64,000 nucleotides of DNA from Mesorhizobium sp. BR1-1-16 (GTDB lineage Bacteria; Pseudomonadota; Alphaproteobacteria; Rhizobiales; Kaistiaceae): NCBI RefSeq assembly GCF_020165495.1, contig NZ_JAIUIE010000004.1:124001-188000 (forward strand). Direction: 5' to 3'. Positions within the stretch are counted from its first letter, which is position 1; each line of letters begins with the position of its first letter. Position numbers and translations under genes: made by a program. The notes below the pieces were generated by a model. It saw only the letters and a list, made by a program, of their open reading frames with translations, was not told the DNA's origin and did not search any database. This document shows positions 1 to 64,000 of the stretch, in pieces.

Positions 1-778
1 GCTTGTCGGGACGATAGGCCGTGAAAAGGCCCGCCTCGCCATCCAGCGCCTTTTCCGAGCCATAGGCGCCGAGACCCGCAAGGCGCGCGGCGGTCAGCCC
101 GTTGCGCGCCGCAAGACCAGCTTCGAAGAACATCTCGTCCGCGCCGGTGTGTGGCCATTGGTTCTGGCCGGCGACCATATTGGTGGCGAGCGATATGGCG
201 TTCTGGGTCTTCTTCTCGTCATAGCGGAGCAGCGCGGAAGCCGCTGCGGCCGCCGCCATCGGGCCGCAAAAGCCGGTCGGACGGAAGATGCGGGCGAATT
301 CCGGCGTCACGAGCGCGCGGCCGATGCGACCGCCGACCTCATAGCCGGTCACGGCTGCGGCGATGAAGGCGCGGCCATCGACTTTGTTCTCCTCGGCTAG
401 AGCGAGAAGCACGGGCAGAACGACGATGCCGAGATGGCTGACGCTGCCGGTGTGCATATCCTCGCGCACCAGCCCGTGGCCGGCGACGCTGTTGGCAAAG
501 ACAGCATCCGGAGCCGGGACGGCGAGCGCCGTTCCCACAATGCTGCAGGGGCCGGCACCGTCTGTCGCGATCGCCTGGGCCTGACGCGCCCAGGGGAGAT
601 TGCGCGACTCGAACGCGCAGGCGAGAAAATCGAGCAGGCAGACCTTGAGCTTTTCCGTCGCTGCGGCCGAAACACCGACATCAAGTTGGCCGACAATGGC
701 CGCGGCCAATCGCTCGGCAAGCGTCGGCGTCGATGGTGCAGAAGATGGCGGGCGAACCGCAGTCGCTGTGTCGGACAT
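1..778 (-). CDS. MmgE/PrpD family protein (partial, 3' end outside window)
   Basis: The frame reads on the minus strand from an ATG at 778 and leaves the window without a stop, so 259 residues are visible. The protein has the helical N-terminal pattern of the MmgE/PrpD family (2-methylcitrate dehydratase, cis-aconitate decarboxylase, iminodisuccinate epimerase): an early LDFLACAFESR stretch, then NSVAGHGLVREDMHTGSVSHLG (residues about 100-121), then VTGYEVGGRIGRAL. A GGGAGGGG ribosome site lies 4 nt before the start. It is 47 bp downstream of the LysR gene and probably in the same operon. Family members dehydrate or isomerise small carboxylic acids; the substrate here cannot be read from sequence. 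The call to family is firm, the reaction is not. Confidence 0.85.
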   Translation of the reverse strand, partial: MSDTATAVRPPSSAPSTPTLAERLAAAIVGQLDVGVSAAATEKLKVCLLDFLACAFESRNLPWARQAQAIATDGAGPCSIVGTALAVPAPDAVFANSVAGHGLVREDMHTGSVSHLGIVVLPVLLALAEENKVDGRAFIAAAVTGYEVGGRIGRALVTPEFARIFRPTGFCGPMAAAAAASALLRYDEKKTQNAISLATNMVAGQNQWPHTGADEMFFEAGLAARNGLTAARLAGLGAYGSEKALDGEAGLFTAYRPDK

Positions 779-803
779 GAACCCCTCCCAAGGTCAGCGC
801 GCT

Positions 804-817
804 CCCGGAATTCCGGG
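804..817. promoter_or_regulatory. 14-bp perfect palindrome ahead of the MmgE/PrpD gene
   Basis: CCCGGAATTCCGGG is perfectly self-complementary and sits between the LysR stop and the MmgE/PrpD start, 26-39 bp upstream of that start. It has no loop, so it is more like a dimer operator than a terminator. The binding protein is unknown. Confidence 0.35.
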
Positions 818-825
818 CAGGGATG

Positions 826-1746
826 TCAAACGGCCGCGCTGCCGCCGCCTTCGAGAATGGACTGGACCTCATCGCGAATGAGGCGGGTGATCAGCCGCGT
901 CGCAACGCTCATCGGCCGCTGCGTCGAGGTCGCGAGCAGCAGGTCGCGCCGAAGCGTCGGATTGGTCAGCGCCCAGCGGCGGATGCGGCCGGCGCTGAGC
1001 AGATGCCGCACCGCGCCATCGGAGAGCACGGTATAGCCGACGCCGCGTTCGACCAGGCTGAGTGTCGCCGGCATCGCGTCGACCTCGAACTCGACATGCG
1101 CTGCGAGGCCGAGCTTTTCCAGCTCGCTGTCAATCAGCACGCGCAGCCCGTGCGGTCGCGCCGGCAGGATGACGGGAATTTCGGCAAGCCGGGCGGTTTC
1201 GATAGTGTCGCCACCAAGACCGGCGGGGTCGTCCACGGGGCCGAGCAGAATGAGGTCGTCGGAGAACAGGGGTTCCGTCGTCAGCGTTGGCCGGCGCGGC
1301 GCCTGGTAGACGATGCCGATATCGATCTGGCCCGTCGAAAGCCATTCGGCGACATGGCCACTGAACCCCTCGACGAGATGCAGCACGATATTCGGGAAGG
1401 CCTCGCGGCAACGCAGGACCAGCGGGCCGGTCAGCACCCAGCCGATCGACGGCGGCATGGCGATGGTGACGCGACCTTGCGGCATCGAGCGCAAGGCGCC
1501 GATCTCGGATTGGGCACGCTCGACCAGGTTGACGATCTCATGGGCGTAGCCCTCCAGCATCTTGCCGGCTTCCGACAGGACCACGCCGCGGCCATTGCGG
1601 TAAAGCAGCTCCACCCCGAGCTCTTCTTCAAGCAGCTTGATCTGACGGCTGAGGATCGGTTGGGCAATCGAAAGCCGCACGGCGGCCTTCGAAAAGCTCC
1701 CGGACTCGGCGACTCCAAGGAAGAAGCCGAGCTGCTTCAGCTCCAT
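826..1746 (-). CDS. LysR family transcriptional regulator
   Basis: 306 aa, typical LysR length. The N-terminus carries the winged helix-turn-helix (residues about 18-37, SFSKAAVRLSIAQPILSRQI) followed by the linker helix; residues about 90-300 form the substrate-binding domain that senses a small effector. The ATG at 1746 is chosen because GGGGAG lies 8 nt before it and the product then begins MELKQLGFF as LysR proteins do; 16 further in-frame codons upstream look non-coding. It follows the aldehyde dehydrogenase gene by 81 bp and precedes an MmgE/PrpD gene, the reverse of the usual divergent LysR layout. It is the only pathway-type regulator gene in the left 20 kb, so it is a candidate reader of the repeated ATAGCWGTTAT element, although no direct evidence links them. 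Confidence 0.93.
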   Translation of the reverse strand: MELKQLGFFLGVAESGSFSKAAVRLSIAQPILSRQIKLLEEELGVELLYRNGRGVVLSEAGKMLEGYAHEIVNLVERAQSEIGALRSMPQGRVTIAMPPSIGWVLTGPLVLRCREAFPNIVLHLVEGFSGHVAEWLSTGQIDIGIVYQAPRRPTLTTEPLFSDDLILLGPVDDPAGLGGDTIETARLAEIPVILPARPHGLRVLIDSELEKLGLAAHVEFEVDAMPATLSLVERGVGYTVLSDGAVRHLLSAGRIRRWALTNPTLRRDLLLATSTQRPMSVATRLITRLIRDEVQSILEGGGSAAV

Positions 1747-1766
1747 TGAATGAACTCCCCGATCCG

Positions 1767-1810
1767 TTGTGGAATTCATCGGATAGTACGACATTGTCAG
1801 GTATCCACAA
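1767..1810. promoter_or_regulatory. Inverted repeat upstream of the LysR gene
   Basis: TTGTGGA (1767-1773) is repeated inverted as TCCACAA (1804-1810), with a nested GGATA/TATCC pair (1781-1785, 1803-1807). It fills the 81 bp between the aldehyde dehydrogenase stop and the LysR start. It could be an autoregulatory site or an internal promoter operator; this is inference. Confidence 0.3.
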
Positions 1811-1827
1811 ACCCGGGCCGGTTGCGC

Positions 1828-3306
1828 CTATCTCTGGACAAATGGATTGGCAACCTCGCCAATCGTGTCGATCCAGACGCTCTTCTCCTGCAGATATTCG
1901 CGTATTGCCGTCAGCCCGCTTTCGCGGCCGATGCCGGAACGCTTGTAGCCACCGAATGGAGAGAGGTAGCTCGTCGCGCGATAGGAGTTGATCCAGACAG
2001 TCCCCGCCTCGAGGCGCTGCGCCAGCGTGAACACCGTCTTGATGTTCTGCGACCAGACACCCGCGGCAAGGCCGTATTGCGTGTCATTGGCGATCTCGAT
2101 CGCCTCCTCGTCATCATCGAAGGCGATGACGGAAAGGACCGGGCCGAAGACCTCTTCCTGGGCGATGCGCATCGACGGCTTTACATCAGCGAAGATCGTC
2201 GGTTCGACGAACCAGCCATTGCCGCATTCGGGGCGCGAGGCCTGACTGCCGCCGAGGACAGGGCGTGCGCCCTCCCCCTTTGCGATATCGATGTAGTCGA
2301 GCACCTTCTTGAATTGGGACCGCGTCGTGATCGGGCCGACCTGGGTCGTTTCGAGAAGCGGATCGCCCATGCGGGCGGTGCGGCCGAGTTCGACCAGTTT
2401 GCCGACGAACTCATCCTGGATGGAGCGATGGACAAGCGCACGCGAGCCGGCGATGCAGGTCTGGCCGGTCGCCGCGAAAATGCCGGAGACGACGCCTTTG
2501 ACGGCATTTTCGAGGTCGGCATCCTTGAAGACGATATTGGCCGATTTGCCGCCGAGCTCGAGCGTCACCGGCTTGATCGAACGGGCGGCGAGCTCATAAA
2601 CGCTCTGACCCGTGCGATCACCACCGGTGAAGGCGATCTTGGCGACATGGGGATGGCTGACCAGCCGCTCGCCGATCTCGCTGCCAAAGCCGGTCAGGAC
2701 GTTGACGACGCCCGGCGGGAAACCCGCCTTTTCGAACAATCTGGCGAATTCGAGCGCCGAGACCGAGGAGAATTCCGACGGCTTCCAGACGATCGTATTG
2801 CCGGCCGCGAGCGCGGGCGCGAGCTTCCACGTCGCCAGCATCAGCGGCGAGTTCCACGGCGTGATCGCCGCCACGACGCCGAGCGGCTCCTCGCGCGTGA
2901 AATTGATCATGCCCGGCTTATCGATCGGGATGACACGCCCCTCGACCTTGTCGGCGAGGCCGCCGAAATAATGGAACCACTGCGGAATATAGCGCAACTG
3001 AGCGCGCATCTCCGTGATCAGCTTGCCATTGTCGCGCGTCTCGATCTCGGCCAGACGATCGGCCTCGGCGGCGATCAGGTCGGCAAGCCGACGCAGCAGG
3101 GCGCCACGGGCCGTAGCGGTGAGCCCCGCCCAGGACGGCGCACGGAAGGCCTTGCGGGCGGCCTCGCAGGCGCGGTCGACATCGTCGGTGGTCGCGCGCG
3201 GCACCAGCGCCCAGGGAGCGCCGAGATACGGATTCTCGGTCTCGAAGCTCTCGCCACCGGAGGCGCCGACCCATGCGCCGCCGATGAGCATCTTGTAGTC
3301 TTGCAT
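1828..3306 (-). CDS. NAD(P)-dependent aldehyde dehydrogenase
   Basis: 492 aa, normal length for the ALDH superfamily. It oxidises an aldehyde to the carboxylate with NAD(P)+. Visible signatures are the FTGG turn of the cofactor domain, the general-base segment VTLELGGKSA, the nucleophile segment GQTCIAGSR, and the C-terminal PFGGYKRSGIGRE that closes the active site. The start is placed at the ATG at 3306 (MQDYKMLIGG); the 35 in-frame codons upstream are arginine-rich and unlike ALDH N-termini. It lies 28 bp after the carboxymuconolactone decarboxylase-like gene in an operon with a lactonase and a beta-hydroxyacid dehydrogenase, which suits a late step in breakdown of a cyclic or hydroxylated acid. 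The substrate is not deducible. Confidence 0.93.
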   Translation of the reverse strand: MQDYKMLIGGAWVGASGGESFETENPYLGAPWALVPRATTDDVDRACEAARKAFRAPSWAGLTATARGALLRRLADLIAAEADRLAEIETRDNGKLITEMRAQLRYIPQWFHYFGGLADKVEGRVIPIDKPGMINFTREEPLGVVAAITPWNSPLMLATWKLAPALAAGNTIVWKPSEFSSVSALEFARLFEKAGFPPGVVNVLTGFGSEIGERLVSHPHVAKIAFTGGDRTGQSVYELAARSIKPVTLELGGKSANIVFKDADLENAVKGVVSGIFAATGQTCIAGSRALVHRSIQDEFVGKLVELGRTARMGDPLLETTQVGPITTRSQFKKVLDYIDIAKGEGARPVLGGSQASRPECGNGWFVEPTIFADVKPSMRIAQEEVFGPVLSVIAFDDDEEAIEIANDTQYGLAAGVWSQNIKTVFTLAQRLEAGTVWINSYRATSYLSPFGGYKRSGIGRESGLTAIREYLQEKSVWIDTIGEVANPFVQR

Positions 3307-3334
3307 CGTGCTCTCCCGGCTTGGCGCTCGCGCC

Positions 3335-3718
3335 TCAACCCGCCTTTTCCACCTCGGCGAAGGCTTCACGCGCAATGCGGAAGGAATCGACGCCCGCCGG
3401 AATACCGGCATAGATCGCGACCTGCATGAAGACTTCGCGGATTTCGTCCTTGGTCACGCCGTTCTTCAGCGCGCCCTTCACGTGCATCTTGAGCTCGTGC
3501 GGACGGTTGAGGCAGCTGATCATGGCGAGATTGAGCATGCTGCGTGTCTTGTGACTGAGACCCTCGCGGCCCCAGCATGCACCCCAGCAATATTCCGTCG
3601 TCAGTTCCTGCATCGGCATGTTGAAGTCGTCAGCCGCAGCGAACGCCTTCTCCACGAACTCCGCGCCGAGGACCTTCTTGCGGATCTCGAGACCGCGGTC
3701 GAATACTTCCTTGCTCAT
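3335..3718 (-). CDS. Carboxymuconolactone decarboxylase family protein
   Basis: 127 aa, the length of single-domain gamma-carboxymuconolactone decarboxylases (PcaC), which decarboxylate 4-carboxymuconolactone in the protocatechuate branch of the beta-ketoadipate pathway. The core shows the family pattern: EYCWGACWGREGLSHKTRSM (about 42-61), then a helix ending ELKMHVKGALKNG, then TKDEIREVFMQVAIYAG. Two cysteines at about 43 and 47 stand where related proteins carry a tryptophan/alanine, so a redox (AhpD-like) function is possible but the CxxC spacing of AhpD is not present. No other PcaC-pathway enzymes are nearby, so the lactone it acts on may differ. It sits between the hydroxyacid dehydrogenase and the aldehyde dehydrogenase. 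Confidence 0.9.
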   Translation of the reverse strand: MSKEVFDRGLEIRKKVLGAEFVEKAFAAADDFNMPMQELTTEYCWGACWGREGLSHKTRSMLNLAMISCLNRPHELKMHVKGALKNGVTKDEIREVFMQVAIYAGIPAGVDSFRIAREAFAEVEKAG

Positions 3719-3791
3719 GGCAATCTCCGATAGTCGCTACGCGACTTTGTTTGTCGTCCGGAAACGTGATGGTATCGCTGTCGTGTTCCGC

Positions 3792-4676
3792 TCAACCGCG
3801 AACTTCGACGCCGGCCCATTCCTCGATGACCCGCGCCATGGAGGTGAAGTCCGAAGCGGGGCCGTACTTGGCGTTGGTCACTGCGAGCATCTGACGAACC
3901 ACCGCCCCAACCACCATCGGGACACCCATGGACTCGGCCTCATCCACGCAGAGCCGGACGTCCTTGTACGACAGCCCGGTTGCAAAGCCGAAGTCGAATG
4001 TGCCCGGCAGGATCGAGCGGGGGAACTTGTCCTGGGTGGCGCTGTTCCTGCCACTGCCGGCATTGATGATGTCAAGGAGAACGTGCGGATCGATCCCCGC
4101 CTTGACGCCCATCACCATCGCCTCGGACGAGACGGCCATGGCGGCGGCGGCGAGCAGGTTGTTGGCGAGCTTCGCGACCTGCCCGAGGCCAGCCTTTTCG
4201 CCGACGAAGAAAATCTTGCCGAAATTCTTGAGCAGGCCTTCGACCTGATCGAACGCAGGCCTCGGACCCGAGGCCATGACGGCAAGCGTGCCTCCCTTGG
4301 CGCCGGCGATGCCGCCCGACACGGGCGCGTCGATCCAGGCGATGCCCCGCTTCTCGAGGCCGCTCGACACCCGGCCGGCCATGCCGGGGCCGGACGTCGA
4401 CAGGTCGATGACCGTCTTCACGCGCTGGCCTTTGCCGATGCCGTTCAGCACGACATTCTCGACGACATCGGGCGTCGGCAGGCTGACGAACACGACGTCG
4501 GCCTTGTTGCCGATATCCTCGGGCGAGGCTGCCGTATCGGCACCTGCATCCTTCATCGGCGCCATGGCGGCTGCGGAATTGTCAAAGACGCAAAGCGCGT
4601 TGCCGGCGGCTAAAAGCCTGCCGCTCATCGGGCCTCCCATACGTCCGAGCCCGACGAAGCCGATTACTTGGTTCAT
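3792..4676 (-). CDS. NAD(P)-dependent beta-hydroxyacid dehydrogenase (HIBADH family)
   Basis: 294 aa, the usual length for the 3-hydroxyisobutyrate/tartronate semialdehyde/6-phosphogluconate-like dehydrogenases. The Rossmann fingerprint GLGRMGGPM is at residues 9-17. The substrate loop DLSTSGPG (91-98) and DAPVSGGIAGAKGGTL (116-131) are present, as are the catalytic lysine K169 and N172 in GQVAKLANN. It reversibly oxidises a beta-hydroxyacid to a semialdehyde, which could feed the aldehyde dehydrogenase two genes downstream. A degenerate copy of the regulon element (4773-4783) lies 97 bp before the start, in a 164-bp gap after the lactonase gene, so it may also have its own promoter. Confidence 0.92.
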   Translation of the reverse strand: MNQVIGFVGLGRMGGPMSGRLLAAGNALCVFDNSAAAMAPMKDAGADTAASPEDIGNKADVVFVSLPTPDVVENVVLNGIGKGQRVKTVIDLSTSGPGMAGRVSSGLEKRGIAWIDAPVSGGIAGAKGGTLAVMASGPRPAFDQVEGLLKNFGKIFFVGEKAGLGQVAKLANNLLAAAAMAVSSEAMVMGVKAGIDPHVLLDIINAGSGRNSATQDKFPRSILPGTFDFGFATGLSYKDVRLCVDEAESMGVPMVVGAVVRQMLAVTNAKYGPASDFTSMARVIEEWAGVEVRG

Positions 4677-4772
4677 GGAAGTGCCTTCCTTGGAAGCTCG
4701 CTCGAGCCGAGCCGAATGTTTGTTTCCGACAACCTAGCCCAACTGCCAAATGACCGTACGTCCATGCCCGAC

Positions 4773-4783
4773 ATAACAGAAAT
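4773..4783 (-). promoter_or_regulatory. Degenerate copy of the ATAGCWGTTAT element
   Basis: Read on the minus strand this is ATTTCTGTTAT, matching ATAGCTGTTAT at 9 of 11 positions; with flanks, CTGTTATGTC is identical to ten bases at 8901-8910. It lies 97 bp ahead of the beta-hydroxyacid dehydrogenase gene. Supports a second regulated promoter inside the operon. Confidence 0.4.
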
Positions 4784-4840
4784 GCCTTGCCGGGCACGGG
4801 CTGGAGCGCGACCAGACGGGCGCGGATGGCCGGCCTGCAC

Positions 4841-5719
4841 TTAGCGGACCTTGCTCGTCTCGCCGCCCGCGAGGGCCAGTTCCACGACATGGAGATCGGC
4901 CTTGGTACGGCGCGACGGGAACGTATCCTTGAGGCGATCCTCATGGATGGGAATGACGCGCTTCGTTTCGCCGCCTGTCTGCTTCAGCATGTCGGCGCTG
5001 CAGAGGAGGAGATTGGTCTGGCTGCCGACAGCGAGCCCGATCGGGACCAGATGGGGATCGTTTTTGTCGAGGCCGGTCAGGTTGTCATAGGTGTAGATGT
5101 TGTCACCGGCAAAGACCCACGCATCCTGGCTGTTGCGGGCGCCATCATTGCGGATCGTCACATACATCGAGCCCCAGGTATGGGTGTCCGCGGCGAGATG
5201 CAGGTCGATGCCGGGAAGAATGTCCTCGGCATCGCCATCGATGACGACCATGCGATCCTCGCGGGCAAGCCGCGCCGCCTTCATGATGTCGGCAGGATCG
5301 GCGGCGCCGACGAGGAAGCGGAACTCGGGCCCAAGGGTCAGCGCCCAAGCCCATTTGTCGAGCTCACGCTTCTGGATGTAGAAAGTCGCATTGGGGAAGA
5401 GATCGAGGCCGCCCATGTGATCGAAATGGGCGTGGGTGATCAGCACGCGCGTGACATCCGCCGGCGTTACGCCGCATTCGGCCAGCACTTCGTCGGGCCC
5501 GTGATAGTTGGTCACGCCATAGAGATCGGCAAGATACTTGCCATATTCCTTGTGGTCGTAACCCGTATCGATGAGGATGACCTCGCCGTTGCCTTTGAGG
5601 AGGGCATAGGCATAGGGCAGGTTACGGATGCCATGATATTGCGGCCCGTAGAGCATCACGCTCTGCGGGAACGTATTAACAGCCGCATAGTCCAGGACCC
5701 AGATCGAATAATCAGCCAT
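4841..5719 (-). CDS. N-acyl homoserine lactonase-type metallo-beta-lactamase-fold hydrolase
   Basis: 292 aa. The dinuclear zinc motif HAHFDH is at residues 96-101 (H96, H98, D100, H101), preceded by the LIDTGYD turn of the fold (49-55). Later ligands fit H in ADTHTWGSM and D in FAGDNIYTYDN, and a final H in the C-terminal IPIHED. Overall layout matches the AttM/AiiB-type lactonases, which open acyl-homoserine lactones, but catabolic lactonases of sugar or aromatic lactones share the fold. Because it is embedded in an operon with a carboxymuconolactone decarboxylase-like protein and dehydrogenases, opening a pathway lactone is more likely than quorum quenching. It follows the 149-aa gene by 33 bp. 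Confidence 0.85.
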   Translation of the reverse strand: MADYSIWVLDYAAVNTFPQSVMLYGPQYHGIRNLPYAYALLKGNGEVILIDTGYDHKEYGKYLADLYGVTNYHGPDEVLAECGVTPADVTRVLITHAHFDHMGGLDLFPNATFYIQKRELDKWAWALTLGPEFRFLVGAADPADIMKAARLAREDRMVVIDGDAEDILPGIDLHLAADTHTWGSMYVTIRNDGARNSQDAWVFAGDNIYTYDNLTGLDKNDPHLVPIGLAVGSQTNLLLCSADMLKQTGGETKRVIPIHEDRLKDTFPSRRTKADLHVVELALAGGETSKVR

Positions 5720-5752
5720 ATTCCTCCCCCGGCGTTCTTGTTCTTTGGTCTT

Positions 5753-6202
5753 CTAGGGCGATGCCGAAGCTCCGCTGTATCGCAGCAGGCCATGGTTGGC
5801 GCAGCAGGCCTGGCTGAAATCGACCGGTTCGAAGCCCGGCAGGTTGCGTGACACGATCTTCAGGTGATGCTCGGCCTGTTCGAGCAGGGCGAACATCGCC
5901 TCGTCGTCCGGACCACCACGCGCGAGAGCGGCATCGACGGCCCGGTCCAGCGACGAGCGGGCGGCGTCCAAATGCGAGAAATGATGGGCGGCCCTGACCG
6001 GCGCGGCAAGTGCGGCCGTCGCGCGGGCTGATTCACCGAGCGCCAGGCGCGCTGCCTCCACCGGTCCATAGTCGACCGGAATCCTCCGCCCGGTCAGGCG
6101 CTGAATCTGGAAGGCGGCAAGCTGAACCAGCGCGCGTTGCATCTCCTGGAAAGGGTGCTTCGCATCAACTGCGTATGCGGCCAGTTGCGGTGATAGGCTC
6201 AT
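5753..6202 (-). CDS. Unrecognised 149-aa protein, first gene of the lactonase operon
   Basis: I do not recognise this family. The product is alanine- and leucine-rich and looks all-helical (residues about 20-110), with no signal peptide or membrane segment, and ends in DFSQACCANHGLLRYSG, a Cys-Cys-x-x-His tail (about 131-135) that could bind a metal or be redox active. Reality is supported by its position at the head of the operon, 33 bp before the lactonase gene, by an upstream regulon element 50-60 bp before its start, and by low-complexity-free codon use matching the neighbours. It is divergent from the second metallo-hydrolase gene. No function is proposed. Confidence 0.7.
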   Translation of the reverse strand: MSLSPQLAAYAVDAKHPFQEMQRALVQLAAFQIQRLTGRRIPVDYGPVEAARLALGESARATAALAAPVRAAHHFSHLDAARSSLDRAVDAALARGGPDDEAMFALLEQAEHHLKIVSRNLPGFEPVDFSQACCANHGLLRYSGASASP

Positions 6203-6251
6203 GATTTGAGGCTAGCAGACGCCCCCGCGGGGCACACACTCTGTGGCAGGA

Positions 6252-6262
6252 ATAGCAGTTAT
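6252..6262. promoter_or_regulatory. Exact copy of the ATAGCWGTTAT element in a divergent promoter region
   Basis: ATAGCAGTTAT stands between the divergent starts at 6202 (minus) and 6356 (plus), so one site can serve both transcription units. The core is partly palindromic (ATA-GC-W-GT-TAT). Confidence 0.6.
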
Positions 6263-6355
6263 CGCGAAACAGGCCGCGACAGGTTTTCGGAGCGGCGGCA
6301 ATGTCATGCTCCCAAGAAACTCTACGCCAACCGATCGTTCGGGGAGGAAATCCAG

Positions 6356-7228
6356 TTGAAGGCTCCAGAGAGGCAGACGCCCGGCGTCTACAAGCGCCGC
6401 ATCGGCGACGCGATGGTCACTGTCATCAATGACGGTTTCCTCGACATTCCCTTCGAGATTCTGCGCGGAACTGAGCTCGACGACATGAAGGAGCTGATGC
6501 AGGCAACCTTCCGCAGCCATCCGCCGAGACTGACTGTCAATGCCTTCGTCATCGAGACGGGCAAGAACACGGTGCTCGTCGATGTCGGCGGCGGCTCGAC
6601 CACGGTCTATTCGATGGGCCTGCTGCTCGATAACCTCGAATCTGCAGGCTTTGCGCCTAATGATTTCGATACGGTTCTTCTGACCCACATCCACCCGGAT
6701 CATTCCAGCGGTCTGCTTGGCCCGAGCGGCGAGGTGCTGTTCCCGCATGCCGAGATCGTGGTCAACGAAGACGAGCTGAATTTCTGGTCCGACCCGGCGC
6801 TTCGCGATGGCCGCTCGGCGGCGGCGACGCCCTATCTCGATTCGGCCGACATGGTGATCGAGGCCTATCGCGAGCAGTTCCGCCCCAGCCGCGAGGGCAG
6901 CGTGCTGCCGCATATCTCGTTGCTCGCTTTGCCGGGCCATACGCCAGGCCACAGCGGCTACGAGATCGAATCGGCGGGCGAGACGCTCGTGATGTGGGGC
7001 GACACGGTGCATGTGCCGGAGATCCAGATCCCCCGCCCCCAGGTCACCAGCGAATATGATGTCGACGAAGGCCTCGCTCATTCGAACCGGCGCCGGATTT
7101 TCGAGTATGCGGCGAAGGAGGGGCATCTGGTCACCGGCGGCCACCTGCACCTGCCGGCCTTTGCCCACATCATTCCCGATGGCCAGGGGTTCCGTCTGGT
7201 CCCCGAGCCGTGGGCCGTTGTCGTCTGA
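6356..7228 (+). CDS. Metallo-beta-lactamase-fold hydrolase
   Basis: 290 aa from a TTG at 6356, chosen because GGGGAGGAAA ends 6 nt before it; the open frame continues 50 codons upstream through the promoter region and that part looks non-coding. The zinc motif HIHPDH is at residues 111-116, followed by LPGHTPGHSGY (H ligand), WGDTVH (bridging D) and TGGHLHLP (last H). The N-terminal strand VTVINDGFLDIP is typical of the lactonase/parathion-hydrolase-like branch (methyl parathion hydrolase, AidC). It should hydrolyse an ester or lactone in the cytoplasm; there is no signal peptide. It is divergent from the operon with the other lactonase and shares the 6252-6262 element. Confidence 0.87.
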   Translation: MKAPERQTPGVYKRRIGDAMVTVINDGFLDIPFEILRGTELDDMKELMQATFRSHPPRLTVNAFVIETGKNTVLVDVGGGSTTVYSMGLLLDNLESAGFAPNDFDTVLLTHIHPDHSSGLLGPSGEVLFPHAEIVVNEDELNFWSDPALRDGRSAAATPYLDSADMVIEAYREQFRPSREGSVLPHISLLALPGHTPGHSGYEIESAGETLVMWGDTVHVPEIQIPRPQVTSEYDVDEGLAHSNRRRIFEYAAKEGHLVTGGHLHLPAFAHIIPDGQGFRLVPEPWAVVV

Positions 7229-7285
7229 TTTTCCGATGCGGGCTTGAAGCCCCGGCACTAATGGCCGGGACGTCCCATCAACGCA

Positions 7286-7323
7286 AAAGACCGGCCGCCG
7301 GGTGCACCCGGTGGCCGGTCTTT
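7286..7323. terminator. Bidirectional terminator hairpin
   Basis: AAAGACCGGCC at the left pairs with GGCCGGTCTTT at the right, and the inner CCGGGT pairs with ACCCGG around a TGCAC turn. It lies between two converging genes and has A and T runs at its ends, so it can stop transcription from both sides. Confidence 0.85.
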
Positions 7324-7369
7324 CGTTAGCTGGCGCTTCGGGCGTTTGGCTGCCCGCTGCCTGCCGAAC

Positions 7370-8530
7370 CTATTGCAGTTCGGTCCAGCTCTTCGTCGCG
7401 GTGTCGTATTTCACGAGCGACACCTGGTCCTTGGTGATCGTGATGTGGTTCTTCTCGTCGAAGCCAAGATCGCCGGTGATGCCCTTGAAGCCCCGCACGG
7501 CATTGAAGCCCTTCTGCAGCGCTTCCGGCTCGGTCGACTTCACCGCCTCGATCACCTGCTTGAGCATGATGATCGAATCATAGCTCGTCTCGGCGAAGGG
7601 CGAGGATTCGAGATTGAACTTCGCCTTGTAGTCTTCGCGGAACTTCTTCAGCTCCGGGCTTGGATGAAGGCCCGAGGTCAGCGCGGCCGTGATCGTGCCT
7701 TCGGCGAGGTCGCCTGCGAGCTTGGCGAAGGTATCGTCGGCATTGGTCTCGTCATTGCCATAGACGGTAGCCTTGTATCCGACTGCCTGCAGATCCTGCA
7801 GGAACGCGGCCTGGTCCTGCGGTGTCAGCCAGACATCGACGCATTTGATGCCGGCGTCCTTGATCGCCTGCACCTCGGGCATGAGGCCCGCAGTCGCGCC
7901 TGTCGACCAGTTCTCGGTGATCGAGTGGTCGAGGGCGACCTTCTGTCCGGCCGCCTTGTAGACCTGTTCGATGCCGTAAAGGCCGCCCATGCCATATGTC
8001 GACGGGTCATGCAGGACGGCGAGGCCATCCGGGCAGTTCTTCAGCGCATGCTCGCCAATCTTGCCGCCCCAGGCGAACGTATTGAGGCCGAAGTCGAAAA
8101 CCCAAGGGTTTGGCGGGCCGTCCGGGCCGTCCGGATTGACTGTAAGCCCGCCATCGTCGACGACGCCGATGGTGGGGATCTTGTAGCGGATGGCGAGTTC
8201 GGCCGTGGTCGGGCCGGTATCCGGCGAACCGGCGATGGCGACGGCGCCATTGCTGACGAGCTTGGCGAAGAACTGGCCGGACAACGTCGCCGACGCGTTG
8301 TCATTGTAGGATTCGAGCTTGATCTTGCGGCCCATGACGCCGCCGGCGGCGTTGATCTGCTCGACGGCGAGCGTCGCGCCATTCAAGGTCGCCACGCCGG
8401 TCGAGCCATAGGCGCCCGTCGTGCCGGCGATGAGGCCGACAAGGATGTCGTCCTCCGCATGCGCCGACGAGGCCGCGGCGATCAGCGCCGTCGAGGCAAC
8501 GAGTGCCGCCTTCATCATCCTGGTTTTCAT
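7370..8530 (-). CDS. ABC transporter substrate-binding protein, branched-chain amino acid (LivJ) type
   Basis: 386 aa, exported: a Sec signal MKTRMMKAALVASTALIAA ending SSAHAED. The mature part starts ILVGLIAGTTGAYGSTGVATLNGA, the standard type I periplasmic binding fold of the HAAT family (leucine, amides, urea, aromatic acids). The start is the ATG at 8530 with GGGAGGAAG 5 nt upstream. The rest of the importer (LivH, fused LivM-LivG, LivF) is transcribed in the opposite direction from 9045, an unusual split because the binding protein normally shares the operon. Given the lactonase and dehydrogenase neighbours, the ligand may be an aromatic or cyclic acid and not an amino acid. Confidence 0.93.
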   Translation of the reverse strand: MKTRMMKAALVASTALIAAASSAHAEDDILVGLIAGTTGAYGSTGVATLNGATLAVEQINAAGGVMGRKIKLESYNDNASATLSGQFFAKLVSNGAVAIAGSPDTGPTTAELAIRYKIPTIGVVDDGGLTVNPDGPDGPPNPWVFDFGLNTFAWGGKIGEHALKNCPDGLAVLHDPSTYGMGGLYGIEQVYKAAGQKVALDHSITENWSTGATAGLMPEVQAIKDAGIKCVDVWLTPQDQAAFLQDLQAVGYKATVYGNDETNADDTFAKLAGDLAEGTITAALTSGLHPSPELKKFREDYKAKFNLESSPFAETSYDSIIMLKQVIEAVKSTEPEALQKGFNAVRGFKGITGDLGFDEKNHITITKDQVSLVKYDTATKSWTELQ

Positions 8531-8723
8531 GAGACTTCCTCCCTTGGAAGATCGGACATCGTCACGCGCCGCGGTCCGCTCCCAACCGGCTGCGTCTGTC
8601 CTCCTCTTCGTGCTCTCGCGGTGCGCCGGCATTGTCAACGCGTCCCCGGGGACGCCTCGCGGCGGGGAGAGCGCTGCGGATCTGATATCGCAGCGCCGAA
8701 GGAGCGATCTCACAGCCGGCCCT

Positions 8724-8758
8724 GCCAATCGACTGGCGGGCAAAGGCCAGCGATTGGC
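8724..8758. promoter_or_regulatory. Inverted repeat in the Liv divergent region
   Basis: GCCAATCG (8724-8731) and CGATTGGC (8751-8758) are exact inverses; after one unpaired A the inner CTGG (8733-8736) pairs with CCAG (8747-8750) around a 10-nt loop. Either an operator for a dimeric regulator or a leader RNA hairpin about 190 nt before the binding-protein start. Confidence 0.4.
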
Positions 8759-8897
8759 AAGCAGTTGATGTCTTTCAACATTCGGACGGCCGCCGTCACA
8801 CGACCGATCGGCCGAGTGCATTGCGGGAGACGAAGCCACAACCCTGTTCGGATTATTCGCCGGCAAAGGTTTTCTGGGCTCGGCTCGGCACGCCCGG

Positions 8898-8908
8898 ATA
8901 GCTGTTAT
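8898..8908. promoter_or_regulatory. Exact copy of the ATAGCWGTTAT element ahead of livH
   Basis: ATAGCTGTTAT, 137 bp upstream of the permease start and 368 bp upstream of the divergent binding-protein start. Confidence 0.55.
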
Positions 8909-9044
8909 GTCAGCGGTGTGGGCTGTCCGCTGCCGGATTTTCTCCGTAGCTCTCGGATATCAGACGGACTGTCTTGTGGTCTTGGGAGGGACCGCGCCGC
9001 AGGTGCAAGTTGTGCTGCCGGCGAGACGCGGAGGGGAGGCTTCG

Positions 9045-9944
9045 TTGCTCCAGTTCCTGGCCAGTGGCATCGCCATTGGATGTGTCTACGGAATGATCGG
9101 GATGGCGCTTGCCATCACCTTCTACGTGACGCGCATCATCAATTTCGCCCAGGGCCAGCTGATGATGGTGACCGTCATGGTCACCGCAGAACTCGTCGGT
9201 CAGGGCTATTCCCCGTGGGTCGGCGTCGCGGCGGGCCTCGCCGCCTCGGCAGTCGTCGGCGTGCTTTCATATCTGATCGCCGTGCGTCCCATCCTGGCCT
9301 TCAATCGCTTCGGCTTCGGCTGGCTGGTCAGCACGCTTGGGTTCGCGGCTATCGTCGAGAATGCGGCCGCCTATTTCTGGGGACCGACCTCGATTCCGTT
9401 CCCGACGATCCTCAACAGCACAAGCGTGCATTTCGGCGATGCCGCGGTGCTGACAGGACAGCAGATCCTGGCGATCGTGGTCGCGCTCCTCGCGGGTGTC
9501 GCCTTCGAACTCGTCCGGAGGCATACGCTGTTCGGAAAGATCGGCATGGCGACGGCGGCTGATCCCGAGATGGCCTCGGCCTTCGGCATCAACACCAAGA
9601 CGGTGGCGATGGTCGCCTTCGCAGCTTCGGCGCTGCTGGCCGGCCTTGCCGGGGTAATGATCGGACCGAGCACCTTCGCTAACCCGTATCTCGGCGATAC
9701 CTTCGGCACCTACGGCTTCATCGCCATGATGATCGGCGGCGGAACCGAGCGGCCGATCACGGCGCTTTATGGCGGCATCCTGCTCGGCATTTCCGCCGAA
9801 GGAGCCAACGCCTTCGTCAATTCGCGCGCCTCGGACTGGTTTCCGTTCCTTGTCCTGGCGCTGATCCTCGTCGTGTCGCCGCGCGGTTTGTTCAGCTCCA
9901 CAGGCCCCCTGGCGCGACTGCGTCCCGTCCGGGCCGGGCGGTGA
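9045..9944 (+). CDS. ABC transporter permease, LivH type
   Basis: 299 aa from a TTG at 9045 with GGAGGGGAGG upstream; the product then begins (M)LQFLASGIAIGCVYGMIGMAL, the conserved LivH N-terminus. The segment INFAQGQLMM (about 34-43) is the LivH family signature. About eight membrane helices alternate through the chain, and the cytoplasmic coupling region reads GKIGMATAADPEMASAFGIN, which contacts the ATPases. It is one of two inner-membrane subunits of a high-affinity importer of amino-acid-like or aromatic acids. Next gene starts 10 bp downstream. Confidence 0.92.
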   Translation: MLQFLASGIAIGCVYGMIGMALAITFYVTRIINFAQGQLMMVTVMVTAELVGQGYSPWVGVAAGLAASAVVGVLSYLIAVRPILAFNRFGFGWLVSTLGFAAIVENAAAYFWGPTSIPFPTILNSTSVHFGDAAVLTGQQILAIVVALLAGVAFELVRRHTLFGKIGMATAADPEMASAFGINTKTVAMVAFAASALLAGLAGVMIGPSTFANPYLGDTFGTYGFIAMMIGGGTERPITALYGGILLGISAEGANAFVNSRASDWFPFLVLALILVVSPRGLFSSTGPLARLRPVRAGR

Positions 9945-9954
9945 GGCGAACGGA

Positions 9955-11829
9955 ATGACGGCGGCTCGAATCAAAAAGTTGGACCCCTCGGGCGCGTCTC
10001 TGCCGCAGCCCTCATTCCGGCGCGGCGCCCTTCTCGGCGGCCTCGCGATTGTCGCCTATCTGGTGCTGACCTTCTTCGTCGCCAAAGCTAATCTCAGCAT
10101 CCAGAGCGTGGTGCTGGTGGCAGCGGTTTTCGCAGTACTCGCGATCAGCCTCGACCTCGTTGCCGGCATGCTCGGCCTCTATTCCCTCGGTCAGGGCGGC
10201 TTCTTCGGCATCGGCGCCTATGTCACGACGATCCTGGCGGGCCAGTTCGGCTGGGACGTGTTCCTGCTGCTCTTCGTCGTGCTTGCGGTGACGGGCGTCG
10301 CCGGGGCGCTTGTCGGCGCCATGTCGCTGCGTGTCAGCGGGCTGCATTTCGCGATCACCACCTTCATCGTCACGCTGGTCCTGACGGTGCTCGAAACTAA
10401 TCTCGAGATCACCGGCGGACTGCAGGGCCAGCTTGGCCCCGCCTTCCCCGACTTTCCGAAGGTGCTGTCGGGGCTTGGCGCGCCGGTCGCCTGGTGCATC
10501 ATGCTGGCGCTGTTGCTCTGCGTCGGGCTCGTCTGGAATATCCGCCGCTCGCCGCTCTATCCGGTGCTGCTCTCGATCCGCGACGCCGAGCCCTTCGCCG
10601 AAGCGGCCGGCGTGCGCACCTCGCTGATCAAGGTCGGACTGTTCAGCCTGTCGGCGGCGATCGCAGGGGGTGCTGGCTGGCTCTTTTCGTTCCTTGGCGT
10701 CGTCTCGCCGGGACAGTTCGACTGGTCGGTCTCGCTGAATGTCCTGGTGATGGTGCTGGTCGGCGGCATCAACACGACCTTCGGGCCGATCATCGGCGCC
10801 ATGTTCGTCTCGATGTTCCCGGTGGTCGTCAATATCAATCCGTGGATCCAGGAGATCCTCTACGGCGCGCTCTCGATCGCGGCGATAACGTTCCTGCCGG
10901 AAGGCGTCATCGGCGTCGGACGGCGGCTGCTTGCCGGGAAGCGCAGCGGAGCCACCCCTGCAGCAACCGATGCGCGGCCGCCCGAGGCAATCGCCGCCGG
11001 CGACCCGTCGGTCGAAATCGTCGCACATGGCGGCGAGGTGATCGTTCGGCGGGCGCCGCTGGATGAGATCATGCTCGAATGCCGAGGCATCGAGTGCGGC
11101 TATGGCCGCGGACCGAAGGTGCTGCGCGGGGTCGACCTCGTTGTCCGCCGCGGCGAAATTCACGGCCTGATCGGACCGAACGGCTCGGGCAAGAGCACGC
11201 TGGCCAATGTGATCGCCGGACGACTGACCCCGACGGCCGGCACCGTCATCCTGAAGTCACAGCCGGTCAACGGCCAGCCGCCCAGTTCCCGCGCCAAGCT
11301 CGGGCTGCGGCGCACGTTCCAGGCTGCCGAGCTGGTTCGCGAAATTACGACGGCGCAGAATGTGACCGTCGGCCTCTACGACCGCATTCCCGGCATCGTG
11401 CGTCGCGCCGCGCTCTGGCCGATGCTGCCTTCCGGGCGGCGCGACACGGCGATCACCCAGCGGCAGGCCGTCGATTCGCTTGTCGCTGTCGGCGCCGCCG
11501 AATGGGCGAGCGAGCGCGTCGGCGACGTCCCGCACGGCATCGAGCAATTGACCCAGCTCGCCGCGGTCTGCATCGCCGCGCCGGACATCCTCATCCTCGA
11601 CGAGCCGGCGACCGGGCTTTCGGCCCGAGAGGTGGCGCATCTCGCGCGCATCCTCGCCGACCTCCGTTCGCAAGGTGTCACCATGATCATCATCGAGCAC
11701 CAGACGCGCTTCCTGTTCCCGCTCTGCGACCAGGTGACCGTGCTCAATCTCGGCGAGGTGATCCTCACCGGCACAGCCGACGAGGTTCGTGCCCATCCGG
11801 TCGTCCGGCAGGTCTATCTCGGCGAATGA
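9955..11829 (+). CDS. ABC transporter permease-ATPase fusion (LivM-LivG type)
   Basis: 624 aa, equal to LivM plus LivG in one chain. Residues about 20-325 are the LivM permease, with the signature GLYSLGQGGFFGIGAY near residue 65-80; residues about 330-370 are an alanine/proline-rich linker; the ATPase follows with Walker A GPNGSGKST (about 406-414), Walker B ILILDEP and a switch histidine in IIIEHQ. The signature loop is divergent: where LivG has PYGxQRxLEIA this protein has PHGIEQLTQLA. Such fusions are known in alphaproteobacteria and fix the subunit ratio. It overlaps the next gene by 4 bp, so the two are translationally coupled. Confidence 0.92.
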   Translation: MTAARIKKLDPSGASLPQPSFRRGALLGGLAIVAYLVLTFFVAKANLSIQSVVLVAAVFAVLAISLDLVAGMLGLYSLGQGGFFGIGAYVTTILAGQFGWDVFLLLFVVLAVTGVAGALVGAMSLRVSGLHFAITTFIVTLVLTVLETNLEITGGLQGQLGPAFPDFPKVLSGLGAPVAWCIMLALLLCVGLVWNIRRSPLYPVLLSIRDAEPFAEAAGVRTSLIKVGLFSLSAAIAGGAGWLFSFLGVVSPGQFDWSVSLNVLVMVLVGGINTTFGPIIGAMFVSMFPVVVNINPWIQEILYGALSIAAITFLPEGVIGVGRRLLAGKRSGATPAATDARPPEAIAAGDPSVEIVAHGGEVIVRRAPLDEIMLECRGIECGYGRGPKVLRGVDLVVRRGEIHGLIGPNGSGKSTLANVIAGRLTPTAGTVILKSQPVNGQPPSSRAKLGLRRTFQAAELVREITTAQNVTVGLYDRIPGIVRRAALWPMLPSGRRDTAITQRQAVDSLVAVGAAEWASERVGDVPHGIEQLTQLAAVCIAAPDILILDEPATGLSAREVAHLARILADLRSQGVTMIIIEHQTRFLFPLCDQVTVLNLGEVILTGTADEVRAHPVVRQVYLGE

Positions 11830-12554
11830 GCACAACGGTCCCCCATGCGCTCGACATTTCCGGCCTCTCTGCCGGCTATGGTCGTTTCGACGTCATCCGC
11901 GACATCGCGCTCAAGGTCGGAACCGGCGAAGCGGTCGGCCTGCTCGGTCCGAACGGCGCCGGCAAGACGACCGTGCTGCGCTCGATCATGGGCCTCATTC
12001 GCCAGCGCCGGGGCAGCATCCAGGTTGCCGGCACCGACGTCGTGGCCATGCCGCCCTTCCGTATCGCGCGCGGCCTGGCTGCACTCGCGCCGGAGGGACG
12101 CCGACTGTTCGTCGATCAGACGGTCGAGGACAATCTGATCCTCGGCGGGCTGCATTTGAGGCATGACACCGCGCGCCATGAAGCGCTGCTCGCCTCGGTC
12201 TATGAGCTATTTCCGGTCCTGAAAGGCTATCGCAAGCGCCTGTCGTCCTACCTCTCCGGCGGCGAGCAGCAGATGGTTGCCATCGGACGCATGTTGATGA
12301 GCGATCCCGAGATCATGCTCCTCGACGAGCCGTCAGTCGCGCTTTCGCCGGTCGCGGTCGACATCGTCGTCAAGGCGCTGATCGAGCTTCGCCGACGCGG
12401 CGCCTCGCTGCTGCTGGTCGAACAGCGCATCGATGTCGCGATCCGCGTCTGCGACCGGCTCTACGTCATGACGCATGGCGAGATCGTCGACGAGATGACA
12501 CCCGAAGCGGCCCGGGGCGCCGGCATGTCGCTGATCGACAAATATCTGGGATGA
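11826..12554 (+). CDS. ABC transporter ATP-binding protein, LivF type
   Basis: 242 aa, starting in an ATGA overlap with the fusion gene. Walker A GPNGAGKTT lies near residues 41-49, the signature LSGGEQQMVAIGR near 144-156, Walker B IMLLDEPS next, and the H-loop is replaced by Gln in LLVEQR, as is normal for LivF. It pairs with the ATPase part of the LivM-LivG fusion to power the importer. Unlike that partner, its signature motif is canonical, so the two ATP sites are likely asymmetric. Confidence 0.94.
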   Translation: MSTTVPHALDISGLSAGYGRFDVIRDIALKVGTGEAVGLLGPNGAGKTTVLRSIMGLIRQRRGSIQVAGTDVVAMPPFRIARGLAALAPEGRRLFVDQTVEDNLILGGLHLRHDTARHEALLASVYELFPVLKGYRKRLSSYLSGGEQQMVAIGRMLMSDPEIMLLDEPSVALSPVAVDIVVKALIELRRRGASLLLVEQRIDVAIRVCDRLYVMTHGEIVDEMTPEAARGAGMSLIDKYLG

Positions 12555-12664
12555 ACGCGACCCGGCGGTTCGGCATCGATCTTCGATCGCGATTCCGCGT
12601 CGATGAGAGGGAGCGATTTCGCCCGGAAAAGCTGCCGTTTCAGAGCTGGTCAGCGGAAATCGCC

Positions 12665-12675
12665 ATAACTGCTAT
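12665..12675 (-). promoter_or_regulatory. Exact copy of the ATAGCWGTTAT element (minus orientation)
   Basis: The plus strand reads ATAACTGCTAT, the inverse of ATAGCAGTTAT. It is 150 bp upstream of the sugar-binding protein gene in the 270-bp space after livF; the rest of that space shows only an AT-rich TTAAATATGA near 12711 that may be a -10 region. Confidence 0.55.
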
Positions 12676-12824
12676 CTCGGCCACGCGGCGATCCGGCGGG
12701 ACCATGTCTGTTAAATATGACTGACCCGCGACCGGTTGGGAGGCCTCGCAGGTTTCGGTGCTCGCATGTGCCCAAATGGGTGGCGTCCGGCATCGAAGTA
12801 CGTTCAAACGGGAGGATAAGCCAC

Positions 12825-13769
12825 ATGAAGAAGCTTCTGACGGCATCGATGTCCGCGCTCGCCATGACGTGGATGGTGGCCGCCAACCCTGTCGCGGCCG
12901 AAGCCAAGACACTTGGCATCGTGGCCCTGCTCGCAAACGACGCGCTCAATATCGCCGTCATCAACGGGGCGACGGACGCGGCCAAGAAGGCGGGTTGGGA
13001 CGTCAAGGTGACGGATACCCAGGCCAATGCCGACCAGGCCAATGCCGCGATGCGCAACTTCGCGGTGCAGAAGGTCGACGCGATGTTCGTGCTCGCCTTC
13101 GCAAGCTCGTCGATCGGCGCGGGCCTCGCGGCTGCCAATGATGCTGGCATTCCCGTCGCAACCTGGGGCGGCGAAATCGTTCCCGGCATCGTCGTCACCA
13201 CCAGCGGCAAGACCGTCGGCAATGATTCCGCCAAGTTCCTGCTCGATAAGGTCGGCGACAATGCCGAGATCCTGGCGATGACCTTTCATCCCGGCAAGCT
13301 CTGCATCGACCGCGGCGAAGCCTTTGATGAGGCTGTGAAGGGCAAGACCGGCCTCAGCATCACCTATAACGAGGTCACGGTTCCCGGGCAGGTGCAGAAT
13401 GGCAATGCCATGACGCAGGCCTGGCTGACCGCCCATCCCGCCGGTGGCGACAAGAAGCTCGCTATCTGGTCTTGCTGGGACGAGCCCATGCAGGGCGGCG
13501 TCGCGGCGCTGCGCCAGGCTGGTCGCGACGACGTCGTCACCGTCTCCATCAATGGCAGCCCCCAGGGTGTCGACCTGGTCAAGAACGGCGACATGACTGC
13601 CACGGTCTGGCAGCCGGCCTATGCCGAGGGCGAAGCCGTGTTCCAGGCCATCCTCGACTCGATTGCGGCCGGCAAGGACTGGCAGGCCAAGGTGATCGAG
13701 ATTCCGGGCATCGTGGTGACCAAGGACAATGTTGATCAGTTCCTCGCAGATCATCCGAGTGGCCAGTAA
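12825..13769 (+). CDS. Sugar ABC transporter substrate-binding protein (RbsB-like)
   Basis: 314 aa with a Sec signal (MKKLLTASMSALAMTWMVA, cleavage likely after PVAAEA). The mature part TLGIVALLANDALNIAVINGATDAAKKAGW is the Peripla_BP_4 fold of ribose/xylose/galactose/inositol-type binding proteins. The ATG at 12825 is chosen because GGAGG is 9 nt upstream and it gives the signal peptide; 36 upstream in-frame codons are rejected. It opens a module of binding protein, double ATPase, permease and SDR. A very stable hairpin follows its stop at 13786-13818 and probably keeps its mRNA level above that of the membrane genes. Confidence 0.92.
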   Translation: MKKLLTASMSALAMTWMVAANPVAAEAKTLGIVALLANDALNIAVINGATDAAKKAGWDVKVTDTQANADQANAAMRNFAVQKVDAMFVLAFASSSIGAGLAAANDAGIPVATWGGEIVPGIVVTTSGKTVGNDSAKFLLDKVGDNAEILAMTFHPGKLCIDRGEAFDEAVKGKTGLSITYNEVTVPGQVQNGNAMTQAWLTAHPAGGDKKLAIWSCWDEPMQGGVAALRQAGRDDVVTVSINGSPQGVDLVKNGDMTATVWQPAYAEGEAVFQAILDSIAAGKDWQAKVIEIPGIVVTKDNVDQFLADHPSGQ

Positions 13770-13785
13770 TTCCGAGCAGACCCGT

Positions 13786-13818
13786 GCCCCGGGGCGGCCG
13801 CAAGGCCAGCCCCGGGGC
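13786..13818 (+). terminator. Intercistronic GC hairpin with GCAA tetraloop
   Basis: GCCCCGGGGCGGCC pairs with GGCC-A-GCCCCGGGGC around a GCAA loop (GNRA class), with one bulged A. It begins 17 nt after the binding-protein stop and has no T run, so it is more likely an mRNA-stabilising or partially terminating stem than a full terminator. Confidence 0.8.
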
Positions 13819-13862
13819 CCTGGGTCGAGATACGCGGCCTCGGCAAGCATTTTGCCGGCGAA

Positions 13863-15341
13863 GTGGCACTCGACGGCGTTGACCTCGACATCATGCGCGG
13901 CGAGGTGCACGGCCTCGTCGGCGCCAATGGCGCTGGCAAGTCGACGCTGATCCGCTGCCTTGCCGGCGTCACCGTCGCCGACCGTGGCACGATTCGCGTC
14001 GCCGGCGAGGACCTGCGGCCGGGTTCGCCGCGTGCCGCGGAGCGGGCCGGTTTCGCCTTCATCCATCAGGAATTGAACCTCGTCCCGCATTTCAGCGTGC
14101 TGGAGAACATGCTCCTCGGCGTGCCGAAGGTAACGCGTCTCGGACTGATCGACTGGAAGCGCTCCGGCGCCGGCGCACGTCTCGCGGCCGCGAAAGTGGG
14201 CATGAGGGTTCCGCTCGACACGCGCGTCAGCGAACTCAGCATCGGCGAGCGCTGGCTAGTGATGATTGGCAAGGCGCTCGCCCGAAATGCCGCGCTGATC
14301 GCCATGGACGAGCCGACGGCCTCGCTTTCGGCCGCCGAGACCGATCATCTGTTCGCGCTCATCCGGGACCTTTCGGCGAGCGGTGTCGCGATCCTCTATG
14401 TCTCGCACCGGCTCGACGAGGTTCTGGATCTCTCCGACCGCATCACCGTTCTCCGCGATGGCGCGATCGTCGATCGCTCCGAACGCGGCCGCCTCGACAA
14501 GGCGGGGCTCATCCGCGCCATCGTCGGCCACGACGTTCAGACGCGGGAGGACCGCCCGCGCCCGCGGGTGACCCGCACCGGCACGCCGCTTTTCTCCGCC
14601 CGCAATGTCGGCCGCGGCCATGCGGTCAAGGATGTGAGCTTCGATCTGTGGCGCGGCGAGATCCTCGGCTTCGGCGGACTTGTCGGCGCCGGCCGCACGG
14701 AAACCGCGCGCCTTGCCTTCGGCGTCGACCGACTGGAGCGGGGACATTTCGAGCTTGAAGGTGCGCCGCTGCGGATCAGAGACGAAGCCGACGCGGTCAA
14801 GAAGGGGCTCGCGCTCGTCCCCGAGGAGCGCCGATCCCAGGGATTGATGCTCGACCAGTCGGTCGCGTTCAATATCACCATCGCCACGTTGAAGCCGTTC
14901 GAGTCCATCCCCGGTCTGCCATTCCTTTCCTCCGGCAAGATGCGCTCGGCGGCAAACCGCCTGGTGAAGCACCTGCAGATCAAGACGCCTGGCGTCGGCA
15001 CGCGGATCGCCGGCCTCTCCGGCGGCAATCAGCAGAAGGCGCTGATCGCCCGCTGGCTCGACACCAACATGCGCGTGCTCATCATCGACGAGCCGTCGCG
15101 CGGGGTCGATATCGGCGCGCGCGAACAGATCCACGACGCCATCCGCGATCTCGCGAAGACCGGTGTCGGCGTGATCCTCATTTCCTCCGACGTCGAGGAA
15201 CTGGCGCTCGTTGCCGACCGGGTCATCGTCCTGCACGAAGGCAGAGTGACAGGCGAACTCACCGGAGCCGACATCACCGAATCCCGCATCGTCGAGCTCA
15301 GCTATCTCGACCGCGCCGAACTCGCTGGGGCACAATCATGA
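13863..15341 (+). CDS. Sugar ABC transporter double ATPase (RbsA/XylG type)
   Basis: 492 aa, slightly short for this two-domain ATPase. The first domain has Walker A GANGAGKST (near residue 20), signature LSIGERWLV and Walker B LIAMDEP; the second has the usual degenerate Walker A GLVGAGRTE, an intact LSGGNQQKA and VLIIDEPSRGVD. The start is a problem. GTG at 13863 is the first start-like codon, but the expected first beta-strand (EIRGLGKHFAGE) is encoded in frame just before it, and no ATG, GTG or TTG occurs in this frame back to the stop of the binding-protein gene. There is also no clear ribosome site. The real N-terminus may use a rare start near 13824-13832, or an indel may be present. 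Confidence 0.9.
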   Translation: MALDGVDLDIMRGEVHGLVGANGAGKSTLIRCLAGVTVADRGTIRVAGEDLRPGSPRAAERAGFAFIHQELNLVPHFSVLENMLLGVPKVTRLGLIDWKRSGAGARLAAAKVGMRVPLDTRVSELSIGERWLVMIGKALARNAALIAMDEPTASLSAAETDHLFALIRDLSASGVAILYVSHRLDEVLDLSDRITVLRDGAIVDRSERGRLDKAGLIRAIVGHDVQTREDRPRPRVTRTGTPLFSARNVGRGHAVKDVSFDLWRGEILGFGGLVGAGRTETARLAFGVDRLERGHFELEGAPLRIRDEADAVKKGLALVPEERRSQGLMLDQSVAFNITIATLKPFESIPGLPFLSSGKMRSAANRLVKHLQIKTPGVGTRIAGLSGGNQQKALIARWLDTNMRVLIIDEPSRGVDIGAREQIHDAIRDLAKTGVGVILISSDVEELALVADRVIVLHEGRVTGELTGADITESRIVELSYLDRAELAGAQS

Positions 15342-16351
15342 CAAGCAGCACGACAGCCGCGCCGGAGCGCGCCACCGCCCGCACCGGCGCGCCGATGCGC
15401 CGTGCGATTCTCGTCTTCGTCTCGCGCTATGCAACGCTCATCGGCCTGCTGGCGATGATCTTCTTCTTTTCGATCAACGCGCCGGACACGTTCTTCTCGC
15501 GCGCAAACTTCATCAACATCCTGAGCCAAGCCTCGTTGACCGCCATCATCGCGGCCGGCCTCACCTATACGCTCGTCGTGGGGGAGTTCGATCTTTCCAT
15601 CGGCTATGTCGGGAGCTTCGTCGGCCTGATGGTGGCGGGCTTCATGGCGAAGGCCGGCCTGCCCATCCCCGTCGCGATCGGTCTCGCGCTTTTGATCGGC
15701 ATCGGTCTCGGCCTCGTAAACGGCACGCTTGTCACCAAGGTTCGCATCAACGCGGTCATCGCCACGCTCGGCGTCGGCACCATGCTTTCCGGCATCGGCT
15801 TCTCGTATTCGGCGTTTCCGATCGCGATGGGCATCCCCCGCGCCTTCACGAACATCGCCCTCGGCCGGCCATTGTTCGGGATACCCAACCCGGTCTTCGT
15901 GATGATCGCGGTTCTGGCCGTGCTGTGGATCATCCTCAACAAGACGGAAATGGGCCAGCGCATGCAGGCCGTCGGCAGCAATATCGAAGCGGCGCGGCTC
16001 TCTGGAATCCGGGTCGACCGGGTCAAGATGTTCGCCTTCTCGGTGGCCGGCTTCTGCGCGGCATTGACGGGCATATTGCTGACCTCGCTGCTCGGCAGCG
16101 GCACGCTCGGCGCCGCCGACGGCTACCTGCTCGACGCCTTCGCCGCCGTCTTTCTCGGTTCGGCGACGATGCGCGAGGGCCAGTTCCATATCCTCGGCAC
16201 GCTGGTCGGCGTGCTGGTGCTCGCGGTCGGATTCAACGGCCTCAGCATCTTCGGCGCGCCAACCTACTTCCAGCCCATTTTCAAGGGTGGCGTGCTCGTG
16301 CTGGCCGTCGGCCTCTCGACGCTCGCCCGCCGCTACGCGGCGCAGGCTTAA
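15338..16351 (+). CDS. Sugar ABC transporter permease (RbsC type)
   Basis: 337 aa, overlapping the ATPase gene by 4 bp (ATGA). About eight to ten hydrophobic helices; the RbsC/XylH hallmark LTYTLVVGEFDLSIGYVGSFVG (about 74-95) and the coupling segment GQRMQAVGSNIEAARLSGI (about 206-224) are clear. It forms the inner-membrane homodimer of the importer. The downstream SDR gene starts 87 bp later with its own ribosome site. Confidence 0.94.
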   Translation: MTSSTTAAPERATARTGAPMRRAILVFVSRYATLIGLLAMIFFFSINAPDTFFSRANFINILSQASLTAIIAAGLTYTLVVGEFDLSIGYVGSFVGLMVAGFMAKAGLPIPVAIGLALLIGIGLGLVNGTLVTKVRINAVIATLGVGTMLSGIGFSYSAFPIAMGIPRAFTNIALGRPLFGIPNPVFVMIAVLAVLWIILNKTEMGQRMQAVGSNIEAARLSGIRVDRVKMFAFSVAGFCAALTGILLTSLLGSGTLGAADGYLLDAFAAVFLGSATMREGQFHILGTLVGVLVLAVGFNGLSIFGAPTYFQPIFKGGVLVLAVGLSTLARRYAAQA

Positions 16352-16438
16352 CCTTTTCAGTTCTATGGGCCGAACAGCGCGCTCTCCATTTGGCCAGCCG
16401 CCGACCGTGCCCTCTGTCGTCACATCAGGAGAGATACA

Positions 16439-17227
16439 ATGAAGGCCAAGTATGATTTCTCGGGCAAGTCCGCGCTGGTCATCGGCGGCACGACCGGTAT
16501 CGGCCGCGCCGCCGCGCTTGCTTTCGCAGAGGCCGGCGCCAATCTCTTCGTCGCCGGTCTCGGCGCTGCCGAAGGCCAGGATCTGAAGGACGAGATCAAC
16601 AAGCGGTTCCCGGCGGTCGCCATCGAATTCGCCGAGGTCGATGTGCGCAGCGAGGATGGCGTGCGCTCGCTGCATGAGGCGGCTTACAAGCGCTTCGGCC
16701 GCATCGACACGGCATTCAACAATGCTGGCGTGCCGGGCAAGACAGCGCCGATCCACGAGCTCAGCCAGGCCGATTATGACCTGATCATGGACGTGAACCT
16801 GCGCGGTATCTTCTTCGGCATGAAGCATCAGATCCCGCACATGCTGGAGCAGGGTGGCGGAACGATCGTCAACACCTCCTCGCTGTTCGGCGTGATGGGC
16901 TACGCCACCACGGCGACCTATTGCGCCAGCAAATGGGGCGTGATCGGCCTCACGAATTCGGCGGCGCTGGAGGTGGCGAAGAAGAATATCCGCATCAATG
17001 CGATCGCGCCGGGCTCGACGATGACGCCGCTGCTGACCCGGATGTTCGGCGGCGAACAGGAAGCGAAGGATACGGTATTGCCGTTTCTGCCGATGGGGCG
17101 CATTGCCGATCCTTCCGAGATCGCGCGTCTCGTCCTCTTTCTGGCATCGGATGAATCCTCCTTCATCACCGGTCAGGCGATCGTCATCGACGGTGGCGGC
17201 TTCGTCGCCGGTGCTGACAAGATCTGA
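16439..17227 (+). CDS. SDR family NAD(P)-dependent oxidoreductase
   Basis: 262 aa classical short-chain dehydrogenase. Cofactor loop GGTTGIGRA near residues 16-24, NNAG near 95-98, catalytic serine in NTSSLFG and YCASK near 161-165, and the C-terminal DGGGFVAG. It oxidises a sugar or polyol imported by the preceding ABC system, or reduces the matching ketone; the substrate is not visible. GGAGAGATAC lies before the ATG at 16439. It closes the first transporter-SDR module; the second module at 17792-22928 ends with two related but different SDRs. Confidence 0.93.
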   Translation: MKAKYDFSGKSALVIGGTTGIGRAAALAFAEAGANLFVAGLGAAEGQDLKDEINKRFPAVAIEFAEVDVRSEDGVRSLHEAAYKRFGRIDTAFNNAGVPGKTAPIHELSQADYDLIMDVNLRGIFFGMKHQIPHMLEQGGGTIVNTSSLFGVMGYATTATYCASKWGVIGLTNSAALEVAKKNIRINAIAPGSTMTPLLTRMFGGEQEAKDTVLPFLPMGRIADPSEIARLVLFLASDESSFITGQAIVIDGGGFVAGADKI

Positions 17228-17294
17228 AGACGCTGCCGTCCATCGACCAAGCGGCACGCCCGGACCGACCATGACCGGCCGCATGCAGACTCTC

Positions 17295-17323
17295 CCGGCG
17301 CGGCAAGGAACCTGCCGGGCCGG
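17295..17323 (+). terminator. Possible terminator hairpin of the first sugar module
   Basis: CCGGC-G-CGGCA...TGCCG-G-GCCGG forms an imperfect stem 68 nt after the SDR stop. There is no T run, so termination would be inefficient or Rho-assisted. Confidence 0.35.
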
Positions 17324-17368
17324 CGTCGCGCTGCGATGGCGCCGTCGGACCTGGCGCGCCGGCTGACG

Positions 17369-17379
17369 ATAGCTGTTAT
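17369..17379. promoter_or_regulatory. Exact copy of the ATAGCWGTTAT element ahead of the second sugar module
   Basis: ATAGCTGTTAT, 413 bp upstream of the next coding start. The flanks GATAG...GTTATGAC resemble those at 8897-8910. Confidence 0.5.
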
Positions 17380-17791
17380 GACGCTGGCCGGGTGACTGCA
17401 GACTTGCGGAAGGGTCCGAAGGTTCCCTAGTTTCATGCCTGAGTGGTGGAGGAGAAGAACAGTTATTTGGGGGGAATCCAGGCAGGCAATCCGTCCTTGC
17501 TTGACGAAGGGCCAAGACCTTTCGTCTCGTGGATGCGGCTGTCTCATTCGGATGATGGTTGCGTCTAGTATACTTGCTCTCTGAGCGAGCATCGACGCCC
17601 GATCATTCGAGAACCCGCGGCGCCTGGATCGCGATCCTCTCTTTCCCTATCCGAGAATTTCTGATCTTGGCGGGCCCTCCCTCGGCCTTTCCAAGAAAGG
17701 CTTATGTCGTCCGTATAAATAACGTTTCGGCATAAGAGACAAAGCAGAACAACGAAGAATAATTCGGGACGAATCCAGCAAGGAGCGGAAT

Positions 17792-18820
17792 ATGGGACTG
17801 GTTAATATGTACAATCGACGTCGGGTTCTCGCGATGCCTGTGGGCGCCGCGATTCTGGCGGCCGGAATGCTGGTTGGCAGCGGCATCGTCGCCAATGCCG
17901 ACGATGCTAAGCCGATCACCATTGGATATTCGACCTACACGGTCGAGAACCCAGCCTTTGCCGGCATCATCCAGGGGATGAAGTCGCAGGCGGAGAAGTT
18001 TGGCTACAAGTTCCTGATCGCCAATTCCAACAACAGTGCCAGCCAGCAGATCGCGGACATCGAGAGCCTGATCAGCCAGGGCGCGAACTATGTCATCGTC
18101 ACGCCCGCCGATGGCGCTGCCGTCACCCCGGCCGTCAAGCATGCCGATGACGCCGGCGTTCCGGTGATCGCGATTGCCGACCATGTGGTCGCCCCCGTCA
18201 CCGCCACCTACAGCATGGACCACGTTGAAGGCGGCAAGCTCGCCGGCGAAGAGGTGGTCAAATATCTGACCAAGAAATACGGCTCGCCGAAGGGCAATGT
18301 CGTCAACATCCAGGGCATCGCGGGCATCGTGGCAACGGCCCAGCGTGACCAGGGCTTCGTGGACGTCCTGTCGAAATACCCCGACATCAAGATCGTCGCC
18401 AGCGCCGATGGCGGCTTCAACACCGACAAGGCCAACGAGGTGATGACGGCGATCCTTCAGGCACAGCCCGAGATCGACGCCGTCTATGGCGCGAATGACG
18501 CCGAGACCTATGGCGTCATCACGGCCATCAAGGCAGCCGGCCGCTTCCAGCCCGTGGGTCAGCCGGATCATATCTACACGATCGGCATCGACGGTTCGGC
18601 TCCGGGCATCAACGGCATCCGGAACGGCTCGCAGGACGCGACGGTCAGCCAGCAGTTCATCAAGATGGGCATCATGATGATGGACAACATCCACGCCAAG
18701 GAGACGGGTGCGGCCAAGGACATCCCATCAGTTGTTTGGCCGCTGATGGTCATCACCGCCGACAACATCAACTCGGATGAAGTCAAGACCTATGGCATTT
18801 GGGCCGACGACGTAAAGTGA
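17792..18820 (+). CDS. Sugar ABC transporter substrate-binding protein (second module)
   Basis: 342 aa. A positively charged start (NMYNRRRVLAMP) is followed by a hydrophobic stretch and GIVANADDAK, an export signal. The mature chain ITIGYSTYTVENPAFAGIIQGMK with later YVIVTPADGAAVTPAVK and NTDKANEVMTAILQAQPEIDAVYGANDAETYG is the ribose-type Peripla_BP_4 fold. Although it occupies the same operon position as the binding protein at 12825, the two are clearly divergent in sequence, so the two importers probably have different ligands. GGAGCGGAAT lies before the ATG. Its end overlaps the ATPase start by 4 bp (GTGA), so there is no intercistronic hairpin here. Confidence 0.92.
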   Translation: MGLVNMYNRRRVLAMPVGAAILAAGMLVGSGIVANADDAKPITIGYSTYTVENPAFAGIIQGMKSQAEKFGYKFLIANSNNSASQQIADIESLISQGANYVIVTPADGAAVTPAVKHADDAGVPVIAIADHVVAPVTATYSMDHVEGGKLAGEEVVKYLTKKYGSPKGNVVNIQGIAGIVATAQRDQGFVDVLSKYPDIKIVASADGGFNTDKANEVMTAILQAQPEIDAVYGANDAETYGVITAIKAAGRFQPVGQPDHIYTIGIDGSAPGINGIRNGSQDATVSQQFIKMGIMMMDNIHAKETGAAKDIPSVVWPLMVITADNINSDEVKTYGIWADDVK

Positions 18821-20304
18821 CCAAGCAGTCCGCCCTGGTTGAGCTGACCAACGTCAGCAAGCGATACCCTGGTGTCGTCGCTCTCGACGACGTCACCTTG
18901 GCCTTCAGGGCGGGCACCGTAACGGCACTTGCCGGCGAAAATGGCGCCGGCAAGTCCACCCTCATCAAGATCCTGTCGGGTGCGGTCGAAGCCGACAGCG
19001 GTGTCGTCACCATCGGCGGTGCACCGCTGCCGCGGACGCCGGGCGAGGTGATCGAGAGCGGCATCAGCACGATCTACCAGGAGCTGACCGACATCTCCGA
19101 GATGAGCGTGCTCGACAATGTGTTGCTGGCACGGCATTCGCTGCGCTGGGGCGTGCTCAACCGGAAAGCCAACCGCCGGCAGGCGACCGCGGCGCTGGAT
19201 CGGGTCGGCCTCGCCGGGCTCGATCTCGGTCGCACGGTCAGTTCGCTGTCGCCCGCGCAGCGCCAGCAGCTCGAGATCGCGCGCTGCCTCGCCCGCAACG
19301 CGCGCGTCCTGATCTTCGACGAGCCGACCTCCTCCCTCCCGGAGGGCGAGGTCGAGGCGCTGCTGCAAACCATCAAGCAGCTTCGCCGCGAAGGTTTGGC
19401 CATCATCTATATCAGCCATCACCTCGAGGAGCTGTTCGCGATCGCCGACGACATCGTCGTGATGCGCGACGGCGCTGTTGTCGACCAGAGACCGGTCAAT
19501 GCGTGGACGCAGCCCGAACTCGTGCGGGCGATGCTGGCTCGCGATCTGAAGAATGCCTATCCCTGGGTCGAGCGGTCGCTCGGCCCGGTTCTGCTTGGGG
19601 TCAAGGATCTGGTCGCGCCTGGCGTGCGGTCATCGAGCCTTTCCGCGCGCGCCAGCGAGATCGTCGGGCTGGTCGGGCTCGATGGAGCCGGTCGCACCGA
19701 ACTGATGAAGGCGATCGCGGGCGCGACGCGGCCGAGCGAAGGCAGCATCTCCCTGGCCGGGGCGCCGGTACGGCTCGGCAGCCTTGCTCATGCGCGCCAG
19801 CTCGGCATCGTCTATGCGCCCGAGGACCGCAAGGCCGAAGGCCTGATCCTCGACGCACCGATCCGGGACAATGTCGTCCTCGGACTCTATTCGCTCGTGG
19901 CGCGGCTCGGCATCGTGCGCTCCCGCCGTCTCGGCGCGTTTGCGCGCGATGCCGTGCGCGACTATGGCGTGAAGGCGTCGTCGATCCGGCAGGTGGTCGG
20001 CGGGCTTTCGGGTGGAAACCAGCAGAAGGTGATTCTGGCCCGGGTTGCCGAAGGCGGACCGCGGGTCATCATGTTCGACGATCCGACACGCGGCGTCGAC
20101 GTGGGGGCCAAGTCAAGCATCTACGAACAGGTGATCCGCCTAGCGCAGCGCGGCGCCACCGTGCTGCTGACGAGTTCCGATACGGACGAAGTCCTGGCAA
20201 TGAGCGATCGCGTCTATGTGCTTCGGGCCGGGCGGATCGTGGATGAGGTGCAGCGCGCCGATTTCAATCGCGAGCGCATTCTGACATCCGCGTCGCTGGG
20301 CTGA
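18817..20304 (+). CDS. Sugar ABC transporter double ATPase (second module)
   Basis: 495 aa from a GTG at 18817 inside a GTGA overlap. First domain: Walker A GENGAGKST (near residue 42), signature LSPAQRQQLEIAR, Walker B VLIFDEPTSS. Second domain: degenerate Walker A GLDGAGRTE, signature GLSGGNQQKV and Walker B VIMFDDPTRGVD. In the second site the catalytic glutamate after Walker B is aspartate (DDP in place of DEP), a conservative change that may slow hydrolysis there. It powers the importer of the binding protein at 17792 with the permease at 20327. Confidence 0.93.
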   Translation: MTKQSALVELTNVSKRYPGVVALDDVTLAFRAGTVTALAGENGAGKSTLIKILSGAVEADSGVVTIGGAPLPRTPGEVIESGISTIYQELTDISEMSVLDNVLLARHSLRWGVLNRKANRRQATAALDRVGLAGLDLGRTVSSLSPAQRQQLEIARCLARNARVLIFDEPTSSLPEGEVEALLQTIKQLRREGLAIIYISHHLEELFAIADDIVVMRDGAVVDQRPVNAWTQPELVRAMLARDLKNAYPWVERSLGPVLLGVKDLVAPGVRSSSLSARASEIVGLVGLDGAGRTELMKAIAGATRPSEGSISLAGAPVRLGSLAHARQLGIVYAPEDRKAEGLILDAPIRDNVVLGLYSLVARLGIVRSRRLGAFARDAVRDYGVKASSIRQVVGGLSGGNQQKVILARVAEGGPRVIMFDDPTRGVDVGAKSSIYEQVIRLAQRGATVLLTSSDTDEVLAMSDRVYVLRAGRIVDEVQRADFNRERILTSASLG

Positions 20305-20326
20305 AGAACAAGGGAGGGAAGCAGAC

Positions 20327-21376
20327 ATGAAGCAGACGTCGACGATAGCAGCCGGAGGTCGCGAGGACGCCTTGATGTCGGCCGCCCCCCGTGAGCGCCT
20401 GACCGCCGGCGGTGTTGTCGGACGGCTCCTCGGCAACACGACTAGCGCCATCGCCGTCGTCCTGCTGATCATCTGCGTGGTGCTGACGCTCCTCTCGGAC
20501 CGCTTCCTCACGCCGCAGAATATCTATGCGATTCTCGCCCAGTCGGCCGTGGTCGGCGTTGCCGCGGTCGGCGGCACGTTCGTCATCATCACGGGCGGCA
20601 TCGATCTTTCCGTCGGCGCCGCCATCGGCCTTGCCGGCATGATCGGCGCCCTCGTCATTCAGGCGGGCTATGGCGCCGAGGTGGGCATCATCGTCATGCT
20701 GGCCGTCGGCATGCTCGTCGGCGTGGTGAACGGGCTTTCCGTGTCGATGCTCCGTTTGGCCCCTTTCATCGTGACGCTGGCCACCATGGGCATGGCGCAG
20801 GGCCTCACCCTCGAATCGAGCACAGGCAAGAGCGTCTACGATCTGCCGCACGCCATCACCTTCTTCGGCGGTGACCGTATATTCGGGGGCCTGCCGGTGT
20901 CGGTGATCGTGACCGTGATCATCTTCATCATCGGCCAGTTCCTTCTGACCGGCACCTCGTTCGGCAAGAGCGTGTTCGCAGTCGGCGGCAACCGCGAGGC
21001 GGCGCGTCTCGCGGGCATCGACGTCAACCGCGTTCTGCTCATCGTCTATCTGCTGGCAGGCCTTTGCGCAGGCATCGCGGCGATCCTCACGGTCGGCCGC
21101 ATTGGCGCCGCGACGCCGACGAGCGGCGCCGGTGTCGAGCTTCGCGTCATCGCGGCCATCGTCATCGGCGGCACCAGCCTGTTCGGCGGCAAGGGCAGCC
21201 TTTGGGGAACGCTGGTTGGCGTTCTGCTGATCGGCGTTATCAACAACGGCTTGACGCTGCTCAATGTCGATCCGTTCCTCGTGCAGTTCATGCAAAGCGC
21301 CCTGATTTTTGCTGCGGTGCTGTTCGACGCGGTCAACACGCGCCGCCTTGCACGCAACAGGATGCGTCGGACCTAG
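20327..21376 (+). CDS. Sugar ABC transporter permease (second module)
   Basis: 349 aa RbsC-type permease. The hallmark GGTFVIITGGIDLSVGAAIGLAG (about 82-104) and coupling region GKSVFAVGGNREAARLAGID are present, within about eight to ten helices. A soluble N-terminus of about 40 residues precedes the first helix. The start ATG at 20327 is preceded by AAGGGAGGG. The gene follows the ATPase by 22 bp and precedes the tandem SDR pair. Confidence 0.93.
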   Translation: MKQTSTIAAGGREDALMSAAPRERLTAGGVVGRLLGNTTSAIAVVLLIICVVLTLLSDRFLTPQNIYAILAQSAVVGVAAVGGTFVIITGGIDLSVGAAIGLAGMIGALVIQAGYGAEVGIIVMLAVGMLVGVVNGLSVSMLRLAPFIVTLATMGMAQGLTLESSTGKSVYDLPHAITFFGGDRIFGGLPVSVIVTVIIFIIGQFLLTGTSFGKSVFAVGGNREAARLAGIDVNRVLLIVYLLAGLCAGIAAILTVGRIGAATPTSGAGVELRVIAAIVIGGTSLFGGKGSLWGTLVGVLLIGVINNGLTLLNVDPFLVQFMQSALIFAAVLFDAVNTRRLARNRMRRT

Positions 21377-21450
21377 ACGGCATCCTGAAACAGCCACAAG
21401 CCGCAAGCGCGGCAAACGAACAAGCCTGGATATCGAAAGGAAGAAACGTC

Positions 21451-22176
21451 ATGGATCGCCTGAAGGACAAGGTTGCCCTCATCACCGGCGCCGCGCGTGG
21501 CCAGGGCCGCGAGATGGCCGAGCTGTTCATGAGGGAAGGCGCCAAGGCCGTCATTTCGGCCGATGTGCTCGACGCGGCAGACGCCGATGAAAGCCAGGTC
21601 ACCTTCGTCAAGATGGATGTGACCAAGAAAGACCAGTGGAAGGCCGTCATCGACGATATCGTTGCCCAGCACGGCAAGATCGACATCCTGATCAACAATG
21701 CCGCGATCTGCCTGTATGAGCCGATCCTCGAGACGACCGACGAGATTTATGACCGCGTCCTCGACATCGACCTGAAGAGCATCTTCCTCGGCATGCGCGA
21801 GGTGCTGCCGCATATGATCAAGCGCAAGCAGGGCTCGATCATCAACGTGTCCTCGATCTGGGGCCTTGCCGGCGTGCCGAACTCCTACGCCTATCAGGCG
21901 GCCAAGGGCGCCATCCTCAATGTCAGCAAGAATGTCGCCGCCACGCATGGCGAGGATGGCATTCGCTGCAATTCGCTGCATCCGGGCTACATCCTGTCGC
22001 CGATGAACGAGCATCAGGCACCCGAGATCAATGCGGCGCTGATTGCCGGCACGGTGCTGAAGCGCCCCGGCAAGGCGATCGAGACCGCCTATGCCGCGCT
22101 GTTCCTGGCGAGCGATGAGTCGAGCTACGTCACCGGCACCTCGCTGGTCGTCGATGGCGGCTATCTGGCGCCCTAG
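21451..22176 (+). CDS. SDR family oxidoreductase, tandem copy 1
   Basis: 241 aa classical SDR: TGAARGQGRE cofactor loop (12-21), NNAA (near 86-89), catalytic serine in NVSSIWG and YQAAK (about 152-156), DGGYLAP at the C-terminus. The third glycine of the usual TGxxxGIG loop is preceded by Q instead of I. It is a close paralogue of the next gene, with the same length and the same ending, so the pair arose by tandem duplication. Acts probably on the sugar-derived substrate of the importer in the same operon. Confidence 0.93.
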   Translation: MDRLKDKVALITGAARGQGREMAELFMREGAKAVISADVLDAADADESQVTFVKMDVTKKDQWKAVIDDIVAQHGKIDILINNAAICLYEPILETTDEIYDRVLDIDLKSIFLGMREVLPHMIKRKQGSIINVSSIWGLAGVPNSYAYQAAKGAILNVSKNVAATHGEDGIRCNSLHPGYILSPMNEHQAPEINAALIAGTVLKRPGKAIETAYAALFLASDESSYVTGTSLVVDGGYLAP

Positions 22177-22202
22177 GCCGGAACGGACAGGAGAAGGTAC
22201 CT

Positions 22203-22928
22203 ATGGTCGACAGGCTCAAGGGTAAGGTCGCGCTGGTTACCGGCGCGGCTCGCGGCATCGGGCGGGCGACGGCGGAGCTTTTCGCCCTCGAAGGCGCCAC
22301 CGTGATCTCGGGGGATGTTCTGGAGGCGGAGGATGCCGGATCGAGCCCGGTGGAATTCCTGCCTCTCGACGTCACCAGCCGCGAAGGGTGGAAGCAGATC
22401 GTCGACGGGATCGTTGCCCGGCATGGCAAGATCGATATCCTCATGAACAATGCCGCGGTCTGCTATTACGAGCCGATCCTGGAGACGACCGACGAGCTCT
22501 GGGACAAGGTCCTCGACATCGACCTGAAGAGCATCTTCTACGGCATGCGCGAGACGCTGCCGCACATGATCAGCCGCAAGCAGGGCTCGATCATCAACGT
22601 CGCCTCGATCTGGGGTCTCGCCGGTGTCCCGAGCGCTCACGCCTATCAGGCGGCGAAGGGCGCGATCCTGAACGTCTCGAAAAACGTCGCGGCAACGCAT
22701 GGTCAGGACGGGATCCGCTGCAACTCGCTGCATCCGGGCTACATCGTCACGCCGATGAACAAGGACCAGGGACCGGTGATCGAGGCAGCACTGATCGAAG
22801 GCAGCCTTCTCAAGCGGGCCGGCCAGCCGATGGAGATCGCCTATGCGGCTCTGTTCCTGGCGAGCGATGAGGCAAGCTACATAACCGGCACGTCGCTGGT
22901 GGTCGACGGTGGCTATCTCGCCCCTTAG
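22203..22928 (+). CDS. SDR family oxidoreductase, tandem copy 2
   Basis: 241 aa. Cofactor loop TGAARGIGRA (12-21), NNAA, catalytic serine in NVASIWG, YQAAK and DGGYLAP; long stretches such as LETTDELWDKVLDIDLKSIF differ from copy 1 by only a few residues. The Rossmann acidic residue after beta-2 is in a shifted context (VISGDVLEAEDA versus VISADVLDAADA), so cofactor choice is probably the same. Keeping both copies suggests different substrates or stereospecificity (for instance two hydroxyls of one sugar). The operon ends at the 22984-23012 hairpin. Confidence 0.93.
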   Translation: MVDRLKGKVALVTGAARGIGRATAELFALEGATVISGDVLEAEDAGSSPVEFLPLDVTSREGWKQIVDGIVARHGKIDILMNNAAVCYYEPILETTDELWDKVLDIDLKSIFYGMRETLPHMISRKQGSIINVASIWGLAGVPSAHAYQAAKGAILNVSKNVAATHGQDGIRCNSLHPGYIVTPMNKDQGPVIEAALIEGSLLKRAGQPMEIAYAALFLASDEASYITGTSLVVDGGYLAP

Positions 22929-22983
22929 GGCGAAACGCAGTTCGCAAACCGGCGGTCATCCGCCCGACGCCGAGTGCCACAGG

Positions 22984-23012
22984 ATCACCAGCGCCGACGC
23001 GGCGCTGGTGAT
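22984..23012. terminator. Terminator hairpin after the second sugar module
   Basis: ATCACCAGCGCC pairs perfectly over 12 bp with GGCGCTGGTGAT around GACGC, followed by TATCGTTT. It stands between converging genes (SDR and superoxide dismutase) and can serve both. Confidence 0.85.
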
Positions 23013-23062
23013 TATCGTTTACGTTCGGGCTTTCGGGGACCGATCGAAGCCTTTTGGGACCC

Positions 23063-23665
23063 TCAGCCGAGATTGGCTTCCGCAAACTCGTAATTGGCGA
23101 GCGTATCAAGGAAGTTGACGACATAATCCGGACGCCGATTGCGGAAATCGACGTAGTAGCTGTGCTCCCACACATCGAGACCGAGGAGCGGCTTTCCCTC
23201 GCCCGTGGCGAGCGGGTTTGAGCCATTCGCGGTCTTGGTGGTCTTCAGCTTGCCGTCATGACCGAGGATCAGCCAAGCCCAGCCGGATCCGAACTGCGTC
23301 GTCGCCGCCGTCTTGAACGCATCCTTGAAGGCGCTGACCGAGCCAAAATCTTCAACGAGCTTGGCTTCGAGCCGGCCGGGAACGGTGCCGCCGGTGGGCG
23401 ACAGGGCGTTCCAGAAATGGATGTGATTCCAGTGCTGGCCCGCATTGTTGAAGACGGGCGCGAGATCCGGCTTGTCCTTGACGGCGGCGATGATCTCTTC
23501 CAGCGAAAGGCCCTGCAGCGCCGCGTTCTTGTCGACGAAGCCGTTGAGGGCCGTCACATAGGCCTGATGATGCTTGTCGTGGTGCAGCTCAAGGGTTTCC
23601 TGGCTCATCCCGCGCCCGGCAAGGGCTGAAGCGGCAAACGGCAAGGCAGGCAATTCAAACGCCAT
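23063..23665 (-). CDS. sodB: Superoxide dismutase, Fe (or cambialistic) type
   Basis: 200 aa, the standard size. It converts superoxide to oxygen and hydrogen peroxide. Metal ligands fit H28 (LHHDKHHQAYV), H81 (QHWNHIHFW), D164 and H168 (DVWEHSYY). Q77 lies at the FeSOD position of the outer-sphere glutamine (AAQ-type, not the GGH of MnSOD), favouring iron. The start at 23665 gives MAFELPALPF, typical of the family; 31 upstream in-frame codons extend into the operator and are rejected. There is no signal peptide, so it is cytosolic. It is divergent from a cysteine-containing HTH regulator with 86 bp between starts. Confidence 0.96.
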   Translation of the reverse strand: MAFELPALPFAASALAGRGMSQETLELHHDKHHQAYVTALNGFVDKNAALQGLSLEEIIAAVKDKPDLAPVFNNAGQHWNHIHFWNALSPTGGTVPGRLEAKLVEDFGSVSAFKDAFKTAATTQFGSGWAWLILGHDGKLKTTKTANGSNPLATGEGKPLLGLDVWEHSYYVDFRNRRPDYVVNFLDTLANYEFAEANLG

Positions 23666-23712
23666 GATGGATCTCCTCAAAGGGTCGCGCTTGCATTCGA
23701 CAGGCGCGCCGT

Positions 23713-23738
23713 TTATTCCAAGCATGTCCTTTGAATAA
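23713..23738. promoter_or_regulatory. Inverted repeat between sodB and its divergent regulator
   Basis: TTATTC (23713-23718) and GAATAA (23733-23738) are exact inverses with partial symmetry inside (CAAG / CTTTG). It lies mid-way between the divergent starts, where an autoregulating repressor or activator would bind. Confidence 0.5.
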
Positions 23739-23751
23739 CACGCCCGTGGAT

Positions 23752-24429
23752 ATGTCAAGTTCCGACTTGGAAAATAGCGCCTGGTCGCCTCGCAGCCCGG
23801 CGGAGCGCATCTTGATGGCGCTGAAGATGCATGGCCCGCTCACCGCCGCCGTGCTGGGTCAGCAGCTTGGAACGACCGGCGAAGCGGCGCGACAGCAGCT
23901 GTTGCGCCTATCGGAGGCCGGACTCGTATCGGCAACCAGCCTTCCATCCGGCGTCGGCCGACCGACCCAACGGTGGCAACTGACCGAGCGGGCGCAGAGC
24001 CGCTTCCCCGACACGCATGCCGCGCTGACCGTGCAGCTGCTCGAGATCATCCGCGACAGCCTTGGCGAGACTGCCCTCGACGCCGTCATATCGCGTCGTG
24101 AGGACGAGACGCGCCTGGCCTATGCGGCGGCGATGGAAGGGCGGCTCTCGCTTCGCGACCGCGTCGCCATGCTGGCCGATCTTCGGTCGGCCGAGGGCTA
24201 TATGGCGGATTGGCGCGAAGAGGTGGATGGCTCGATCGTCCTCATCGAGAACCATTGTCCGATCTGCGCTGCGGCCGCATCCTGCCAAGGGCTCTGCCGG
24301 GCGGAATTGCAGGTTTTCAGGTCCGTTCTGGGGCAGGAGACCACCGTGGAACGCACGGAGCACATCGTCGCCGGCGGCCGACGCTGCACCTATGTCGTGC
24401 GTCCGGTTGAGGACGAAACGCCTCGGTAG
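23752..24429 (+). CDS. HTH transcriptional regulator with a four-cysteine C-terminal motif (SufR-like)
   Basis: 225 aa. A winged helix occupies about residues 16-85 (ILMALKMHGPLTAAVLGQQLG, then GEAARQQLLRLSEAGLV), and the C-terminal half ends in HCPIC-x5-C-x3-C (C169, C172, C178, C182), the arrangement used by SufR-like and related regulators to hold an iron-sulfur cluster. It is divergent from superoxide dismutase, so control of sodB by cluster state or oxidative stress is the natural reading (inference). The ATG at 23752 is preferred over upstream TTG (23731) and GTG codons because it starts beyond the inverted repeat at 23713-23738. No ortholog-level name is claimed. Confidence 0.82.
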   Translation: MSSSDLENSAWSPRSPAERILMALKMHGPLTAAVLGQQLGTTGEAARQQLLRLSEAGLVSATSLPSGVGRPTQRWQLTERAQSRFPDTHAALTVQLLEIIRDSLGETALDAVISRREDETRLAYAAAMEGRLSLRDRVAMLADLRSAEGYMADWREEVDGSIVLIENHCPICAAAASCQGLCRAELQVFRSVLGQETTVERTEHIVAGGRRCTYVVRPVEDETPR

Positions 24430-24470
24430 TTTCCGCACGCATGAGCTTCGGCGGTGCGGCGACAAGCTGT

Positions 24471-26121
<1,651 letters not shown>

Positions 26122-26129
<8 letters not shown>

Positions 26130-27024
26130 TGGACGCAACTTTGCTTTCGGCGGCCGGCACCCGCGACTTGCGGGCGCTGCGGGCCCTCAGGACCGGATCA
26201 TTCGCCACCTGGAACCAGTTGCCGAGGATGGTTGCGGCGAGGGCGATCGACGCAATGACGAGACCTGGCCAGAGTGCGCTCCACCATGCGGTGGCGAGAT
26301 AGCGCTGCCCGTCAGAGACCATGAGACCCCAGGTGACGTCCGGCGGCTGGACGCCTATGCCGAGGAATGTCAGCGTCGATTCCGCAAGCATGACCTGGGC
26401 GAATTCGAGCGCCGCCACTGAGAAGAGCGTTGGCAGCGCCAAGGGCGCCATGTGCCGGACCAGGAGGTGCAGGCTGCTCGCGCCCATGACCCGGGAGGCG
26501 GAGACGAACGGCCGCTCGCGGATTTCCAGCGCCTGGCCGCGGGCGGTCCTCGCGAAGATCGGGATGCGTGTCACCGTGAGGATCATCACGACGACCGGAG
26601 GCGAAGCTCCGATGACAAACAGCACGACCATGGCCAGCAGCAGCGACGGGATGCTCATCAGCACATCGATCGCCCGCATGATGGCGGTGCTCCACCAAGC
26701 ATTGCTCAGCCCCGCGACGAGCCCTATGGCGGCGCCGATGACGAGCGACAAACTCACGGTGGCGAAGGAGATCGCCAGCGTCGTTCGCGCCGCGACCACG
26801 AGCCGTGCCAGCATGCTGCGGCCAAGCGCGTCACCGCCGAGCACATACCACCAGCCATGATCGAAGTGGAGCGGCGGAAGATGCCGCAGCCTTAGATTGG
26901 AGCGCATCAGGCTCGCATCGACGATCAGCGGGGCGACGAGCGCTACGACGACGACGGCAAGCAGATAGAGAGCCGCAACCAGCGCCGCCTTGTCATGGAC
27001 GAGACGTCCCAGCATCTGCCTCAT
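26122..27024 (-). CDS. Peptide-type ABC transporter permease (DppC-like)
   Basis: 300 aa. An N-terminal helix (AALVAALYLLAVVVVALVAP) is followed by the periplasmic loop with GGDALGRSMLARLVVAARTTL, the DppC/NikC signature, five further helices, and the EAA coupling loop around REIRERPFVSASRVMGASSLHLLVRHMAPLA. It overlaps the DppB-like gene by 4 bp and the ATPase gene by 8 bp. The C-terminal tail (RARSARKSRVPAAESK) is basic and cytosolic. The family imports di/oligopeptides, nickel or opines; the ligand here is unknown. Confidence 0.93.
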
Positions 27025-27953
27025 CGGCGTGCCTCCCCGCCGATCTGCACACGGGGATCGAGCCGCGCATACATGATGTCGATGGCGACGTTCATCGCAT
27101 AGACGACAACGGCGGCGAGCAGGATGCAGGCGATGGTCAGCGAAAAGTCGCGGTCGCGGATCGAATCGATCATGACCTTTCCGATGCCCGGAAAGCCGAA
27201 GATCGTCTCGATGACGACGGCGCCGTTGACGAGGCCGGTCGCCTGCACGCCGGCAATCGTTATCAGCGGCAGAAGCGAATTGCGGAGCGCATGCACGAAG
27301 ACCACGCGGGCATCGCTGGCGCCCTTGGCGAGCGCGGTCTTGGCATAGGGCGCGCTGAGGCTCGAAACCATGCTCGACCGGACGACTTGCGTCAGCACGC
27401 CGAGCGGTGTCAGCACCAGCACGCAGACGGGCAGGATCCAGTGCACCGGCGTGCCCATGCCGGAGGTCGGTACCCAGCCAAGCATCATCGCAAAGACAAA
27501 GATGGCGACCAGAGCGACCCAGAACGTCGGCGCGGACGCGGTGAAGATCGTCAGCGGACTGATCATGCGGTCGAACAGTCCGTTCGGCCGCATCGCCGCG
27601 AGCGAGCCGAGGACGATCGAGAGGACCAGCGCGATCGACATGGTGAAAAAGGCGAGCGTCAGCGTGATCGGAAATGCCTCGAGCGCGACTTCCATCGCCG
27701 GCCGCTGCTTGAACAGGGATTGGCCGAAGTCACCATGCGCGAGGTCGGAGACATAGTGGATGAACTGCACATAATAGGGGTCGTTGAAGCCGTGCAACGC
27801 TGCAAAGTCGGCGCGCGCCTGCGGCGAGGCCGACAGCGGCAGGTATTGATTGGTCGGATCTCCGGTCAGCCGCGTCATCGCAAAGACGATGAGCAGAAGC
27901 ATCAGAACGGCGTAAAGGCTCTGAAGCGCACGCCGCAGCACATATCGAGCCAT
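27021..27953 (-). CDS. Peptide-type ABC transporter permease (DppB-like)
   Basis: 310 aa. Six helices with the DppB pattern: an N-terminal helix (LYAVLMLLLIVFAMTRLTGDP), a large periplasmic loop ending DFGQSLFKQRPAMEVALEAFPITLTLA, and the EAA loop APYAKTALAKGASDARVVFVHALRNSLLPLITI, followed by GFPGIGKVMIDSI. It is the first permease after the binding protein. The GC hairpin at 27975-27998 separates it from that gene, and its ATG is preceded by GGGGAGGA. Confidence 0.93.
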   Translation of the reverse strand: MARYVLRRALQSLYAVLMLLLIVFAMTRLTGDPTNQYLPLSASPQARADFAALHGFNDPYYVQFIHYVSDLAHGDFGQSLFKQRPAMEVALEAFPITLTLAFFTMSIALVLSIVLGSLAAMRPNGLFDRMISPLTIFTASAPTFWVALVAIFVFAMMLGWVPTSGMGTPVHWILPVCVLVLTPLGVLTQVVRSSMVSSLSAPYAKTALAKGASDARVVFVHALRNSLLPLITIAGVQATGLVNGAVVIETIFGFPGIGKVMIDSIRDRDFSLTIACILLAAVVVYAMNVAIDIMYARLDPRVQIGGEARR

Positions 27954-27974
27954 ATCTCGTCCTCCCCGGACCTG

Positions 27975-27998
27975 ACGGCGGCCGAACCCGGCCGCCGT
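27975..27998 (-). terminator. Intercistronic hairpin after the peptide-binding protein gene
   Basis: ACGGCGGCCG and CGGCCGCCGT are perfect inverses over 10 bp around a 4-nt loop, placed between the binding-protein stop and the DppB-like start. No T run, so it probably stabilises the upstream mRNA or lets only part of transcription through. Confidence 0.75.
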
Positions 27999-28016
27999 AC
28001 AATGCGTCTATACGAC

Positions 28017-29543
28017 TTACTTGAACTGGATCTGGCTGATCTGAAGCTCTTGGTTGGTCGCGGCGGTCGGCGTGTAGGTGATGCGCGGACCAATCCGGGT
28101 ATCTGTCGTCTGGTGATAGAGGACGGCGTCGACGGCCATGTCATGCACCTTCTTGAAGACGTCACGGAAGATCTCGCCGCGTTCGGGATCGGTCGCGGCC
28201 AGGCCACGCTTGATCTCGCTATCGACCTCGGCGTCGTTCAGCTTCGAGGTGCCGCCCCAGGAAGCGTATTTGCCGACAAGGGTAAATCCGGCATCGCCGC
28301 TGTTGTTGTCATGCGACTCGAAGAGGATGTTGGCAGGCTGTCCGTCGCCGAACGGCTTGTAGAAGAACTTGTAGAATTCGGCCGATTCGAGAATCTGCAG
28401 GCGGACATTCAGGCCGGCGTCCTTCAGCATCTCGATCATCACGGTCGGCGCCTCGGTGCCCCCGGGCGAGCCATTGTTGACGATGAGCAGGATTTCGTTG
28501 TCGACGGGAACGCCGGCGGCGCGGGCCTCGGCAATCAGCGCGCGGGCCTTGTCCGGGTCGTACGGCCAGAACGGCACCGCGTCATTGTAGCCGTTGATCG
28601 TCGGCATCACCATGTTCTTGGCCGGTTGCCAGCTGGCGCTGAAGACGGTGCCGAGCATCGCCTGGCGGTCGAGGGCGTAATTGATCGCCTCGCGGACGCG
28701 GATGTCGTCGAGCGGCGGCTTGCCGATATCGAAGCGCAGGCGAACCGTCTCCGAATTGAGATAGCTGTGGTCGGTGTCCTTGTTGGTCGCGTCCTGTGGA
28801 GCGATGACCGGGGAGATGTCGGCCTCGCCATTGGCCACCATCGCCGCGCGGACGGCTGGCTCTTCGCGGAAGACGTAGGTCACCTTGCCGACTTGCGGCT
28901 TCTCGCCCCAATAGTCCGGATTGCGTTCCGTCGTGATGCTGCGGCCGGATGCCCACTCGACGAGCCGGTAGGGGCCGGTGCCGACCGGATTGCGAACGAG
29001 GGTGTGCGCATCGGTCGCCGGCGATTCGATGCCGACCATCGACATCAGCACAGGCATGATCGGGCTCGGCTGGGGGGTCTTCACGTCAACCGTCAGGTCG
29101 TCGACGGCCGTCAGGTCGACACCCATTCCCTCGAAATAGAGAACGCGGTTCGAGCAGGACAGGTTCGGATCCATCATCCGCTTGAAAGCCTGGATGAAGG
29201 CCGCGGCGTTGAGCGGCTTGCCATCATGAAACTTGACGCCCGGGCGAAGCTTGAAGCGCCACGTGGTGTCGTCGATGGTCGACCAGCTCTCGGCGAGGCG
29301 TGGGTCGACCTTGCCCGTCTGCTGGTTGATCTCGGTCACGGTCTCGACGATGTTCTCGCGGATCACCATGCCGACATTCTTCTTGGTCAGCTCGCAGGGA
29401 TCGAGCGTATCGGGCTCCTGCTCCTGCACGACGGTTATGGCGTCGTTCTGCTGCGCCAGCGCCGGGGCGCCGAAGCCCAGCACGACCGCGCTCGCCAGCA
29501 GGGTGGCTCCTAGAGCCTGTCTTGTTCTCAGCCGATTGGCCAT
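28017..29543 (-). CDS. Peptide-type ABC transporter substrate-binding protein (SBP_bac_5, DppA-like)
   Basis: 508 aa with a signal peptide (ALGATLLASAVVLGFGAPALAQQ). The mature start ITVVQEQEPDTLDPCE and the block RLAESWSTIDDTTWRFKLRPGVKFHDGKPL are characteristic of the DppA/OppA/NikA family; the later GTGPYRLVEWASG and VREAINYALDR also fit. It captures the ligand in the periplasm for the DppBC-DF importer. GAGGGAGGG precedes the ATG at 29543. It lies 102 bp after the first Rieske gene in the transcription direction, so it may have a weak internal promoter but is probably co-transcribed with the amidohydrolases. Confidence 0.94.
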   Translation of the reverse strand: MANRLRTRQALGATLLASAVVLGFGAPALAQQNDAITVVQEQEPDTLDPCELTKKNVGMVIRENIVETVTEINQQTGKVDPRLAESWSTIDDTTWRFKLRPGVKFHDGKPLNAAAFIQAFKRMMDPNLSCSNRVLYFEGMGVDLTAVDDLTVDVKTPQPSPIMPVLMSMVGIESPATDAHTLVRNPVGTGPYRLVEWASGRSITTERNPDYWGEKPQVGKVTYVFREEPAVRAAMVANGEADISPVIAPQDATNKDTDHSYLNSETVRLRFDIGKPPLDDIRVREAINYALDRQAMLGTVFSASWQPAKNMVMPTINGYNDAVPFWPYDPDKARALIAEARAAGVPVDNEILLIVNNGSPGGTEAPTVMIEMLKDAGLNVRLQILESAEFYKFFYKPFGDGQPANILFESHDNNSGDAGFTLVGKYASWGGTSKLNDAEVDSEIKRGLAATDPERGEIFRDVFKKVHDMAVDAVLYHQTTDTRIGPRITYTPTAATNQELQISQIQFK

Positions 29544-29645
29544 CTGATTGTCCCTCCCTCGAAATCTGTTTGTTGTTGAACCGAACCGCGCCGTTTCTGC
29601 CGTCCGGGCTCCTCCGCCCTGTTCGCGGCCGCCCAGAAGCCCGGC

Positions 29646-30056
29646 TCAGGCTTCCACGAGCACATAGGTCCCGTCCGTCTTGACCGGGAACGTCTCGGCC
29701 ACATAGGGGCCTTCGATCAGCTTCCCGCTCCTGACTTCCGTCTTGAAGCTGCGAACCTTGACCCGGTTGGGTTCGCACCACGATTTGCCGGTCCGCACAT
29801 CGAATTCCCAGGCATGCCAGGGGCAACGGATCACGTTGCGGCTCGGGTCGAAATCGTAGATCCCCGGCTCGGTCGACGTGACGGCGACGGTCAGCAGCCC
29901 GTTGCAGAGGTCCGCGCCCTGATGCGGGCAACGGTTGAGCAGCGCATAGAACTCGCCCTCGACGTTGAACACGGCGACCGCCCGCCCGTTCACCTCGATG
30001 ACCCGGCGCGAGCCCGGCGGCATGTCTTCGATCGCCGCGACGACGTGATAGGCCAT
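29646..30056 (-). CDS. Rieske [2Fe-2S] ferredoxin, cassette copy 1
   Basis: 136 aa. The cluster ligands are C43 and H45 in CPHQG and C78 and H81 in CPWHAWEFD, with 32 residues between the two motifs against 16 in the compact Rieske protein at 36801. The insertion (about residues 51-77) contains GIYDFDPSRNVIR. It closely resembles the protein at 34046, with all four ligands at identical positions. It has no catalytic iron domain, so it is an electron carrier, not an oxygenase. It follows amidohydrolase A by 5 bp. The partner it reduces is not obvious in the window. Confidence 0.92.
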   Translation of the reverse strand: MAYHVVAAIEDMPPGSRRVIEVNGRAVAVFNVEGEFYALLNRCPHQGADLCNGLLTVAVTSTEPGIYDFDPSRNVIRCPWHAWEFDVRTGKSWCEPNRVKVRSFKTEVRSGKLIEGPYVAETFPVKTDGTYVLVEA

Positions 30057-30061
30057 GACGG

Positions 30062-31162
30062 TCAGAGTCCGTAGAGCGTGTGGGCATTGCGGAAGCGGAT
30101 GTGGTCGCGCTGCTCGGCCGAAAGCGAAGGCGGCAGGCCGAACTTCGGATCATCGAAATCCCAGTGCGGATAGTCGCTGGCGAAGAGCAGCCGGTCCCAG
30201 CCGATATCGGCCATCGTCTGCGCAACCGCCTGCGGCTGCGGCGCCTCTTCCATCGGCTGTGTGCTGATCCAGACCCGCTCGCGGATATATTCGGACGGCG
30301 GCCGCTTCACATGCGGAACCTCGTCGCGCATCCGGTGCCAGGCGCGGTCGAGCCGCCAGGCAAGGGCGGGAAGCCAGCCGAAACCCGCCTCGATGACAAC
30401 GAAGCGCAAGTCCGGATAGCGGTCGAACACGCCTTCGAAGATCATACTGGCGATCGACGCTTGGCAACCGGCCGGATGGGCGGCGCCTTCCTCGATATAG
30501 TAGGAAGGCCAGCCGCTATTGGTGGACGGAAAGCCGCTATAGCCGAACACATGTGTCGCGACCGGCAGCCCCGCCTCGGAGGCGGCCTCGAAGATGGGCC
30601 AGTAGCGGCGCTTGCCGAGCGGCTCGCTGGTTCGGCTCAGCAACAGCACATGCGCGAAATCGGGTTGGCCGGCGCGCTTGCGGATTTCCTCGCGCGCCGC
30701 CTCGCCATCCTCATAGGGGACAAGGACCGACGCCTTCAGCCGCGGCTCCTGGCTGGTCCAGGCGTCGACGAGCCAGTCGTTCGTTGCCGAGCAAAGCGCG
30801 GCGCTGAAGGCTGAGTTCTGGTCGCCGCCGGACGGGCTGAGCGGATTGAGAATGCCCATCGTGATGCCGTGATGGTCGAGATGCTGGCGCCGCATCAATG
30901 CAAGGTCGCTGCCCGGCGGTCCGGATTCAGGCCAGGCGTCGCGCCGGGCGGCACCCGGCACGATCTTCGGAAACGGCGTTCCCTTGGCGAAGCCGTGCCG
31001 GGACCTCAGGCCGTAAGTCTGCAGATAGTCCCACCAGCGCAGGCTGAGATAGGGACGCAGATCCGCCGCCGAGCGCAGCGCCGGATGGATGTCGCAATCG
31101 ACGAGGGCCGTGGCCTGACGCGCCGACGACTTGTCGGCCGTGTCGGTGAGGGCGATGTTCAT
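30062..31162 (-). CDS. Amidohydrolase family protein A (ACMSD-type TIM barrel)
   Basis: 366 aa of the amidohydrolase-2 family, which includes ACMSD, gamma-resorcylate decarboxylase and 4-sulfomuconolactone hydrolase. Metal-site candidates are D and H in VDCDIHP (22-28), H in VATHVFG (near 210), and D in FASDYPHWDFDD near the C-terminus. The segments PRLKASVLVPYEDGEAA and GWPSYYIEEGAAH define its subgroup. It starts 4 bp inside the end of amidohydrolase B (ATGA overlap), so the two are made together and may form a heteromer. It is the paralogue of protein C at 34458. Reaction unknown: hydrolysis or decarboxylation of a ring-derived acid is the family range. Confidence 0.88.
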   Translation of the reverse strand: MNIALTDTADKSSARQATALVDCDIHPALRSAADLRPYLSLRWWDYLQTYGLRSRHGFAKGTPFPKIVPGAARRDAWPESGPPGSDLALMRRQHLDHHGITMGILNPLSPSGGDQNSAFSAALCSATNDWLVDAWTSQEPRLKASVLVPYEDGEAAREEIRKRAGQPDFAHVLLLSRTSEPLGKRRYWPIFEAASEAGLPVATHVFGYSGFPSTNSGWPSYYIEEGAAHPAGCQASIASMIFEGVFDRYPDLRFVVIEAGFGWLPALAWRLDRAWHRMRDEVPHVKRPPSEYIRERVWISTQPMEEAPQPQAVAQTMADIGWDRLLFASDYPHWDFDDPKFGLPPSLSAEQRDHIRFRNAHTLYGL

Positions 31163-32229
31163 AGGCGCGTCTCCCTGAGCCGTGGGTAGGTCGCCAGCGG
31201 GTTCTGGACCGCCATCTTCTCGATCGAGATGGCGCTGAGACCGGCGGGAACGACCTCATCATTGTCGAACTGCCAATGCGGGTAGTCCGAAGCGAACAGC
31301 AGCATCTCGTCCGACTGGAACTGGTCGATGATCCGCCCGACCGTCTCCACGTCATCGGGCGCGTCCAGCGGCTGTGCGGTGAGGCGTATGTGATCGCGGG
31401 CGATTTCGAGCGGTGGGCGGTCGACCCAGGGGACCTCGCTGCGCGTTCCGCGCCAGAACTTGGTCAATCGCCACAGGAACGGCGTGAACCACGACACGCC
31501 GGATTCGATCATCACGACCTTGAGATTCGGGAACTTGCTGAACACGCCCTCGCAGATTAGGCTGCCGAGCTGGCCCTGGAAGCCAAGCGACTGGGCGGCA
31601 TAGTCCTCGACATAGTAGCTCGGCCAGCCGACCGGCGTGACCGGGAAGCGATAGGCGCTGCCGGCATGGATTCCGATCGGCAGTCCGTGCCGCTCGGCCG
31701 CCTTGTAGATCGGCCAGTAGTGCCGGCGTCCGAGCGGCGCCTCGGCCATGACCGGCATCAGGACCTGGACGAAACGCCGGTCGGCAGCGCAGCGATCGAT
31801 CTCGTCGGCGGCGCGCTCGGGGTTCTGCCACGGGACGATGATCGAGGCGCGCATGCGCGGATCGGCGTCGAGCCACTCCGCCGCCATCCAGTCATTCACC
31901 GCCGTCGCGAGCGCGACGGCCATGTCCTCGCTCAGCACCATGTGGACGCCGTAGATGCAATTGCCGATCGCATGGCCGAGCTGCCAGCGGTCCATGACCG
32001 CCTTGCGATAGCGATCGATGCCTGCAGGGGGCGCGCCCGCATCATCGCGCCAGTCGGGGCGCGCGGTGATCGGCGCCCGCTGCGGATAGGCGTTGGATTC
32101 GAAGCCTGGGATTCCGCGCGATTCAACTGCCTCGCGCCAGTTCGCTGGCAGATGCGGCACGAGAGCCTTCAGCTCCGGAACGACGGGATGCATGTCGCAA
32201 TCGATGGCTCCCAAATTCTGGAGATTCAT
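31159..32229 (-). CDS. Amidohydrolase family protein B
   Basis: 356 aa, same superfamily as A but a different subgroup. Metal-site candidates are D and H in AIDCDMHP (8-15), H in IGIHAGSAYRFP (near 200) and D in FASDYPHWQFD. The blocks DPRMRASIIVPWQNPERAADEI, DRRFVQVLMPVM and PLGRRHYWPIYKAA are shared almost word for word with protein D at 35585, showing that B and D are paralogues. It overlaps A by 4 bp. It follows the ferredoxin reductase gene by 55 bp. Cytosolic; no signal peptide. Confidence 0.88.
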   Translation of the reverse strand: MNLQNLGAIDCDMHPVVPELKALVPHLPANWREAVESRGIPGFESNAYPQRAPITARPDWRDDAGAPPAGIDRYRKAVMDRWQLGHAIGNCIYGVHMVLSEDMAVALATAVNDWMAAEWLDADPRMRASIIVPWQNPERAADEIDRCAADRRFVQVLMPVMAEAPLGRRHYWPIYKAAERHGLPIGIHAGSAYRFPVTPVGWPSYYVEDYAAQSLGFQGQLGSLICEGVFSKFPNLKVVMIESGVSWFTPFLWRLTKFWRGTRSEVPWVDRPPLEIARDHIRLTAQPLDAPDDVETVGRIIDQFQSDEMLLFASDYPHWQFDNDEVVPAGLSAISIEKMAVQNPLATYPRLRETRL

Positions 32230-32284
32230 TTCGCTGCGCCCTTCCGCCCGAACATCTGGTTGTTCCGATGCATGATTCCTCCGC

Positions 32285-33520
32285 TTATTCCGCGGCCGCG
32301 ATCAGCTTCGCCGCGGCTCCGATGTCGAAATCGGGATCGGCGGCCTGTGCGGCTGTGATGGTCATGCCGGCGCCGAGCAGTCGGCGCGCGGCCATGTGGG
32401 TTCTGGCATTGTTGATCGACTCGACGCCGACGAGGCGCCCCCGGCGAAAGCAGAAGACCGTCAGCCGTCCATCAGGTCCGTCGCGTCGCGAGACCGCGAG
32501 GTCGTGCCCCTGCGTGATGCCGGCGATCTGCAGTTTCAGCTCATACTGGTCGCTCCAGAACCAGGGCAGCGCCGTGTAGCGCGCCTTGCCTCCGGTGAGC
32601 GCGGCCGCCACCGTACGGCCCTGGTCGGTCGCGTTCTGGACCGACTCGATGCGCATCGATGCCCCGGCATGGGTGTTCGGATGGTGGGCGCAGTCGCCGA
32701 CCGCATAAATGCCCGGCACGGCCGTCGCGAGGCCGGTATCGACTTGGATGCCTTCGCGGTTGCCGATGCCGATATCGCCGGCAAGCTCAGCATTCGCTAT
32801 CGCACCGACTGCGATCAGCACGAGATCCGCGGGAACGCGGAGACCAGCCTTCGTTACGACCGCGCTGACGCGCGTCTGTCCCTCGATCGCAAGGACGCTG
32901 TCGCCCGTCACGATCGTGACGCCGCGCCTGCGGTGCTCCGCCGCCAGCTGGTCGGCCGTCTCGGCGGAGACGGCGCGGCCGAGGATGCGGGGAGCCGCCT
33001 CGATCACGGTCACCTGCCGGCCCTCGCCTGCCGCGACCGCGGCGAATTCGAGCCCGATCATGCCGCCGCCAATGATCGCCACATGGTCGGCGCCCTGAAG
33101 CGCTTCGCCGAGCCGGAGCGCATCGTCGAGGCTGCGAAGCGTCATGACGCCGTCGAGATCCCGCCCCGGTATCGGCGGCACCAGCGGCCGGGCACCGGTG
33201 GCCAGCACCAGAGCGTCGTAGTCAATCACCGCTCCATCTGCGGTCACGACCCGGCGCTCATTCGGGGCGAGGGTGGCGATGCGCGTATCAGGAACGAACT
33301 CGATCCGCCGGTCCTCGAAGAAGCGTGCCGACCGCAGCACCTGCAGCGCCGCTCCGCCCGGCTTCGCCAGCGTCTTGGACAAGGGCGGGCGGTGATAAGG
33401 CAGATGCGCCTCGTCCGAGATCATGACGATACGGCCGTCATAGCCGTTGTCCCTGAGCGAGGCGGCCGTCTGGACGCCGGCATGGCTGGCGCCGATGATG
33501 AGCGTGGTTGCGGCCGCCAT
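32285..33520 (-). CDS. FAD-dependent ferredoxin reductase
   Basis: 411 aa, the length of putidaredoxin/rubredoxin/BphA4-type reductases. FAD loop GASHAG (10-15, with S-H replacing the usual GxG middle), the PYHRPPLSK segment near 41-49 that packs on the flavin, ATGARP near 110, the NAD loop GGGMIGLEFA near 150, and the C-terminal FAD motif YAVGDCAHHPN. It passes electrons from NAD(P)H to the ferredoxin encoded immediately upstream, with which it overlaps by one base. Family partners normally feed a cytochrome P450 or a Rieske oxygenase, neither of which is present in the window. Confidence 0.94.
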   Translation of the reverse strand: MAAATTLIIGASHAGVQTAASLRDNGYDGRIVMISDEAHLPYHRPPLSKTLAKPGGAALQVLRSARFFEDRRIEFVPDTRIATLAPNERRVVTADGAVIDYDALVLATGARPLVPPIPGRDLDGVMTLRSLDDALRLGEALQGADHVAIIGGGMIGLEFAAVAAGEGRQVTVIEAAPRILGRAVSAETADQLAAEHRRRGVTIVTGDSVLAIEGQTRVSAVVTKAGLRVPADLVLIAVGAIANAELAGDIGIGNREGIQVDTGLATAVPGIYAVGDCAHHPNTHAGASMRIESVQNATDQGRTVAAALTGGKARYTALPWFWSDQYELKLQIAGITQGHDLAVSRRDGPDGRLTVFCFRRGRLVGVESINNARTHMAARRLLGAGMTITAAQAADPDFDIGAAAKLIAAAE

Positions 33521-33843
33521 CAGACTTGCCTCTCCGGCAGTGTCACGACCAGCCCGTCCAACCCGGCGGTGACGGCGATCTGGCAGCCGAGGCGGCTGTT
33601 CGGCTGCCTTTCGCTGGCGGCGAAATCGAGCATCTCGTCTTCGACCGGGCTGACCTCACCAACCAAGGGCAGGAAGGCCTCGTCGACATAGACATGGCAG
33701 GTCGCGCAGGAGGCGGAGCCGCCACACTCGGCGACGATGCCGTCTATGCCGTTGGCGATGGCGCCCTGCATCACCGAATCGCCGGCGCGGACATCGACCG
33801 AATGGGCAACGCCTGACGGCGACAGATAGGTCACGCGCGGCAT
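33520..33843 (-). CDS. [2Fe-2S] ferredoxin, putidaredoxin/adrenodoxin type
   Basis: 107 aa from the ATG at 33843 (MPRVTYLSPSG), the family start. Cysteines C40, C46, C49 and C87 give C-x5-C-x2-C-xn-C, which separates this class from plant-type ferredoxins. It takes electrons from the reductase just downstream. The frame stays open to an ATG at 33903, but the strong ribosome site GGGAGGAAGG near 33930 serves neither: it is spaced for an ATG at 33920 in another frame, whose 29-codon reading frame ends just past the ferredoxin ATG (stop at 33831-33833). That small frame may be a leader that couples translation into the ferredoxin. Confidence 0.92.
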   Translation of the reverse strand: MPRVTYLSPSGVAHSVDVRAGDSVMQGAIANGIDGIVAECGGSASCATCHVYVDEAFLPLVGEVSPVEDEMLDFAASERQPNSRLGCQIAVTAGLDGLVVTLPERQV

Positions 33844-33995
33844 GCCGTCGACGCCCGTTGCAGCTGGACTTCGTGACGGGACGTCGCGCAGGCAGTTGGC
33901 CATGCGGAACTCATCGGCATGCTGTCACCCTTCCTCCCGGATCGGCGCGGCTGGTGCCGCTGTCGTTCCAGCCATCAGACCTGAGGAAAGGCTGT

Positions 33996-34028
33996 ACTGA
34001 TAGGATCAGTATATTTGAATATCGATAT
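33996..34028. promoter_or_regulatory. Cluster of three AT-rich palindromes upstream of the ferredoxin gene
   Basis: ACTGAT-AGG-ATCAGT (33996-34010), ATATT-TG-AATAT (34011-34022) and ATATCGATAT (34019-34028) follow each other in the gap between Rieske copy 2 and the ferredoxin. The minus strand reads TATACT within it, a plausible -10. This AT-rich patch contrasts with its GC-rich surroundings and probably marks an internal regulated promoter for the ferredoxin-reductase-amidohydrolase B-A part. Confidence 0.5.
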
Positions 34029-34045
34029 GAACAGATCGGTGACGA

Positions 34046-34465
34046 CTACAGCGACAGGAGGAGGTACTCCCCCTCCGGCTTGACGTCGAAGGTCTCGACG
34101 CCCTTCACGTCGTCGAGGCTTTCGATCTCTTTGCCGCCGGCTACGGCAAGGGCAAATTGAGCGACTTTCACCGCGTCCGGCCTGCAGCGGGACCGGCCCG
34201 TGCGGATGTCGAATTCCCAGCCGTGCCAGGGGCACCGGATGATCTCGCCCTGTCGGCTGTAACGATAGTCCGCCGGCCGGTCGGATTCCGCGAGCCCGGC
34301 CTGGTAGCCGTTGAAAAGGCTGCCGCCTTGATGCGGACAGGTGTTCAATAGCCCGAACCACTCCTCTCCCAGCCTGAAAATCACGACAGGTCGCCGGTTG
34401 ACCTCCACCAGCATGCGGCCGCTTGCGGGAAAATCCTCGATCTTGCAGACGACATATCTAGCCAT
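34046..34465 (-). CDS. Rieske [2Fe-2S] ferredoxin, cassette copy 2
   Basis: 139 aa. C43 and H45 (CPHQG), C78 and H81 (CPWHGWEFD), with the same 32-residue inter-motif loop as copy 1 at 29646. The two share MA-YVV--IEDFP-type beginnings and the IRCPWH-WEFD-RTG block, so they are paralogues that moved with their amidohydrolase neighbours. The ATG at 34465 overlaps the end of amidohydrolase C by 8 bp; four upstream in-frame codons are ignored. It is an electron carrier or an electron-accepting regulatory subunit; target unknown. Confidence 0.92.
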   Translation of the reverse strand: MARYVVCKIEDFPASGRMLVEVNRRPVVIFRLGEEWFGLLNTCPHQGGSLFNGYQAGLAESDRPADYRYSRQGEIIRCPWHGWEFDIRTGRSRCRPDAVKVAQFALAVAGGKEIESLDDVKGVETFDVKPEGEYLLLSL

Positions 34466-35588
34466 GCGGAATTCCATAGAGATCGAGCGCGTTCTTCAGG
34501 AAGAAGCGGTCGCGGCGCTCCCTGCTGAGCGGCAACGGCATCGCGCGCTGGGGATCGTCGAAATCCCAATGCGGATAATCGGAGGCAAACAGCACGCGGT
34601 CCCAGCCGATCCAGTCGATCACTTCGGCGATGTGCTGGCGGTTGGCCGGTTCCTCGATCGGTTGCGACGTCAGCCAGACGCTCTCGCGGATATATTCGGA
34701 AGGCGGCCGCGGCAGATGAGCCAGTTCGTCCCTGCTGCGCTCCCAGATGCGATCAAGGCGCCAGCGGAGCGACGGCAGCCAGCCGAGCCCGCCTTCGATG
34801 AGGGCGACGCGCAGCGTCGGAAAGCGTTCGAAGACACCTTCGAGGACCAGACTGGCCAGCGCGGATTGCGAAGTCTGGGCGTGGCTCATCATGTCCTCGC
34901 CGTAGTAAGAGGGCCAGCCGCCGCCCGTAATCGCCCAGCCGCCATTGCCGAATGCATGGACGCCGATGGGTAGGCCGACTTCGGCGGCAGCAGCATAGAT
35001 CGGCCAGAAGCTCCGATGGCCAATGGGATTGGGAAGACGGCTCAGCAGAGACACCTGCACGAAGTCCCGCTTGCCTGCCAGGCGGTGGATTTCGGCGACG
35101 GCCGCCTGCGGGTCCTGATAGGCAGCAACGATCGAACCGCGGAGCCGCGGCTCGCGGGATGTCCATTCCTCGACCTGCCAGTCGTTGATGGCGGTGCAGA
35201 GCGCGACCGAGAGATCGATATTCTGCAGCGACTGCGCAGCGCCGAGCGGGATCAACACCCCGAATTGCACATTGTTGGGGTCGAGATGCTGGGCGCGCAT
35301 GAAGTCGAGATCGCTTCCCGGCATGCCGCCGCCTGGCGGGAAGGCATCACGCCGGACGGCCATTGGCTGCCCCTTGGGATACTGCATCTCCTGCGTAAAA
35401 CCTTGACGCGCCAGCATACCCACGGTCGCAATATGGGTGCGCCAGCGGGGCGCCAGCCGCGAGAAGATGTCTTTCTCCATCGAGCGAGGCGCCGGATGAA
35501 TGTCGCAATCGGCAATCGCTTGGCGGCCGCCGACAATGACCGCTGGCCGCGCTGCAGCCCCTCCGGCTGGGGTCGAAACATCGGTCAC
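34458..35588 (-). CDS. Amidohydrolase family protein C
   Basis: 376 aa from a GTG at 35588 in a GTGA overlap with protein D, giving (M)TDVSTPAGG; a longer frame to 35705 runs through the coding end of D and is rejected. Metal-site candidates: D and H in IADCDIHP, H in IGVHAFGNGG, D in FASDYPHWDFDD. It shares with protein A the order RRDAFP...PGSDLDFMRAQHLD and the C-terminal NALDLYGI, so it is A's paralogue. It has an extra N-terminal 25 residues rich in A, G and V. Co-translation with D suggests the pair works as a complex. Confidence 0.88.
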   Translation of the reverse strand: MTDVSTPAGGAAARPAVIVGGRQAIADCDIHPAPRSMEKDIFSRLAPRWRTHIATVGMLARQGFTQEMQYPKGQPMAVRRDAFPPGGGMPGSDLDFMRAQHLDPNNVQFGVLIPLGAAQSLQNIDLSVALCTAINDWQVEEWTSREPRLRGSIVAAYQDPQAAVAEIHRLAGKRDFVQVSLLSRLPNPIGHRSFWPIYAAAAEVGLPIGVHAFGNGGWAITGGGWPSYYGEDMMSHAQTSQSALASLVLEGVFERFPTLRVALIEGGLGWLPSLRWRLDRIWERSRDELAHLPRPPSEYIRESVWLTSQPIEEPANRQHIAEVIDWIGWDRVLFASDYPHWDFDDPQRAMPLPLSRERRDRFFLKNALDLYGIPHG

Positions 35589-36688
35589 GGCACCACCCCT
35601 TCGGCAAGTCGCGGATAGGTGGCGAGCGGATTGGCTCGACTGATGTGCGCGATCTGGTCCGGGCTCACTCCAGCGGGCAGCAGGTCGTCGCCGTCGAAGC
35701 GCCAATGCGGAAAGTCGCTCGCGAACAGGAGCATTTCATCGGACCCGATATGGTCGAGTAGGCGCTCGACAACCGCGGGATCGGCGGGGGTGTCGAACGG
35801 CTGGGTCGTGAGACGAACCCTGCTGCGGACGATCTCGCTGGGCGGCACCTTGACCCAGGGCGTCTCGCTGCGGAGGCCATGCCAGTATTTGTCGAGCCGC
35901 CACAGATAGGGCGGCAACCAACTGACGCCGGTCTCGCTGAGGACGACGCGAAGGGTCGGGAAGGCGCCGAAAACGCCCTCGAGGATCAGACTGGTGAGCT
36001 GTGTCTGGAACGCAGAGGCTTGCGAAAAATAGTCCTGCGCATAGTAGCTCGGCCATCCCGTGCCTGTGACCGGGTGACGGTACATGCTGCCGGCATGGAT
36101 GCCGACTGGCAGCCCACATTCCTCCGCCGCCTCATAGATCGGCCAGTAGTAGCGCTTGCCGAGCGGCATCTCGCCCATGACCAGCATCAGGACCTGCACG
36201 AAGCGGCGATCCGTGGCGACACGGCGGATCTCTTCGGCGGCCATGGTCGGATTTTGCATCGGCACGACGATCGAAGCCCGCAGCCGCGGTTCGTTGTCGA
36301 GCCATTCGCGCGCTATCCAATCGTTCAGCGCCCGAGCGATCGACTGCCCCATGTCCTCGCTGTGCAGCAGCTGGACGCCATAGAGGCAGTTGCAGATGGC
36401 GGCTGAAAAACCGTAGCGGTCGAGCAGGTTGACCTGGAGGCTGCGGAGTTGATCCCTGACAGACGCTGGCTCGGGCAACCGCCAGTCCGGCCTCGCATTA
36501 ATCGGGGCCTGCCGCGGGAACGCCGCCGTATCGAGGGTCTGCAGACCGCGCTGCAGCGAGACGTCGCGCCAATATTCATCGAGATATGGCAGCAGCGCGT
36601 CCCGGTGCGGCACCGTGATCTGGACGTCGCAATCGACCGCGCCTCTATAGGGCCGCGGCCGGTCTCCTCCGACATTCAGATCGTTCAT
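35585..36688 (-). CDS. Amidohydrolase family protein D
   Basis: 367 aa, paralogue of protein B. One feature stands out: at the first metal motif the sequence is GAVDCDVQITVP, with Q in place of the H of DCD-x-HP found in A, B and C. The remaining site residues (H in VGIHAGSMYRHP, D in FASDFPHWRFD) are kept. Loss of the first metal histidine may mean that D has altered or no catalytic activity and serves as partner to C. The start ATG at 36688 is 18 bp inside a CTGAC/GTCAG repeat region, and the gene lies 112 bp after the Rieske 3 gene. Confidence 0.87.
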   Translation of the reverse strand: MNDLNVGGDRPRPYRGAVDCDVQITVPHRDALLPYLDEYWRDVSLQRGLQTLDTAAFPRQAPINARPDWRLPEPASVRDQLRSLQVNLLDRYGFSAAICNCLYGVQLLHSEDMGQSIARALNDWIAREWLDNEPRLRASIVVPMQNPTMAAEEIRRVATDRRFVQVLMLVMGEMPLGKRYYWPIYEAAEECGLPVGIHAGSMYRHPVTGTGWPSYYAQDYFSQASAFQTQLTSLILEGVFGAFPTLRVVLSETGVSWLPPYLWRLDKYWHGLRSETPWVKVPPSEIVRSRVRLTTQPFDTPADPAVVERLLDHIGSDEMLLFASDFPHWRFDGDDLLPAGVSPDQIAHISRANPLATYPRLAEGVVP

Positions 36689-36705
36689 CGTCCGAAATGT
36701 CCTCC

Positions 36706-36727
36706 CTGACAGATCATGTTACGTCAG
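36706..36727. promoter_or_regulatory. Inverted repeat ahead of amidohydrolase D
   Basis: CTGAC (36706-36710) and GTCAG (36723-36727) are inverse arms 12 bp apart, 18-39 bp before the start of D, in the gap following Rieske 3. Could be a second operator in the array. Confidence 0.3.
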
Positions 36728-36800
36728 TCGCCTTCGTGCGCTAGGCGCACATCCCGCCGCGATGGATAGGAACAGATGCAGCGGCTGGCCGCGCTGGCCT

Positions 36801-37136
36801 CTACGCTTCGTCCTCCGGCAGCAGCACCTCGACGCCATCGGCGGCGACCCTGACCGGATAGATGATCAGCTGCTCCTCGGCCGGCTCACGCACGGCCCGG
36901 CCGGTCTCGACCTCGAAGCGCCCGCCATGCAGCGGGCATTCGATGATGTCGTCGTCGAGCCAGCCATCGGAGAGTATCGCGAAGGCATGGGTGCACACAT
37001 TCTGTGTGGCATGGAAGGTGCCCCGGACATTGCAGATCGCGAGCTTGTGCTCGCCAACCTCGACGCCGACCATCATGCCCGGCGCCAGGTCTTCGGCTGG
37101 GAAGAGGCGGGTCCATGTGCCGTCACGTATTGGCAT
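36801..37136 (-). CDS. Compact Rieske [2Fe-2S] ferredoxin (Rieske 3), head of the array
   Basis: 111 aa, the size of BphF/NdoA-type ferredoxins. Ligands C48 and H50 in CTHAFAIL and C67 and H70 in CPLHGGRFE, with the normal short spacing. The C-terminal VRVAADGVEVLLPED is typical of dioxygenase ferredoxins and of the small subunit of nitrite reductase. Being first in a minus-strand array that also has a reductase and another ferredoxin, it suggests an oxygenase-type electron chain, yet no oxygenase alpha subunit is found. A 14-bp palindrome lies 17-30 bp before its start. Confidence 0.93.
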   Translation of the reverse strand: MPIRDGTWTRLFPAEDLAPGMMVGVEVGEHKLAICNVRGTFHATQNVCTHAFAILSDGWLDDDIIECPLHGGRFEVETGRAVREPAEEQLIIYPVRVAADGVEVLLPEDEA

Positions 37137-37152
37137 TGCGTAACTTTCACGT

Positions 37153-37166
37153 GTTTTCCGGAAAAC
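37153..37166. promoter_or_regulatory. 14-bp perfect palindrome, candidate operator of the amidohydrolase array
   Basis: GTTTTCCGGAAAAC is fully self-complementary and lies in the 202-bp divergent space, close to the Rieske 3 start. In the same space, CTTGT (37283-37287) and ACAAG (37294-37298) form a second inverted pair nearer the regulator gene. MocR regulators usually bind in such divergent regions. Confidence 0.55.
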
Positions 37167-37338
37167 TGCAGGGCGGCGGCAGCAACGCCCCCGCGAGAAG
37201 GACTGCGCGGCACCCGTTTCGGATGCCGTTGGCGATGCTTTGCCGATACGGCCTTTGGCACCGCAATTGAAGGGCGCCTGTCCTTGTGCTGTAACAAGCA
37301 GACAAATGCATTTACGATATTGACAGGGCGTATCGGGA

Positions 37339-38751
37339 ATGAACTGGCGCTACCAGGAGGTGGTCCGCTTCGTGCAAAACTGCATCGATACGGGAACGCT
37401 CAAGCCAGGGGAGAGGCTGCAATCGGTGCGCGAGATGAGCGCCCAGACCGGCTTCAGTGTCGTCACGGTTCACCATGCCTATTCGCTGCTCGAAAGTGAG
37501 GGCATGATCGAGGCTCGGCCCCGATCCGGTTTCTATGTTGCCCATACGCCCCAGATCTCGACCGATTTCCCCGAGTTGGTCGTCCCCCACGGCAAAGCAA
37601 GCGGGGAAGTATCGATCTCCGTCCAGCTCTACAGGTTGATGGCCCTGTGGCGCGACCGGAAGATCGAAACCTTCGGCTCGCTTCACCCGAGCAGCGACCT
37701 CCTGCCGACGCAGGAGTTGCTGACCCATATGCGCCGATTCCTGCGCAACGTCCGACCCGACCGGCCTCCGGTCACGTCGCTGGCCGGGTCTTCGGATCTG
37801 CGCGACATCGTCTCGCGCCGGGCGGCCACACGCGGCATACGCATCCGCGAGAACAACACGATCGTCACCAGCAGCAGCCAGACGGCGCTCGATCTCTGCC
37901 TCGACGTGGTCACGCGGCCGGGGGATCTCGTGATGATCGAGAGCCCGTCCTATTTTCCGCTGTTCGCGGCGCTGCAGCGACGGCATCTGCGAGCGATCGA
38001 AATCTACTCCCATCCGATGACCGGCATCGATCCCGACCAGTTCGATCATCTCATCGACACCAACGACATCCGCGCCTGCCTGTTGATGCCGGTGAACCAC
38101 TTTCCGACGGGGGTGAGCTATCCCGAGGGCGTATTGCAGCGCATCGCCTCCAAAGCGGGCGACAAGGCCGTTCCGATCATCGAATACGACACATTCTCGG
38201 AGCTCACCCATGCGCCCAGCAATCCGCACTCGCTGAAGAATTTTGATCGCAACGACTTTGTTCTGCAAATCGGCAGCTTTGCCTCGACGCTGGGACCGCT
38301 CGCCGGCGCAGGCTGGGTGCTGAACAGCCGCTATCGCGAGGCGATCCTGGAAAAGCTCGTCTTTACCGACCTGGCCGCCGGCGAAGCGGCCTTGCAGCAC
38401 GCCATCGCTGAATGCATCGTCCGCCACAGCTATGACCGCCAGTTGAGGCACATCCGCGAGCAGTTGAAGGCTCGGATGCGCAGGGGCATGCATCTGGTCG
38501 CGCAGCTGTTTCCGCGACAGTGCACGATCTCCCGGCCCTCGGGCGGCTTCATGTGCTGGATCCGCCTGCCGGGAAACGTCGACTCCATTGCCCTGGCCGA
38601 ACGCGCAGCGGATCTCGGCATCTCGATCATCCCGGGGCCGCTTCTTTCGGTGGCCAGTTCATTCCGCAACTTCATCGGCCTCAATTTTTCGTTCGAATGG
38701 ACGGACGCGACCGAAGACCGCCTTGCCACGCTCGCCGGCCTGCTGGAATGA
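37339..38751 (+). CDS. MocR/PdxR-type regulator (GntR HTH plus aminotransferase-like domain) lacking the PLP lysine
   Basis: 470 aa. Residues about 5-70 are a GntR winged helix (GERLQSVREMSAQTGFSVVTVHHAYSLLESEGMIEARP); about 90-465 resemble a fold-type I aminotransferase. In normal MocR proteins the PLP Schiff-base lysine lies in GSFSKTLxPGLR; here the block is GSFASTLGPLAGAG, with serine (S316) at the lysine position. The carboxylate-binding arginine of the C-terminal RLNF motif is also changed (G447 in FIGLNFS). PLP therefore cannot be bound covalently, and the domain may bind another ligand or act as a dimer scaffold. No good ribosome site is visible. It is divergent from the amidohydrolase array, which it probably controls. 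Confidence 0.9.
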   Translation: MNWRYQEVVRFVQNCIDTGTLKPGERLQSVREMSAQTGFSVVTVHHAYSLLESEGMIEARPRSGFYVAHTPQISTDFPELVVPHGKASGEVSISVQLYRLMALWRDRKIETFGSLHPSSDLLPTQELLTHMRRFLRNVRPDRPPVTSLAGSSDLRDIVSRRAATRGIRIRENNTIVTSSSQTALDLCLDVVTRPGDLVMIESPSYFPLFAALQRRHLRAIEIYSHPMTGIDPDQFDHLIDTNDIRACLLMPVNHFPTGVSYPEGVLQRIASKAGDKAVPIIEYDTFSELTHAPSNPHSLKNFDRNDFVLQIGSFASTLGPLAGAGWVLNSRYREAILEKLVFTDLAAGEAALQHAIAECIVRHSYDRQLRHIREQLKARMRRGMHLVAQLFPRQCTISRPSGGFMCWIRLPGNVDSIALAERAADLGISIIPGPLLSVASSFRNFIGLNFSFEWTDATEDRLATLAGLLE

Positions 38752-38799
38752 GCACCTTGAGAGGGCAACGGTTCCGCTCGAGCCTTCCGCCGCTCTGGG

Positions 38800-39123
38800 T
38801 CAGGCCCGCACGACCGGTGATGCGACGCCTCGTCCCTCCCTTTTAACGGCGATCGAACCGATGTCCGTCGAGCGGCGCATGCATCGATCGTCACCAGCGA
38901 AACATAGCGGGGTGTCTAGCGGCGCCGTGCCCACGCTCCATGGCCGGGTTCTCCGCCAGTTCACGTGCTTCTCGCCCGTCTGCCCTTCACGCACCCAGAA
39001 GACCAGGACGATCTTCTGCGGCACGAGGACAGAGGGCCGTGAAAACACCTCCGCAGCCTCCGCCTGAACCTCAGAAGAAGGGGCAGCGTGCAGATCGACG
39101 ACCCACCGGGGACCGCCCTTCAT
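38800..39123 (-). CDS. Unrecognised 107-aa open frame, doubtful
   Basis: I do not recognise the product. It contains a hydrophobic SVLVPQKIVLVFWV stretch and is otherwise basic. Its only support is a promoter-like TTGACA...TTCTAT immediately upstream on the same strand; the ATG is so close that the message would be nearly leaderless. It may be a remnant or noise. Confidence 0.2.
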   Translation of the reverse strand: MKGGPRWVVDLHAAPSSEVQAEAAEVFSRPSVLVPQKIVLVFWVREGQTGEKHVNWRRTRPWSVGTAPLDTPLCFAGDDRCMRRSTDIGSIAVKREGRGVASPVVRA

Positions 39124-39136
39124 AATTTGATATAAA

Positions 39137-39165
39137 ATAGAAAATCAAAAGAGTGTCGCTGTCAA
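39137..39165 (-). promoter_or_regulatory. Promoter-like sequence on the minus strand
   Basis: Read on the minus strand: TTGACA (39160-39165), 17 bp spacer, TTCTAT (39137-39142), inside an AT-rich patch. It points toward the doubtful 107-aa frame and away from the GntR gene. Confidence 0.4.
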
Positions 39166-39168
39166 GGA

Positions 39169-39366
39169 TTGGCTCTGCCAACGCCCCGCCCGGTGACCGT
39201 CAGCTTGAGACTGGATTCACTTCCGGCCCGCGTCCATGACGCGATTTCAGGGGAGGATATCCTTCTCCCGTCGACCGATAGCGGGCGGATCGAGGTGGCG
39301 GTGCCGTCGCCGCATATCCATCGCGCGATCGGGCTCGAGAGCGGCCTTCGAAGGCGACGTCGCTAA
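39169..39366 (+). pseudogene. Possible C-terminal remnant of a glycoside hydrolase
   Basis: A 65-codon frame reads RLDSLPARVHDAISGEDILLPSTDSGRIEV, then AVPSPHIHRAIGLE. The pattern 'D-alpha-(S/T)GE...G-x-(I/L)-x-(V/L)-x-(V/L)-P-x-x-hydrophobic-x-(V/L)' resembles the all-beta C-terminal domain of GH13/GH36-type glycosidases. With no upstream catalytic part, it would be a decayed end fragment. It overlaps the GntR stop by 4 bp on the other strand. Low certainty; a chance frame is possible. Confidence 0.3.
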
Positions 39367-40157
39367 CCCTCGCGGATGGACGACAAACCGAGATCGACCA
39401 CGGCGATGTTCAGGAGTTGCGTCATCGTCGCAAACGCGCCTTCGCTGTCGCGCATGCGGACGCGGTCGATCACCTCGCCATGCATGGAAAGGGAGGCGCC
39501 CGGCTCGCGGGCACGCGCAATGGTGAGGCGGAAGGAATAGGCCAGCGCTGCGCCGATCGTGTTGGAGAGCTGCTGGAAGACGATGTTGCGGCTCGCGCGG
39601 AGCAGCGCCGTGTGAAAATCGATGTCGGCCCGGTTGAAGGCGTCGAAGTCCTGCGACTGCTTGTGGCGGCTCATGAGGCGGAAGGCCTCCTCCATCGGCG
39701 CGATGTCGGCGGCGGTGGCGCGCAGGGCTGCGAGGCGCGCCGCGGCCGGCTCGATCACCTGCCGCGCCTCGATGAGGCTCAGGACCAGCTCGGCGCTTGG
39801 CCGCAATTCCATGGACCAGGCCAGCAGATCGGGATCGAGCAGGTTCCAGTAGTCGCGCGCGCGGACCACCGTGCCGACACGCGGGCGCGTCGTCACCATG
39901 CCCTTGGAATCAAGAACCTTGATCGCCTCGCGCATCGCGCTGCGGCTGACATTGAACATGCCGCAGAGTTCCGGTTCGGACGGAAGCACAGTGCCCGGCA
40001 TGAATTCGCCGTCGAGGAGACGCTGCGCCAGCGTCTTCACGACGTGGCGATGGACGCGCGGCTTGACGAGCGCCTTGGCAAGCGGCTTGGTCGGCGCGGC
40101 GGATAGCGTCAATTCGTGTGCCCTCTCGAGGCCGCCCCGGAGCGGCCCTTCATTCAT
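39363..40157 (-). CDS. FCD-domain GntR family regulator (FadR subfamily)
   Basis: 264 aa. The winged helix spans about residues 35-100 (LPSEPELCGMFNVSRSAMREAIKVLDSKGMV), the ligand-binding FCD domain about 120-250, with metal or acid-binding candidates D178 and H182 (ADIDFH) and a later H in SLSMHGEV. FCD-GntR proteins respond to sugar acids such as galactonate, gluconate or glucuronate and usually repress. It ends an operon with a galactonate-dehydratase-like enzyme and an SDR, and is the natural reader of the repeats between the divergent promoters at 42099-42188. The ATG at 40157 overlaps the SDR stop by 8 bp. Confidence 0.92.
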   Translation of the reverse strand: MNEGPLRGGLERAHELTLSAAPTKPLAKALVKPRVHRHVVKTLAQRLLDGEFMPGTVLPSEPELCGMFNVSRSAMREAIKVLDSKGMVTTRPRVGTVVRARDYWNLLDPDLLAWSMELRPSAELVLSLIEARQVIEPAAARLAALRATAADIAPMEEAFRLMSRHKQSQDFDAFNRADIDFHTALLRASRNIVFQQLSNTIGAALAYSFRLTIARAREPGASLSMHGEVIDRVRMRDSEGAFATMTQLLNIAVVDLGLSSIREG

Positions 40158-40911
40158 GATAGAGCACGGAACGCCCGCCATCGATGGCGATCGATGTGGC
40201 GTTGATGAAGGGCGCCTCGTCACTGGCGAGAAAAACGGCCGTCATCGCCACCTCCTCGGGCCGGCCAATGCGGCCGGGCGGATGCAGGCGATAGGTGCGT
40301 TGCCGCTCCGCCTCCGGGTCGGGGAAGCCGTTCCAATATTCGATAGCGAGATCGGTCTCGATATAGCCGGGCGCGATCGCGTTCACCCGGATGTTGCGGG
40401 CGGCATATTCGATGCCGAGCGCGCGGGTGAGACCGAGCAGGCCGTGCTTCGCCACCGGATAGGGGAAGGTGTGCGGAATGATAGTGGAGCTGTGCGAGGA
40501 GGCGATGTTGACGATCGAACCGCCCTTGCCAGCGAGCATCACCGGCAGCACAGCACGGCAGACGCGCCAGACGCCTTCGAGATCGACGGCCATGCAGCGC
40601 GCCCATTCGGCGTCCGTCGTCTCCAGCGGTTCGTGAAAGACATTGATGCCTGCATTGTTCACGAGTCCGTCGATGCGGCCGAACCGGGCGACGACCGTCT
40701 CGACCAAGGCGTCGACCGAGGATTGAGCCGTCACATCGGTCTCGACGAACAGCGCCCGTTCGCCGAGCTTCTCCGCCATGGCCGCGCCGGTGAGCGGATC
40801 GCGCTCGGCAATGGCGACATGCGCACCGGCCTCGATGAAGGCGCGGGCAATGGCCGCGCCGATGCCGCGGCCTGCTCCGGTGACGATGGCGATCTTGTCC
40901 GCGAGGCGCAT
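40150..40911 (-). CDS. SDR family oxidoreductase of the sugar-acid operon
   Basis: 253 aa from the ATG at 40911 (MRLADKIAIVTGAGRGIG), one base after the upstream stop. Cofactor loop TGAGRGIG, NNAG, catalytic serine in NIASSHSS, and YPVAK; the C-terminus reads AIDGGRSVLYHE. An acidic residue at the end of beta-2 (AERD) suggests NAD. In non-phosphorylative sugar pathways such enzymes oxidise a sugar to its lactone or a 2-keto-3-deoxy acid further on; both fit next to a sugar-acid dehydratase. Confidence 0.92.
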   Translation of the reverse strand: MRLADKIAIVTGAGRGIGAAIARAFIEAGAHVAIAERDPLTGAAMAEKLGERALFVETDVTAQSSVDALVETVVARFGRIDGLVNNAGINVFHEPLETTDAEWARCMAVDLEGVWRVCRAVLPVMLAGKGGSIVNIASSHSSTIIPHTFPYPVAKHGLLGLTRALGIEYAARNIRVNAIAPGYIETDLAIEYWNGFPDPEAERQRTYRLHPPGRIGRPEEVAMTAVFLASDEAPFINATSIAIDGGRSVLYHE

Positions 40912-40912
40912 T

Positions 40913-42085
40913 TTACCAGTCCGCGATCGTGCCATCGGGAAGGATGGCGTTCTGCGTATGCAACACTTCCTGCGCGTAAGGGTGGCGCGCGCATTCCGCC
41001 TCGTTCACGACGACGCCGAGGCCCGGCGTTTCCGGAACCTGCCAGTAACCGTCGACACGGCGGATCGGGCCCTCGACGACATCGAAATACCAGGGCACGG
41101 CGCCGACCATCTCCTCCTGGATGACGTGGTTCGGCGTCGAGACGGCAAAATGCAGCGCTGCCACGCCGGCAATCGGCCCGAGCGGGTTATGCGGTGCAAC
41201 GCCGATGCCGAGCGCCTCGGCCCGGGCGGCAATCTTCTTCGCCTCGAGCAGGCCGCCACAATGGCAGATATCGGGCTGCACGATGTCGATGGAGCGCGTC
41301 GCGAACAGCGCCTCGAAATCGGCCCGCTCGATCAGCCGCTCTCCGGTGGCGAGCGGAACGCGGCTTCGCCCTGCGAGACTGGCGAGCGCCTGGAAATCGC
41401 CCGGCTGCACCGGCTCCTCGACGAACATCGGCCGCGAAGGCGCGAGCGCCTCGATATAAGCGAGCGCCGCGCCGGCCGAGGCCGGACGGCCGTGGAAGTC
41501 GACCATGATCTCGATCGTATCGCCCACCGCCGCACGCATCGCTTCCATCATGCGCGCCACCTTGTCCACATCCGGCAGGGGCGCGTGGTAGTGCGTGTAG
41601 GGCACGAACACCGCCTTGAACGCGCGGTAGCCGTTCTCCACCACCTCGCGTGCGCGCTCCACCAGCGGGGCAACATCCGTCGTCTCGTAGACGGCGCGCA
41701 TGTCGCCCATGCCGAGATGCGTATAGACGCCGACGCGGTCACGCACCTTGCCGCCGAGCAGCCGCCAGACCGGCACGCCGAGATGCTTGCCGAGAATGTC
41801 CCAGAGCGCCATCTCGATGCCGGAGACCGCGCTCATACCGATGGCGCCGAGGCGCCAGAAGCTCTGCTTGGTCATGACGCGGAACGCCTGCTCGATGTCG
41901 CGCGGATCCCGTCCGATCAGGAGCGGGGCGAGATCCTCGACCGCCCCGACCACCGCGCGGGTCTTCCATTCGAGCGTCGCCTCGCCCCAGCCGAAGAGGC
42001 CCGGCTCGTCGGTCTCGACCTTGACGAAAACCCAGTTTCGCATCTCGGCATTGACGACCCGCGTCGTAATAGCAGTAATCTTCAA
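40913..42085 (-). CDS. Enolase-superfamily sugar-acid dehydratase (galactonate dehydratase-like)
   Basis: 390 aa from a TTG at 42085, which gives (M)KITAITTRV as in DgoD and in the paralogue at 51730; an ATG at 42100 is also in frame but would be almost leaderless. Metal ligands fit D196, E223 and E249 (VDFHGR, FVEEPV, TGERL), with H198 and H299 (VAPHNPLGP) as the acid/base pair of the galactonate dehydratase branch. It removes water from an aldonic acid to give a 2-keto-3-deoxy acid. Which sugar acid is unknown: galactonate, gluconate and others are possible. It is the first gene of a three-gene minus-strand operon divergent from a sugar importer and GH2 glycosidase. Confidence 0.88.
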   Translation of the reverse strand: MKITAITTRVVNAEMRNWVFVKVETDEPGLFGWGEATLEWKTRAVVGAVEDLAPLLIGRDPRDIEQAFRVMTKQSFWRLGAIGMSAVSGIEMALWDILGKHLGVPVWRLLGGKVRDRVGVYTHLGMGDMRAVYETTDVAPLVERAREVVENGYRAFKAVFVPYTHYHAPLPDVDKVARMMEAMRAAVGDTIEIMVDFHGRPASAGAALAYIEALAPSRPMFVEEPVQPGDFQALASLAGRSRVPLATGERLIERADFEALFATRSIDIVQPDICHCGGLLEAKKIAARAEALGIGVAPHNPLGPIAGVAALHFAVSTPNHVIQEEMVGAVPWYFDVVEGPIRRVDGYWQVPETPGLGVVVNEAECARHPYAQEVLHTQNAILPDGTIADW

Positions 42086-42111
42086 GGCGCACCCATACAT
42101 CTGATTATTCG

Positions 42112-42140
42112 ATGGTATCCGCTCAAAAATGGCTGGTCAA
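42112..42140 (-). promoter_or_regulatory. Promoter of the dehydratase-SDR-GntR operon
   Basis: On the minus strand: TTGACC (42135-42140), 17 bp, TACCAT (42112-42117). Predicted start near 42105, about 20 nt before the TTG start. Confidence 0.5.
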
Positions 42141-42154
42141 CAGTTCCGAACGGC

Positions 42155-42184
42155 TTGACACGCCCTTCAAACATCGGATTATTT
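42155..42184 (+). promoter_or_regulatory. Promoter of the sugar importer-GH2 operon
   Basis: TTGACA (42155-42160) with an ATTATT or TTATTT box 17-18 bp downstream (42178-42184). It lies 23 bp before the permease ATG and overlaps the second repeat. Confidence 0.6.
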
Positions 42185-42206
42185 AATCAACCAGGGAGGA
42201 TGATTG

Positions 42207-43124
42207 ATGGCTGCGGGTCGCCAAGCGGGGAAACTCGACCATTTGCGCCGCGATCGCGCCTTCTATCTCGCCATCGCGCCCTTCCTGCTGATTTTCCTCG
42301 TCTTTTCCGTTTTTCCCGTCTTGTTTTCGTTCTATCTCGGCTTCAACCAGTGGGACGGCTTTTCGGATGCGAAATGGGTGGGGCTCGAGAACTATATCCG
42401 TGCGCTGCGCGATCCGGTCTTCCAGAAGGCGATCGGCAACACGGTCTATCTCTGGTTCTGGTCGTCGGTGGTGACGATCGCGCTGGCCCTCGGCCTCGCG
42501 GTGCTGATCAACGAGCATGTCGCCTTCGGAAAGAGTTATTTCCGCATGGTCTTCCTGCTGCCGCTGCTCGTTGCGCCGGCGATCGCGGCGATCGTGCTGC
42601 GGCTTTTCTTTTCATCCAATGGCGGCCTCGTGAATCTGCTCGTCGGCGCCGTGTCGGGCACGCCGAGCTATTTCGATTGGCTCGGCTCGGAATTCTGGAT
42701 CAAGCCGCTGGTGGCGCTGCTCGTCGTTTGGCGCTGGACCGGCTGGTACATCATCATCTTCATGGCGGCGCTGCAGTCGATTCCGCGCGATATCTATGAA
42801 GCGGCGCGCATGGACGGCGTCTCGCGCTGGGGCATCTTCTTGCGCATCACCGTGCCGCTGCTCCTGCCGGCAATCGCCTTCGCCGCCATCACGGCGACGC
42901 TCGGCGGGCTGCAGATGTTCGACGAGCCCTATGTGCTGACCCAGGGCCTCGGCGGCACGAACAATGCCGCGACGACACTCGGCATGTATCTCTTCGCAAC
43001 AGCCTTCACCCAGCTCAATTTCGGCGTCGGGTCGGCCGTCTCCTGGTACATCTTCGCCGCCGTCGTGATCATGACGCTGCTTTACCGCGCCGGCCAGCGC
43101 CGCCTGCAAGGCGCCGCGTCATGA
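42207..43124 (+). CDS. Sugar ABC transporter permease (MalF/UgpA type)
   Basis: 305 aa with six helices. The first (AFYLAIAPFLLIFLVFSVFPVLFSFYLGF) starts the chain and the EAA coupling loop reads IPRDIYEAARMDGVSRWGIFLRITVPLLLPA (about 193-223). CUT1-family importers carry oligosaccharides and glycosides. The ATG at 42207 has AGGGAGGA 5 nt upstream. It overlaps the next permease by 4 bp. Confidence 0.94.
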   Translation: MAAGRQAGKLDHLRRDRAFYLAIAPFLLIFLVFSVFPVLFSFYLGFNQWDGFSDAKWVGLENYIRALRDPVFQKAIGNTVYLWFWSSVVTIALALGLAVLINEHVAFGKSYFRMVFLLPLLVAPAIAAIVLRLFFSSNGGLVNLLVGAVSGTPSYFDWLGSEFWIKPLVALLVVWRWTGWYIIIFMAALQSIPRDIYEAARMDGVSRWGIFLRITVPLLLPAIAFAAITATLGGLQMFDEPYVLTQGLGGTNNAATTLGMYLFATAFTQLNFGVGSAVSWYIFAAVVIMTLLYRAGQRRLQGAAS

Positions 43125-43963
43125 GCCGGCGCACCTACCAGCCCGGCCGCTGCTTCGACATCGGCGTGACGATCGGCCTCTTCTTGCTCAGCGTCCTCTT
43201 CATCCTGCCGCTCTACTGGACGGCGGTCTTCGCGACGCGCTCGCTGAACGAGACCTTCCAGTTTCCGCCGCCGCTGTGGTTCGGCAGCCATCTCGTCCAG
43301 AACTACCAGAGCATCGCCGCCGTCTTTCCGCCCTTCCGCCCGATCATCAACTCGCTCATCATCGCTCTTCCGAAGACGATCGGTCTTGTCCTCGTCAGCG
43401 CGCTCGCCGGCTATGGGTTCTCGCGCTATGTGCGCGCGCCAGGCCACAAGGCGCTGCTCGCCGTCACCTTCGCGACCTTGTTCTTCCCGCCCTCGCTCGC
43501 GCTCATCCCCTTCTTCCTGCAGATGAATGCGATCGGCTGGCTCAACACGTTCTGGCCGCTCATCCTGCCGCCGATCGCCTCAGGGTTCGGCGTCGTGTGG
43601 ATGTACACTTATATCGGCAGCACCGTGCCGAAGGAGCTCTACGAAGCGGCCGAGATCGATGGCGCCGGCGGGATCGGCACCTTCTTCCACATTGTGCTGC
43701 CCATCATCCGCCCGGGCCTCGCGGCACTTGCGGTCTGGACGCTGATCGGCACCTGGAACGACTTCCAGATCCCGCTGGTCGTGCTCGGCGACGGCTCCAA
43801 ATTCACGGTTCCGCTCGCACTCACGACGCTGTCCACCACGCACTATTCCGACATGCCGGCCGTGATGCTGGCGACGCTGATGGGGCTCGTTCCCGTCTTC
43901 GTCCTGTTTGCGCTTTTGAGCCGGCAATTCATCGCCGGCCTGACATCGGGCTCGGTCAAGTGA
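43121..43963 (+). CDS. Sugar ABC transporter permease (MalG/UgpE type)
   Basis: 280 aa, six helices. The N-terminal helix (IGLFLLSVLFILPLYWTAVFA) and EAA loop PKELYEAAEIDGAGGIGTFFHIVLPIIRPGLA (about 168-199) identify the second CUT1 permease. ATGA overlap with the first. No ATPase gene of this importer is present in the window, so it must use a shared MsmX/UgpC-type ATPase encoded elsewhere. Confidence 0.94.
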   Translation: MSRRTYQPGRCFDIGVTIGLFLLSVLFILPLYWTAVFATRSLNETFQFPPPLWFGSHLVQNYQSIAAVFPPFRPIINSLIIALPKTIGLVLVSALAGYGFSRYVRAPGHKALLAVTFATLFFPPSLALIPFFLQMNAIGWLNTFWPLILPPIASGFGVVWMYTYIGSTVPKELYEAAEIDGAGGIGTFFHIVLPIIRPGLAALAVWTLIGTWNDFQIPLVVLGDGSKFTVPLALTTLSTTHYSDMPAVMLATLMGLVPVFVLFALLSRQFIAGLTSGSVK

Positions 43964-44010
43964 GCTGGATCGCCGCCTCGGCGGCTCATGATCAACTGGG
44001 AGGGATGAAG

Positions 44011-45282
44011 ATGAGGAAACTGCTCGGCGGCCTGGCCGCCCTCGCCATTGCGAGCCTCGCGGCGCTTCCAGCCGCGGCGGCGGATAATTCGGTTTCGGGC
44101 ACGATCAATGTGCTGACCTGGCCGAACAATGACCGGACGTTCCAGGCGTTGCTGCCGGCTTTCAACGCGGCCTACCCAAACATCAAGGTCAATGTTCAGG
44201 GCATTCCGCAGGCCAACAACGCCTATCTGAATGCCGTGCAGCGCGCGATGCTGGCCGGCACCGGCACCGATGTCGCGATGATCGAGATCGGCATGATGGC
44301 GCTTCTGCGTGACAAGCCGCAATGGGTCGATCTTTCGAAGCCTCCCTATGACGCAGGCAGCTTCATCAAGGATTTCGCGCCCTTCACGGTCGCAAACGTC
44401 ACGCTTCCCGACGGCAAGATCGCCGTTCTGCCGAAGCATACCGGCCCGGGCGGCATGTTCTACCGCTCGGACATCTTTGCCGAGGCGGGGCTGCCGACCG
44501 ATCCGGAAAAGGTCTCGGCGCTGTTTTCCGACTGGGATGCCTTCATCAACGAAGGCAAGAAGCTCGTCGTCCCGAACCAGCGCTGGGTCATCGGCAATGG
44601 CGAGGAGATCGTGCGTGCCGTGGTGGCGGAGGCCGGCGTCAGCTATTTCGGCGCCGACGGCAAGTTCCAGATCGACAATCCGGTCTTCCGCAAGAGCCTG
44701 GAAATGGTGAAGAAGGCGGCCGATGCGGGCATGATCTCGCCCTTCACGGCCTGGAGCCCCGAATGGCAAGGCGCCTTCCAGCGCGGCCAGATCGCGACTG
44801 TCCTTTACGGCAACTGGTTCGGCGGCCTCTTGAAGCGGGCCTATGCCAGCGACCAGGGCGGCAAGTGGCGCGTGACCTTTGCGCCGGGCCTCGACGGCAA
44901 GCATGCCTTCAACTCGGGCGGCGACTATATTGGCATCCTTGAGGGATCGCAGAACAAGGAAGCGGCCTGGGCCTTCGTGAAGTGGCTCGTCACCAATGAC
45001 GAGAGCCTCAAGCAGCAGTACCAGAACGACGATCTCTATCCGGCCTGGACGCCCGCCGGGAAGGCCGACTGGCTCAACTTCGCCGACCCCTATTATGGCG
45101 GCGAGAACGTGAATGCGATCTTCGCCCCGGTGCAGGCGGGCATGACGCCCTTCACGCTGAACCCGCTCGACAACGCCGCTTATCTCTCGATGGGGACGGC
45201 CATCAACAATGTCGCGCGCGGGGTGATGTCGGTCGACGACGCACTGGCGCAGGTCAAGGCCGAGATCGCCGCCAAGCAGTAG
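44011..45282 (+). CDS. Sugar ABC transporter substrate-binding protein (SBP_bac_1 type)
   Basis: 423 aa. Signal peptide RKLLGGLAALAIASLAALPAAAADN. The mature part contains INVLTWPNNDRTFQALLPAFNAAYPNIKV, GTGTDVAMIEIG, VLPKHTGPGGMFYRSDIFAEAGLP and NKEAAWAFVKWLV, standard for family 1 extracellular solute-binding proteins of CUT1 importers. Two ATGs occur (44005 and 44011); the second is chosen because GGGAGG is 8 nt before it and only 2 nt before the first. A perfect hairpin follows at 45306-45330. Ligand probably a beta-glycoside, given the GH2 gene downstream. Confidence 0.94.
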   Translation: MRKLLGGLAALAIASLAALPAAAADNSVSGTINVLTWPNNDRTFQALLPAFNAAYPNIKVNVQGIPQANNAYLNAVQRAMLAGTGTDVAMIEIGMMALLRDKPQWVDLSKPPYDAGSFIKDFAPFTVANVTLPDGKIAVLPKHTGPGGMFYRSDIFAEAGLPTDPEKVSALFSDWDAFINEGKKLVVPNQRWVIGNGEEIVRAVVAEAGVSYFGADGKFQIDNPVFRKSLEMVKKAADAGMISPFTAWSPEWQGAFQRGQIATVLYGNWFGGLLKRAYASDQGGKWRVTFAPGLDGKHAFNSGGDYIGILEGSQNKEAAWAFVKWLVTNDESLKQQYQNDDLYPAWTPAGKADWLNFADPYYGGENVNAIFAPVQAGMTPFTLNPLDNAAYLSMGTAINNVARGVMSVDDALAQVKAEIAAKQ

Positions 45283-45305
45283 CGGCAAACGAAGCGCAAG
45301 CCTTA

Positions 45306-45330
45306 GGACGGCCGCAAAGGGCGGCCGTCC
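45306..45330 (+). terminator. Intercistronic hairpin after the sugar-binding protein gene
   Basis: GGACGGCCGC and GCGGCCGTCC are perfect inverses over 10 bp around AAAGG, 23 nt after the stop. It is followed by CTCCCCC, not T, so it is likely an mRNA-protecting stem. Confidence 0.8.
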
Positions 45331-45368
45331 CTCCCCCGCCCTTCCGCCATTTTGAAGAGATCGCTCGG

Positions 45369-48077
45369 ATGCTCCGCTCCATTCCGCTCGAAGGCACCTG
45401 GTCCTTCGCACTCGATCCCGACAGCCGAGGCGAGGCCGAAGGTTGGTTCCGCACGGAGCTCGGCGACACCATCGCGCTGCCGGGAAGCGTCGATGAAGCC
45501 AGGAAGACGCCGCTTTCGACTGGCGAGACGATGGCGCATCTTTCGCGGCGGCATCCCTATGTCGGCAAGGCCTGGTACGCCCGCGACTTCGAGGTGCCGG
45601 AAGGGCTCGACGACCATTTCTTCCATGTCGCGCTGGAGCGGCCGCATGGCGAGGTGAATATCTGGCTCGACGGCTACAAGCTCGGCCGCGACGAGAGCCT
45701 CTCAACCGCCGTGCGCATGCTGGCGGGTCCGCTTACGGCGGGGCGCCACCACCTCGTCATGATGATCGACAATGCCCGCTTCGAGGCTGTGGGCGATGCG
45801 ATCATCCGCAATCATCACCTGATGGGTGACGTGGCCCATTCCAAGACCGACCACACCCAGACCAACTGGAACGGCGTCGTCGGCTATCTGCGCATCGAGG
45901 CGGCGCGTGCCTCCATCGCAAAGATCGAGGTCGATGCCCCGAGCCGCGATGTCACCGTCCGGATCGAGCTCGACGCCTTCGACAGCGACAGCCGTTTCCC
46001 GACCTTCTTCACGGGCGCTCATCAGGACGAGATCCGCTTCGCGTTCCATCTCGCCGGTCACGACGCGCCGATCAGCTTCACCAAAGCGGTGGCGGTGACG
46101 AGCGGCTTTACCGAGCTCGCGCTCTCGGCGCAGCTGCCGGAGAGCGCTGGCCTTTGGGACGAATTCGCGCCGGTCATCCACCGCCTGACGGTCGAATGGC
46201 AACGCGACGGCGTGATGCTCGATCGCGCCGAGACTGATTTCGGCATTCGCTCCTTCGTCAGTGACGGGCGGCATCTGCTTTTGAATGGCCGCCGCGTCTT
46301 TCTCCGCGGCACGCTCGACTGCGCCATCTTTCCGAAGACGGGTTATCCGCCGACAGACCATGCAGGATGGGAGAAGGTGTTCGGCACCGTGAAGGCCTAT
46401 GGCCTCAACCATGTCCGCTATCATTCCTGGTGCCCGCCGAAGGCCGCCTTCGAGGTGGCCGACCGCATGGGCCTGCTGCTCCATGTCGAAACGCCGGTCT
46501 GGCCGATGCTCGGCGCCGATCCGGCGCTCGACCGCTATATCCATGCCGAGGCCAAGCGCATCGTCCGCGACTATGGCAATCATCCGAGCTTCGTCATGCT
46601 GTGCGTGGGCAACGAAGTGAACGGTTCGGGTCTCCACGCCTTTCTGGAACGCTTCATCGCCAAGTGGCAGGCTCGCGATGGGCGCCGCGTCTATACTGGC
46701 GGCTCCGGCTGGCCGACGATCCAGCGCGCCGACTTCATCTCGAAGCCGGAACCGCGCAACCAGCGCTGGGGCGAGGGGCTCGATGGACGGCTGAATGCGC
46801 GGCCGCTGGAAACGCGGACCGACTGGACCGACTGGGTCCAGTCGCTGCCCATGGCGCTTGTCAGCCACGAGACGGGGCAGTGGTGCGTCTATCCTGACCT
46901 TGCCGAGATCGAGAAATATACCGGCGTGCTCGAGGCGCGCAATTTCATGATGATCCGCCGCGATCTCGAGGCGAAGGGCCTCGGGGCACTGGCGCATGAT
47001 CTCATGATGGCGAGCGGCGCCCTGCAGACAGCCCTCTACAAGGAGGAGATGGAAGCCGCGCTGCGCACACCCGACATGGCCGGCACGCAGTTGCTCGGCC
47101 TGCAGGACTTCTCAGGCCAGGGCACGGCGCTTGTCGGCGTCGTCGACGCCTTCTGGGATCCGAAGCCCTATGTCACGGCGGAGCGCTTCAGCGAATTCTG
47201 CGGTCCGCTCGTGCCGCTGCTCCGCGCTGACGGCTTCGTCCTTGCCGCGGGCACGCCGTTCACGGCGACGATGCAACTCGCCCAGTTCGGTCCGGCCGAC
47301 CTCGACGATGTGCGCATGCGCTATACGCTGCGCGACTCTGCGGGACGCATCGTTCGCGAGGGAGAAGTCGGGACCGGCCGCCTCGCGACCGGCGCGCTGC
47401 ACGATGTCGGCACTCTCGCGATCGACATCGATGGCCTCGCGGCGCCGGCGCGCTATGAGATTGAGCTTGCCGTCGAAGGCACCGAGGCCCGCAATCGCTG
47501 GTCGATCTGGCTGATGCCGGCCATGGGCTCGACGCCCGCACTGCCGCTCATCGAGACGCTCGACGCGGCAACGCTTGATCGCATCGAGGCCGGCGAGACG
47601 CTCGTCTTGGCGCCATCGCCAAATGCGCTGAAGCCAAATGCCGTTCTCGGGCACACCGCCGCCTTCTGGAACACATTGTGGACCGATGGCCAGGCGCCGC
47701 ACACGCTCGGCCTCCTCATCGACGAGGCGCATCCGCTGTTCGAGGCGTTCCCCTCGGATCGCCATTCCGACTGGCACTGGTGGGAGCTGACGCATGGCCG
47801 CCGTGCCTTCGACATGGCCGGGCTCGCCCAGAGGCCGCTCGTGCGCGTCATCGACGACTGGAACGCCAACCGCGATCTCGTCCTCCTCTCGGAAGTCCGG
47901 ATCGGGCGCGGCCGGCTGATCCTCTCGGCCATTGATCTCCAATCGGACCTCGAGAACCGTCTCGTCGCGGCCGCCTTTCGCAGGGCCCTCTCCGGCTATC
48001 TGGCAAAAAGCGCCGTCGCCGCGCCCGCCGTTAGCCGACACGACGTCCAAGCCTGGTGGCAGGAGGCCAGCGCCTGA
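45369..48077 (+). CDS. Glycoside hydrolase family 2 protein
   Basis: 902 aa. An N-terminal sugar-binding/jelly-roll domain (about 1-180, with KAWYARDFEVPEG), an immunoglobulin-like domain (about 185-295), then the TIM barrel with the acid/base glutamate E416 in CVGNEVNG and the nucleophile candidate E501 in SHETGQWCVYPD. About 300 extra C-terminal residues include beta-sandwich-like repeats and an LSAIDLQSDLENRLVAAAF motif of unknown role. GH2 covers beta-galactosidase, beta-glucuronidase, beta-mannosidase and exo-glucosaminidase; the HETGQW variant is not diagnostic. There is no signal peptide, so the imported glycoside is cut in the cytoplasm. It ends the importer operon. Confidence 0.9.
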   Translation: MLRSIPLEGTWSFALDPDSRGEAEGWFRTELGDTIALPGSVDEARKTPLSTGETMAHLSRRHPYVGKAWYARDFEVPEGLDDHFFHVALERPHGEVNIWLDGYKLGRDESLSTAVRMLAGPLTAGRHHLVMMIDNARFEAVGDAIIRNHHLMGDVAHSKTDHTQTNWNGVVGYLRIEAARASIAKIEVDAPSRDVTVRIELDAFDSDSRFPTFFTGAHQDEIRFAFHLAGHDAPISFTKAVAVTSGFTELALSAQLPESAGLWDEFAPVIHRLTVEWQRDGVMLDRAETDFGIRSFVSDGRHLLLNGRRVFLRGTLDCAIFPKTGYPPTDHAGWEKVFGTVKAYGLNHVRYHSWCPPKAAFEVADRMGLLLHVETPVWPMLGADPALDRYIHAEAKRIVRDYGNHPSFVMLCVGNEVNGSGLHAFLERFIAKWQARDGRRVYTGGSGWPTIQRADFISKPEPRNQRWGEGLDGRLNARPLETRTDWTDWVQSLPMALVSHETGQWCVYPDLAEIEKYTGVLEARNFMMIRRDLEAKGLGALAHDLMMASGALQTALYKEEMEAALRTPDMAGTQLLGLQDFSGQGTALVGVVDAFWDPKPYVTAERFSEFCGPLVPLLRADGFVLAAGTPFTATMQLAQFGPADLDDVRMRYTLRDSAGRIVREGEVGTGRLATGALHDVGTLAIDIDGLAAPARYEIELAVEGTEARNRWSIWLMPAMGSTPALPLIETLDAATLDRIEAGETLVLAPSPNALKPNAVLGHTAAFWNTLWTDGQAPHTLGLLIDEAHPLFEAFPSDRHSDWHWWELTHGRRAFDMAGLAQRPLVRVIDDWNANRDLVLLSEVRIGRGRLILSAIDLQSDLENRLVAAAFRRALSGYLAKSAVAAPAVSRHDVQAWWQEASA

Positions 48078-48315
48078 GGCAGCATGCATGCGCGGGCGCT
48101 CACCACATTGATGACGCTCACCAGCGCTCCGTGATGATGGGCGCCCGTGTTGGCGTTGGGCTCGATGCGTACCGTTCCGCTGACGATCCTGGCGTGCTGG
48201 TTCTCGGCGCCCTTGTGGGGCCAGGACAGGCGAGCGACGCCATTCCTTGCGGGAAGAATGTCGGGGCGAATGTCGCCCGCCTGTCGCGGTAGACGCCGAA
48301 GCGTCTTTAGGAGCG

Positions 48316-49095
48316 CTAGTCAGCTGCGCGCTGGATCGCCGTGGCGACGCCATCGGGGTCGGTCAAGAACGGAAGGTGTCCGGTCTGGAGGGTGACGGAA
48401 TTTCGGACCGGCATGCGGCCCACCATCCTGCCTTGAAAGGCGGGGCTGATGACCTGGTCCAGATTGGTGTGGACATAGACCTTTTCGACCTGGCCGAACC
48501 GAGCCTCCGTGACATGCACGGGGGTCACCAACGGCGCGACAGGTTCGTCGAGGATAAGGTCCGGGAGCTTCGCTTTCAGAGGCGCCGGGCCGTCATTCGC
48601 GAAGAGTTCGGCGCGCGCCGCATAGTCGACGACAGCAATGCCGTGCTCCTTGTCGATCGTCAGGTGCGGCCCGATCCTCGCGTCGTGATCCTGCTGGGCC
48701 AACGAGAGAAGTGAATCGCCGTCCTGCGGCAGGTAGGCCGCAACGAAGACCAGCGTCTTGATCTTCTCCGGCGCCTGCTCAGCGGCGGCAGCGATGACGA
48801 TGCCGGCGAAGCTGTGGCCGACCAGGATCGCTGGACACGCGGCGTTGTTGAGCGCGCCGAGCACCGTATCCCGATACAGCTCGAGGCTGACCTTATCGGA
48901 GGCCATCGGGTTTGACGGCCGACCGGGCAATTCGACCGTCACGACCGCGTGGCCGGCGGCCTGAAGCCGGGCTGCGACATGTCCCCAGACGAGACCGCTT
49001 GAAAAGGCGCCGTGGACGAGGATGACGGGCGGCTTTTCTGCAGCCACACCTGAAGTGCTTGAGGAGACGTTCGAAGCGGAGTTATCGGAGGTCAT
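48316..49095 (-). CDS. Alpha/beta hydrolase (esterase-like), copy 1
   Basis: 259 aa from the ATG at 49095, which is preceded by GAAGGAACAACG; 29 upstream in-frame codons are rejected. The oxyanion segment ILVHGAFSSGLVW, nucleophile elbow GHSFAG, acid in YVHTNLDQVISP and histidine in LQTGHLPFLTDP form the triad. This is the EstC/salicylate-esterase-like branch with a small lid. It lacks a signal peptide, though the N-terminal 20 residues are serine-rich. Divergent from an AraC gene, which probably regulates it. Three relatives lie at 50574, 53942 and 62306. Confidence 0.88.
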   Translation of the reverse strand: MTSDNSASNVSSSTSGVAAEKPPVILVHGAFSSGLVWGHVAARLQAAGHAVVTVELPGRPSNPMASDKVSLELYRDTVLGALNNAACPAILVGHSFAGIVIAAAAEQAPEKIKTLVFVAAYLPQDGDSLLSLAQQDHDARIGPHLTIDKEHGIAVVDYAARAELFANDGPAPLKAKLPDLILDEPVAPLVTPVHVTEARFGQVEKVYVHTNLDQVISPAFQGRMVGRMPVRNSVTLQTGHLPFLTDPDGVATAIQRAAD

Positions 49096-49231
49096 TTCGT
49101 TGTTCCTTCGCGTTTTTGCTGGTAATTTCGAGGAAGTCGATGAGCAAAAACTAGTGGAAGGCAGGAGGTTGGGACATGCCACGTTCTCCGGAATACATGA
49201 TGGATCGTCCGGAATGACGCAGGATTTTGGA

Positions 49232-50164
49232 ATGTCGGCAGCCCGAAACGACGTGCTGTCCGAGGTGCTGACACTGATCCGTCTGCGCGGAGAGTTGGTC
49301 TATACGGCGTTTCTGAGAGAGCCATGGGGGCTTCAGTTCCAGCCCGGACCCGCCCACTTTCATTTCATCGAGACAGGAGAGGCCTGGATCACACCGGCCG
49401 GCGAAAGGCCGACACGGATCAATCAGGGCGACCTCGTCCTGTTGCCGTTGGGAAAGGGCCATGTGATCACCGACGCCTTGGGTTCACCGTCTGAAGACAT
49501 CGGCGTTGTCGCGGCGGAACATTTCGATCGAGACGAATTGGTGTTGCGGCATGGCGGCGACGGGCCCGTCAGCCAGATGGTCGGAGGCTTTTTCAGTTTC
49601 GAGGGAAGCCCGCTTCCCGCCGTCATGTCGGCGCTGCCGCCCTTGATCCATATCCCCAGAGGCGATGCTGGTGCGCCGCCGTGGCTCGCTGCGATTTCTC
49701 GCTTCCTGGTCGCGGAGGCGCAGCAACCCAATCCAGGTTCATCGCTGATGATTTCCCGACTGATCGATCTGCTGGTTATCAGAACCTTGCGGAGTTGGGC
49801 GGCGAGCGAGGCCAACCGCATGGGGTGGCTCGGAGGCTTGGGCGAGGAGCGGATCGGGCGCGTCCTGAGCGCCATGCATGCCGATCCCTTCCGGCGCTGG
49901 ACAGTGCAGTCGCTTGCCGAGATCGCGCGAATGTCTCGCTCCATCTTTGCCGAGCGGTTCACCGCAGCCGTCGGCGAGCCGCCGCTACGCTATCTGTCGC
50001 GTTGGCGCCTCACGATCGCCGCCGATCTGCTTCGCAGCGGCGGACTGAAAGTGACGGAAGCGGCTTATCAAAGCGGATATGCTTCAGACGCAGCCTTCAG
50101 CCGTGCGTTCAAGGCGCATTTCGGCTACGCGCCGAGCGAGGCCAGAGGCCATCTGTCGTCTTGA
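49232..50164 (+). CDS. AraC family regulator with cupin sensing domain
   Basis: 310 aa. An N-terminal cupin (AraC_binding, about 1-180: FHFIETGEAWITPAGERPTRINQGDLVLLPLGKGH) and a C-terminal double HTH (about 210-305: RWTVQSLAEIARMSRSIFAERFTAAVG and VTEAAYQSGYASDAAFSRAFKAHFG). The ATG at 49232 is preferred because AGGA lies 7-10 nt upstream; an ATG at 49214 is also possible. It is 136 bp from the divergent hydrolase gene at 49095, the classic layout for control of that gene, and its end at 50164 runs into the hairpin at 50161-50203. Confidence 0.92.
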   Translation: MSAARNDVLSEVLTLIRLRGELVYTAFLREPWGLQFQPGPAHFHFIETGEAWITPAGERPTRINQGDLVLLPLGKGHVITDALGSPSEDIGVVAAEHFDRDELVLRHGGDGPVSQMVGGFFSFEGSPLPAVMSALPPLIHIPRGDAGAPPWLAAISRFLVAEAQQPNPGSSLMISRLIDLLVIRTLRSWAASEANRMGWLGGLGEERIGRVLSAMHADPFRRWTVQSLAEIARMSRSIFAERFTAAVGEPPLRYLSRWRLTIAADLLRSGGLKVTEAAYQSGYASDAAFSRAFKAHFGYAPSEARGHLSS

Positions 50165-50203
50165 GCGGCGACGAACGCGTGTCCAGAAGCCGGACGCGCT
50201 CAA
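50161..50203. terminator. Hairpin overlapping the AraC stop
   Basis: TTGAGCG (50161-50167) pairs with CGCTCAA (50197-50203), enclosing a smaller GTCC/GGAC stem. No T run. Likely ends the AraC message. Confidence 0.5.
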
Positions 50204-50573
50204 GCGCATGTGAGCGCGCCCGGCTCCGTTCAGCCGGCCGCTCGAGATAAGCCCGGCGCGCAAGACACGGCGTCGCCGCCGAGGGTTGCCGCCTCGCCCT
50301 CAAGCCTGATCAACGTCCAGCGGCGTGCCTGCATGCTCGGGAGAGCAGATTGCAGATCCGGACGATGGAGCATGACTTGCGGCGTCCGCATCATGGAGGT
50401 TTTTTCAACTCGTCTCTATGTTTCCGATGCGTTCAGCGACGAACGCTCTGAATACTCAATGCTTTAAGCGCGTGAAGCAGCCGCTTCCTCGCTACGGAGC
50501 ACCGAATGCGAGTATTGCAGATCATCCGGAATCAAACCCGCCTGCAACAAGGCGCTGGCCAATGGAGACCACA
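50165..50573. other. Intergenic space between AraC and hydrolase copy 2
   Basis: 409 bp without a supported gene. Apart from the hairpin at its left edge it holds AT-richer stretches near 50395-50470 (TTTTTTCAACTCGTCTC, AATACTCAATGCTTTAAG) that could contain the promoter of the secreted hydrolase at 50574; I cannot assign boxes with confidence. Confidence 0.4.
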
Positions 50574-51335
50574 ATGAAAGCCCTTCTTCTATCCGCCCTC
50601 ATGATGTCCACTGCGATGCTTGGCATCGCTCCCGCGTCGGCGCAGCCGAGCCATCCGGCCAAGAATATCGTGCTGGTTCACGGCGCCTTCGTCGATGAGA
50701 CGAGCTGGAACGGCGTGGCCGAAATCCTCAAGGCCAAGGGTTACCATGTGACCGCGGTCAAGAATCCGCTCACCTCGCTCGCCGAAGATGTCGCGGCGAC
50801 GAACAAGGTGCTGAACGCTCAGGATGGCCCGACCGTCCTGGTCGGTCATTCCTGGGCTGGCGTGGTGATCGGCGAAGCCGGAAACAACGCCAAGGTGTCG
50901 GCCTTGGTCTATGTCTCCGCCTTCGCGCCCGACAAAGGCGAAAGCGTCACGGCCCTGTCCAAGAGCGGTCCGGCGACCCCGGGCGTCAAGGCGATCCGTG
51001 CCGACAACAAGGGTTATCTGACGATCGACCCAGCGGTGTTCCCGAGTGCGGTGGCCGGCGACCTGCCGAAGGATATCGGGGCCTATCTTGCCGCGCGTCA
51101 AATGCCGATCAACCACACGGCATTCGATGCTCCGGCCGAGGTCGCAGCGTGGCACGACAAGCCGAGCTGGTATGTCCTCAGCTCGAAGGATCTGGTGCTC
51201 GACCCGCACGCGCAGGCCTTCTTCGCCGACCGCATCAAGGCCAAGATCACCACTGTCGAAGGCAGCCACGCATCGCTCGCCTCGCATGCCAAAGAGGTGG
51301 CAGCGGTGATCGAAGCCGCGGCAAACGCGAAGTAA
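50574..51335 (+). CDS. Secreted alpha/beta hydrolase, copy 2
   Basis: 253 aa with a Sec signal peptide (MKALLLSALMMSTAMLGIAPASAQ). The mature protein has IVLVHGAFVDETSW, nucleophile elbow GHSWAG, acid candidate in SSKDLVLDP and histidine in EGSHASLASH. It is the same fold branch as copies 1, 3 and 4. The start ATG at 50574 is chosen for the signal peptide, with GGAG 9 nt upstream. Likely periplasmic esterase or lactonase; no natural substrate can be named. A strong terminator follows at 51341. Confidence 0.9.
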   Translation: MKALLLSALMMSTAMLGIAPASAQPSHPAKNIVLVHGAFVDETSWNGVAEILKAKGYHVTAVKNPLTSLAEDVAATNKVLNAQDGPTVLVGHSWAGVVIGEAGNNAKVSALVYVSAFAPDKGESVTALSKSGPATPGVKAIRADNKGYLTIDPAVFPSAVAGDLPKDIGAYLAARQMPINHTAFDAPAEVAAWHDKPSWYVLSSKDLVLDPHAQAFFADRIKAKITTVEGSHASLASHAKEVAAVIEAAANAK

Positions 51336-51729
51336 GCCGGCCGCCATGCGACGCTATCGAACCCGGTTCAGGGATCGATAGCGTCGTTGGCGGCGTCTTG
51401 CCACCCAATCCGGCCTCTGGCCGTGTTTGCGTGGGTTGCCGCGCAATATCGCTGGAGGCTCTCGACCGAACGACGTCAAACGGGCATTCTCATGGATGTC
51501 CATCCGGTCCGTGTCTGGCTCCAGCAGGCTCGCAAATCTTGCCTCCCTCGGACCAGGCCTGATGGACGCCCCTATCGAGAGCCCGCCTCGTCGTCCCCAT
51601 GAGGGCAGCCCCCTTTCGCAAGCCCCACGGTGTGGCCCCGACAGCACCCGCAGCTACGCTCTCCAAGACGTTCATGGCCATGCCGGCGCGTTCACGCTGT
51701 GATGGCGACTATCCGGAGGAGACAATTCC
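51336..51729. other. Intergenic space holding a terminator
   Basis: 394 bp. A strong hairpin (51341-51393) occupies the start. No gene or clear promoter box is seen in the rest, though GGAGGAGAC precedes the next ATG at 51730. Confidence 0.5.
51341..51393 (+). terminator. Strong hairpin terminator after hydrolase copy 2
   Basis: CGACGCTATCGA (51349-51360) pairs perfectly with TCGATAGCGTCG (51375-51386) around a 14-nt loop; CCGCC (51341-51345) and GGCGG (51389-51393) extend the stem after small internal mismatches. Confidence 0.8.
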
Positions 51730-52866
51730 ATGAAGATCACTGCAGTCACGCCAATCCTCGTGAAGGAGTGGAGGACGATGCTGTTCGTCAAGATCGAGAC
51801 GGACGAAGGCATCGTCGGGATCGGCGAGGCCGGCCTCACGTCACGCGAGGACGGCGTGGCGGGCATCGTGCGCGCACTTGCACCGCTGCTCATCGGCGAG
51901 GACGCCATGCGCTCGGAGCATCTGTGGCAATTGATGTGGCGCGGCGGCTTCCATCCCTCCGGCCAGGTGCTTTCCTCAGCCATCGCCGCGATCGACATCG
52001 CGCTCTGGGACATCAAGGGAAAGGCGCTCGGCGTTCCGGTCTACCAGCTGCTTGGCGGCAAGGTGCGCGACAAGGTCGACACCTATTGTCATCTCGGTGA
52101 CGGCAACTCGCCGGAAACGCTGCTCAAATCCGCACGGGCGCATGTAGCGGAGGGGTGGAACTGCCTGCGCTGGGCGAGCGGCGCCAGGCAGGATGGCGTC
52201 TATGAGCCCAACAAGACGGTCGACGCAGCGATCGAGGCCTTCCGGCTGCTACGCAGCGAACTCGGGGCCGATGTCGAGCTCTGCTTCGACGCGCATACAC
52301 GCATGAGCGTAGCCGATGCCGTCCGGCTCTGCCGGGGCGTCGAGCCGTATCGCCCCATGTTCATCGAGGATCCGCTGCGGGTCGAGAACCCCGAAACCTA
52401 TCGGCGCTTGCGTGACCAGACCGCCGTCCCGATCGCGGCCGGCGAACAACTGGGCACCAAATGGCAGTTCCGCGCTCTGATCGAAGACGAACTGATCGAT
52501 TATGCGCGCATCGACATGTGCATCTGCGCCGGCTTCACCGAATCCAGGAAGATCGCCGGATGGTGTGAGACGCATATGATCGATATCGCCGTGCACAACC
52601 CGATCGGGCCGGTGTCGACGGCCGCGTGTCTCCATCTGAACGTCGCGACGCCGAACATGTTGGTTCAGGAGTTGCCCCGCCGGCCGGGCGAGAGCCTGGC
52701 CGATGTGATCGTCAGCGGGCATCGTTGGGACGATGGTTGGCTGATCCCCTCCGACGCTCCCGGACTTGGCCTCGAAGTCGATTGGGACGGCCTGACGCGC
52801 TACCCCTTCGTCCATGAGAACCTGCCGCTGTTCCGGCGCGAGGATGGCAGCTTCACCAACTGGTAG
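51730..52866 (+). CDS. Enolase-superfamily sugar-acid dehydratase, second copy
   Basis: 378 aa, mandelate racemase/muconate lactonizing family. Metal ligands fit D187, E213 and E239 (FDAHTR, FIEDPL, AAGEQLG) and acid/base residues H189 and H289 (AVHNPIGP), the same arrangement as the protein at 40913 but with many substitutions, so a related acid-sugar dehydratase. Starts MKITAVTPILVKEW with GGAGGAGAC upstream. It stands alone between two hydrolase regions and has no matching importer next to it. Its ligand probably differs from that of the first copy. Confidence 0.9.
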   Translation: MKITAVTPILVKEWRTMLFVKIETDEGIVGIGEAGLTSREDGVAGIVRALAPLLIGEDAMRSEHLWQLMWRGGFHPSGQVLSSAIAAIDIALWDIKGKALGVPVYQLLGGKVRDKVDTYCHLGDGNSPETLLKSARAHVAEGWNCLRWASGARQDGVYEPNKTVDAAIEAFRLLRSELGADVELCFDAHTRMSVADAVRLCRGVEPYRPMFIEDPLRVENPETYRRLRDQTAVPIAAGEQLGTKWQFRALIEDELIDYARIDMCICAGFTESRKIAGWCETHMIDIAVHNPIGPVSTAACLHLNVATPNMLVQELPRRPGESLADVIVSGHRWDDGWLIPSDAPGLGLEVDWDGLTRYPFVHENLPLFRREDGSFTNW

Positions 52867-52883
52867 CTTTCCGCAGGCCCAGA

Positions 52884-52913
52884 GCCGGCCGCCGCAGCAT
52901 AGTCCCGGCCGGC
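52884..52913. terminator. Possible terminator between converging genes
   Basis: GCCGGCC (52884-52890) and GGCCGGC (52907-52913) pair around a 16-nt loop, between the dehydratase stop and the RibD-like stop on the other strand. Confidence 0.45.
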
Positions 52914-52981
52914 AAATCTCGCGAGAGGTCACGGACCAAAACAGGACCTCAAGAAGCCGAGCCGGTCTTTGATGATATCCC

Positions 52982-53707
52982 TCAGCGCCAGTGTCTTCTC
53001 CTTGAGTCCCCAACCGTTGTTCCGGGATCACCCCTCGGCAGCAGGTGATAGCGCAGGTGAACGATGTCGACCGCCAGAGGCGTCGCCGAAATCAGGGCGA
53101 GGCGCGAGGCGCCGAGGCGGTTGCCGTCGAACGTCGTCGGCGTGCCCGTTTTTCCATCCGCGATCGGAAGGACGAGCAGGCTGATTTCGTCGACGAGGTC
53201 AGCACCAAGGAAGGCGCCATTGGTGGCGCCGCCACCCTCGAGCAGCAGCGTCTCGACGCCGAACTCGGCCCTCAAGGCGCGGATCGCAAAAACGAGATCG
53301 AGTTCGGGAGCGCCGGCGAACAGATAGGATATGCCGTCGCGGCGCAGTTCCGCGAGGTGGTCGTCCGGAACAGCATCGGAGAGGATGGCGACGACGGCAT
53401 CGCCATTCACGCGGTCGCGATTGAGATGCAGCCTTCCGGATGGGTCGAGGCAGACGGCATAGGGCCCCATCCCGGCCGCGGATGCTTTACACGTCTGCCG
53501 TGGATAAGGCCCGTCAGCCGATATCGGACGTGGCGCGCCCTGCGCGAATTCGGCCATCGTATGGCGGCCGACCAGCCAGGCATCGGCGGCAAGCGCCCGA
53601 TGCACTGCCTCGTAGACCTCATCCCTGTCCGCCGATGCGGGCCAGCCTTCCGGGGTGATCCGGCCATCGATGCTGGACATCATGTGTAGGATGACGCGCG
53701 GTCGCAT
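52982..53707 (-). CDS. RibD C-terminal domain / dihydrofolate-reductase-like protein
   Basis: 241 aa. The pattern MRPRVILHMMSSIDGRI and WLVGRHTMAEF at the N-terminus, then ETLLLEGGGATNGAFLGADLVDEISLLVLPIADG, is that of the RibD_C reductase fold, which reduces pyrimidine or pterin-like substrates with NADPH. Single-domain members away from riboflavin operons are common and their substrates are mostly unknown. The C-terminus is strongly basic (GDSRRRHWR). No riboflavin genes are nearby, so a role in riboflavin synthesis is unlikely. Confidence 0.87.
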   Translation of the reverse strand: MRPRVILHMMSSIDGRITPEGWPASADRDEVYEAVHRALAADAWLVGRHTMAEFAQGAPRPISADGPYPRQTCKASAAGMGPYAVCLDPSGRLHLNRDRVNGDAVVAILSDAVPDDHLAELRRDGISYLFAGAPELDLVFAIRALRAEFGVETLLLEGGGATNGAFLGADLVDEISLLVLPIADGKTGTPTTFDGNRLGASRLALISATPLAVDIVHLRYHLLPRGDPGTTVGDSRRRHWR

Positions 53708-53941
53708 GGCTCGCTCCAGATTGAATTGGCCTGGTGGACTGCGGTTGGTTGCCGGTCATGACCCGCGGTGAAACGGCCACCGCCGTTGCAACGCCGGCTT
53801 GGCGCGCCCGTCTGCCGGGGACAAGCGGGATGCGCGGCACGAACGGGAGGCGTGGCGAGAGGGAGGCCCCTGTCACGCCGCCCGGAAGCACGGACCCAAA
53901 ATCAAAGGTCCGCTCCGCCCGGCACCGGCATGAACGACGGT

Positions 53942-54700
53942 TCAGGGTGCCTTGGTCGCGGCCGCAGCGATGATCGCGTCGGCGACGATCTGCGGCTGCG
54001 ACAGCATGGCGACGTGGCTCGCCGGGGCATGAACCGTGGTCGCGTGCATGGCGTCAGCAAAGATCTTCTGCAGCGGCGGCGGGATGATCTGGTCATTGTC
54101 TGCGATCACGTACCAGCTCGGCTTCTTCGACCAGGCTGGTTGCGTCACCTTGCCATCGAAGGCACCGGAGAACAGAGGCGCCTGCGTCGCGGCAAGGAGC
54201 GCCGCGGTTTTCGGTGTGACGTCGGGGGCGAAATACTTCGCCATTCCAGGCGCCGACCAGGTCAGCCAGCCCATCGTGTCGGCGTGGATCTCGCTCTGCC
54301 ACGGCGGCGGCTCGGGCGCGGCGGCCACGATCGCGTTCACCGACTGTCCGGCCGCCGGCGCGAAGGCGGCGACATAGACGAGGGCGCGCACCTTGTCGCT
54401 GTCGCCGGCCTCGGTGATGACGGCGCCGCCATAGGAATGGCCGACCAACACGACATCGCCGGGCTGGTCGGCGATCACGCGCCGTGTCGCCGCGACGTCG
54501 GCCTCGAAGGATGAGGAGGGATTGTGGACCGCGACAACGTGCAGGCCATGCTCCTGCAGGAGGGGGATGACCTCGGACCAACTGGAGCCGTTCGCCCAAG
54601 CGCCGTGCACCAGCACGATCGAGGGCGCATCCGCGGCGACGGCCGCGGACATGCTTGCTGTGCTGATGGCCGCGGCAATGAAGACCGACTTGATTGGCAT
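53942..54700 (-). CDS. Secreted alpha/beta hydrolase, copy 3
   Basis: 252 aa. A signal peptide (MPIKSVFIAAAISTASMSAAVAADAP) precedes IVLVHGAWANGSSW, the nucleophile elbow GHSYGG, acid in VIADNDQIIPP and histidine in APASHVAMLSQP. Closest to copy 2 by its layout and by SWYVI/SWYVL before the acid residue. The ATG at 54700 is preceded by AAAGGAAGAG. It is separated from the RibD-like gene by 234 bp with no gene, so it is likely a separate unit. Confidence 0.9.
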   Translation of the reverse strand: MPIKSVFIAAAISTASMSAAVAADAPSIVLVHGAWANGSSWSEVIPLLQEHGLHVVAVHNPSSSFEADVAATRRVIADQPGDVVLVGHSYGGAVITEAGDSDKVRALVYVAAFAPAAGQSVNAIVAAAPEPPPWQSEIHADTMGWLTWSAPGMAKYFAPDVTPKTAALLAATQAPLFSGAFDGKVTQPAWSKKPSWYVIADNDQIIPPPLQKIFADAMHATTVHAPASHVAMLSQPQIVADAIIAAAATKAP

Positions 54701-55005
54701 CGAACTCTTCCTTTCGCTCTGTTGTCGTCTCTGATTTGCAGTGGAACGGCAACAACGCTGTCACCGCCGGTATTTCGTCGGCAAAGTTCCGGAGATCCTT
54801 CTCGATGGCCGCGACACGAGAGACACGCCTCGTCAGCCTCGACCGTTCCATTCTGGCAAGCCGGCCGCGCCGGATATTTGCGAAACTTGCGATTGTTGCG
54901 CGCGAAGTTGCGGTGTTGCTTCCTGCGTCGCGGCCCGTCGACGGGTGGAGCGCGTTTGGCGCGAGCGGCCTTTCCGGGATGCGCCATGCCCGGCGAACGG
55001 CAGTG
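54701..55005. other. Intergenic space between hydrolase copy 3 and SMP-30-like gene
   Basis: 305 bp without a supported gene or clear signal; both flanking genes are on the minus strand and the promoter of copy 3 must lie here. Confidence 0.4.
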
Positions 55006-56118
55006 CTATCGCGGCAGCCAGCCGATCGCGTCGGCGTGCAGGCTGTGGATGAACAGACGCGTGTCGGTCTCGGTGGCGCCGGTGGTCTCGGGATAGGCCC
55101 CGGTCGGATCCTGGAGGTCCTCGACGACACGGCCGCTCTCGTCGATGGCGAAGACATGGCCGTAAGGCTTGCCGAGCGGCAGCATCGATCGCGGCAACCG
55201 CAGCAGGATCTCGCGGATGAACGGCTTGTCGGCGAGGGAGTCGGCAGCCGGATTGCGCGGCCGGAACAGACCGACCCAGATGCGCCCGTCGCGGCCCCGC
55301 ATCAGATTGTCCGGATAGCCCGGCAGGTTGTCGACGAGGACAAGCGCCTCTGGCGAACCGCTGGCGACGTCGAGATCCTTCGCGTCCGGGTCGATCTTCC
55401 AGATGCGGTAGCGCCCCGTCTCGTTGACGAAGAGGCTCCGTTCATCGGCCGAGAGGGCGATGCCATTGGCGAAAGAGAGCCCATGCGCGACGATGCGCGT
55501 CGTTCCGCTCTTGGGATCATAGGCAAGGACCCGGCCCGTCGCCGATTGCTCGAGGACGTCGAGGACGCTGGCTTCGAGCGTGCTGCCCCAGACGGACGGC
55601 GCGAAGCGCGTCGATGAGTCGGTGAAATAGATCGCGCCGTCCTTGGCGACGACGACGGAATTGGCGTAGCCGATCGGATCGTCTACTCCGACATGGTTCG
55701 TCAGCACGGAAGTCTCGCCATCCGCCGTGATCGCGAGCAGCCCCGCCATGGCGTCGGAGGCGATCATCCGTCCGTCGGCATCGAAGGCGAAGCCGAGCAC
55801 CCTTCCACCCGTCCGGGCGAAAATCCGCTGGTCGCTGCCGTCGGGATGCATGCGGATGATCGCGCCGCTCGTCATCGCGGCATAGACGTCGCCATCCGGG
55901 CCGATCGCGATGTGCTCCGGGCCGAACTGCCCCGCGACCTCGATCCTGCCAAGGCCGGAAAGCCGCGTATTGGACGCATGGGCGCCGACATAGCCGGGCG
56001 GGGAAGGCGCGGACCAGGCCGCGGCCTTGATCGGCACCGGCCAGAGACAGAGATAAAGGGCCGCCCCGATGAGGACCACCAGGACCGCGAGGCCGGCACG
56101 AATGAGAAATCTGCGCAA
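55006..56118 (-). CDS. SMP-30/strictosidine-synthase-like beta-propeller protein
   Basis: 370 aa. A single N-terminal hydrophobic helix (AGLAVLVVLIGAALYLCLWPV) anchors or exports it. Repeating propeller strands are seen: GPEHIAIGPDGDVYAA, FAFDADGRMIASDAMAGLLAI, GYANSVVVAKDGAIYFTDSSTRF, HGLSFANGIALSADERSLFVNETGRYRIW and YPDNLMRGRDGRIWVGL. The conserved PDN and NET signatures fit the strictosidine-synthase-like subgroup, which in bacteria includes calcium-dependent lactonases. A periplasmic lactonase or esterase is the best guess; it fits the many hydrolases around it. Confidence 0.85.
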   Translation of the reverse strand: MRRFLIRAGLAVLVVLIGAALYLCLWPVPIKAAAWSAPSPPGYVGAHASNTRLSGLGRIEVAGQFGPEHIAIGPDGDVYAAMTSGAIIRMHPDGSDQRIFARTGGRVLGFAFDADGRMIASDAMAGLLAITADGETSVLTNHVGVDDPIGYANSVVVAKDGAIYFTDSSTRFAPSVWGSTLEASVLDVLEQSATGRVLAYDPKSGTTRIVAHGLSFANGIALSADERSLFVNETGRYRIWKIDPDAKDLDVASGSPEALVLVDNLPGYPDNLMRGRDGRIWVGLFRPRNPAADSLADKPFIREILLRLPRSMLPLGKPYGHVFAIDESGRVVEDLQDPTGAYPETTGATETDTRLFIHSLHADAIGWLPR

Positions 56119-56288
56119 GACGAACCTCGTGCTGCAAAGGTCAGAACCGTGAAGGGCGAACGGCCCGCGCGGGGCGACGAGCTCGGCTCATCTTAAGAAG
56201 CCTCACTGCCGGCCGATTGCCGGAACCTGCGGAAAACCACGCCGATCTTGCGATTCCGGCCCTTGCCGTTGCGACGCCTCGATCGCGA

Positions 56289-57170
56289 TCACCGTCCGTG
56301 CAGGCGGCGATAGTCCCGCGGCGTGCATCCGGCGAGCCGGCTGAAGGTCCGGGAGAAATTGGCCTGCGATCCGAAGCCGGTCTCGAGCGCGATCTCGGAC
56401 ATCGAGGCGTTGCCCGCCGCAATCATCCGCCGCGCCGCTTCGATGCGCCGCTCGACGACATAGCGATGCGGTGACAACCCCGTCGCCTGGCGGAAGAGGC
56501 GCGAGAAATGAAACGGGCTCAGGCAGGCCTCGCCCGCCAGCTCGGCGAGCGATATCGGCTCGCCGATACGGGCCTCGATCCGGTCGAGGACCCGGCGCAG
56601 CCGCCGCTTGTCGAGCGCCGGCGAAGGTTCAGCCGCTCGCCAGCGATCGACGGTATAATGGCCGACCAGATGGGCGGTCAGCGCCGCCCTGAGGCCATCC
56701 GCCACGAGGCTTTCGGTGGGGCCGGCATCGCCCCCCTTGAGCCCGTGCAGGGCTTCGCCGACCCGGCTCAGCAGTGGATCGGCGAAGCCGCCGACATAAG
56801 CGAGCTGAGCCCGCGCCGGATCGAGACCGTGATCGATGAGTGCGCTTTCCTCCAGCAGCTTGGCTGGCAGGAACAGGATCAGGCACTCCGTCGCGCCGTC
56901 GAGTTCGAGATATGTTTCGTCCGTCCCTGCCGGTACCAGCCAGGCGGTGCCGGGAAGCGCCAACCCTTCTTGCATCTTCCCATCGGCGCAGCGGCGGACG
57001 ACTGCTTTCCCCGAGAGAATCAGGACGAGTTCCGTACATTCCGGACGTACGCAGTTCTGAACGCCCGGCCCGATCCTCCGATGCTCGACGCGGACGGATT
57101 CCCACTCAGATGCACCGCCTAGCAGCTCGCTCGACTGGTATTTTCGCTCGGCATGGGTCGCGAGGGGCAT
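56289..57170 (-). CDS. AraC family transcriptional regulator
   Basis: 293 aa from the ATG at 57170; 100 more codons stay open upstream into the divergent region and are rejected. The C-terminal 100 residues hold two helix-turn-helix motifs (ISLAELAGEACLSPFHFSRLFRQATG and MSEIALETGFGSQANFSRTFSRLAG), and the N-terminal half is a cupin-like sensing domain (LVLILSGKAVVRRCADGKMQEGLALPGTAWLVPAG). Divergent from the large STAND regulator; what it controls is not visible, possibly the adjacent SMP-30-like gene. Confidence 0.9.
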   Translation of the reverse strand: MPLATHAERKYQSSELLGGASEWESVRVEHRRIGPGVQNCVRPECTELVLILSGKAVVRRCADGKMQEGLALPGTAWLVPAGTDETYLELDGATECLILFLPAKLLEESALIDHGLDPARAQLAYVGGFADPLLSRVGEALHGLKGGDAGPTESLVADGLRAALTAHLVGHYTVDRWRAAEPSPALDKRRLRRVLDRIEARIGEPISLAELAGEACLSPFHFSRLFRQATGLSPHRYVVERRIEAARRMIAAGNASMSEIALETGFGSQANFSRTFSRLAGCTPRDYRRLHGR

Positions 57171-57320
57171 GACATCACCCGGAGAGATTGAATGCCGTGC
57201 CAGTCTCGCCCCTGGGCTGCCGCGCGGCGAGTTAAACGCGGTTAAGCGATGTCGGGCGCGAGGTGGGCCGATAAGCGTCAGCATGCTAGATTGGGCATGA
57301 CCTGTGCGGCGGCAGGAACC

Positions 57321-60179
57321 ATGGCGGACATCCCGGAAGAGCATACCGGCCGATCTTTCGCGTTCGGCCCGTTCGAACTCGTGCCGCAACGCCAGTTGCT
57401 GATGCGCAATGGCGTGCCGATCCGCCTCGGCGGTCGCGCGCTCGATATTCTCACGGTTCTGGTGGAGCATGCGGGCGAGGTGGTGGGCAAGCGTGAGCTC
57501 ATCGCGCGCGTCTGGCCCAAGACCTTCGTCGAGGACGGCAATCTCAAGGTCAACATGAACGCCTTGCGCCGCGCGCTCGACGCTGGCGACGGGGCTCCGC
57601 CCTGCATCGCCACCGTGGTCGGGAGAGGCTATCGCTTCGTCGTGCCGGTCGAGGTAGCATTATCCCGCGATGCCGACGGTGCGTTTTCACAGCGGCGCGA
57701 CAACAACCTGCCGACCGCGACCACGCGCATCATCGGCCGCGGCGATGCGGTCGATGCCGTCCGGCAGGATCTCGCCGAGGCCCGTCTGGTCTCGATCGTC
57801 GGCGCTGGCGGCATCGGCAAGACCACCGTGGCGCTTGCGGTCGCTGAGGCCACAGTAGGCTCGCGCGGCGACGGCGTCTGGCTGGTGGAGTTCGCCGCGC
57901 TCCGCGATCCCGCCCTCGTTCCCAATGCCATTGCCGCGGCCATCGGTCTTTCCGCACATTCGGCGAACATGCTCGCCGCGCTCTGCAATGCTCTCCGCGA
58001 CAAGTCGATGCTGATCATTCTCGACAGTTGCGAGCATGTCATCGACGGCGTCGCCAGCTGCGTCGACCGCCTGCTCGCGACAGCACCGGGGATCGTGATC
58101 CTCGCGACCAGCCGGGAGCCGCTGCGCGTGCGTGGAGAAAGGGTGCGCCGCCTGCCCGGCCTCGCTGTGCCCACTGAAGCGTCGTCGATCAGCGCGCGCG
58201 ACGCACTGGCCTATCCCGCCATCGAACTCTTCGTCGACCGCGCCACCGACCGCCGGGAGGATTTCGAGCTCAGCGACGCCGATGCGCCGATCGTCGCCGC
58301 CATCTGCCGCAGGCTCGACGGCCTGGCGCTCGCGATCGAGCTTGCCGCCACCCGCGTCGACGGGCTCGGCGTCGCCGGCCTGCTCGGTCAGCTCGACGAC
58401 CGTTTCCGCGTGCTGGAGAGCCGAAGGGGCGGCCCCGAGCGTCACCGGACCCTCTTGGCGACCATCGACTGGAGCCATGCTCTTCTGTCCGAAGCCGAAC
58501 GGCTGACCATGCGGCGGCTCGCCGTCTTCGCCGCCAGCTTCAACCTCGAGGCTGCCATCGCTGTCGTCGGCGATGACAGCGATGCCCGATCGGCCGTCGC
58601 CAGCGACCTTGCGAGCCTTGCCTCGAAATCTCTGCTCGCGGCCGAGATCGCCGATGGAGAGATGAACTATCGGCTGCTCGATTCCGTGCGGGCCTATGCC
58701 CTCGAAAAGCTGGTTGCAAGCGGAGAGCAGCCGGAGATGCGGCGACGCCACGCCGAGCATTGCATCGCCTGGCTCGCCGTCGCGCGGCTCGATTCCGGTC
58801 GTCTGTCGCGCGCCGCCTGGCTCGCCCGCTATGGGGTCAGGATCGACGATGTGCGAAACGCACTCGGCTGGGCTTTCACCGAAGAGGCGGGCGCGCCGCT
58901 GGCCGTGCGGTTGACCGTGGCGGCGATCCCGTTCGGCAAGCAGGTGTCGCTGATCGACGAGTGCCGGACCGTCGTCGAGACGGCTCTGCAGGCCCGCTTC
59001 GGCCCCTATCGCACGGAACGCGACGATCTGGTCCTGAACCTCGCCCTCGGCGCGACCGTGCTGCATTCGCGCGGGCCGCTCGCCGAGGTGAAGACATCGC
59101 TGACCAGGGCGCTGGGCCTGGCGGAACATCTGGCGGACACCGATCTGCAGCTCGACTGTCTGCGCGGCCTCTCGGAATACGAATTGTGGACCGGTGACTC
59201 ACGGGCCGCGATGGCGGTGGCCGAATCGATCCGTACGCTCGAGACGAAGGGCGAACCGGCGGCGGCGGGCGATGCCGATGCGCAGACCGGCTCTGCCCTC
59301 TCCTGGCTCGGCGCCTTAGGCGCGGCACGCCATCGCCTCGAAGGGATCGTCTACAGGCCGCTCATCCGCGACCACCGGGGTGAGACAGATCGCTTCGAGT
59401 TCGACCAGAGGCTGACGGCAACCGGTGCGCTGGCGACAGTCCTGTGGCTGCAGGGCTATGCCGACCAGGCGATGGAAACGGCGAAGCGCCAGCTTCGCGA
59501 TGCGGAAGCGTCCAACTATGCCGTGTCTCTTTGCTGCGCGCTCCTGCATGGATCGCTGATCATCGCGATGTATGTCCGCGATTACGCCGCCGCGGTGCGG
59601 TATCTCGACCGCGGCCTCGCCCATGCATCGACGCATGGGCTCTCGATCTGGCGGAACATGGGCTTTTGTGCGGGCGGAAGGCTGAAGCTTTATATGGACC
59701 AGCCCTTCGATCTCGCTGCCTATCGCGGCGCCCTCGCCGAAATCCGCCAGGGGGGCTTTCGCATGCGCTATCCAAATTATCTGACGAACTACGGCGAGGC
59801 GCTTGCCCGGACCGGCGATGTTGCACGCGGACTGGCAGCCATCGACGAGGCGATGGCGCTCTGCCGGGAAAGCGGACAGGTGGTGGGCATCCCTGAAATC
59901 CTGCGCATCAAGGGCAATGTCATCCGTTTCAACGATCCATCCCGGCTGGATAGCGCGGCCGAATGTTACCGGCAGTCGATCGAACTTGCCCGGCGCGACC
60001 ATGCCCTCGCCTGGGAGCTGCGAAGCGCTACCAGCCTCGTGAAGCTTGCGCGGCAGCAAGGTGGCGACGACGACGCCGAGGCCCTGCTGGAAACGGCCTT
60101 TTTCAAGTTCACCGAGGGGTTCGGGACTGCCGATCTGCGGCGCGCGCGCACACTGATCGAAGCGCGCCACGGCCATTGA
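57321..60179 (+). CDS. Winged-helix (OmpR-type) regulator with STAND ATPase domain
   Basis: 952 aa. A Trans_reg_C winged helix (about 12-110: FAFGPFELVPQRQLL, GKRELIARVWPKTFVEDGNLKVNMNALRRAL, VVGRGYRFV) is followed by a STAND/NB-ARC-type NTPase: Walker A GAGGIGKTT (161-169), Walker B LIILDSCEH (231-239) and the sensor block PLRVRGERVRRLPGL. The remaining 500 residues look like helical TPR-type repeats. Such proteins bind DNA after nucleotide and effector binding. The ATG at 57321 has AGGA upstream; an ATG at 57297 is also open. Its target is unknown; it converges on the MFS gene. Confidence 0.88.
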   Translation: MADIPEEHTGRSFAFGPFELVPQRQLLMRNGVPIRLGGRALDILTVLVEHAGEVVGKRELIARVWPKTFVEDGNLKVNMNALRRALDAGDGAPPCIATVVGRGYRFVVPVEVALSRDADGAFSQRRDNNLPTATTRIIGRGDAVDAVRQDLAEARLVSIVGAGGIGKTTVALAVAEATVGSRGDGVWLVEFAALRDPALVPNAIAAAIGLSAHSANMLAALCNALRDKSMLIILDSCEHVIDGVASCVDRLLATAPGIVILATSREPLRVRGERVRRLPGLAVPTEASSISARDALAYPAIELFVDRATDRREDFELSDADAPIVAAICRRLDGLALAIELAATRVDGLGVAGLLGQLDDRFRVLESRRGGPERHRTLLATIDWSHALLSEAERLTMRRLAVFAASFNLEAAIAVVGDDSDARSAVASDLASLASKSLLAAEIADGEMNYRLLDSVRAYALEKLVASGEQPEMRRRHAEHCIAWLAVARLDSGRLSRAAWLARYGVRIDDVRNALGWAFTEEAGAPLAVRLTVAAIPFGKQVSLIDECRTVVETALQARFGPYRTERDDLVLNLALGATVLHSRGPLAEVKTSLTRALGLAEHLADTDLQLDCLRGLSEYELWTGDSRAAMAVAESIRTLETKGEPAAAGDADAQTGSALSWLGALGAARHRLEGIVYRPLIRDHRGETDRFEFDQRLTATGALATVLWLQGYADQAMETAKRQLRDAEASNYAVSLCCALLHGSLIIAMYVRDYAAAVRYLDRGLAHASTHGLSIWRNMGFCAGGRLKLYMDQPFDLAAYRGALAEIRQGGFRMRYPNYLTNYGEALARTGDVARGLAAIDEAMALCRESGQVVGIPEILRIKGNVIRFNDPSRLDSAAECYRQSIELARRDHALAWELRSATSLVKLARQQGGDDDAEALLETAFFKFTEGFGTADLRRARTLIEARHGH

Positions 60180-60182
60180 CCG

Positions 60183-61508
60183 TCAGGATCGGCCCTCTGT
60201 CCGCAAGGCCGCGAATCCCCGGCGGAGCGGTGGCAGGATGATGACGAACGCGGCGAGCGATGCCCCGAGGGCGACCGCGGCCATCGCCTTCTGCATTGCA
60301 TGACCCCCTGGAATCTGGGCGGCCACCAGGGGCACCAATGTCGGTCCGAGACCGATCCCCACCAGTGCCGTGATCGTCAGGGACAGGGCGATCGTCGTCG
60401 CCCGCATCCCGTTTGGCACGCTTTCCTGCATGACGACATGGCCGATGACATAGCCGGAGATCGATCCAAGTGCCCAGGCCGCGAAGGCAAGCGCGAGTTG
60501 CGCAGGCGTGGCGGCGAAGAAGGTCGCAACAGCGGCGATCGATGTCAGCGTGTAGCAGCCGAGAAAAAGCACGACACGCGTTGCCACCCCGTGGCGGCGC
60601 GCGAGCCAATCGGAAAGCGCCCCTCCCGCCAGAGAGGCGATCACGCCGCTTGTGGTAATCGAGAAGGCGACGAGACCGCCGGCCTCGAGTGGCGACAGGG
60701 CGTAGGAACGCTGAAGCAGCGTCGGCAACCAGGAAACAAGCGCATAGTCGCCGATCCCGAGGGCTCCCTTGACCAGCGCAACACGGAGCACGGCCCCGTT
60801 TTCAGCCAGCCATCCGCGAAGGACCGCCTGGAGAGAAACGAAATCCGAACGCTGGCGCTTGAGCGGCTCGGCCATGACGAGCAGCAGCGGCAACAACAGA
60901 AAGCCCGGCGCACCGACGAAGACGAACATCTGGCGCCAGGGTGCGAGCCCGCCAACGAGGGGCAAGGGATCAAAAAGGCCGGCCGCGCTCCAGCTGAGGA
61001 GGATGCCGCCGACGAACAGGGCGGCGCCGGTGCCAAACGTCGCGCCGAGTGAAAACACACCGAGGGCGATGCCCCGACGGTGGGGCGGAAAGCCGCTGAT
61101 GATGAGTGACGACGCCGAGGGAACGAGCGCCGCCTCTCCAAGCCCGACGCCGACGCGCGCGGCGAAGAAGGACGAGAAATCGGTCGCGAGCCCGCAGGCG
61201 ATCGTCGCCGCCGACCAGAGGGCGACGCCGCCGGCAATCAGGTTTCGCCGATTGGCACGATCGGCGAGCCGTCCGCATGGCAAGCCCGCCAGCGCGAAGA
61301 TGACCGCGAAGCCGGCGCCTTGCAGAAGGCTGATTTGGAGATCCGAAAGGCTCAGCTCACGTCTGATCGGGTCGACCACCAGATTGATGACAAGTCGGTC
61401 GGTAAAGGACAGGAGAAGCGCAAGACTGAGGACGGTGACGGCATACCAGCCGGCCGCCGAGGAACGCTCGTCCGCTTGGGCCGGCTCGATCATCACCCGC
61501 TCATTCAT
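60183..61508 (-). CDS. MFS transporter
   Basis: 441 aa from the ATG at 61508 (53 upstream codons rejected). About 12 helices, with the MFS motif A-like GRLADRANRRNL (about 83-94) after the second helix and GGALSDWLARRHG in the second half. The TDRLVINLVVDPIRRELSLSDLQISLLQGAGFAVIFAL beginning is typical of the spinster/anion-cation symporter-like and hexuronate groups, which move organic acids. Converges with the STAND regulator, whose stop is only 3 bp away. Confidence 0.92.
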   Translation of the reverse strand: MNERVMIEPAQADERSSAAGWYAVTVLSLALLLSFTDRLVINLVVDPIRRELSLSDLQISLLQGAGFAVIFALAGLPCGRLADRANRRNLIAGGVALWSAATIACGLATDFSSFFAARVGVGLGEAALVPSASSLIISGFPPHRRGIALGVFSLGATFGTGAALFVGGILLSWSAAGLFDPLPLVGGLAPWRQMFVFVGAPGFLLLPLLLVMAEPLKRQRSDFVSLQAVLRGWLAENGAVLRVALVKGALGIGDYALVSWLPTLLQRSYALSPLEAGGLVAFSITTSGVIASLAGGALSDWLARRHGVATRVVLFLGCYTLTSIAAVATFFAATPAQLALAFAAWALGSISGYVIGHVVMQESVPNGMRATTIALSLTITALVGIGLGPTLVPLVAAQIPGGHAMQKAMAAVALGASLAAFVIILPPLRRGFAALRTEGRS

Positions 61509-61773
61509 GTGGCACCCTGACGCTATCGGCGCGGCGACAGCAAAAGTCGCACGAGCGGCCCGGCCGAGACAAGCAATGCGAAAGGCGCAGTGCGGGTGTC
61601 GGGAAAAAGCAAATCCGAACAAATGAAACGCAGGAGTGGCAAAGAGCAGGGCCGGCTTCTCCGTCATGCTTCTGTGGCGACGCCGGTAGTCCCCATGACA
61701 ATGCGCGATGCGCCATGCGCCTGATCAGATGCCTGCCGAGCACCCGTCCCATGACATCGGCAGGAGAACGCCC

Positions 61774-61977
61774 ATGATGCACGCTACAAAGTCCGAACGC
61801 CGACGCGGATTCCAGATTCACGCGTTCGTATTCGTCCCGTCGATCATATTTCTCGTCGTTCTCAACGTCATTCTCGGCGCGCCCTATTGGTTCGAATGGC
61901 CGCTGCTCGGTTGGGGGCTCGGCCTTCTGGTCCATTGGTGGTTCGTGCTGGGGCCGGGAGCGCTGCAGACCGATTGA
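61774..61977 (+). CDS. Small two-helix membrane protein (2TM domain)
   Basis: 67 aa from the ATG at 61774 with AGGAGAAC upstream. Two hydrophobic segments (HAFVFVPSIIFLVVLNVILG and LLGWGLGLLVHWWFVLG) with a basic N-terminus (SERRRGF) match the 2TM domain family often found attached to sensor proteins. As a free-standing protein it is of unknown role. Confidence 0.7.
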   Translation: MMHATKSERRRGFQIHAFVFVPSIIFLVVLNVILGAPYWFEWPLLGWGLGLLVHWWFVLGPGALQTD

Positions 61978-62305
61978 CGCGAAGACCGCTGCGTCGAAGA
62001 AGGGGCCGCTTGCACGGCTTGCTCGAAATCAACTCTGTGCAATGCCGCCGTCGGCGAAACGCTCGGTCCCCGCGACGAAACTGGACAGGTCGGAGGCGGG
62101 AATACCGCAACGCGGCCGATCTCGTCTGGATCAGCGATGCGGTCCTCGGAGACCAACTACTGACGCATATTGTATCTGTTGGTATTCGCGCAGGCCCAGG
62201 CTCCATTTTGTGGAGCAATTGCTACGTTGGACTGGAAGTCAGAACCCCGTTCCCCGGTCGGGACAGCCGGACGGACGTCTCGGCCAGCAGGAGGTCCGGC
62301 AAGCC
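61978..62305. other. Intergenic space before hydrolase copy 4
   Basis: 328 bp. TTGCAC (62010-62015) and GTGCAA (62037-62042) are inverse arms 21 bp apart, a possible hairpin or operator. The frame entering from 62042 is rejected. AT-rich TATTGTATCTGTTGG near 62168 could hold the promoter of the following gene. Confidence 0.4.
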
Positions 62306-63079
62306 ATGCCCGCAGATGAGAAAAGCCATTCACGCCGTCCGGTTTCCCAGCTTCGGCCGGAAGAAAAGACCTATGTGCTGGTGCATGGCGCGTGGCATGG
62401 CGGCTGGTGCTGGCGAGACGTCGCTGCCCTCCTGCGCGCCGGCGGCCACCACGTCACGGCACCCACGCAGACAGGCCTCGGCGAGCGCCGCCATCTGCTG
62501 AACGCCGGCATCACCCTCGACACATTCGTGGCTGACATCATCAACCACATCGAGGCGGAGGAACTCGACGACATCATCCTGGTCGGCCACAGCCATGCGG
62601 GAGCCGTGATTACCGGCGTCGCCGACCTGATCCCCAAGCGCATTCGCCATCTCGTCTATCTCGACGCGGCGATCATCGAGAGCGGACATACGGCTTTCAG
62701 CCTGCTGGCGCCGGATGTCGCGGCGGCTCGGCGCAAGCTGGTCGTCGAACAGGGCAATGGCCTGTTCCTACCCGTACCCGAGCCTTCCGCCTTCGGCATC
62801 CCGGAAGGACACCCGAAAACGGACTGGGTGCGCCGGCGGCTCACGCCGCACCCGGTGGGCAGTTATGAGAGCACGCTGAATTTCGCCCATCCCATCGGCA
62901 ACGGCCGGCGCCGCACCTACGTCGCGTGCACGGACCCGTTCAATGAATCGACGGAGAGCTCGCGAGCATGGGTGAAGCGGCAGCCGGCGGGCTGGACGTG
63001 GCGTGAGCTGGCGACAGGCCACGATGCCATGATCCTCGCGCCGACGGAACTGGCGGCCGTGCTCGGAGAGATCGACTAG
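62306..63079 (+). CDS. Alpha/beta hydrolase, copy 4
   Basis: 257 aa from the ATG at 62306 with CAGGAGG upstream; 88 earlier in-frame codons are low in conserved character. Motifs: YVLVHGAWHGGWCW, nucleophile elbow GHSHAG, acid candidate in ACTDPFNES and histidine in LATGHDAMILAP. The HGAWHGGWCW opening is characteristic of the EstC/SABP2-like (plant methylesterase-type) hydrolases. No signal peptide. It is the last chromosomal gene before the integrative-element boundary. Confidence 0.9.
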   Translation: MPADEKSHSRRPVSQLRPEEKTYVLVHGAWHGGWCWRDVAALLRAGGHHVTAPTQTGLGERRHLLNAGITLDTFVADIINHIEAEELDDIILVGHSHAGAVITGVADLIPKRIRHLVYLDAAIIESGHTAFSLLAPDVAAARRKLVVEQGNGLFLPVPEPSAFGIPEGHPKTDWVRRRLTPHPVGSYESTLNFAHPIGNGRRRTYVACTDPFNESTESSRAWVKRQPAGWTWRELATGHDAMILAPTELAAVLGEID

Positions 63080-63373
63080 CTGCCGTTGCCAAGAAGGTTG
63101 TTCAGCCCTTGGAATGGTGGGATCCCGTTGCGGGCCGAGTGCGGGCGTCGGGCGTCGGGAGCGGCTCAGGCAACTATGGCAGCGACTATGTCGAGCGAAC
63201 GCTGGCCGACTATGCCGTGGGCCAATATCGGGTCCGAGGTGGTCTACGTGGCTCCGTCGCTGATTCACTCAGCCACGGTGGCGGAGGGGCTTGCGGGCGG
63301 CGACGGCTTCGCGGGCGGCACCGTCGGGACAGTTCACTTCCTTGGCAACAAATCGCAGGCCAAAAAAGGGAAA
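63080..63373. other. Non-coding space at the element boundary
   Basis: 294 bp with open frames that are judged chance products; no motif is recognised. A stretch with CAAAAAAGGG lies directly before the tRNA piece. Confidence 0.35.
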
Positions 63374-63418
63374 TGGCGCACCCGAAGGGATTCGAACCCC
63401 TGGCCTCTGCCTTCGGAG
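63374..63418 (-). tRNA. 3' fragment of a tRNA-Arg(CCG) gene, att site of an integrative element
   Basis: Read on the minus strand, the 45 bases run from the anticodon loop (CTCCGAA, anticodon CCG) through GGCAG, variable region, T-arm AGGGG-TTCGAAT-CCCTT, acceptor strand CGGGTGC, discriminator G and encoded CCA. The 5' half (acceptor 5' strand, D-arm, 5' anticodon stem) is absent: upstream of the loop the sequence no longer pairs. About 50-60 bp further (near 63463-63480) a CAGTTGGATAG string resembles a D-arm. This is the usual footprint of tRNA-targeted site-specific integration. Confidence 0.8.
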
Positions 63419-63598
63419 CAATTAGACCTGCCTATCCGAAAAACGCGATAGGGCACGCTATGCTACGCTATCCAACTGAAATCACTAGAAAATCGGAAAT
63501 TCGGTCACCACAATCATATCCGAAACTTCGCCCTGATTTCCGCGCGCCTGCTTACGTGGTGCTTACGCGAGAGACGGGGCTCAAATCGGAGAGGTCCC

Positions 63599-64000
63599 AT
63601 GGCTAAGATCACGAAGAGGCTTGTCGATACCGCTGAAACGCGGGCCAAGGACTACGTTGTTTGGGACGACGATCTCCCCGGCTTCGGCCTGCGCATCTTC
63701 GCGTCAGGTAAACGTAGCTACGTCCTCCAGTATCGATCAGCCGGCCGCTCGCGCCGGTACACCATCGGTCTGCATGGCGTCTGGACCCCGGAGCTCGCCA
63801 GACAAGAGGCGAAAGTCCAGTTGGGCAAGATAGCGCAGGGCGGCGATCCCGCGGAAGAACGTCAGATCGATCACAAGGCCATCACCGTTAAGGAACTGTG
63901 CGACCTCTATTTCAACGATCTGAATGAGGCTCTCATCCTGGGAAAAGGCGGACGGCCCAAGAAGCAGACCACCATTATAAGCGACACCGGACGCATCCAT
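63599..64000 (+). CDS. Tyrosine recombinase (integrase), N-terminal part
   Basis: The frame opens at the ATG at 63599 and runs off the end after 134 codons, without a stop. It begins MAKITKRLVDTAETRAKDYVVWDDDLPGFGLRIF, the arm-type DNA-binding domain (DUF4102) of P4-like integrases, with later RYTIGLHGVWTPELARQEAKVQLGKIAQGGDP; from about residue 95 the core-binding domain starts (TVKELCDLYFNDLNE). The catalytic C-terminal domain (R-H-R-Y) lies beyond the window. Its position directly after a tRNA 3' fragment identifies the boundary of an integrative element extending to the right. Confidence 0.9.
   Translation, partial: MAKITKRLVDTAETRAKDYVVWDDDLPGFGLRIFASGKRSYVLQYRSAGRSRRYTIGLHGVWTPELARQEAKVQLGKIAQGGDPAEERQIDHKAITVKELCDLYFNDLNEALILGKGGRPKKQTTIISDTGRIH

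Follow-up and report, generated by a model that had tools for sequence, protein, structure and literature searches.

Two predicted AibH1H2-type monooxygenases of separate ancestry in one gene run of Mesorhizobium sp. BR1-1-16

What might a bacterial gene run that twice joins a pair of amidohydrolase genes to a Rieske ferredoxin gene, and adds further electron-transfer proteins, do with its electrons if it carries no oxygenase? The question arises in a window of 64,000 nucleotides, the whole stretch of DNA analyzed here (positions 124,001 to 188,000 of contig NZ_JAIUIE010000004.1). A preliminary description saw a duplicated cassette there and offered two readings: either the amidohydrolases act with the redox proteins in an undescribed conversion, or an oxygenase is encoded elsewhere. 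The best explanation, with a probability of about 0.9, is that the run encodes two different amidohydrolase-related dinuclear oxygenases (AROs), predicted monooxygenases with several components like AibH1H2. All of the open reading frames named earlier are present at the stated positions on the minus strand, in a single run that joins two H1-H2-Rieske cassettes to a ferredoxin with its FAD reductase, to a third Rieske protein, and to an Opp-type importer, with a regulator gene divergent from it:

37339..38751, plus strand: MocR-type regulator, GntR HTH (PF00392) and aminotransferase-like (PF00155) domains; divergent, probable controller
36801..37136, minus strand: R3, Rieske ferredoxin of the ordinary dioxygenase type with a short loop (16 residues); PF00355, 75.6 bits
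35585..36688, minus strand: D, auxiliary subunit of the AibH1 type; Site 0 altered (DQHEDHR at the seven aligned positions)
34458..35588, minus strand: C, GTG start; predicted catalytic subunit of the AibH2 type, all dinuclear ligands kept (DHHEDHD)
34046..34477, minus strand: R2, long-loop (32 residues) Rieske ferredoxin, PF00355; AibG-like, putative C/D partner
33520..33903, minus strand: Fdx, putidaredoxin-type [2Fe-2S] ferredoxin; best PDB match 4ltu, 1.9e-33
32285..33520, minus strand: FdR, FAD/NAD(P) ferredoxin reductase; Pyr_redox_2 and Reductase_C
31159..32229, minus strand: B, AibH1-type auxiliary subunit (DHHEDHQ)
30062..31162, minus strand: A, AibH2-type predicted catalytic subunit (DHHEDHD)
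29646..30056, minus strand: R1, long-loop Rieske ferredoxin, PF00355; putative A/B partner
28017..29543, minus strand: importer family 5 solute-binding protein; SBP_bac_5, 4.1e-80
27021..27953, minus strand: importer permease 1; BPD_transp_1
26122..27024, minus strand: importer permease 2; BPD_transp_1, OppC_N
24471..26138, minus strand: importer two-domain ATPase; ABC_tran (two stretches), oligo_HPY

Much of the earlier picture is borne out, including the repeated order with its redox genes and peptide-type importer (Opp-like by Pfam domains) and the 4-bp overlap within both amidohydrolase pairs, B/A and D/C. The proposed pairing of A with C and of B with D likewise holds, at 51.4% and 56.8% identity versus 35.5-40.3% in the four cross pairs, and every pair scores far above chance (top shuffle score zero or below, 30 shuffles per pair). 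R1 and R2, which are 46.3% identical, do share a spacing of 32 residues between CxH and CxxH, versus 16 in R3; the spacing of 32 recurs in 101 of 104 Rieske pieces of related loci, these having been picked by likeness to R1/R2, with one gene possibly counted twice in overlapping loci.

Predicted amidohydrolase-fold oxygenase subunits

AROs were described only recently, and few members of this oxygenase class have been characterized. The reference system is AibH1H2GF, the Aib monooxygenase of Rhodococcus wratislaviensis C31-06 (PDB 6M1W, 6M2I, 8FUL-8FUO), in which an amidohydrolase-fold heteromer acts as the oxygenase and receives its electrons from a Rieske protein; cassettes of this sort are published as a family (PMC10401708, PMC10811679). 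Its activity requires H1, H2, G, and F together according to PMC7782822, from which the AibH ligand positions were also taken. The window locus resembles it in H1-H2-Rieske order, in the small Rieske ferredoxin, in having a transporter in the cluster, in the six dinuclear ligands of H2, and probably in the amidohydrolase-fold heteromer itself.

All four amidohydrolases belong to Amidohydro_2 (PF04909) by Pfam, and public records of three plasmid relatives say 'amidohydrolase family protein', a label by which ARO genes mislead annotation. (For one of the three, the stretch of the Mesorhizobium sp. AR07 plasmid, no Rieske gene is listed in the PLSDB table, which is incomplete.) Both facts favor a reading in which A to D would be ordinary non-redox amidohydrolases, either decarboxylases or hydrolases, and the Rieske proteins would serve an oxygenase encoded elsewhere. 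That reading is improbable, as A reaches 297-169 bits with AROs and AibH1 and no more than 66 with decarboxylases, B reaches 270-172 bits with AROs and AibH1-type matches and no more than 53 with anything else, and a threshold of 1e-20 leaves C and D with matches to AROs and AibH1 only, plus PtmU3 for C. The best PDB match is AibH2 (6m1w_B) for A (2e-87) and C (2.7e-85) and AibH1 for B (6m2i_A, 2.2e-79; 6m1w_A, 2.3e-79) and D (6m1w_A, 9e-86). The diiron hydroxylase PtmU3 of platensimycin biosynthesis (6OMP) is of the same superfamily as A and much more distant (1.6e-21).

The metal ligands point the same way. A, whose predicted model has a pLDDT of 84.4 (single chain), and C keep all six AibH2 dinuclear ligands (D25, H27, H211, E265, D337, H340) and the acid D342, as do 114 of 114 relatives and SfbO (with an acid at 342), the ligand censuses leaving out 8 and 5 rows that were short or had a stop in the matched stretch. 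B keeps the five mononuclear Site 0 ligands of AibH1 (D, H, H, E, D). Together with kinship to AROs within the PF04909 fold and an adjoining small Rieske ferredoxin, this ligand set makes A and C probably the predicted catalytic subunits of a known kind of amidohydrolase-fold monooxygenase. The statement that the locus holds no oxygenase is probably wrong: A and C themselves carry the complete ligand set. The amidohydrolase pairs were probably rightly taken for heteromers working with the redox proteins, and the supposedly undescribed conversion would belong to an enzyme class described in 2021-2024. SfbO and other candidate AROs (PDB 8SM6-8SM9; PMC10811679) are likewise PF04909 proteins, picked out by a Rieske neighbor, and SfbO has the same dinuclear ligands as A and C. 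A to D score higher against AibH1 or AibH2 than against SfbO and the other three candidates, and they form two H1/H2 pairs.

The co-occurrence for which the earlier account proposed a search is conserved. Among 60 related loci (those of 80 in which H2 is flanked by 1.6 kb or more on each side, the other 20 lying too near a contig end), H1 adjoins H2 in 54, a Rieske gene lies within 3 kb in 49, and both are seen in 48; the count of 49 comes from tblastn, a motif and ORF-length scan (38 of 58) having missed genes in long open frames. As a control, a Rieske-like match lies more than 3 kb upstream in 5 of 41, and none of the seven other PF04909 matches of this genome has a PF00355 match within 50 kb.

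Whether a separate oxygenase exists bears on the non-redox alternative. Neither a Rieske oxygenase alpha subunit nor a P450 was found at the locus, where PF00355 in the window matches only R1 to R3, and PF00848 has no match in this genome. One 442-aa frame on contig C1 combines Rieske and LigXa_C domains (a LigXa-type Rieske oxygenase), one frame on contig C26 matches PF00067 (P450), and contig C28 encodes a Rieske protein of 269 aa in which Pfam finds no second domain. An oxygenase encoded elsewhere thus does exist, but nothing was found that ties the C1 or C26 frame to the locus; both lend the non-redox alternative some support, the C1 frame having raised its odds slightly from a still lower level. 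Nor do relatives normally carry the cassette beside an oxygenase alpha subunit, the pattern that was to have told against a joint role. In 36 relatives' genomes (from 37 of the 80 loci), PF00848 matches on a cassette-bearing contig are separated from the cassette by about 11 kb (G077 C192) or more, in a search that misses LigXa-type subunits and on draft contigs that hide neighbors past their ends. A motif scan of 58 loci gave one RO-like ORF (Rieske and LigXa_C; L079), about 3 kb from an H2 gene without an adjacent H1, and a P450 signature in none; no P450 lies near relatives' cassettes among the matches listed. Save for L079, an oxygenase next door to the cassette was found neither here nor in the relatives searched, which argues further against non-redox amidohydrolases.

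Separate ancestry of the two cassettes

The shared gene order and the 51-57% identity of like amidohydrolase subunits would suit a tandem duplication of one cassette. The term 'duplicated cassette' is right for the layout and wrong for the origin: AU tests reject the sister pairs A+C (p = 1.2e-5) and B+D (p = 6.5e-4), and the two halves have their counterparts in separate operons of other genomes (L147 and L008). Local tandem duplication is rejected as an exceedingly unlikely source of this arrangement. The two cassettes are of separate ancestry. L147 repeats the order Fdx-FdR-B-A-R1 of the A/B half, with a pair (G259) 72% identical to A and 69% to B and with counterparts 61% (Fdx stretch), 49% (FdR), and 66% (R1) identical. 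C and D group with Limibaculum, Pseudooceanicola, and Oceanicola pairs; L008 has a divergent MocR gene (49% identical) and the order R3-D-C-R2, and an R3-like gene precedes D in L010 too. No close relative of D is present in 13 same-genus genomes, which points to patchy acquisition. Two further lineages, represented by L133/L134 and by L135, also have two-cassette loci (H1-H2-H1-H2). A search of the open-licence literature found no paper on two-ARO operons; the separate-origin pair in one operon, the recurring two-cassette loci, and the exchange in D described below go beyond the published family.

Subunit D and the use of two enzymes

In D, a Gln replaces the His of DxH, a metal ligand of the helper subunit that is His in 105 of 105 relatives, so the Site 0 set of AibH1 (D, H, H, E, D) is incomplete. 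D is nonetheless closest to AibH1 in sequence and in predicted fold (pLDDT 87.3, single chain; best Foldseek match 8ful_A, TM 0.87), with 40% identity in the structural match. Site 0 substitutions in AibH1 gave insoluble protein, as PMC10401708 reports, and given the missing ligand C and D might form only a weak or inactive complex. No paper on an AibH1-type subunit lacking this His was found in the open-licence literature; D may serve as a natural test of the role of the auxiliary metal site, a question left open in PMC10401708.

Whereas AibH1H2GF is one oxygenase, the window locus would encode two, and most simply both would hydroxylate an imported compound one after the other. They might instead act on alternative substrates, or C/D might be a decaying second copy sharing the importer and redox chain, an account that falls short of even odds while keeping real weight: cassettes of separate ancestry could be joined for convenience, and D has lost a conserved ligand. 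Neither gene has the look of decay: both frames are open, and of the near-invariant columns D differs at one of the 50 for H1, namely the DxH His, and C at one of 52. The two-cassette loci of other lineages may further suggest that having two is useful. In a bolder reading, with less than even odds, operons that combine two phylogenetically distinct AROs would recur as a design by which a single imported compound is hydroxylated in consecutive O2-dependent steps, here on one P450-style redox chain, and D would show that an auxiliary subunit can dispense with a metal site thought to be needed for folding, Arg and Gln perhaps replacing the metal.

Electron route and substrate

In the two-monooxygenase reading, A or C would hold an O2-activating dinuclear Mn/Fe or Fe2 center, with B or D as structural partner and R1 or R2 as the likely electron donor. 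Electrons would probably pass from NAD(P)H to FdR, then to Fdx and/or R3, then to R1/R2, and finally to A/C. The Opp-type ABC importer, in place of the permease AibT of the Aib cluster, may bring in a small compound, perhaps bearing an amino or N-alkyl group. Neighbor genes of the window name no substrate in a Pfam scan of its proteins, the 19 window proteins including no serine hydroxymethyltransferase-type (AibC) or alanine dehydrogenase-type (AibA) protein by Pfam, and the neighbors in L008/L010 likewise gave no substrate clue. Creatininase-family, NMT1/THI5 transporter, and Amidohydro_3 genes lie near L147, the A/B relative, and M20, DUF1989, and DAO genes lie near L135; these hint at nitrogenous compounds, without agreeing on one. 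As the locus joins two predicted AROs, a redox chain, an importer, and a regulator, expression and metabolite feeding could reveal the pathway.

The reductase differs from that of the reference system: in place of an AibF-type FMN/[2Fe-2S] reductase, the locus has an FAD-type reductase, a separate putidaredoxin-type ferredoxin, and a third Rieske protein. The nearest NCBIfam models of FdR are HcaD/AndAa, with scores below their cut-offs, and of the 60 related loci only 2 have an FdR-like gene within 5 kb. After 4ltu, putidaredoxins are among the next PDB matches of Fdx, and because its best matches begin at residue 20-23, its translation may begin at the ATG of codon 21.

Candidate oxygenases within the gene run

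The preliminary description had reported a duplicated amidohydrolase-pair and Rieske cassette with an electron chain and no oxygenase, and all nine of its genes are confirmed where it placed them. They begin a minus-strand run of 13 genes (37136 to 24471), completed by an importer, that we infer to be a single transcript.

Features of the run and its divergent neighbor (window coordinates)
37339-38751, divergent from the run: MocR-type regulator (GntR HTH and aminotransferase-like domain)
36801-37136 (-): R3, Rieske ferredoxin
35585-36688 (-): D, AibH1-type amidohydrolase (H1)
34458-35588 (-): C, AibH2-type amidohydrolase (H2)
34046-34477 (-): R2, Rieske ferredoxin
33520-33903 (-): Fdx, ferredoxin
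32285-33520 (-): FdR, FAD reductase
31159-32229 (-): B, H1
30062-31162 (-): A, H2
29646-30056 (-): R1, Rieske ferredoxin
3' of these, to 24471 (-): Opp-type importer (SBP_bac_5, two permeases, one two-domain ATPase)

The top PDB sequence match of A and C is AibH2 (6m1w_B; 2e-87 and 2.7e-85, respectively), and that of B and D is AibH1 (6m2i_A, 2.2e-79; 6m1w_A, 9e-86). In the published account (PMC7782822), AibH1H2 is the oxygenase component of Aib monooxygenase, whose activity required AibH1, AibH2, the Rieske protein AibG and the reductase AibF jointly; the AibH2 dinuclear centre comprises D25, H27, H211, E265, D337 and H340, with D342 interacting via water, and the AibH1 mononuclear site D24, H26, H201, E255 and D328. 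Later papers assign the active form as Mn/Fe and count 555 AibH2-like proteins, 90% with a co-occurring small Rieske protein (PMC10401708), and describe SfbO and others, found through their Rieske neighborhood, as amidohydrolase-related dinuclear oxygenases, or AROs (PMC10811679). Amidohydrolase and Rieske genes without a classical oxygenase, the puzzle of the preliminary description, are the known ARO signature, and A/B and C/D very probably (about 0.9) belong to this class. The redox reading was sound and the pattern real, but the part of the absent oxygenase is most likely played by the paired amidohydrolases, whose class is already published.

A partner encoded elsewhere in the genome is nonetheless conceivable, as contig C1 carries a 442-aa Rieske and LigXa_C frame (L002:511-1839; the one frame of Rieske oxygenase alpha type that these searches recognised in the genome), contig C28 a 269-aa Rieske protein, and contig C26 one P450 frame. 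Such a partner is disfavoured because A and C, judged by their aligned residues (DHHEDHD, as in AibH2 and SfbO), already appear equipped with an oxygenase site. There is no other oxygenase at the locus, and a PF00848 search of the genome gave zero matches. In 36 relatives' genomes, PF00848 matches on cassette contigs lie at least about 11 kb off by comparison of match lists, and a motif scan of 58 loci found a single RO-like ORF (L079; Rieske and LigXa_C) and no P450 signature.

Redox partners and surroundings

Among 80 loci retrieved with C, 60 had at least 1.6 kb on either side of the H2 gene; in 54 of these an H1 gene adjoins, in 49 a Rieske gene lies no more than 3 kb away, and 48 show both features, against 5/41 loci for Rieske-like matches farther upstream as a control. 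Within 50 kb of the genome's seven other PF04909 matches there is no match to PF00355. Annotated plasmid records show the 4-bp H1/H2 overlap again in Roseomonas gilardii, Microvirga terrae (with an annotated PDR/VanB-family oxidoreductase) and Mesorhizobium sp. AR07, where the incomplete annotation table lists no Rieske gene. Plasmid relatives of D below 60% identity number 84 records, including Sinorhizobium, Mesorhizobium, Rhodococcus and haloarchaea, and 50 are typed conjugative.

The 32-residue spacer between Rieske ligand motifs is, as first described, common to R1 and R2, unlike that of R3 (16 residues). Fdx is putidaredoxin-like, and the redox chain therefore resembles a class I P450 system; as only 2/60 loci have an FdR-like gene within 5 kb, the built-in Fdx/FdR pair is unusual. 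In the proposed scheme, the importer would deliver a small compound, NAD(P)H electrons would enter via FdR and Fdx (and/or R3), and a dedicated long-loop Rieske ferredoxin would reduce the AibH2-type centre of each of the two AROs, giving two oxygenations of the compound; that these are consecutive is a tentative suggestion, at somewhat less than even odds. The MocR regulator and the nitrogen-related neighbors of relatives weakly favor an amine or amide substrate.

Immediately downstream of the importer sit genes for an Fe/Mn superoxide dismutase (23063-23665, -), possibly an oxidative-stress neighbor of oxygenases, and a divergent Cys-rich HTH regulator with a weak MarR_2 match (23731-24429, +). 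At 39363-43963, GntR/FCD regulator, SDR and mandelate-racemase/enolase-family genes with two permease-like frames look like a separate sugar-acid cluster.

Ancestry of the two cassettes

A and C are 51.4% identical and B and D 56.8%, versus 35.5-40.3% for the four cross pairs (top shuffle score at or below 0 in every pair). In the H2 tree, a quick search, A groups with genome G259 (SH-aLRT 100) and C with loci L008/L010/L011 (99). The H1 tree likewise puts B beside G259 (100/99) and D beside L008/L010/L011 (100/96). D falls in no starred group of a smaller H1 tree, also quick, although its nearest row by path is L008 there too. Constraining A and C, or B and D, as sister pairs was rejected by AU tests (p 1.2e-5 and 6.5e-4).

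The G259 locus, L147, keeps the window order (Fdx 61%, FdR 49%, B 69%, A 72%, R1 66% identity), and L008 (Limibaculum) has a divergent MocR gene (49%), then FdR 35%, R3 52%, D 60%, C 61% and R2 53%. Since these loci carry the halves separately, the window unites two operon types found apart elsewhere, and this union of two distinct AROs with a redox chain in one run is part of the remaining interest. A close relative of D occurs in 0/13 same-genus genomes, and 29 of a sample of 397 genomes of the order, counting G000, contain a match at 1e-60 or better. Genes downstream of the closest A/B relative (L147:11906-17398) encode a creatininase-family protein, an ABC transporter of NMT1/THI5 type and an Amidohydro_3 protein, a possible hint of a nitrogenous substrate.

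H1-H2-H1-H2 was also met incidentally in the congeneric genomes G407 and G346 (L133, L134) and in G077 (L135). The two pairs of each locus belong to separate groups in the H2 tree and in the H1 tree, although one larger, weakly supported group contains both H2s of G407/G346. Two H2 genes also stand in L083, and one with part of another in L048.

Metal ligands and subunit D

At the aligned ligand positions AibH1 reads DHHEDHH, B DHHEDHQ and D DQHEDHR. Among 219 relatives, classed by similarity independently of ligands, DHHEDHD is present in 114/114 of AibH2 type; in the 105 of AibH1 type the last position is Q in 95, H in 6, D in 2 and Y in 2, and the His replaced by Gln in D is kept in all 105. 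That this auxiliary subunit has lost a metal ligand is the other point of remaining interest, notable because substitutions at Site 0, the AibH1 mononuclear metal site, left the protein insoluble, according to PMC10401708. D encodes this Gln by CAG and its final Arg by CGC, and a single misread base could be the source of the Gln; the other 49 near-invariant H1 columns are all intact, and the model of D predicts an AibH1 fold (pLDDT 87.3; best structural match 8ful_A, TM 0.87). At a guess, the Arg occupies the metal site. The H1 genes of L119 and L120 have Tyr at AibH2 position 342, where the dinuclear class has an acid.
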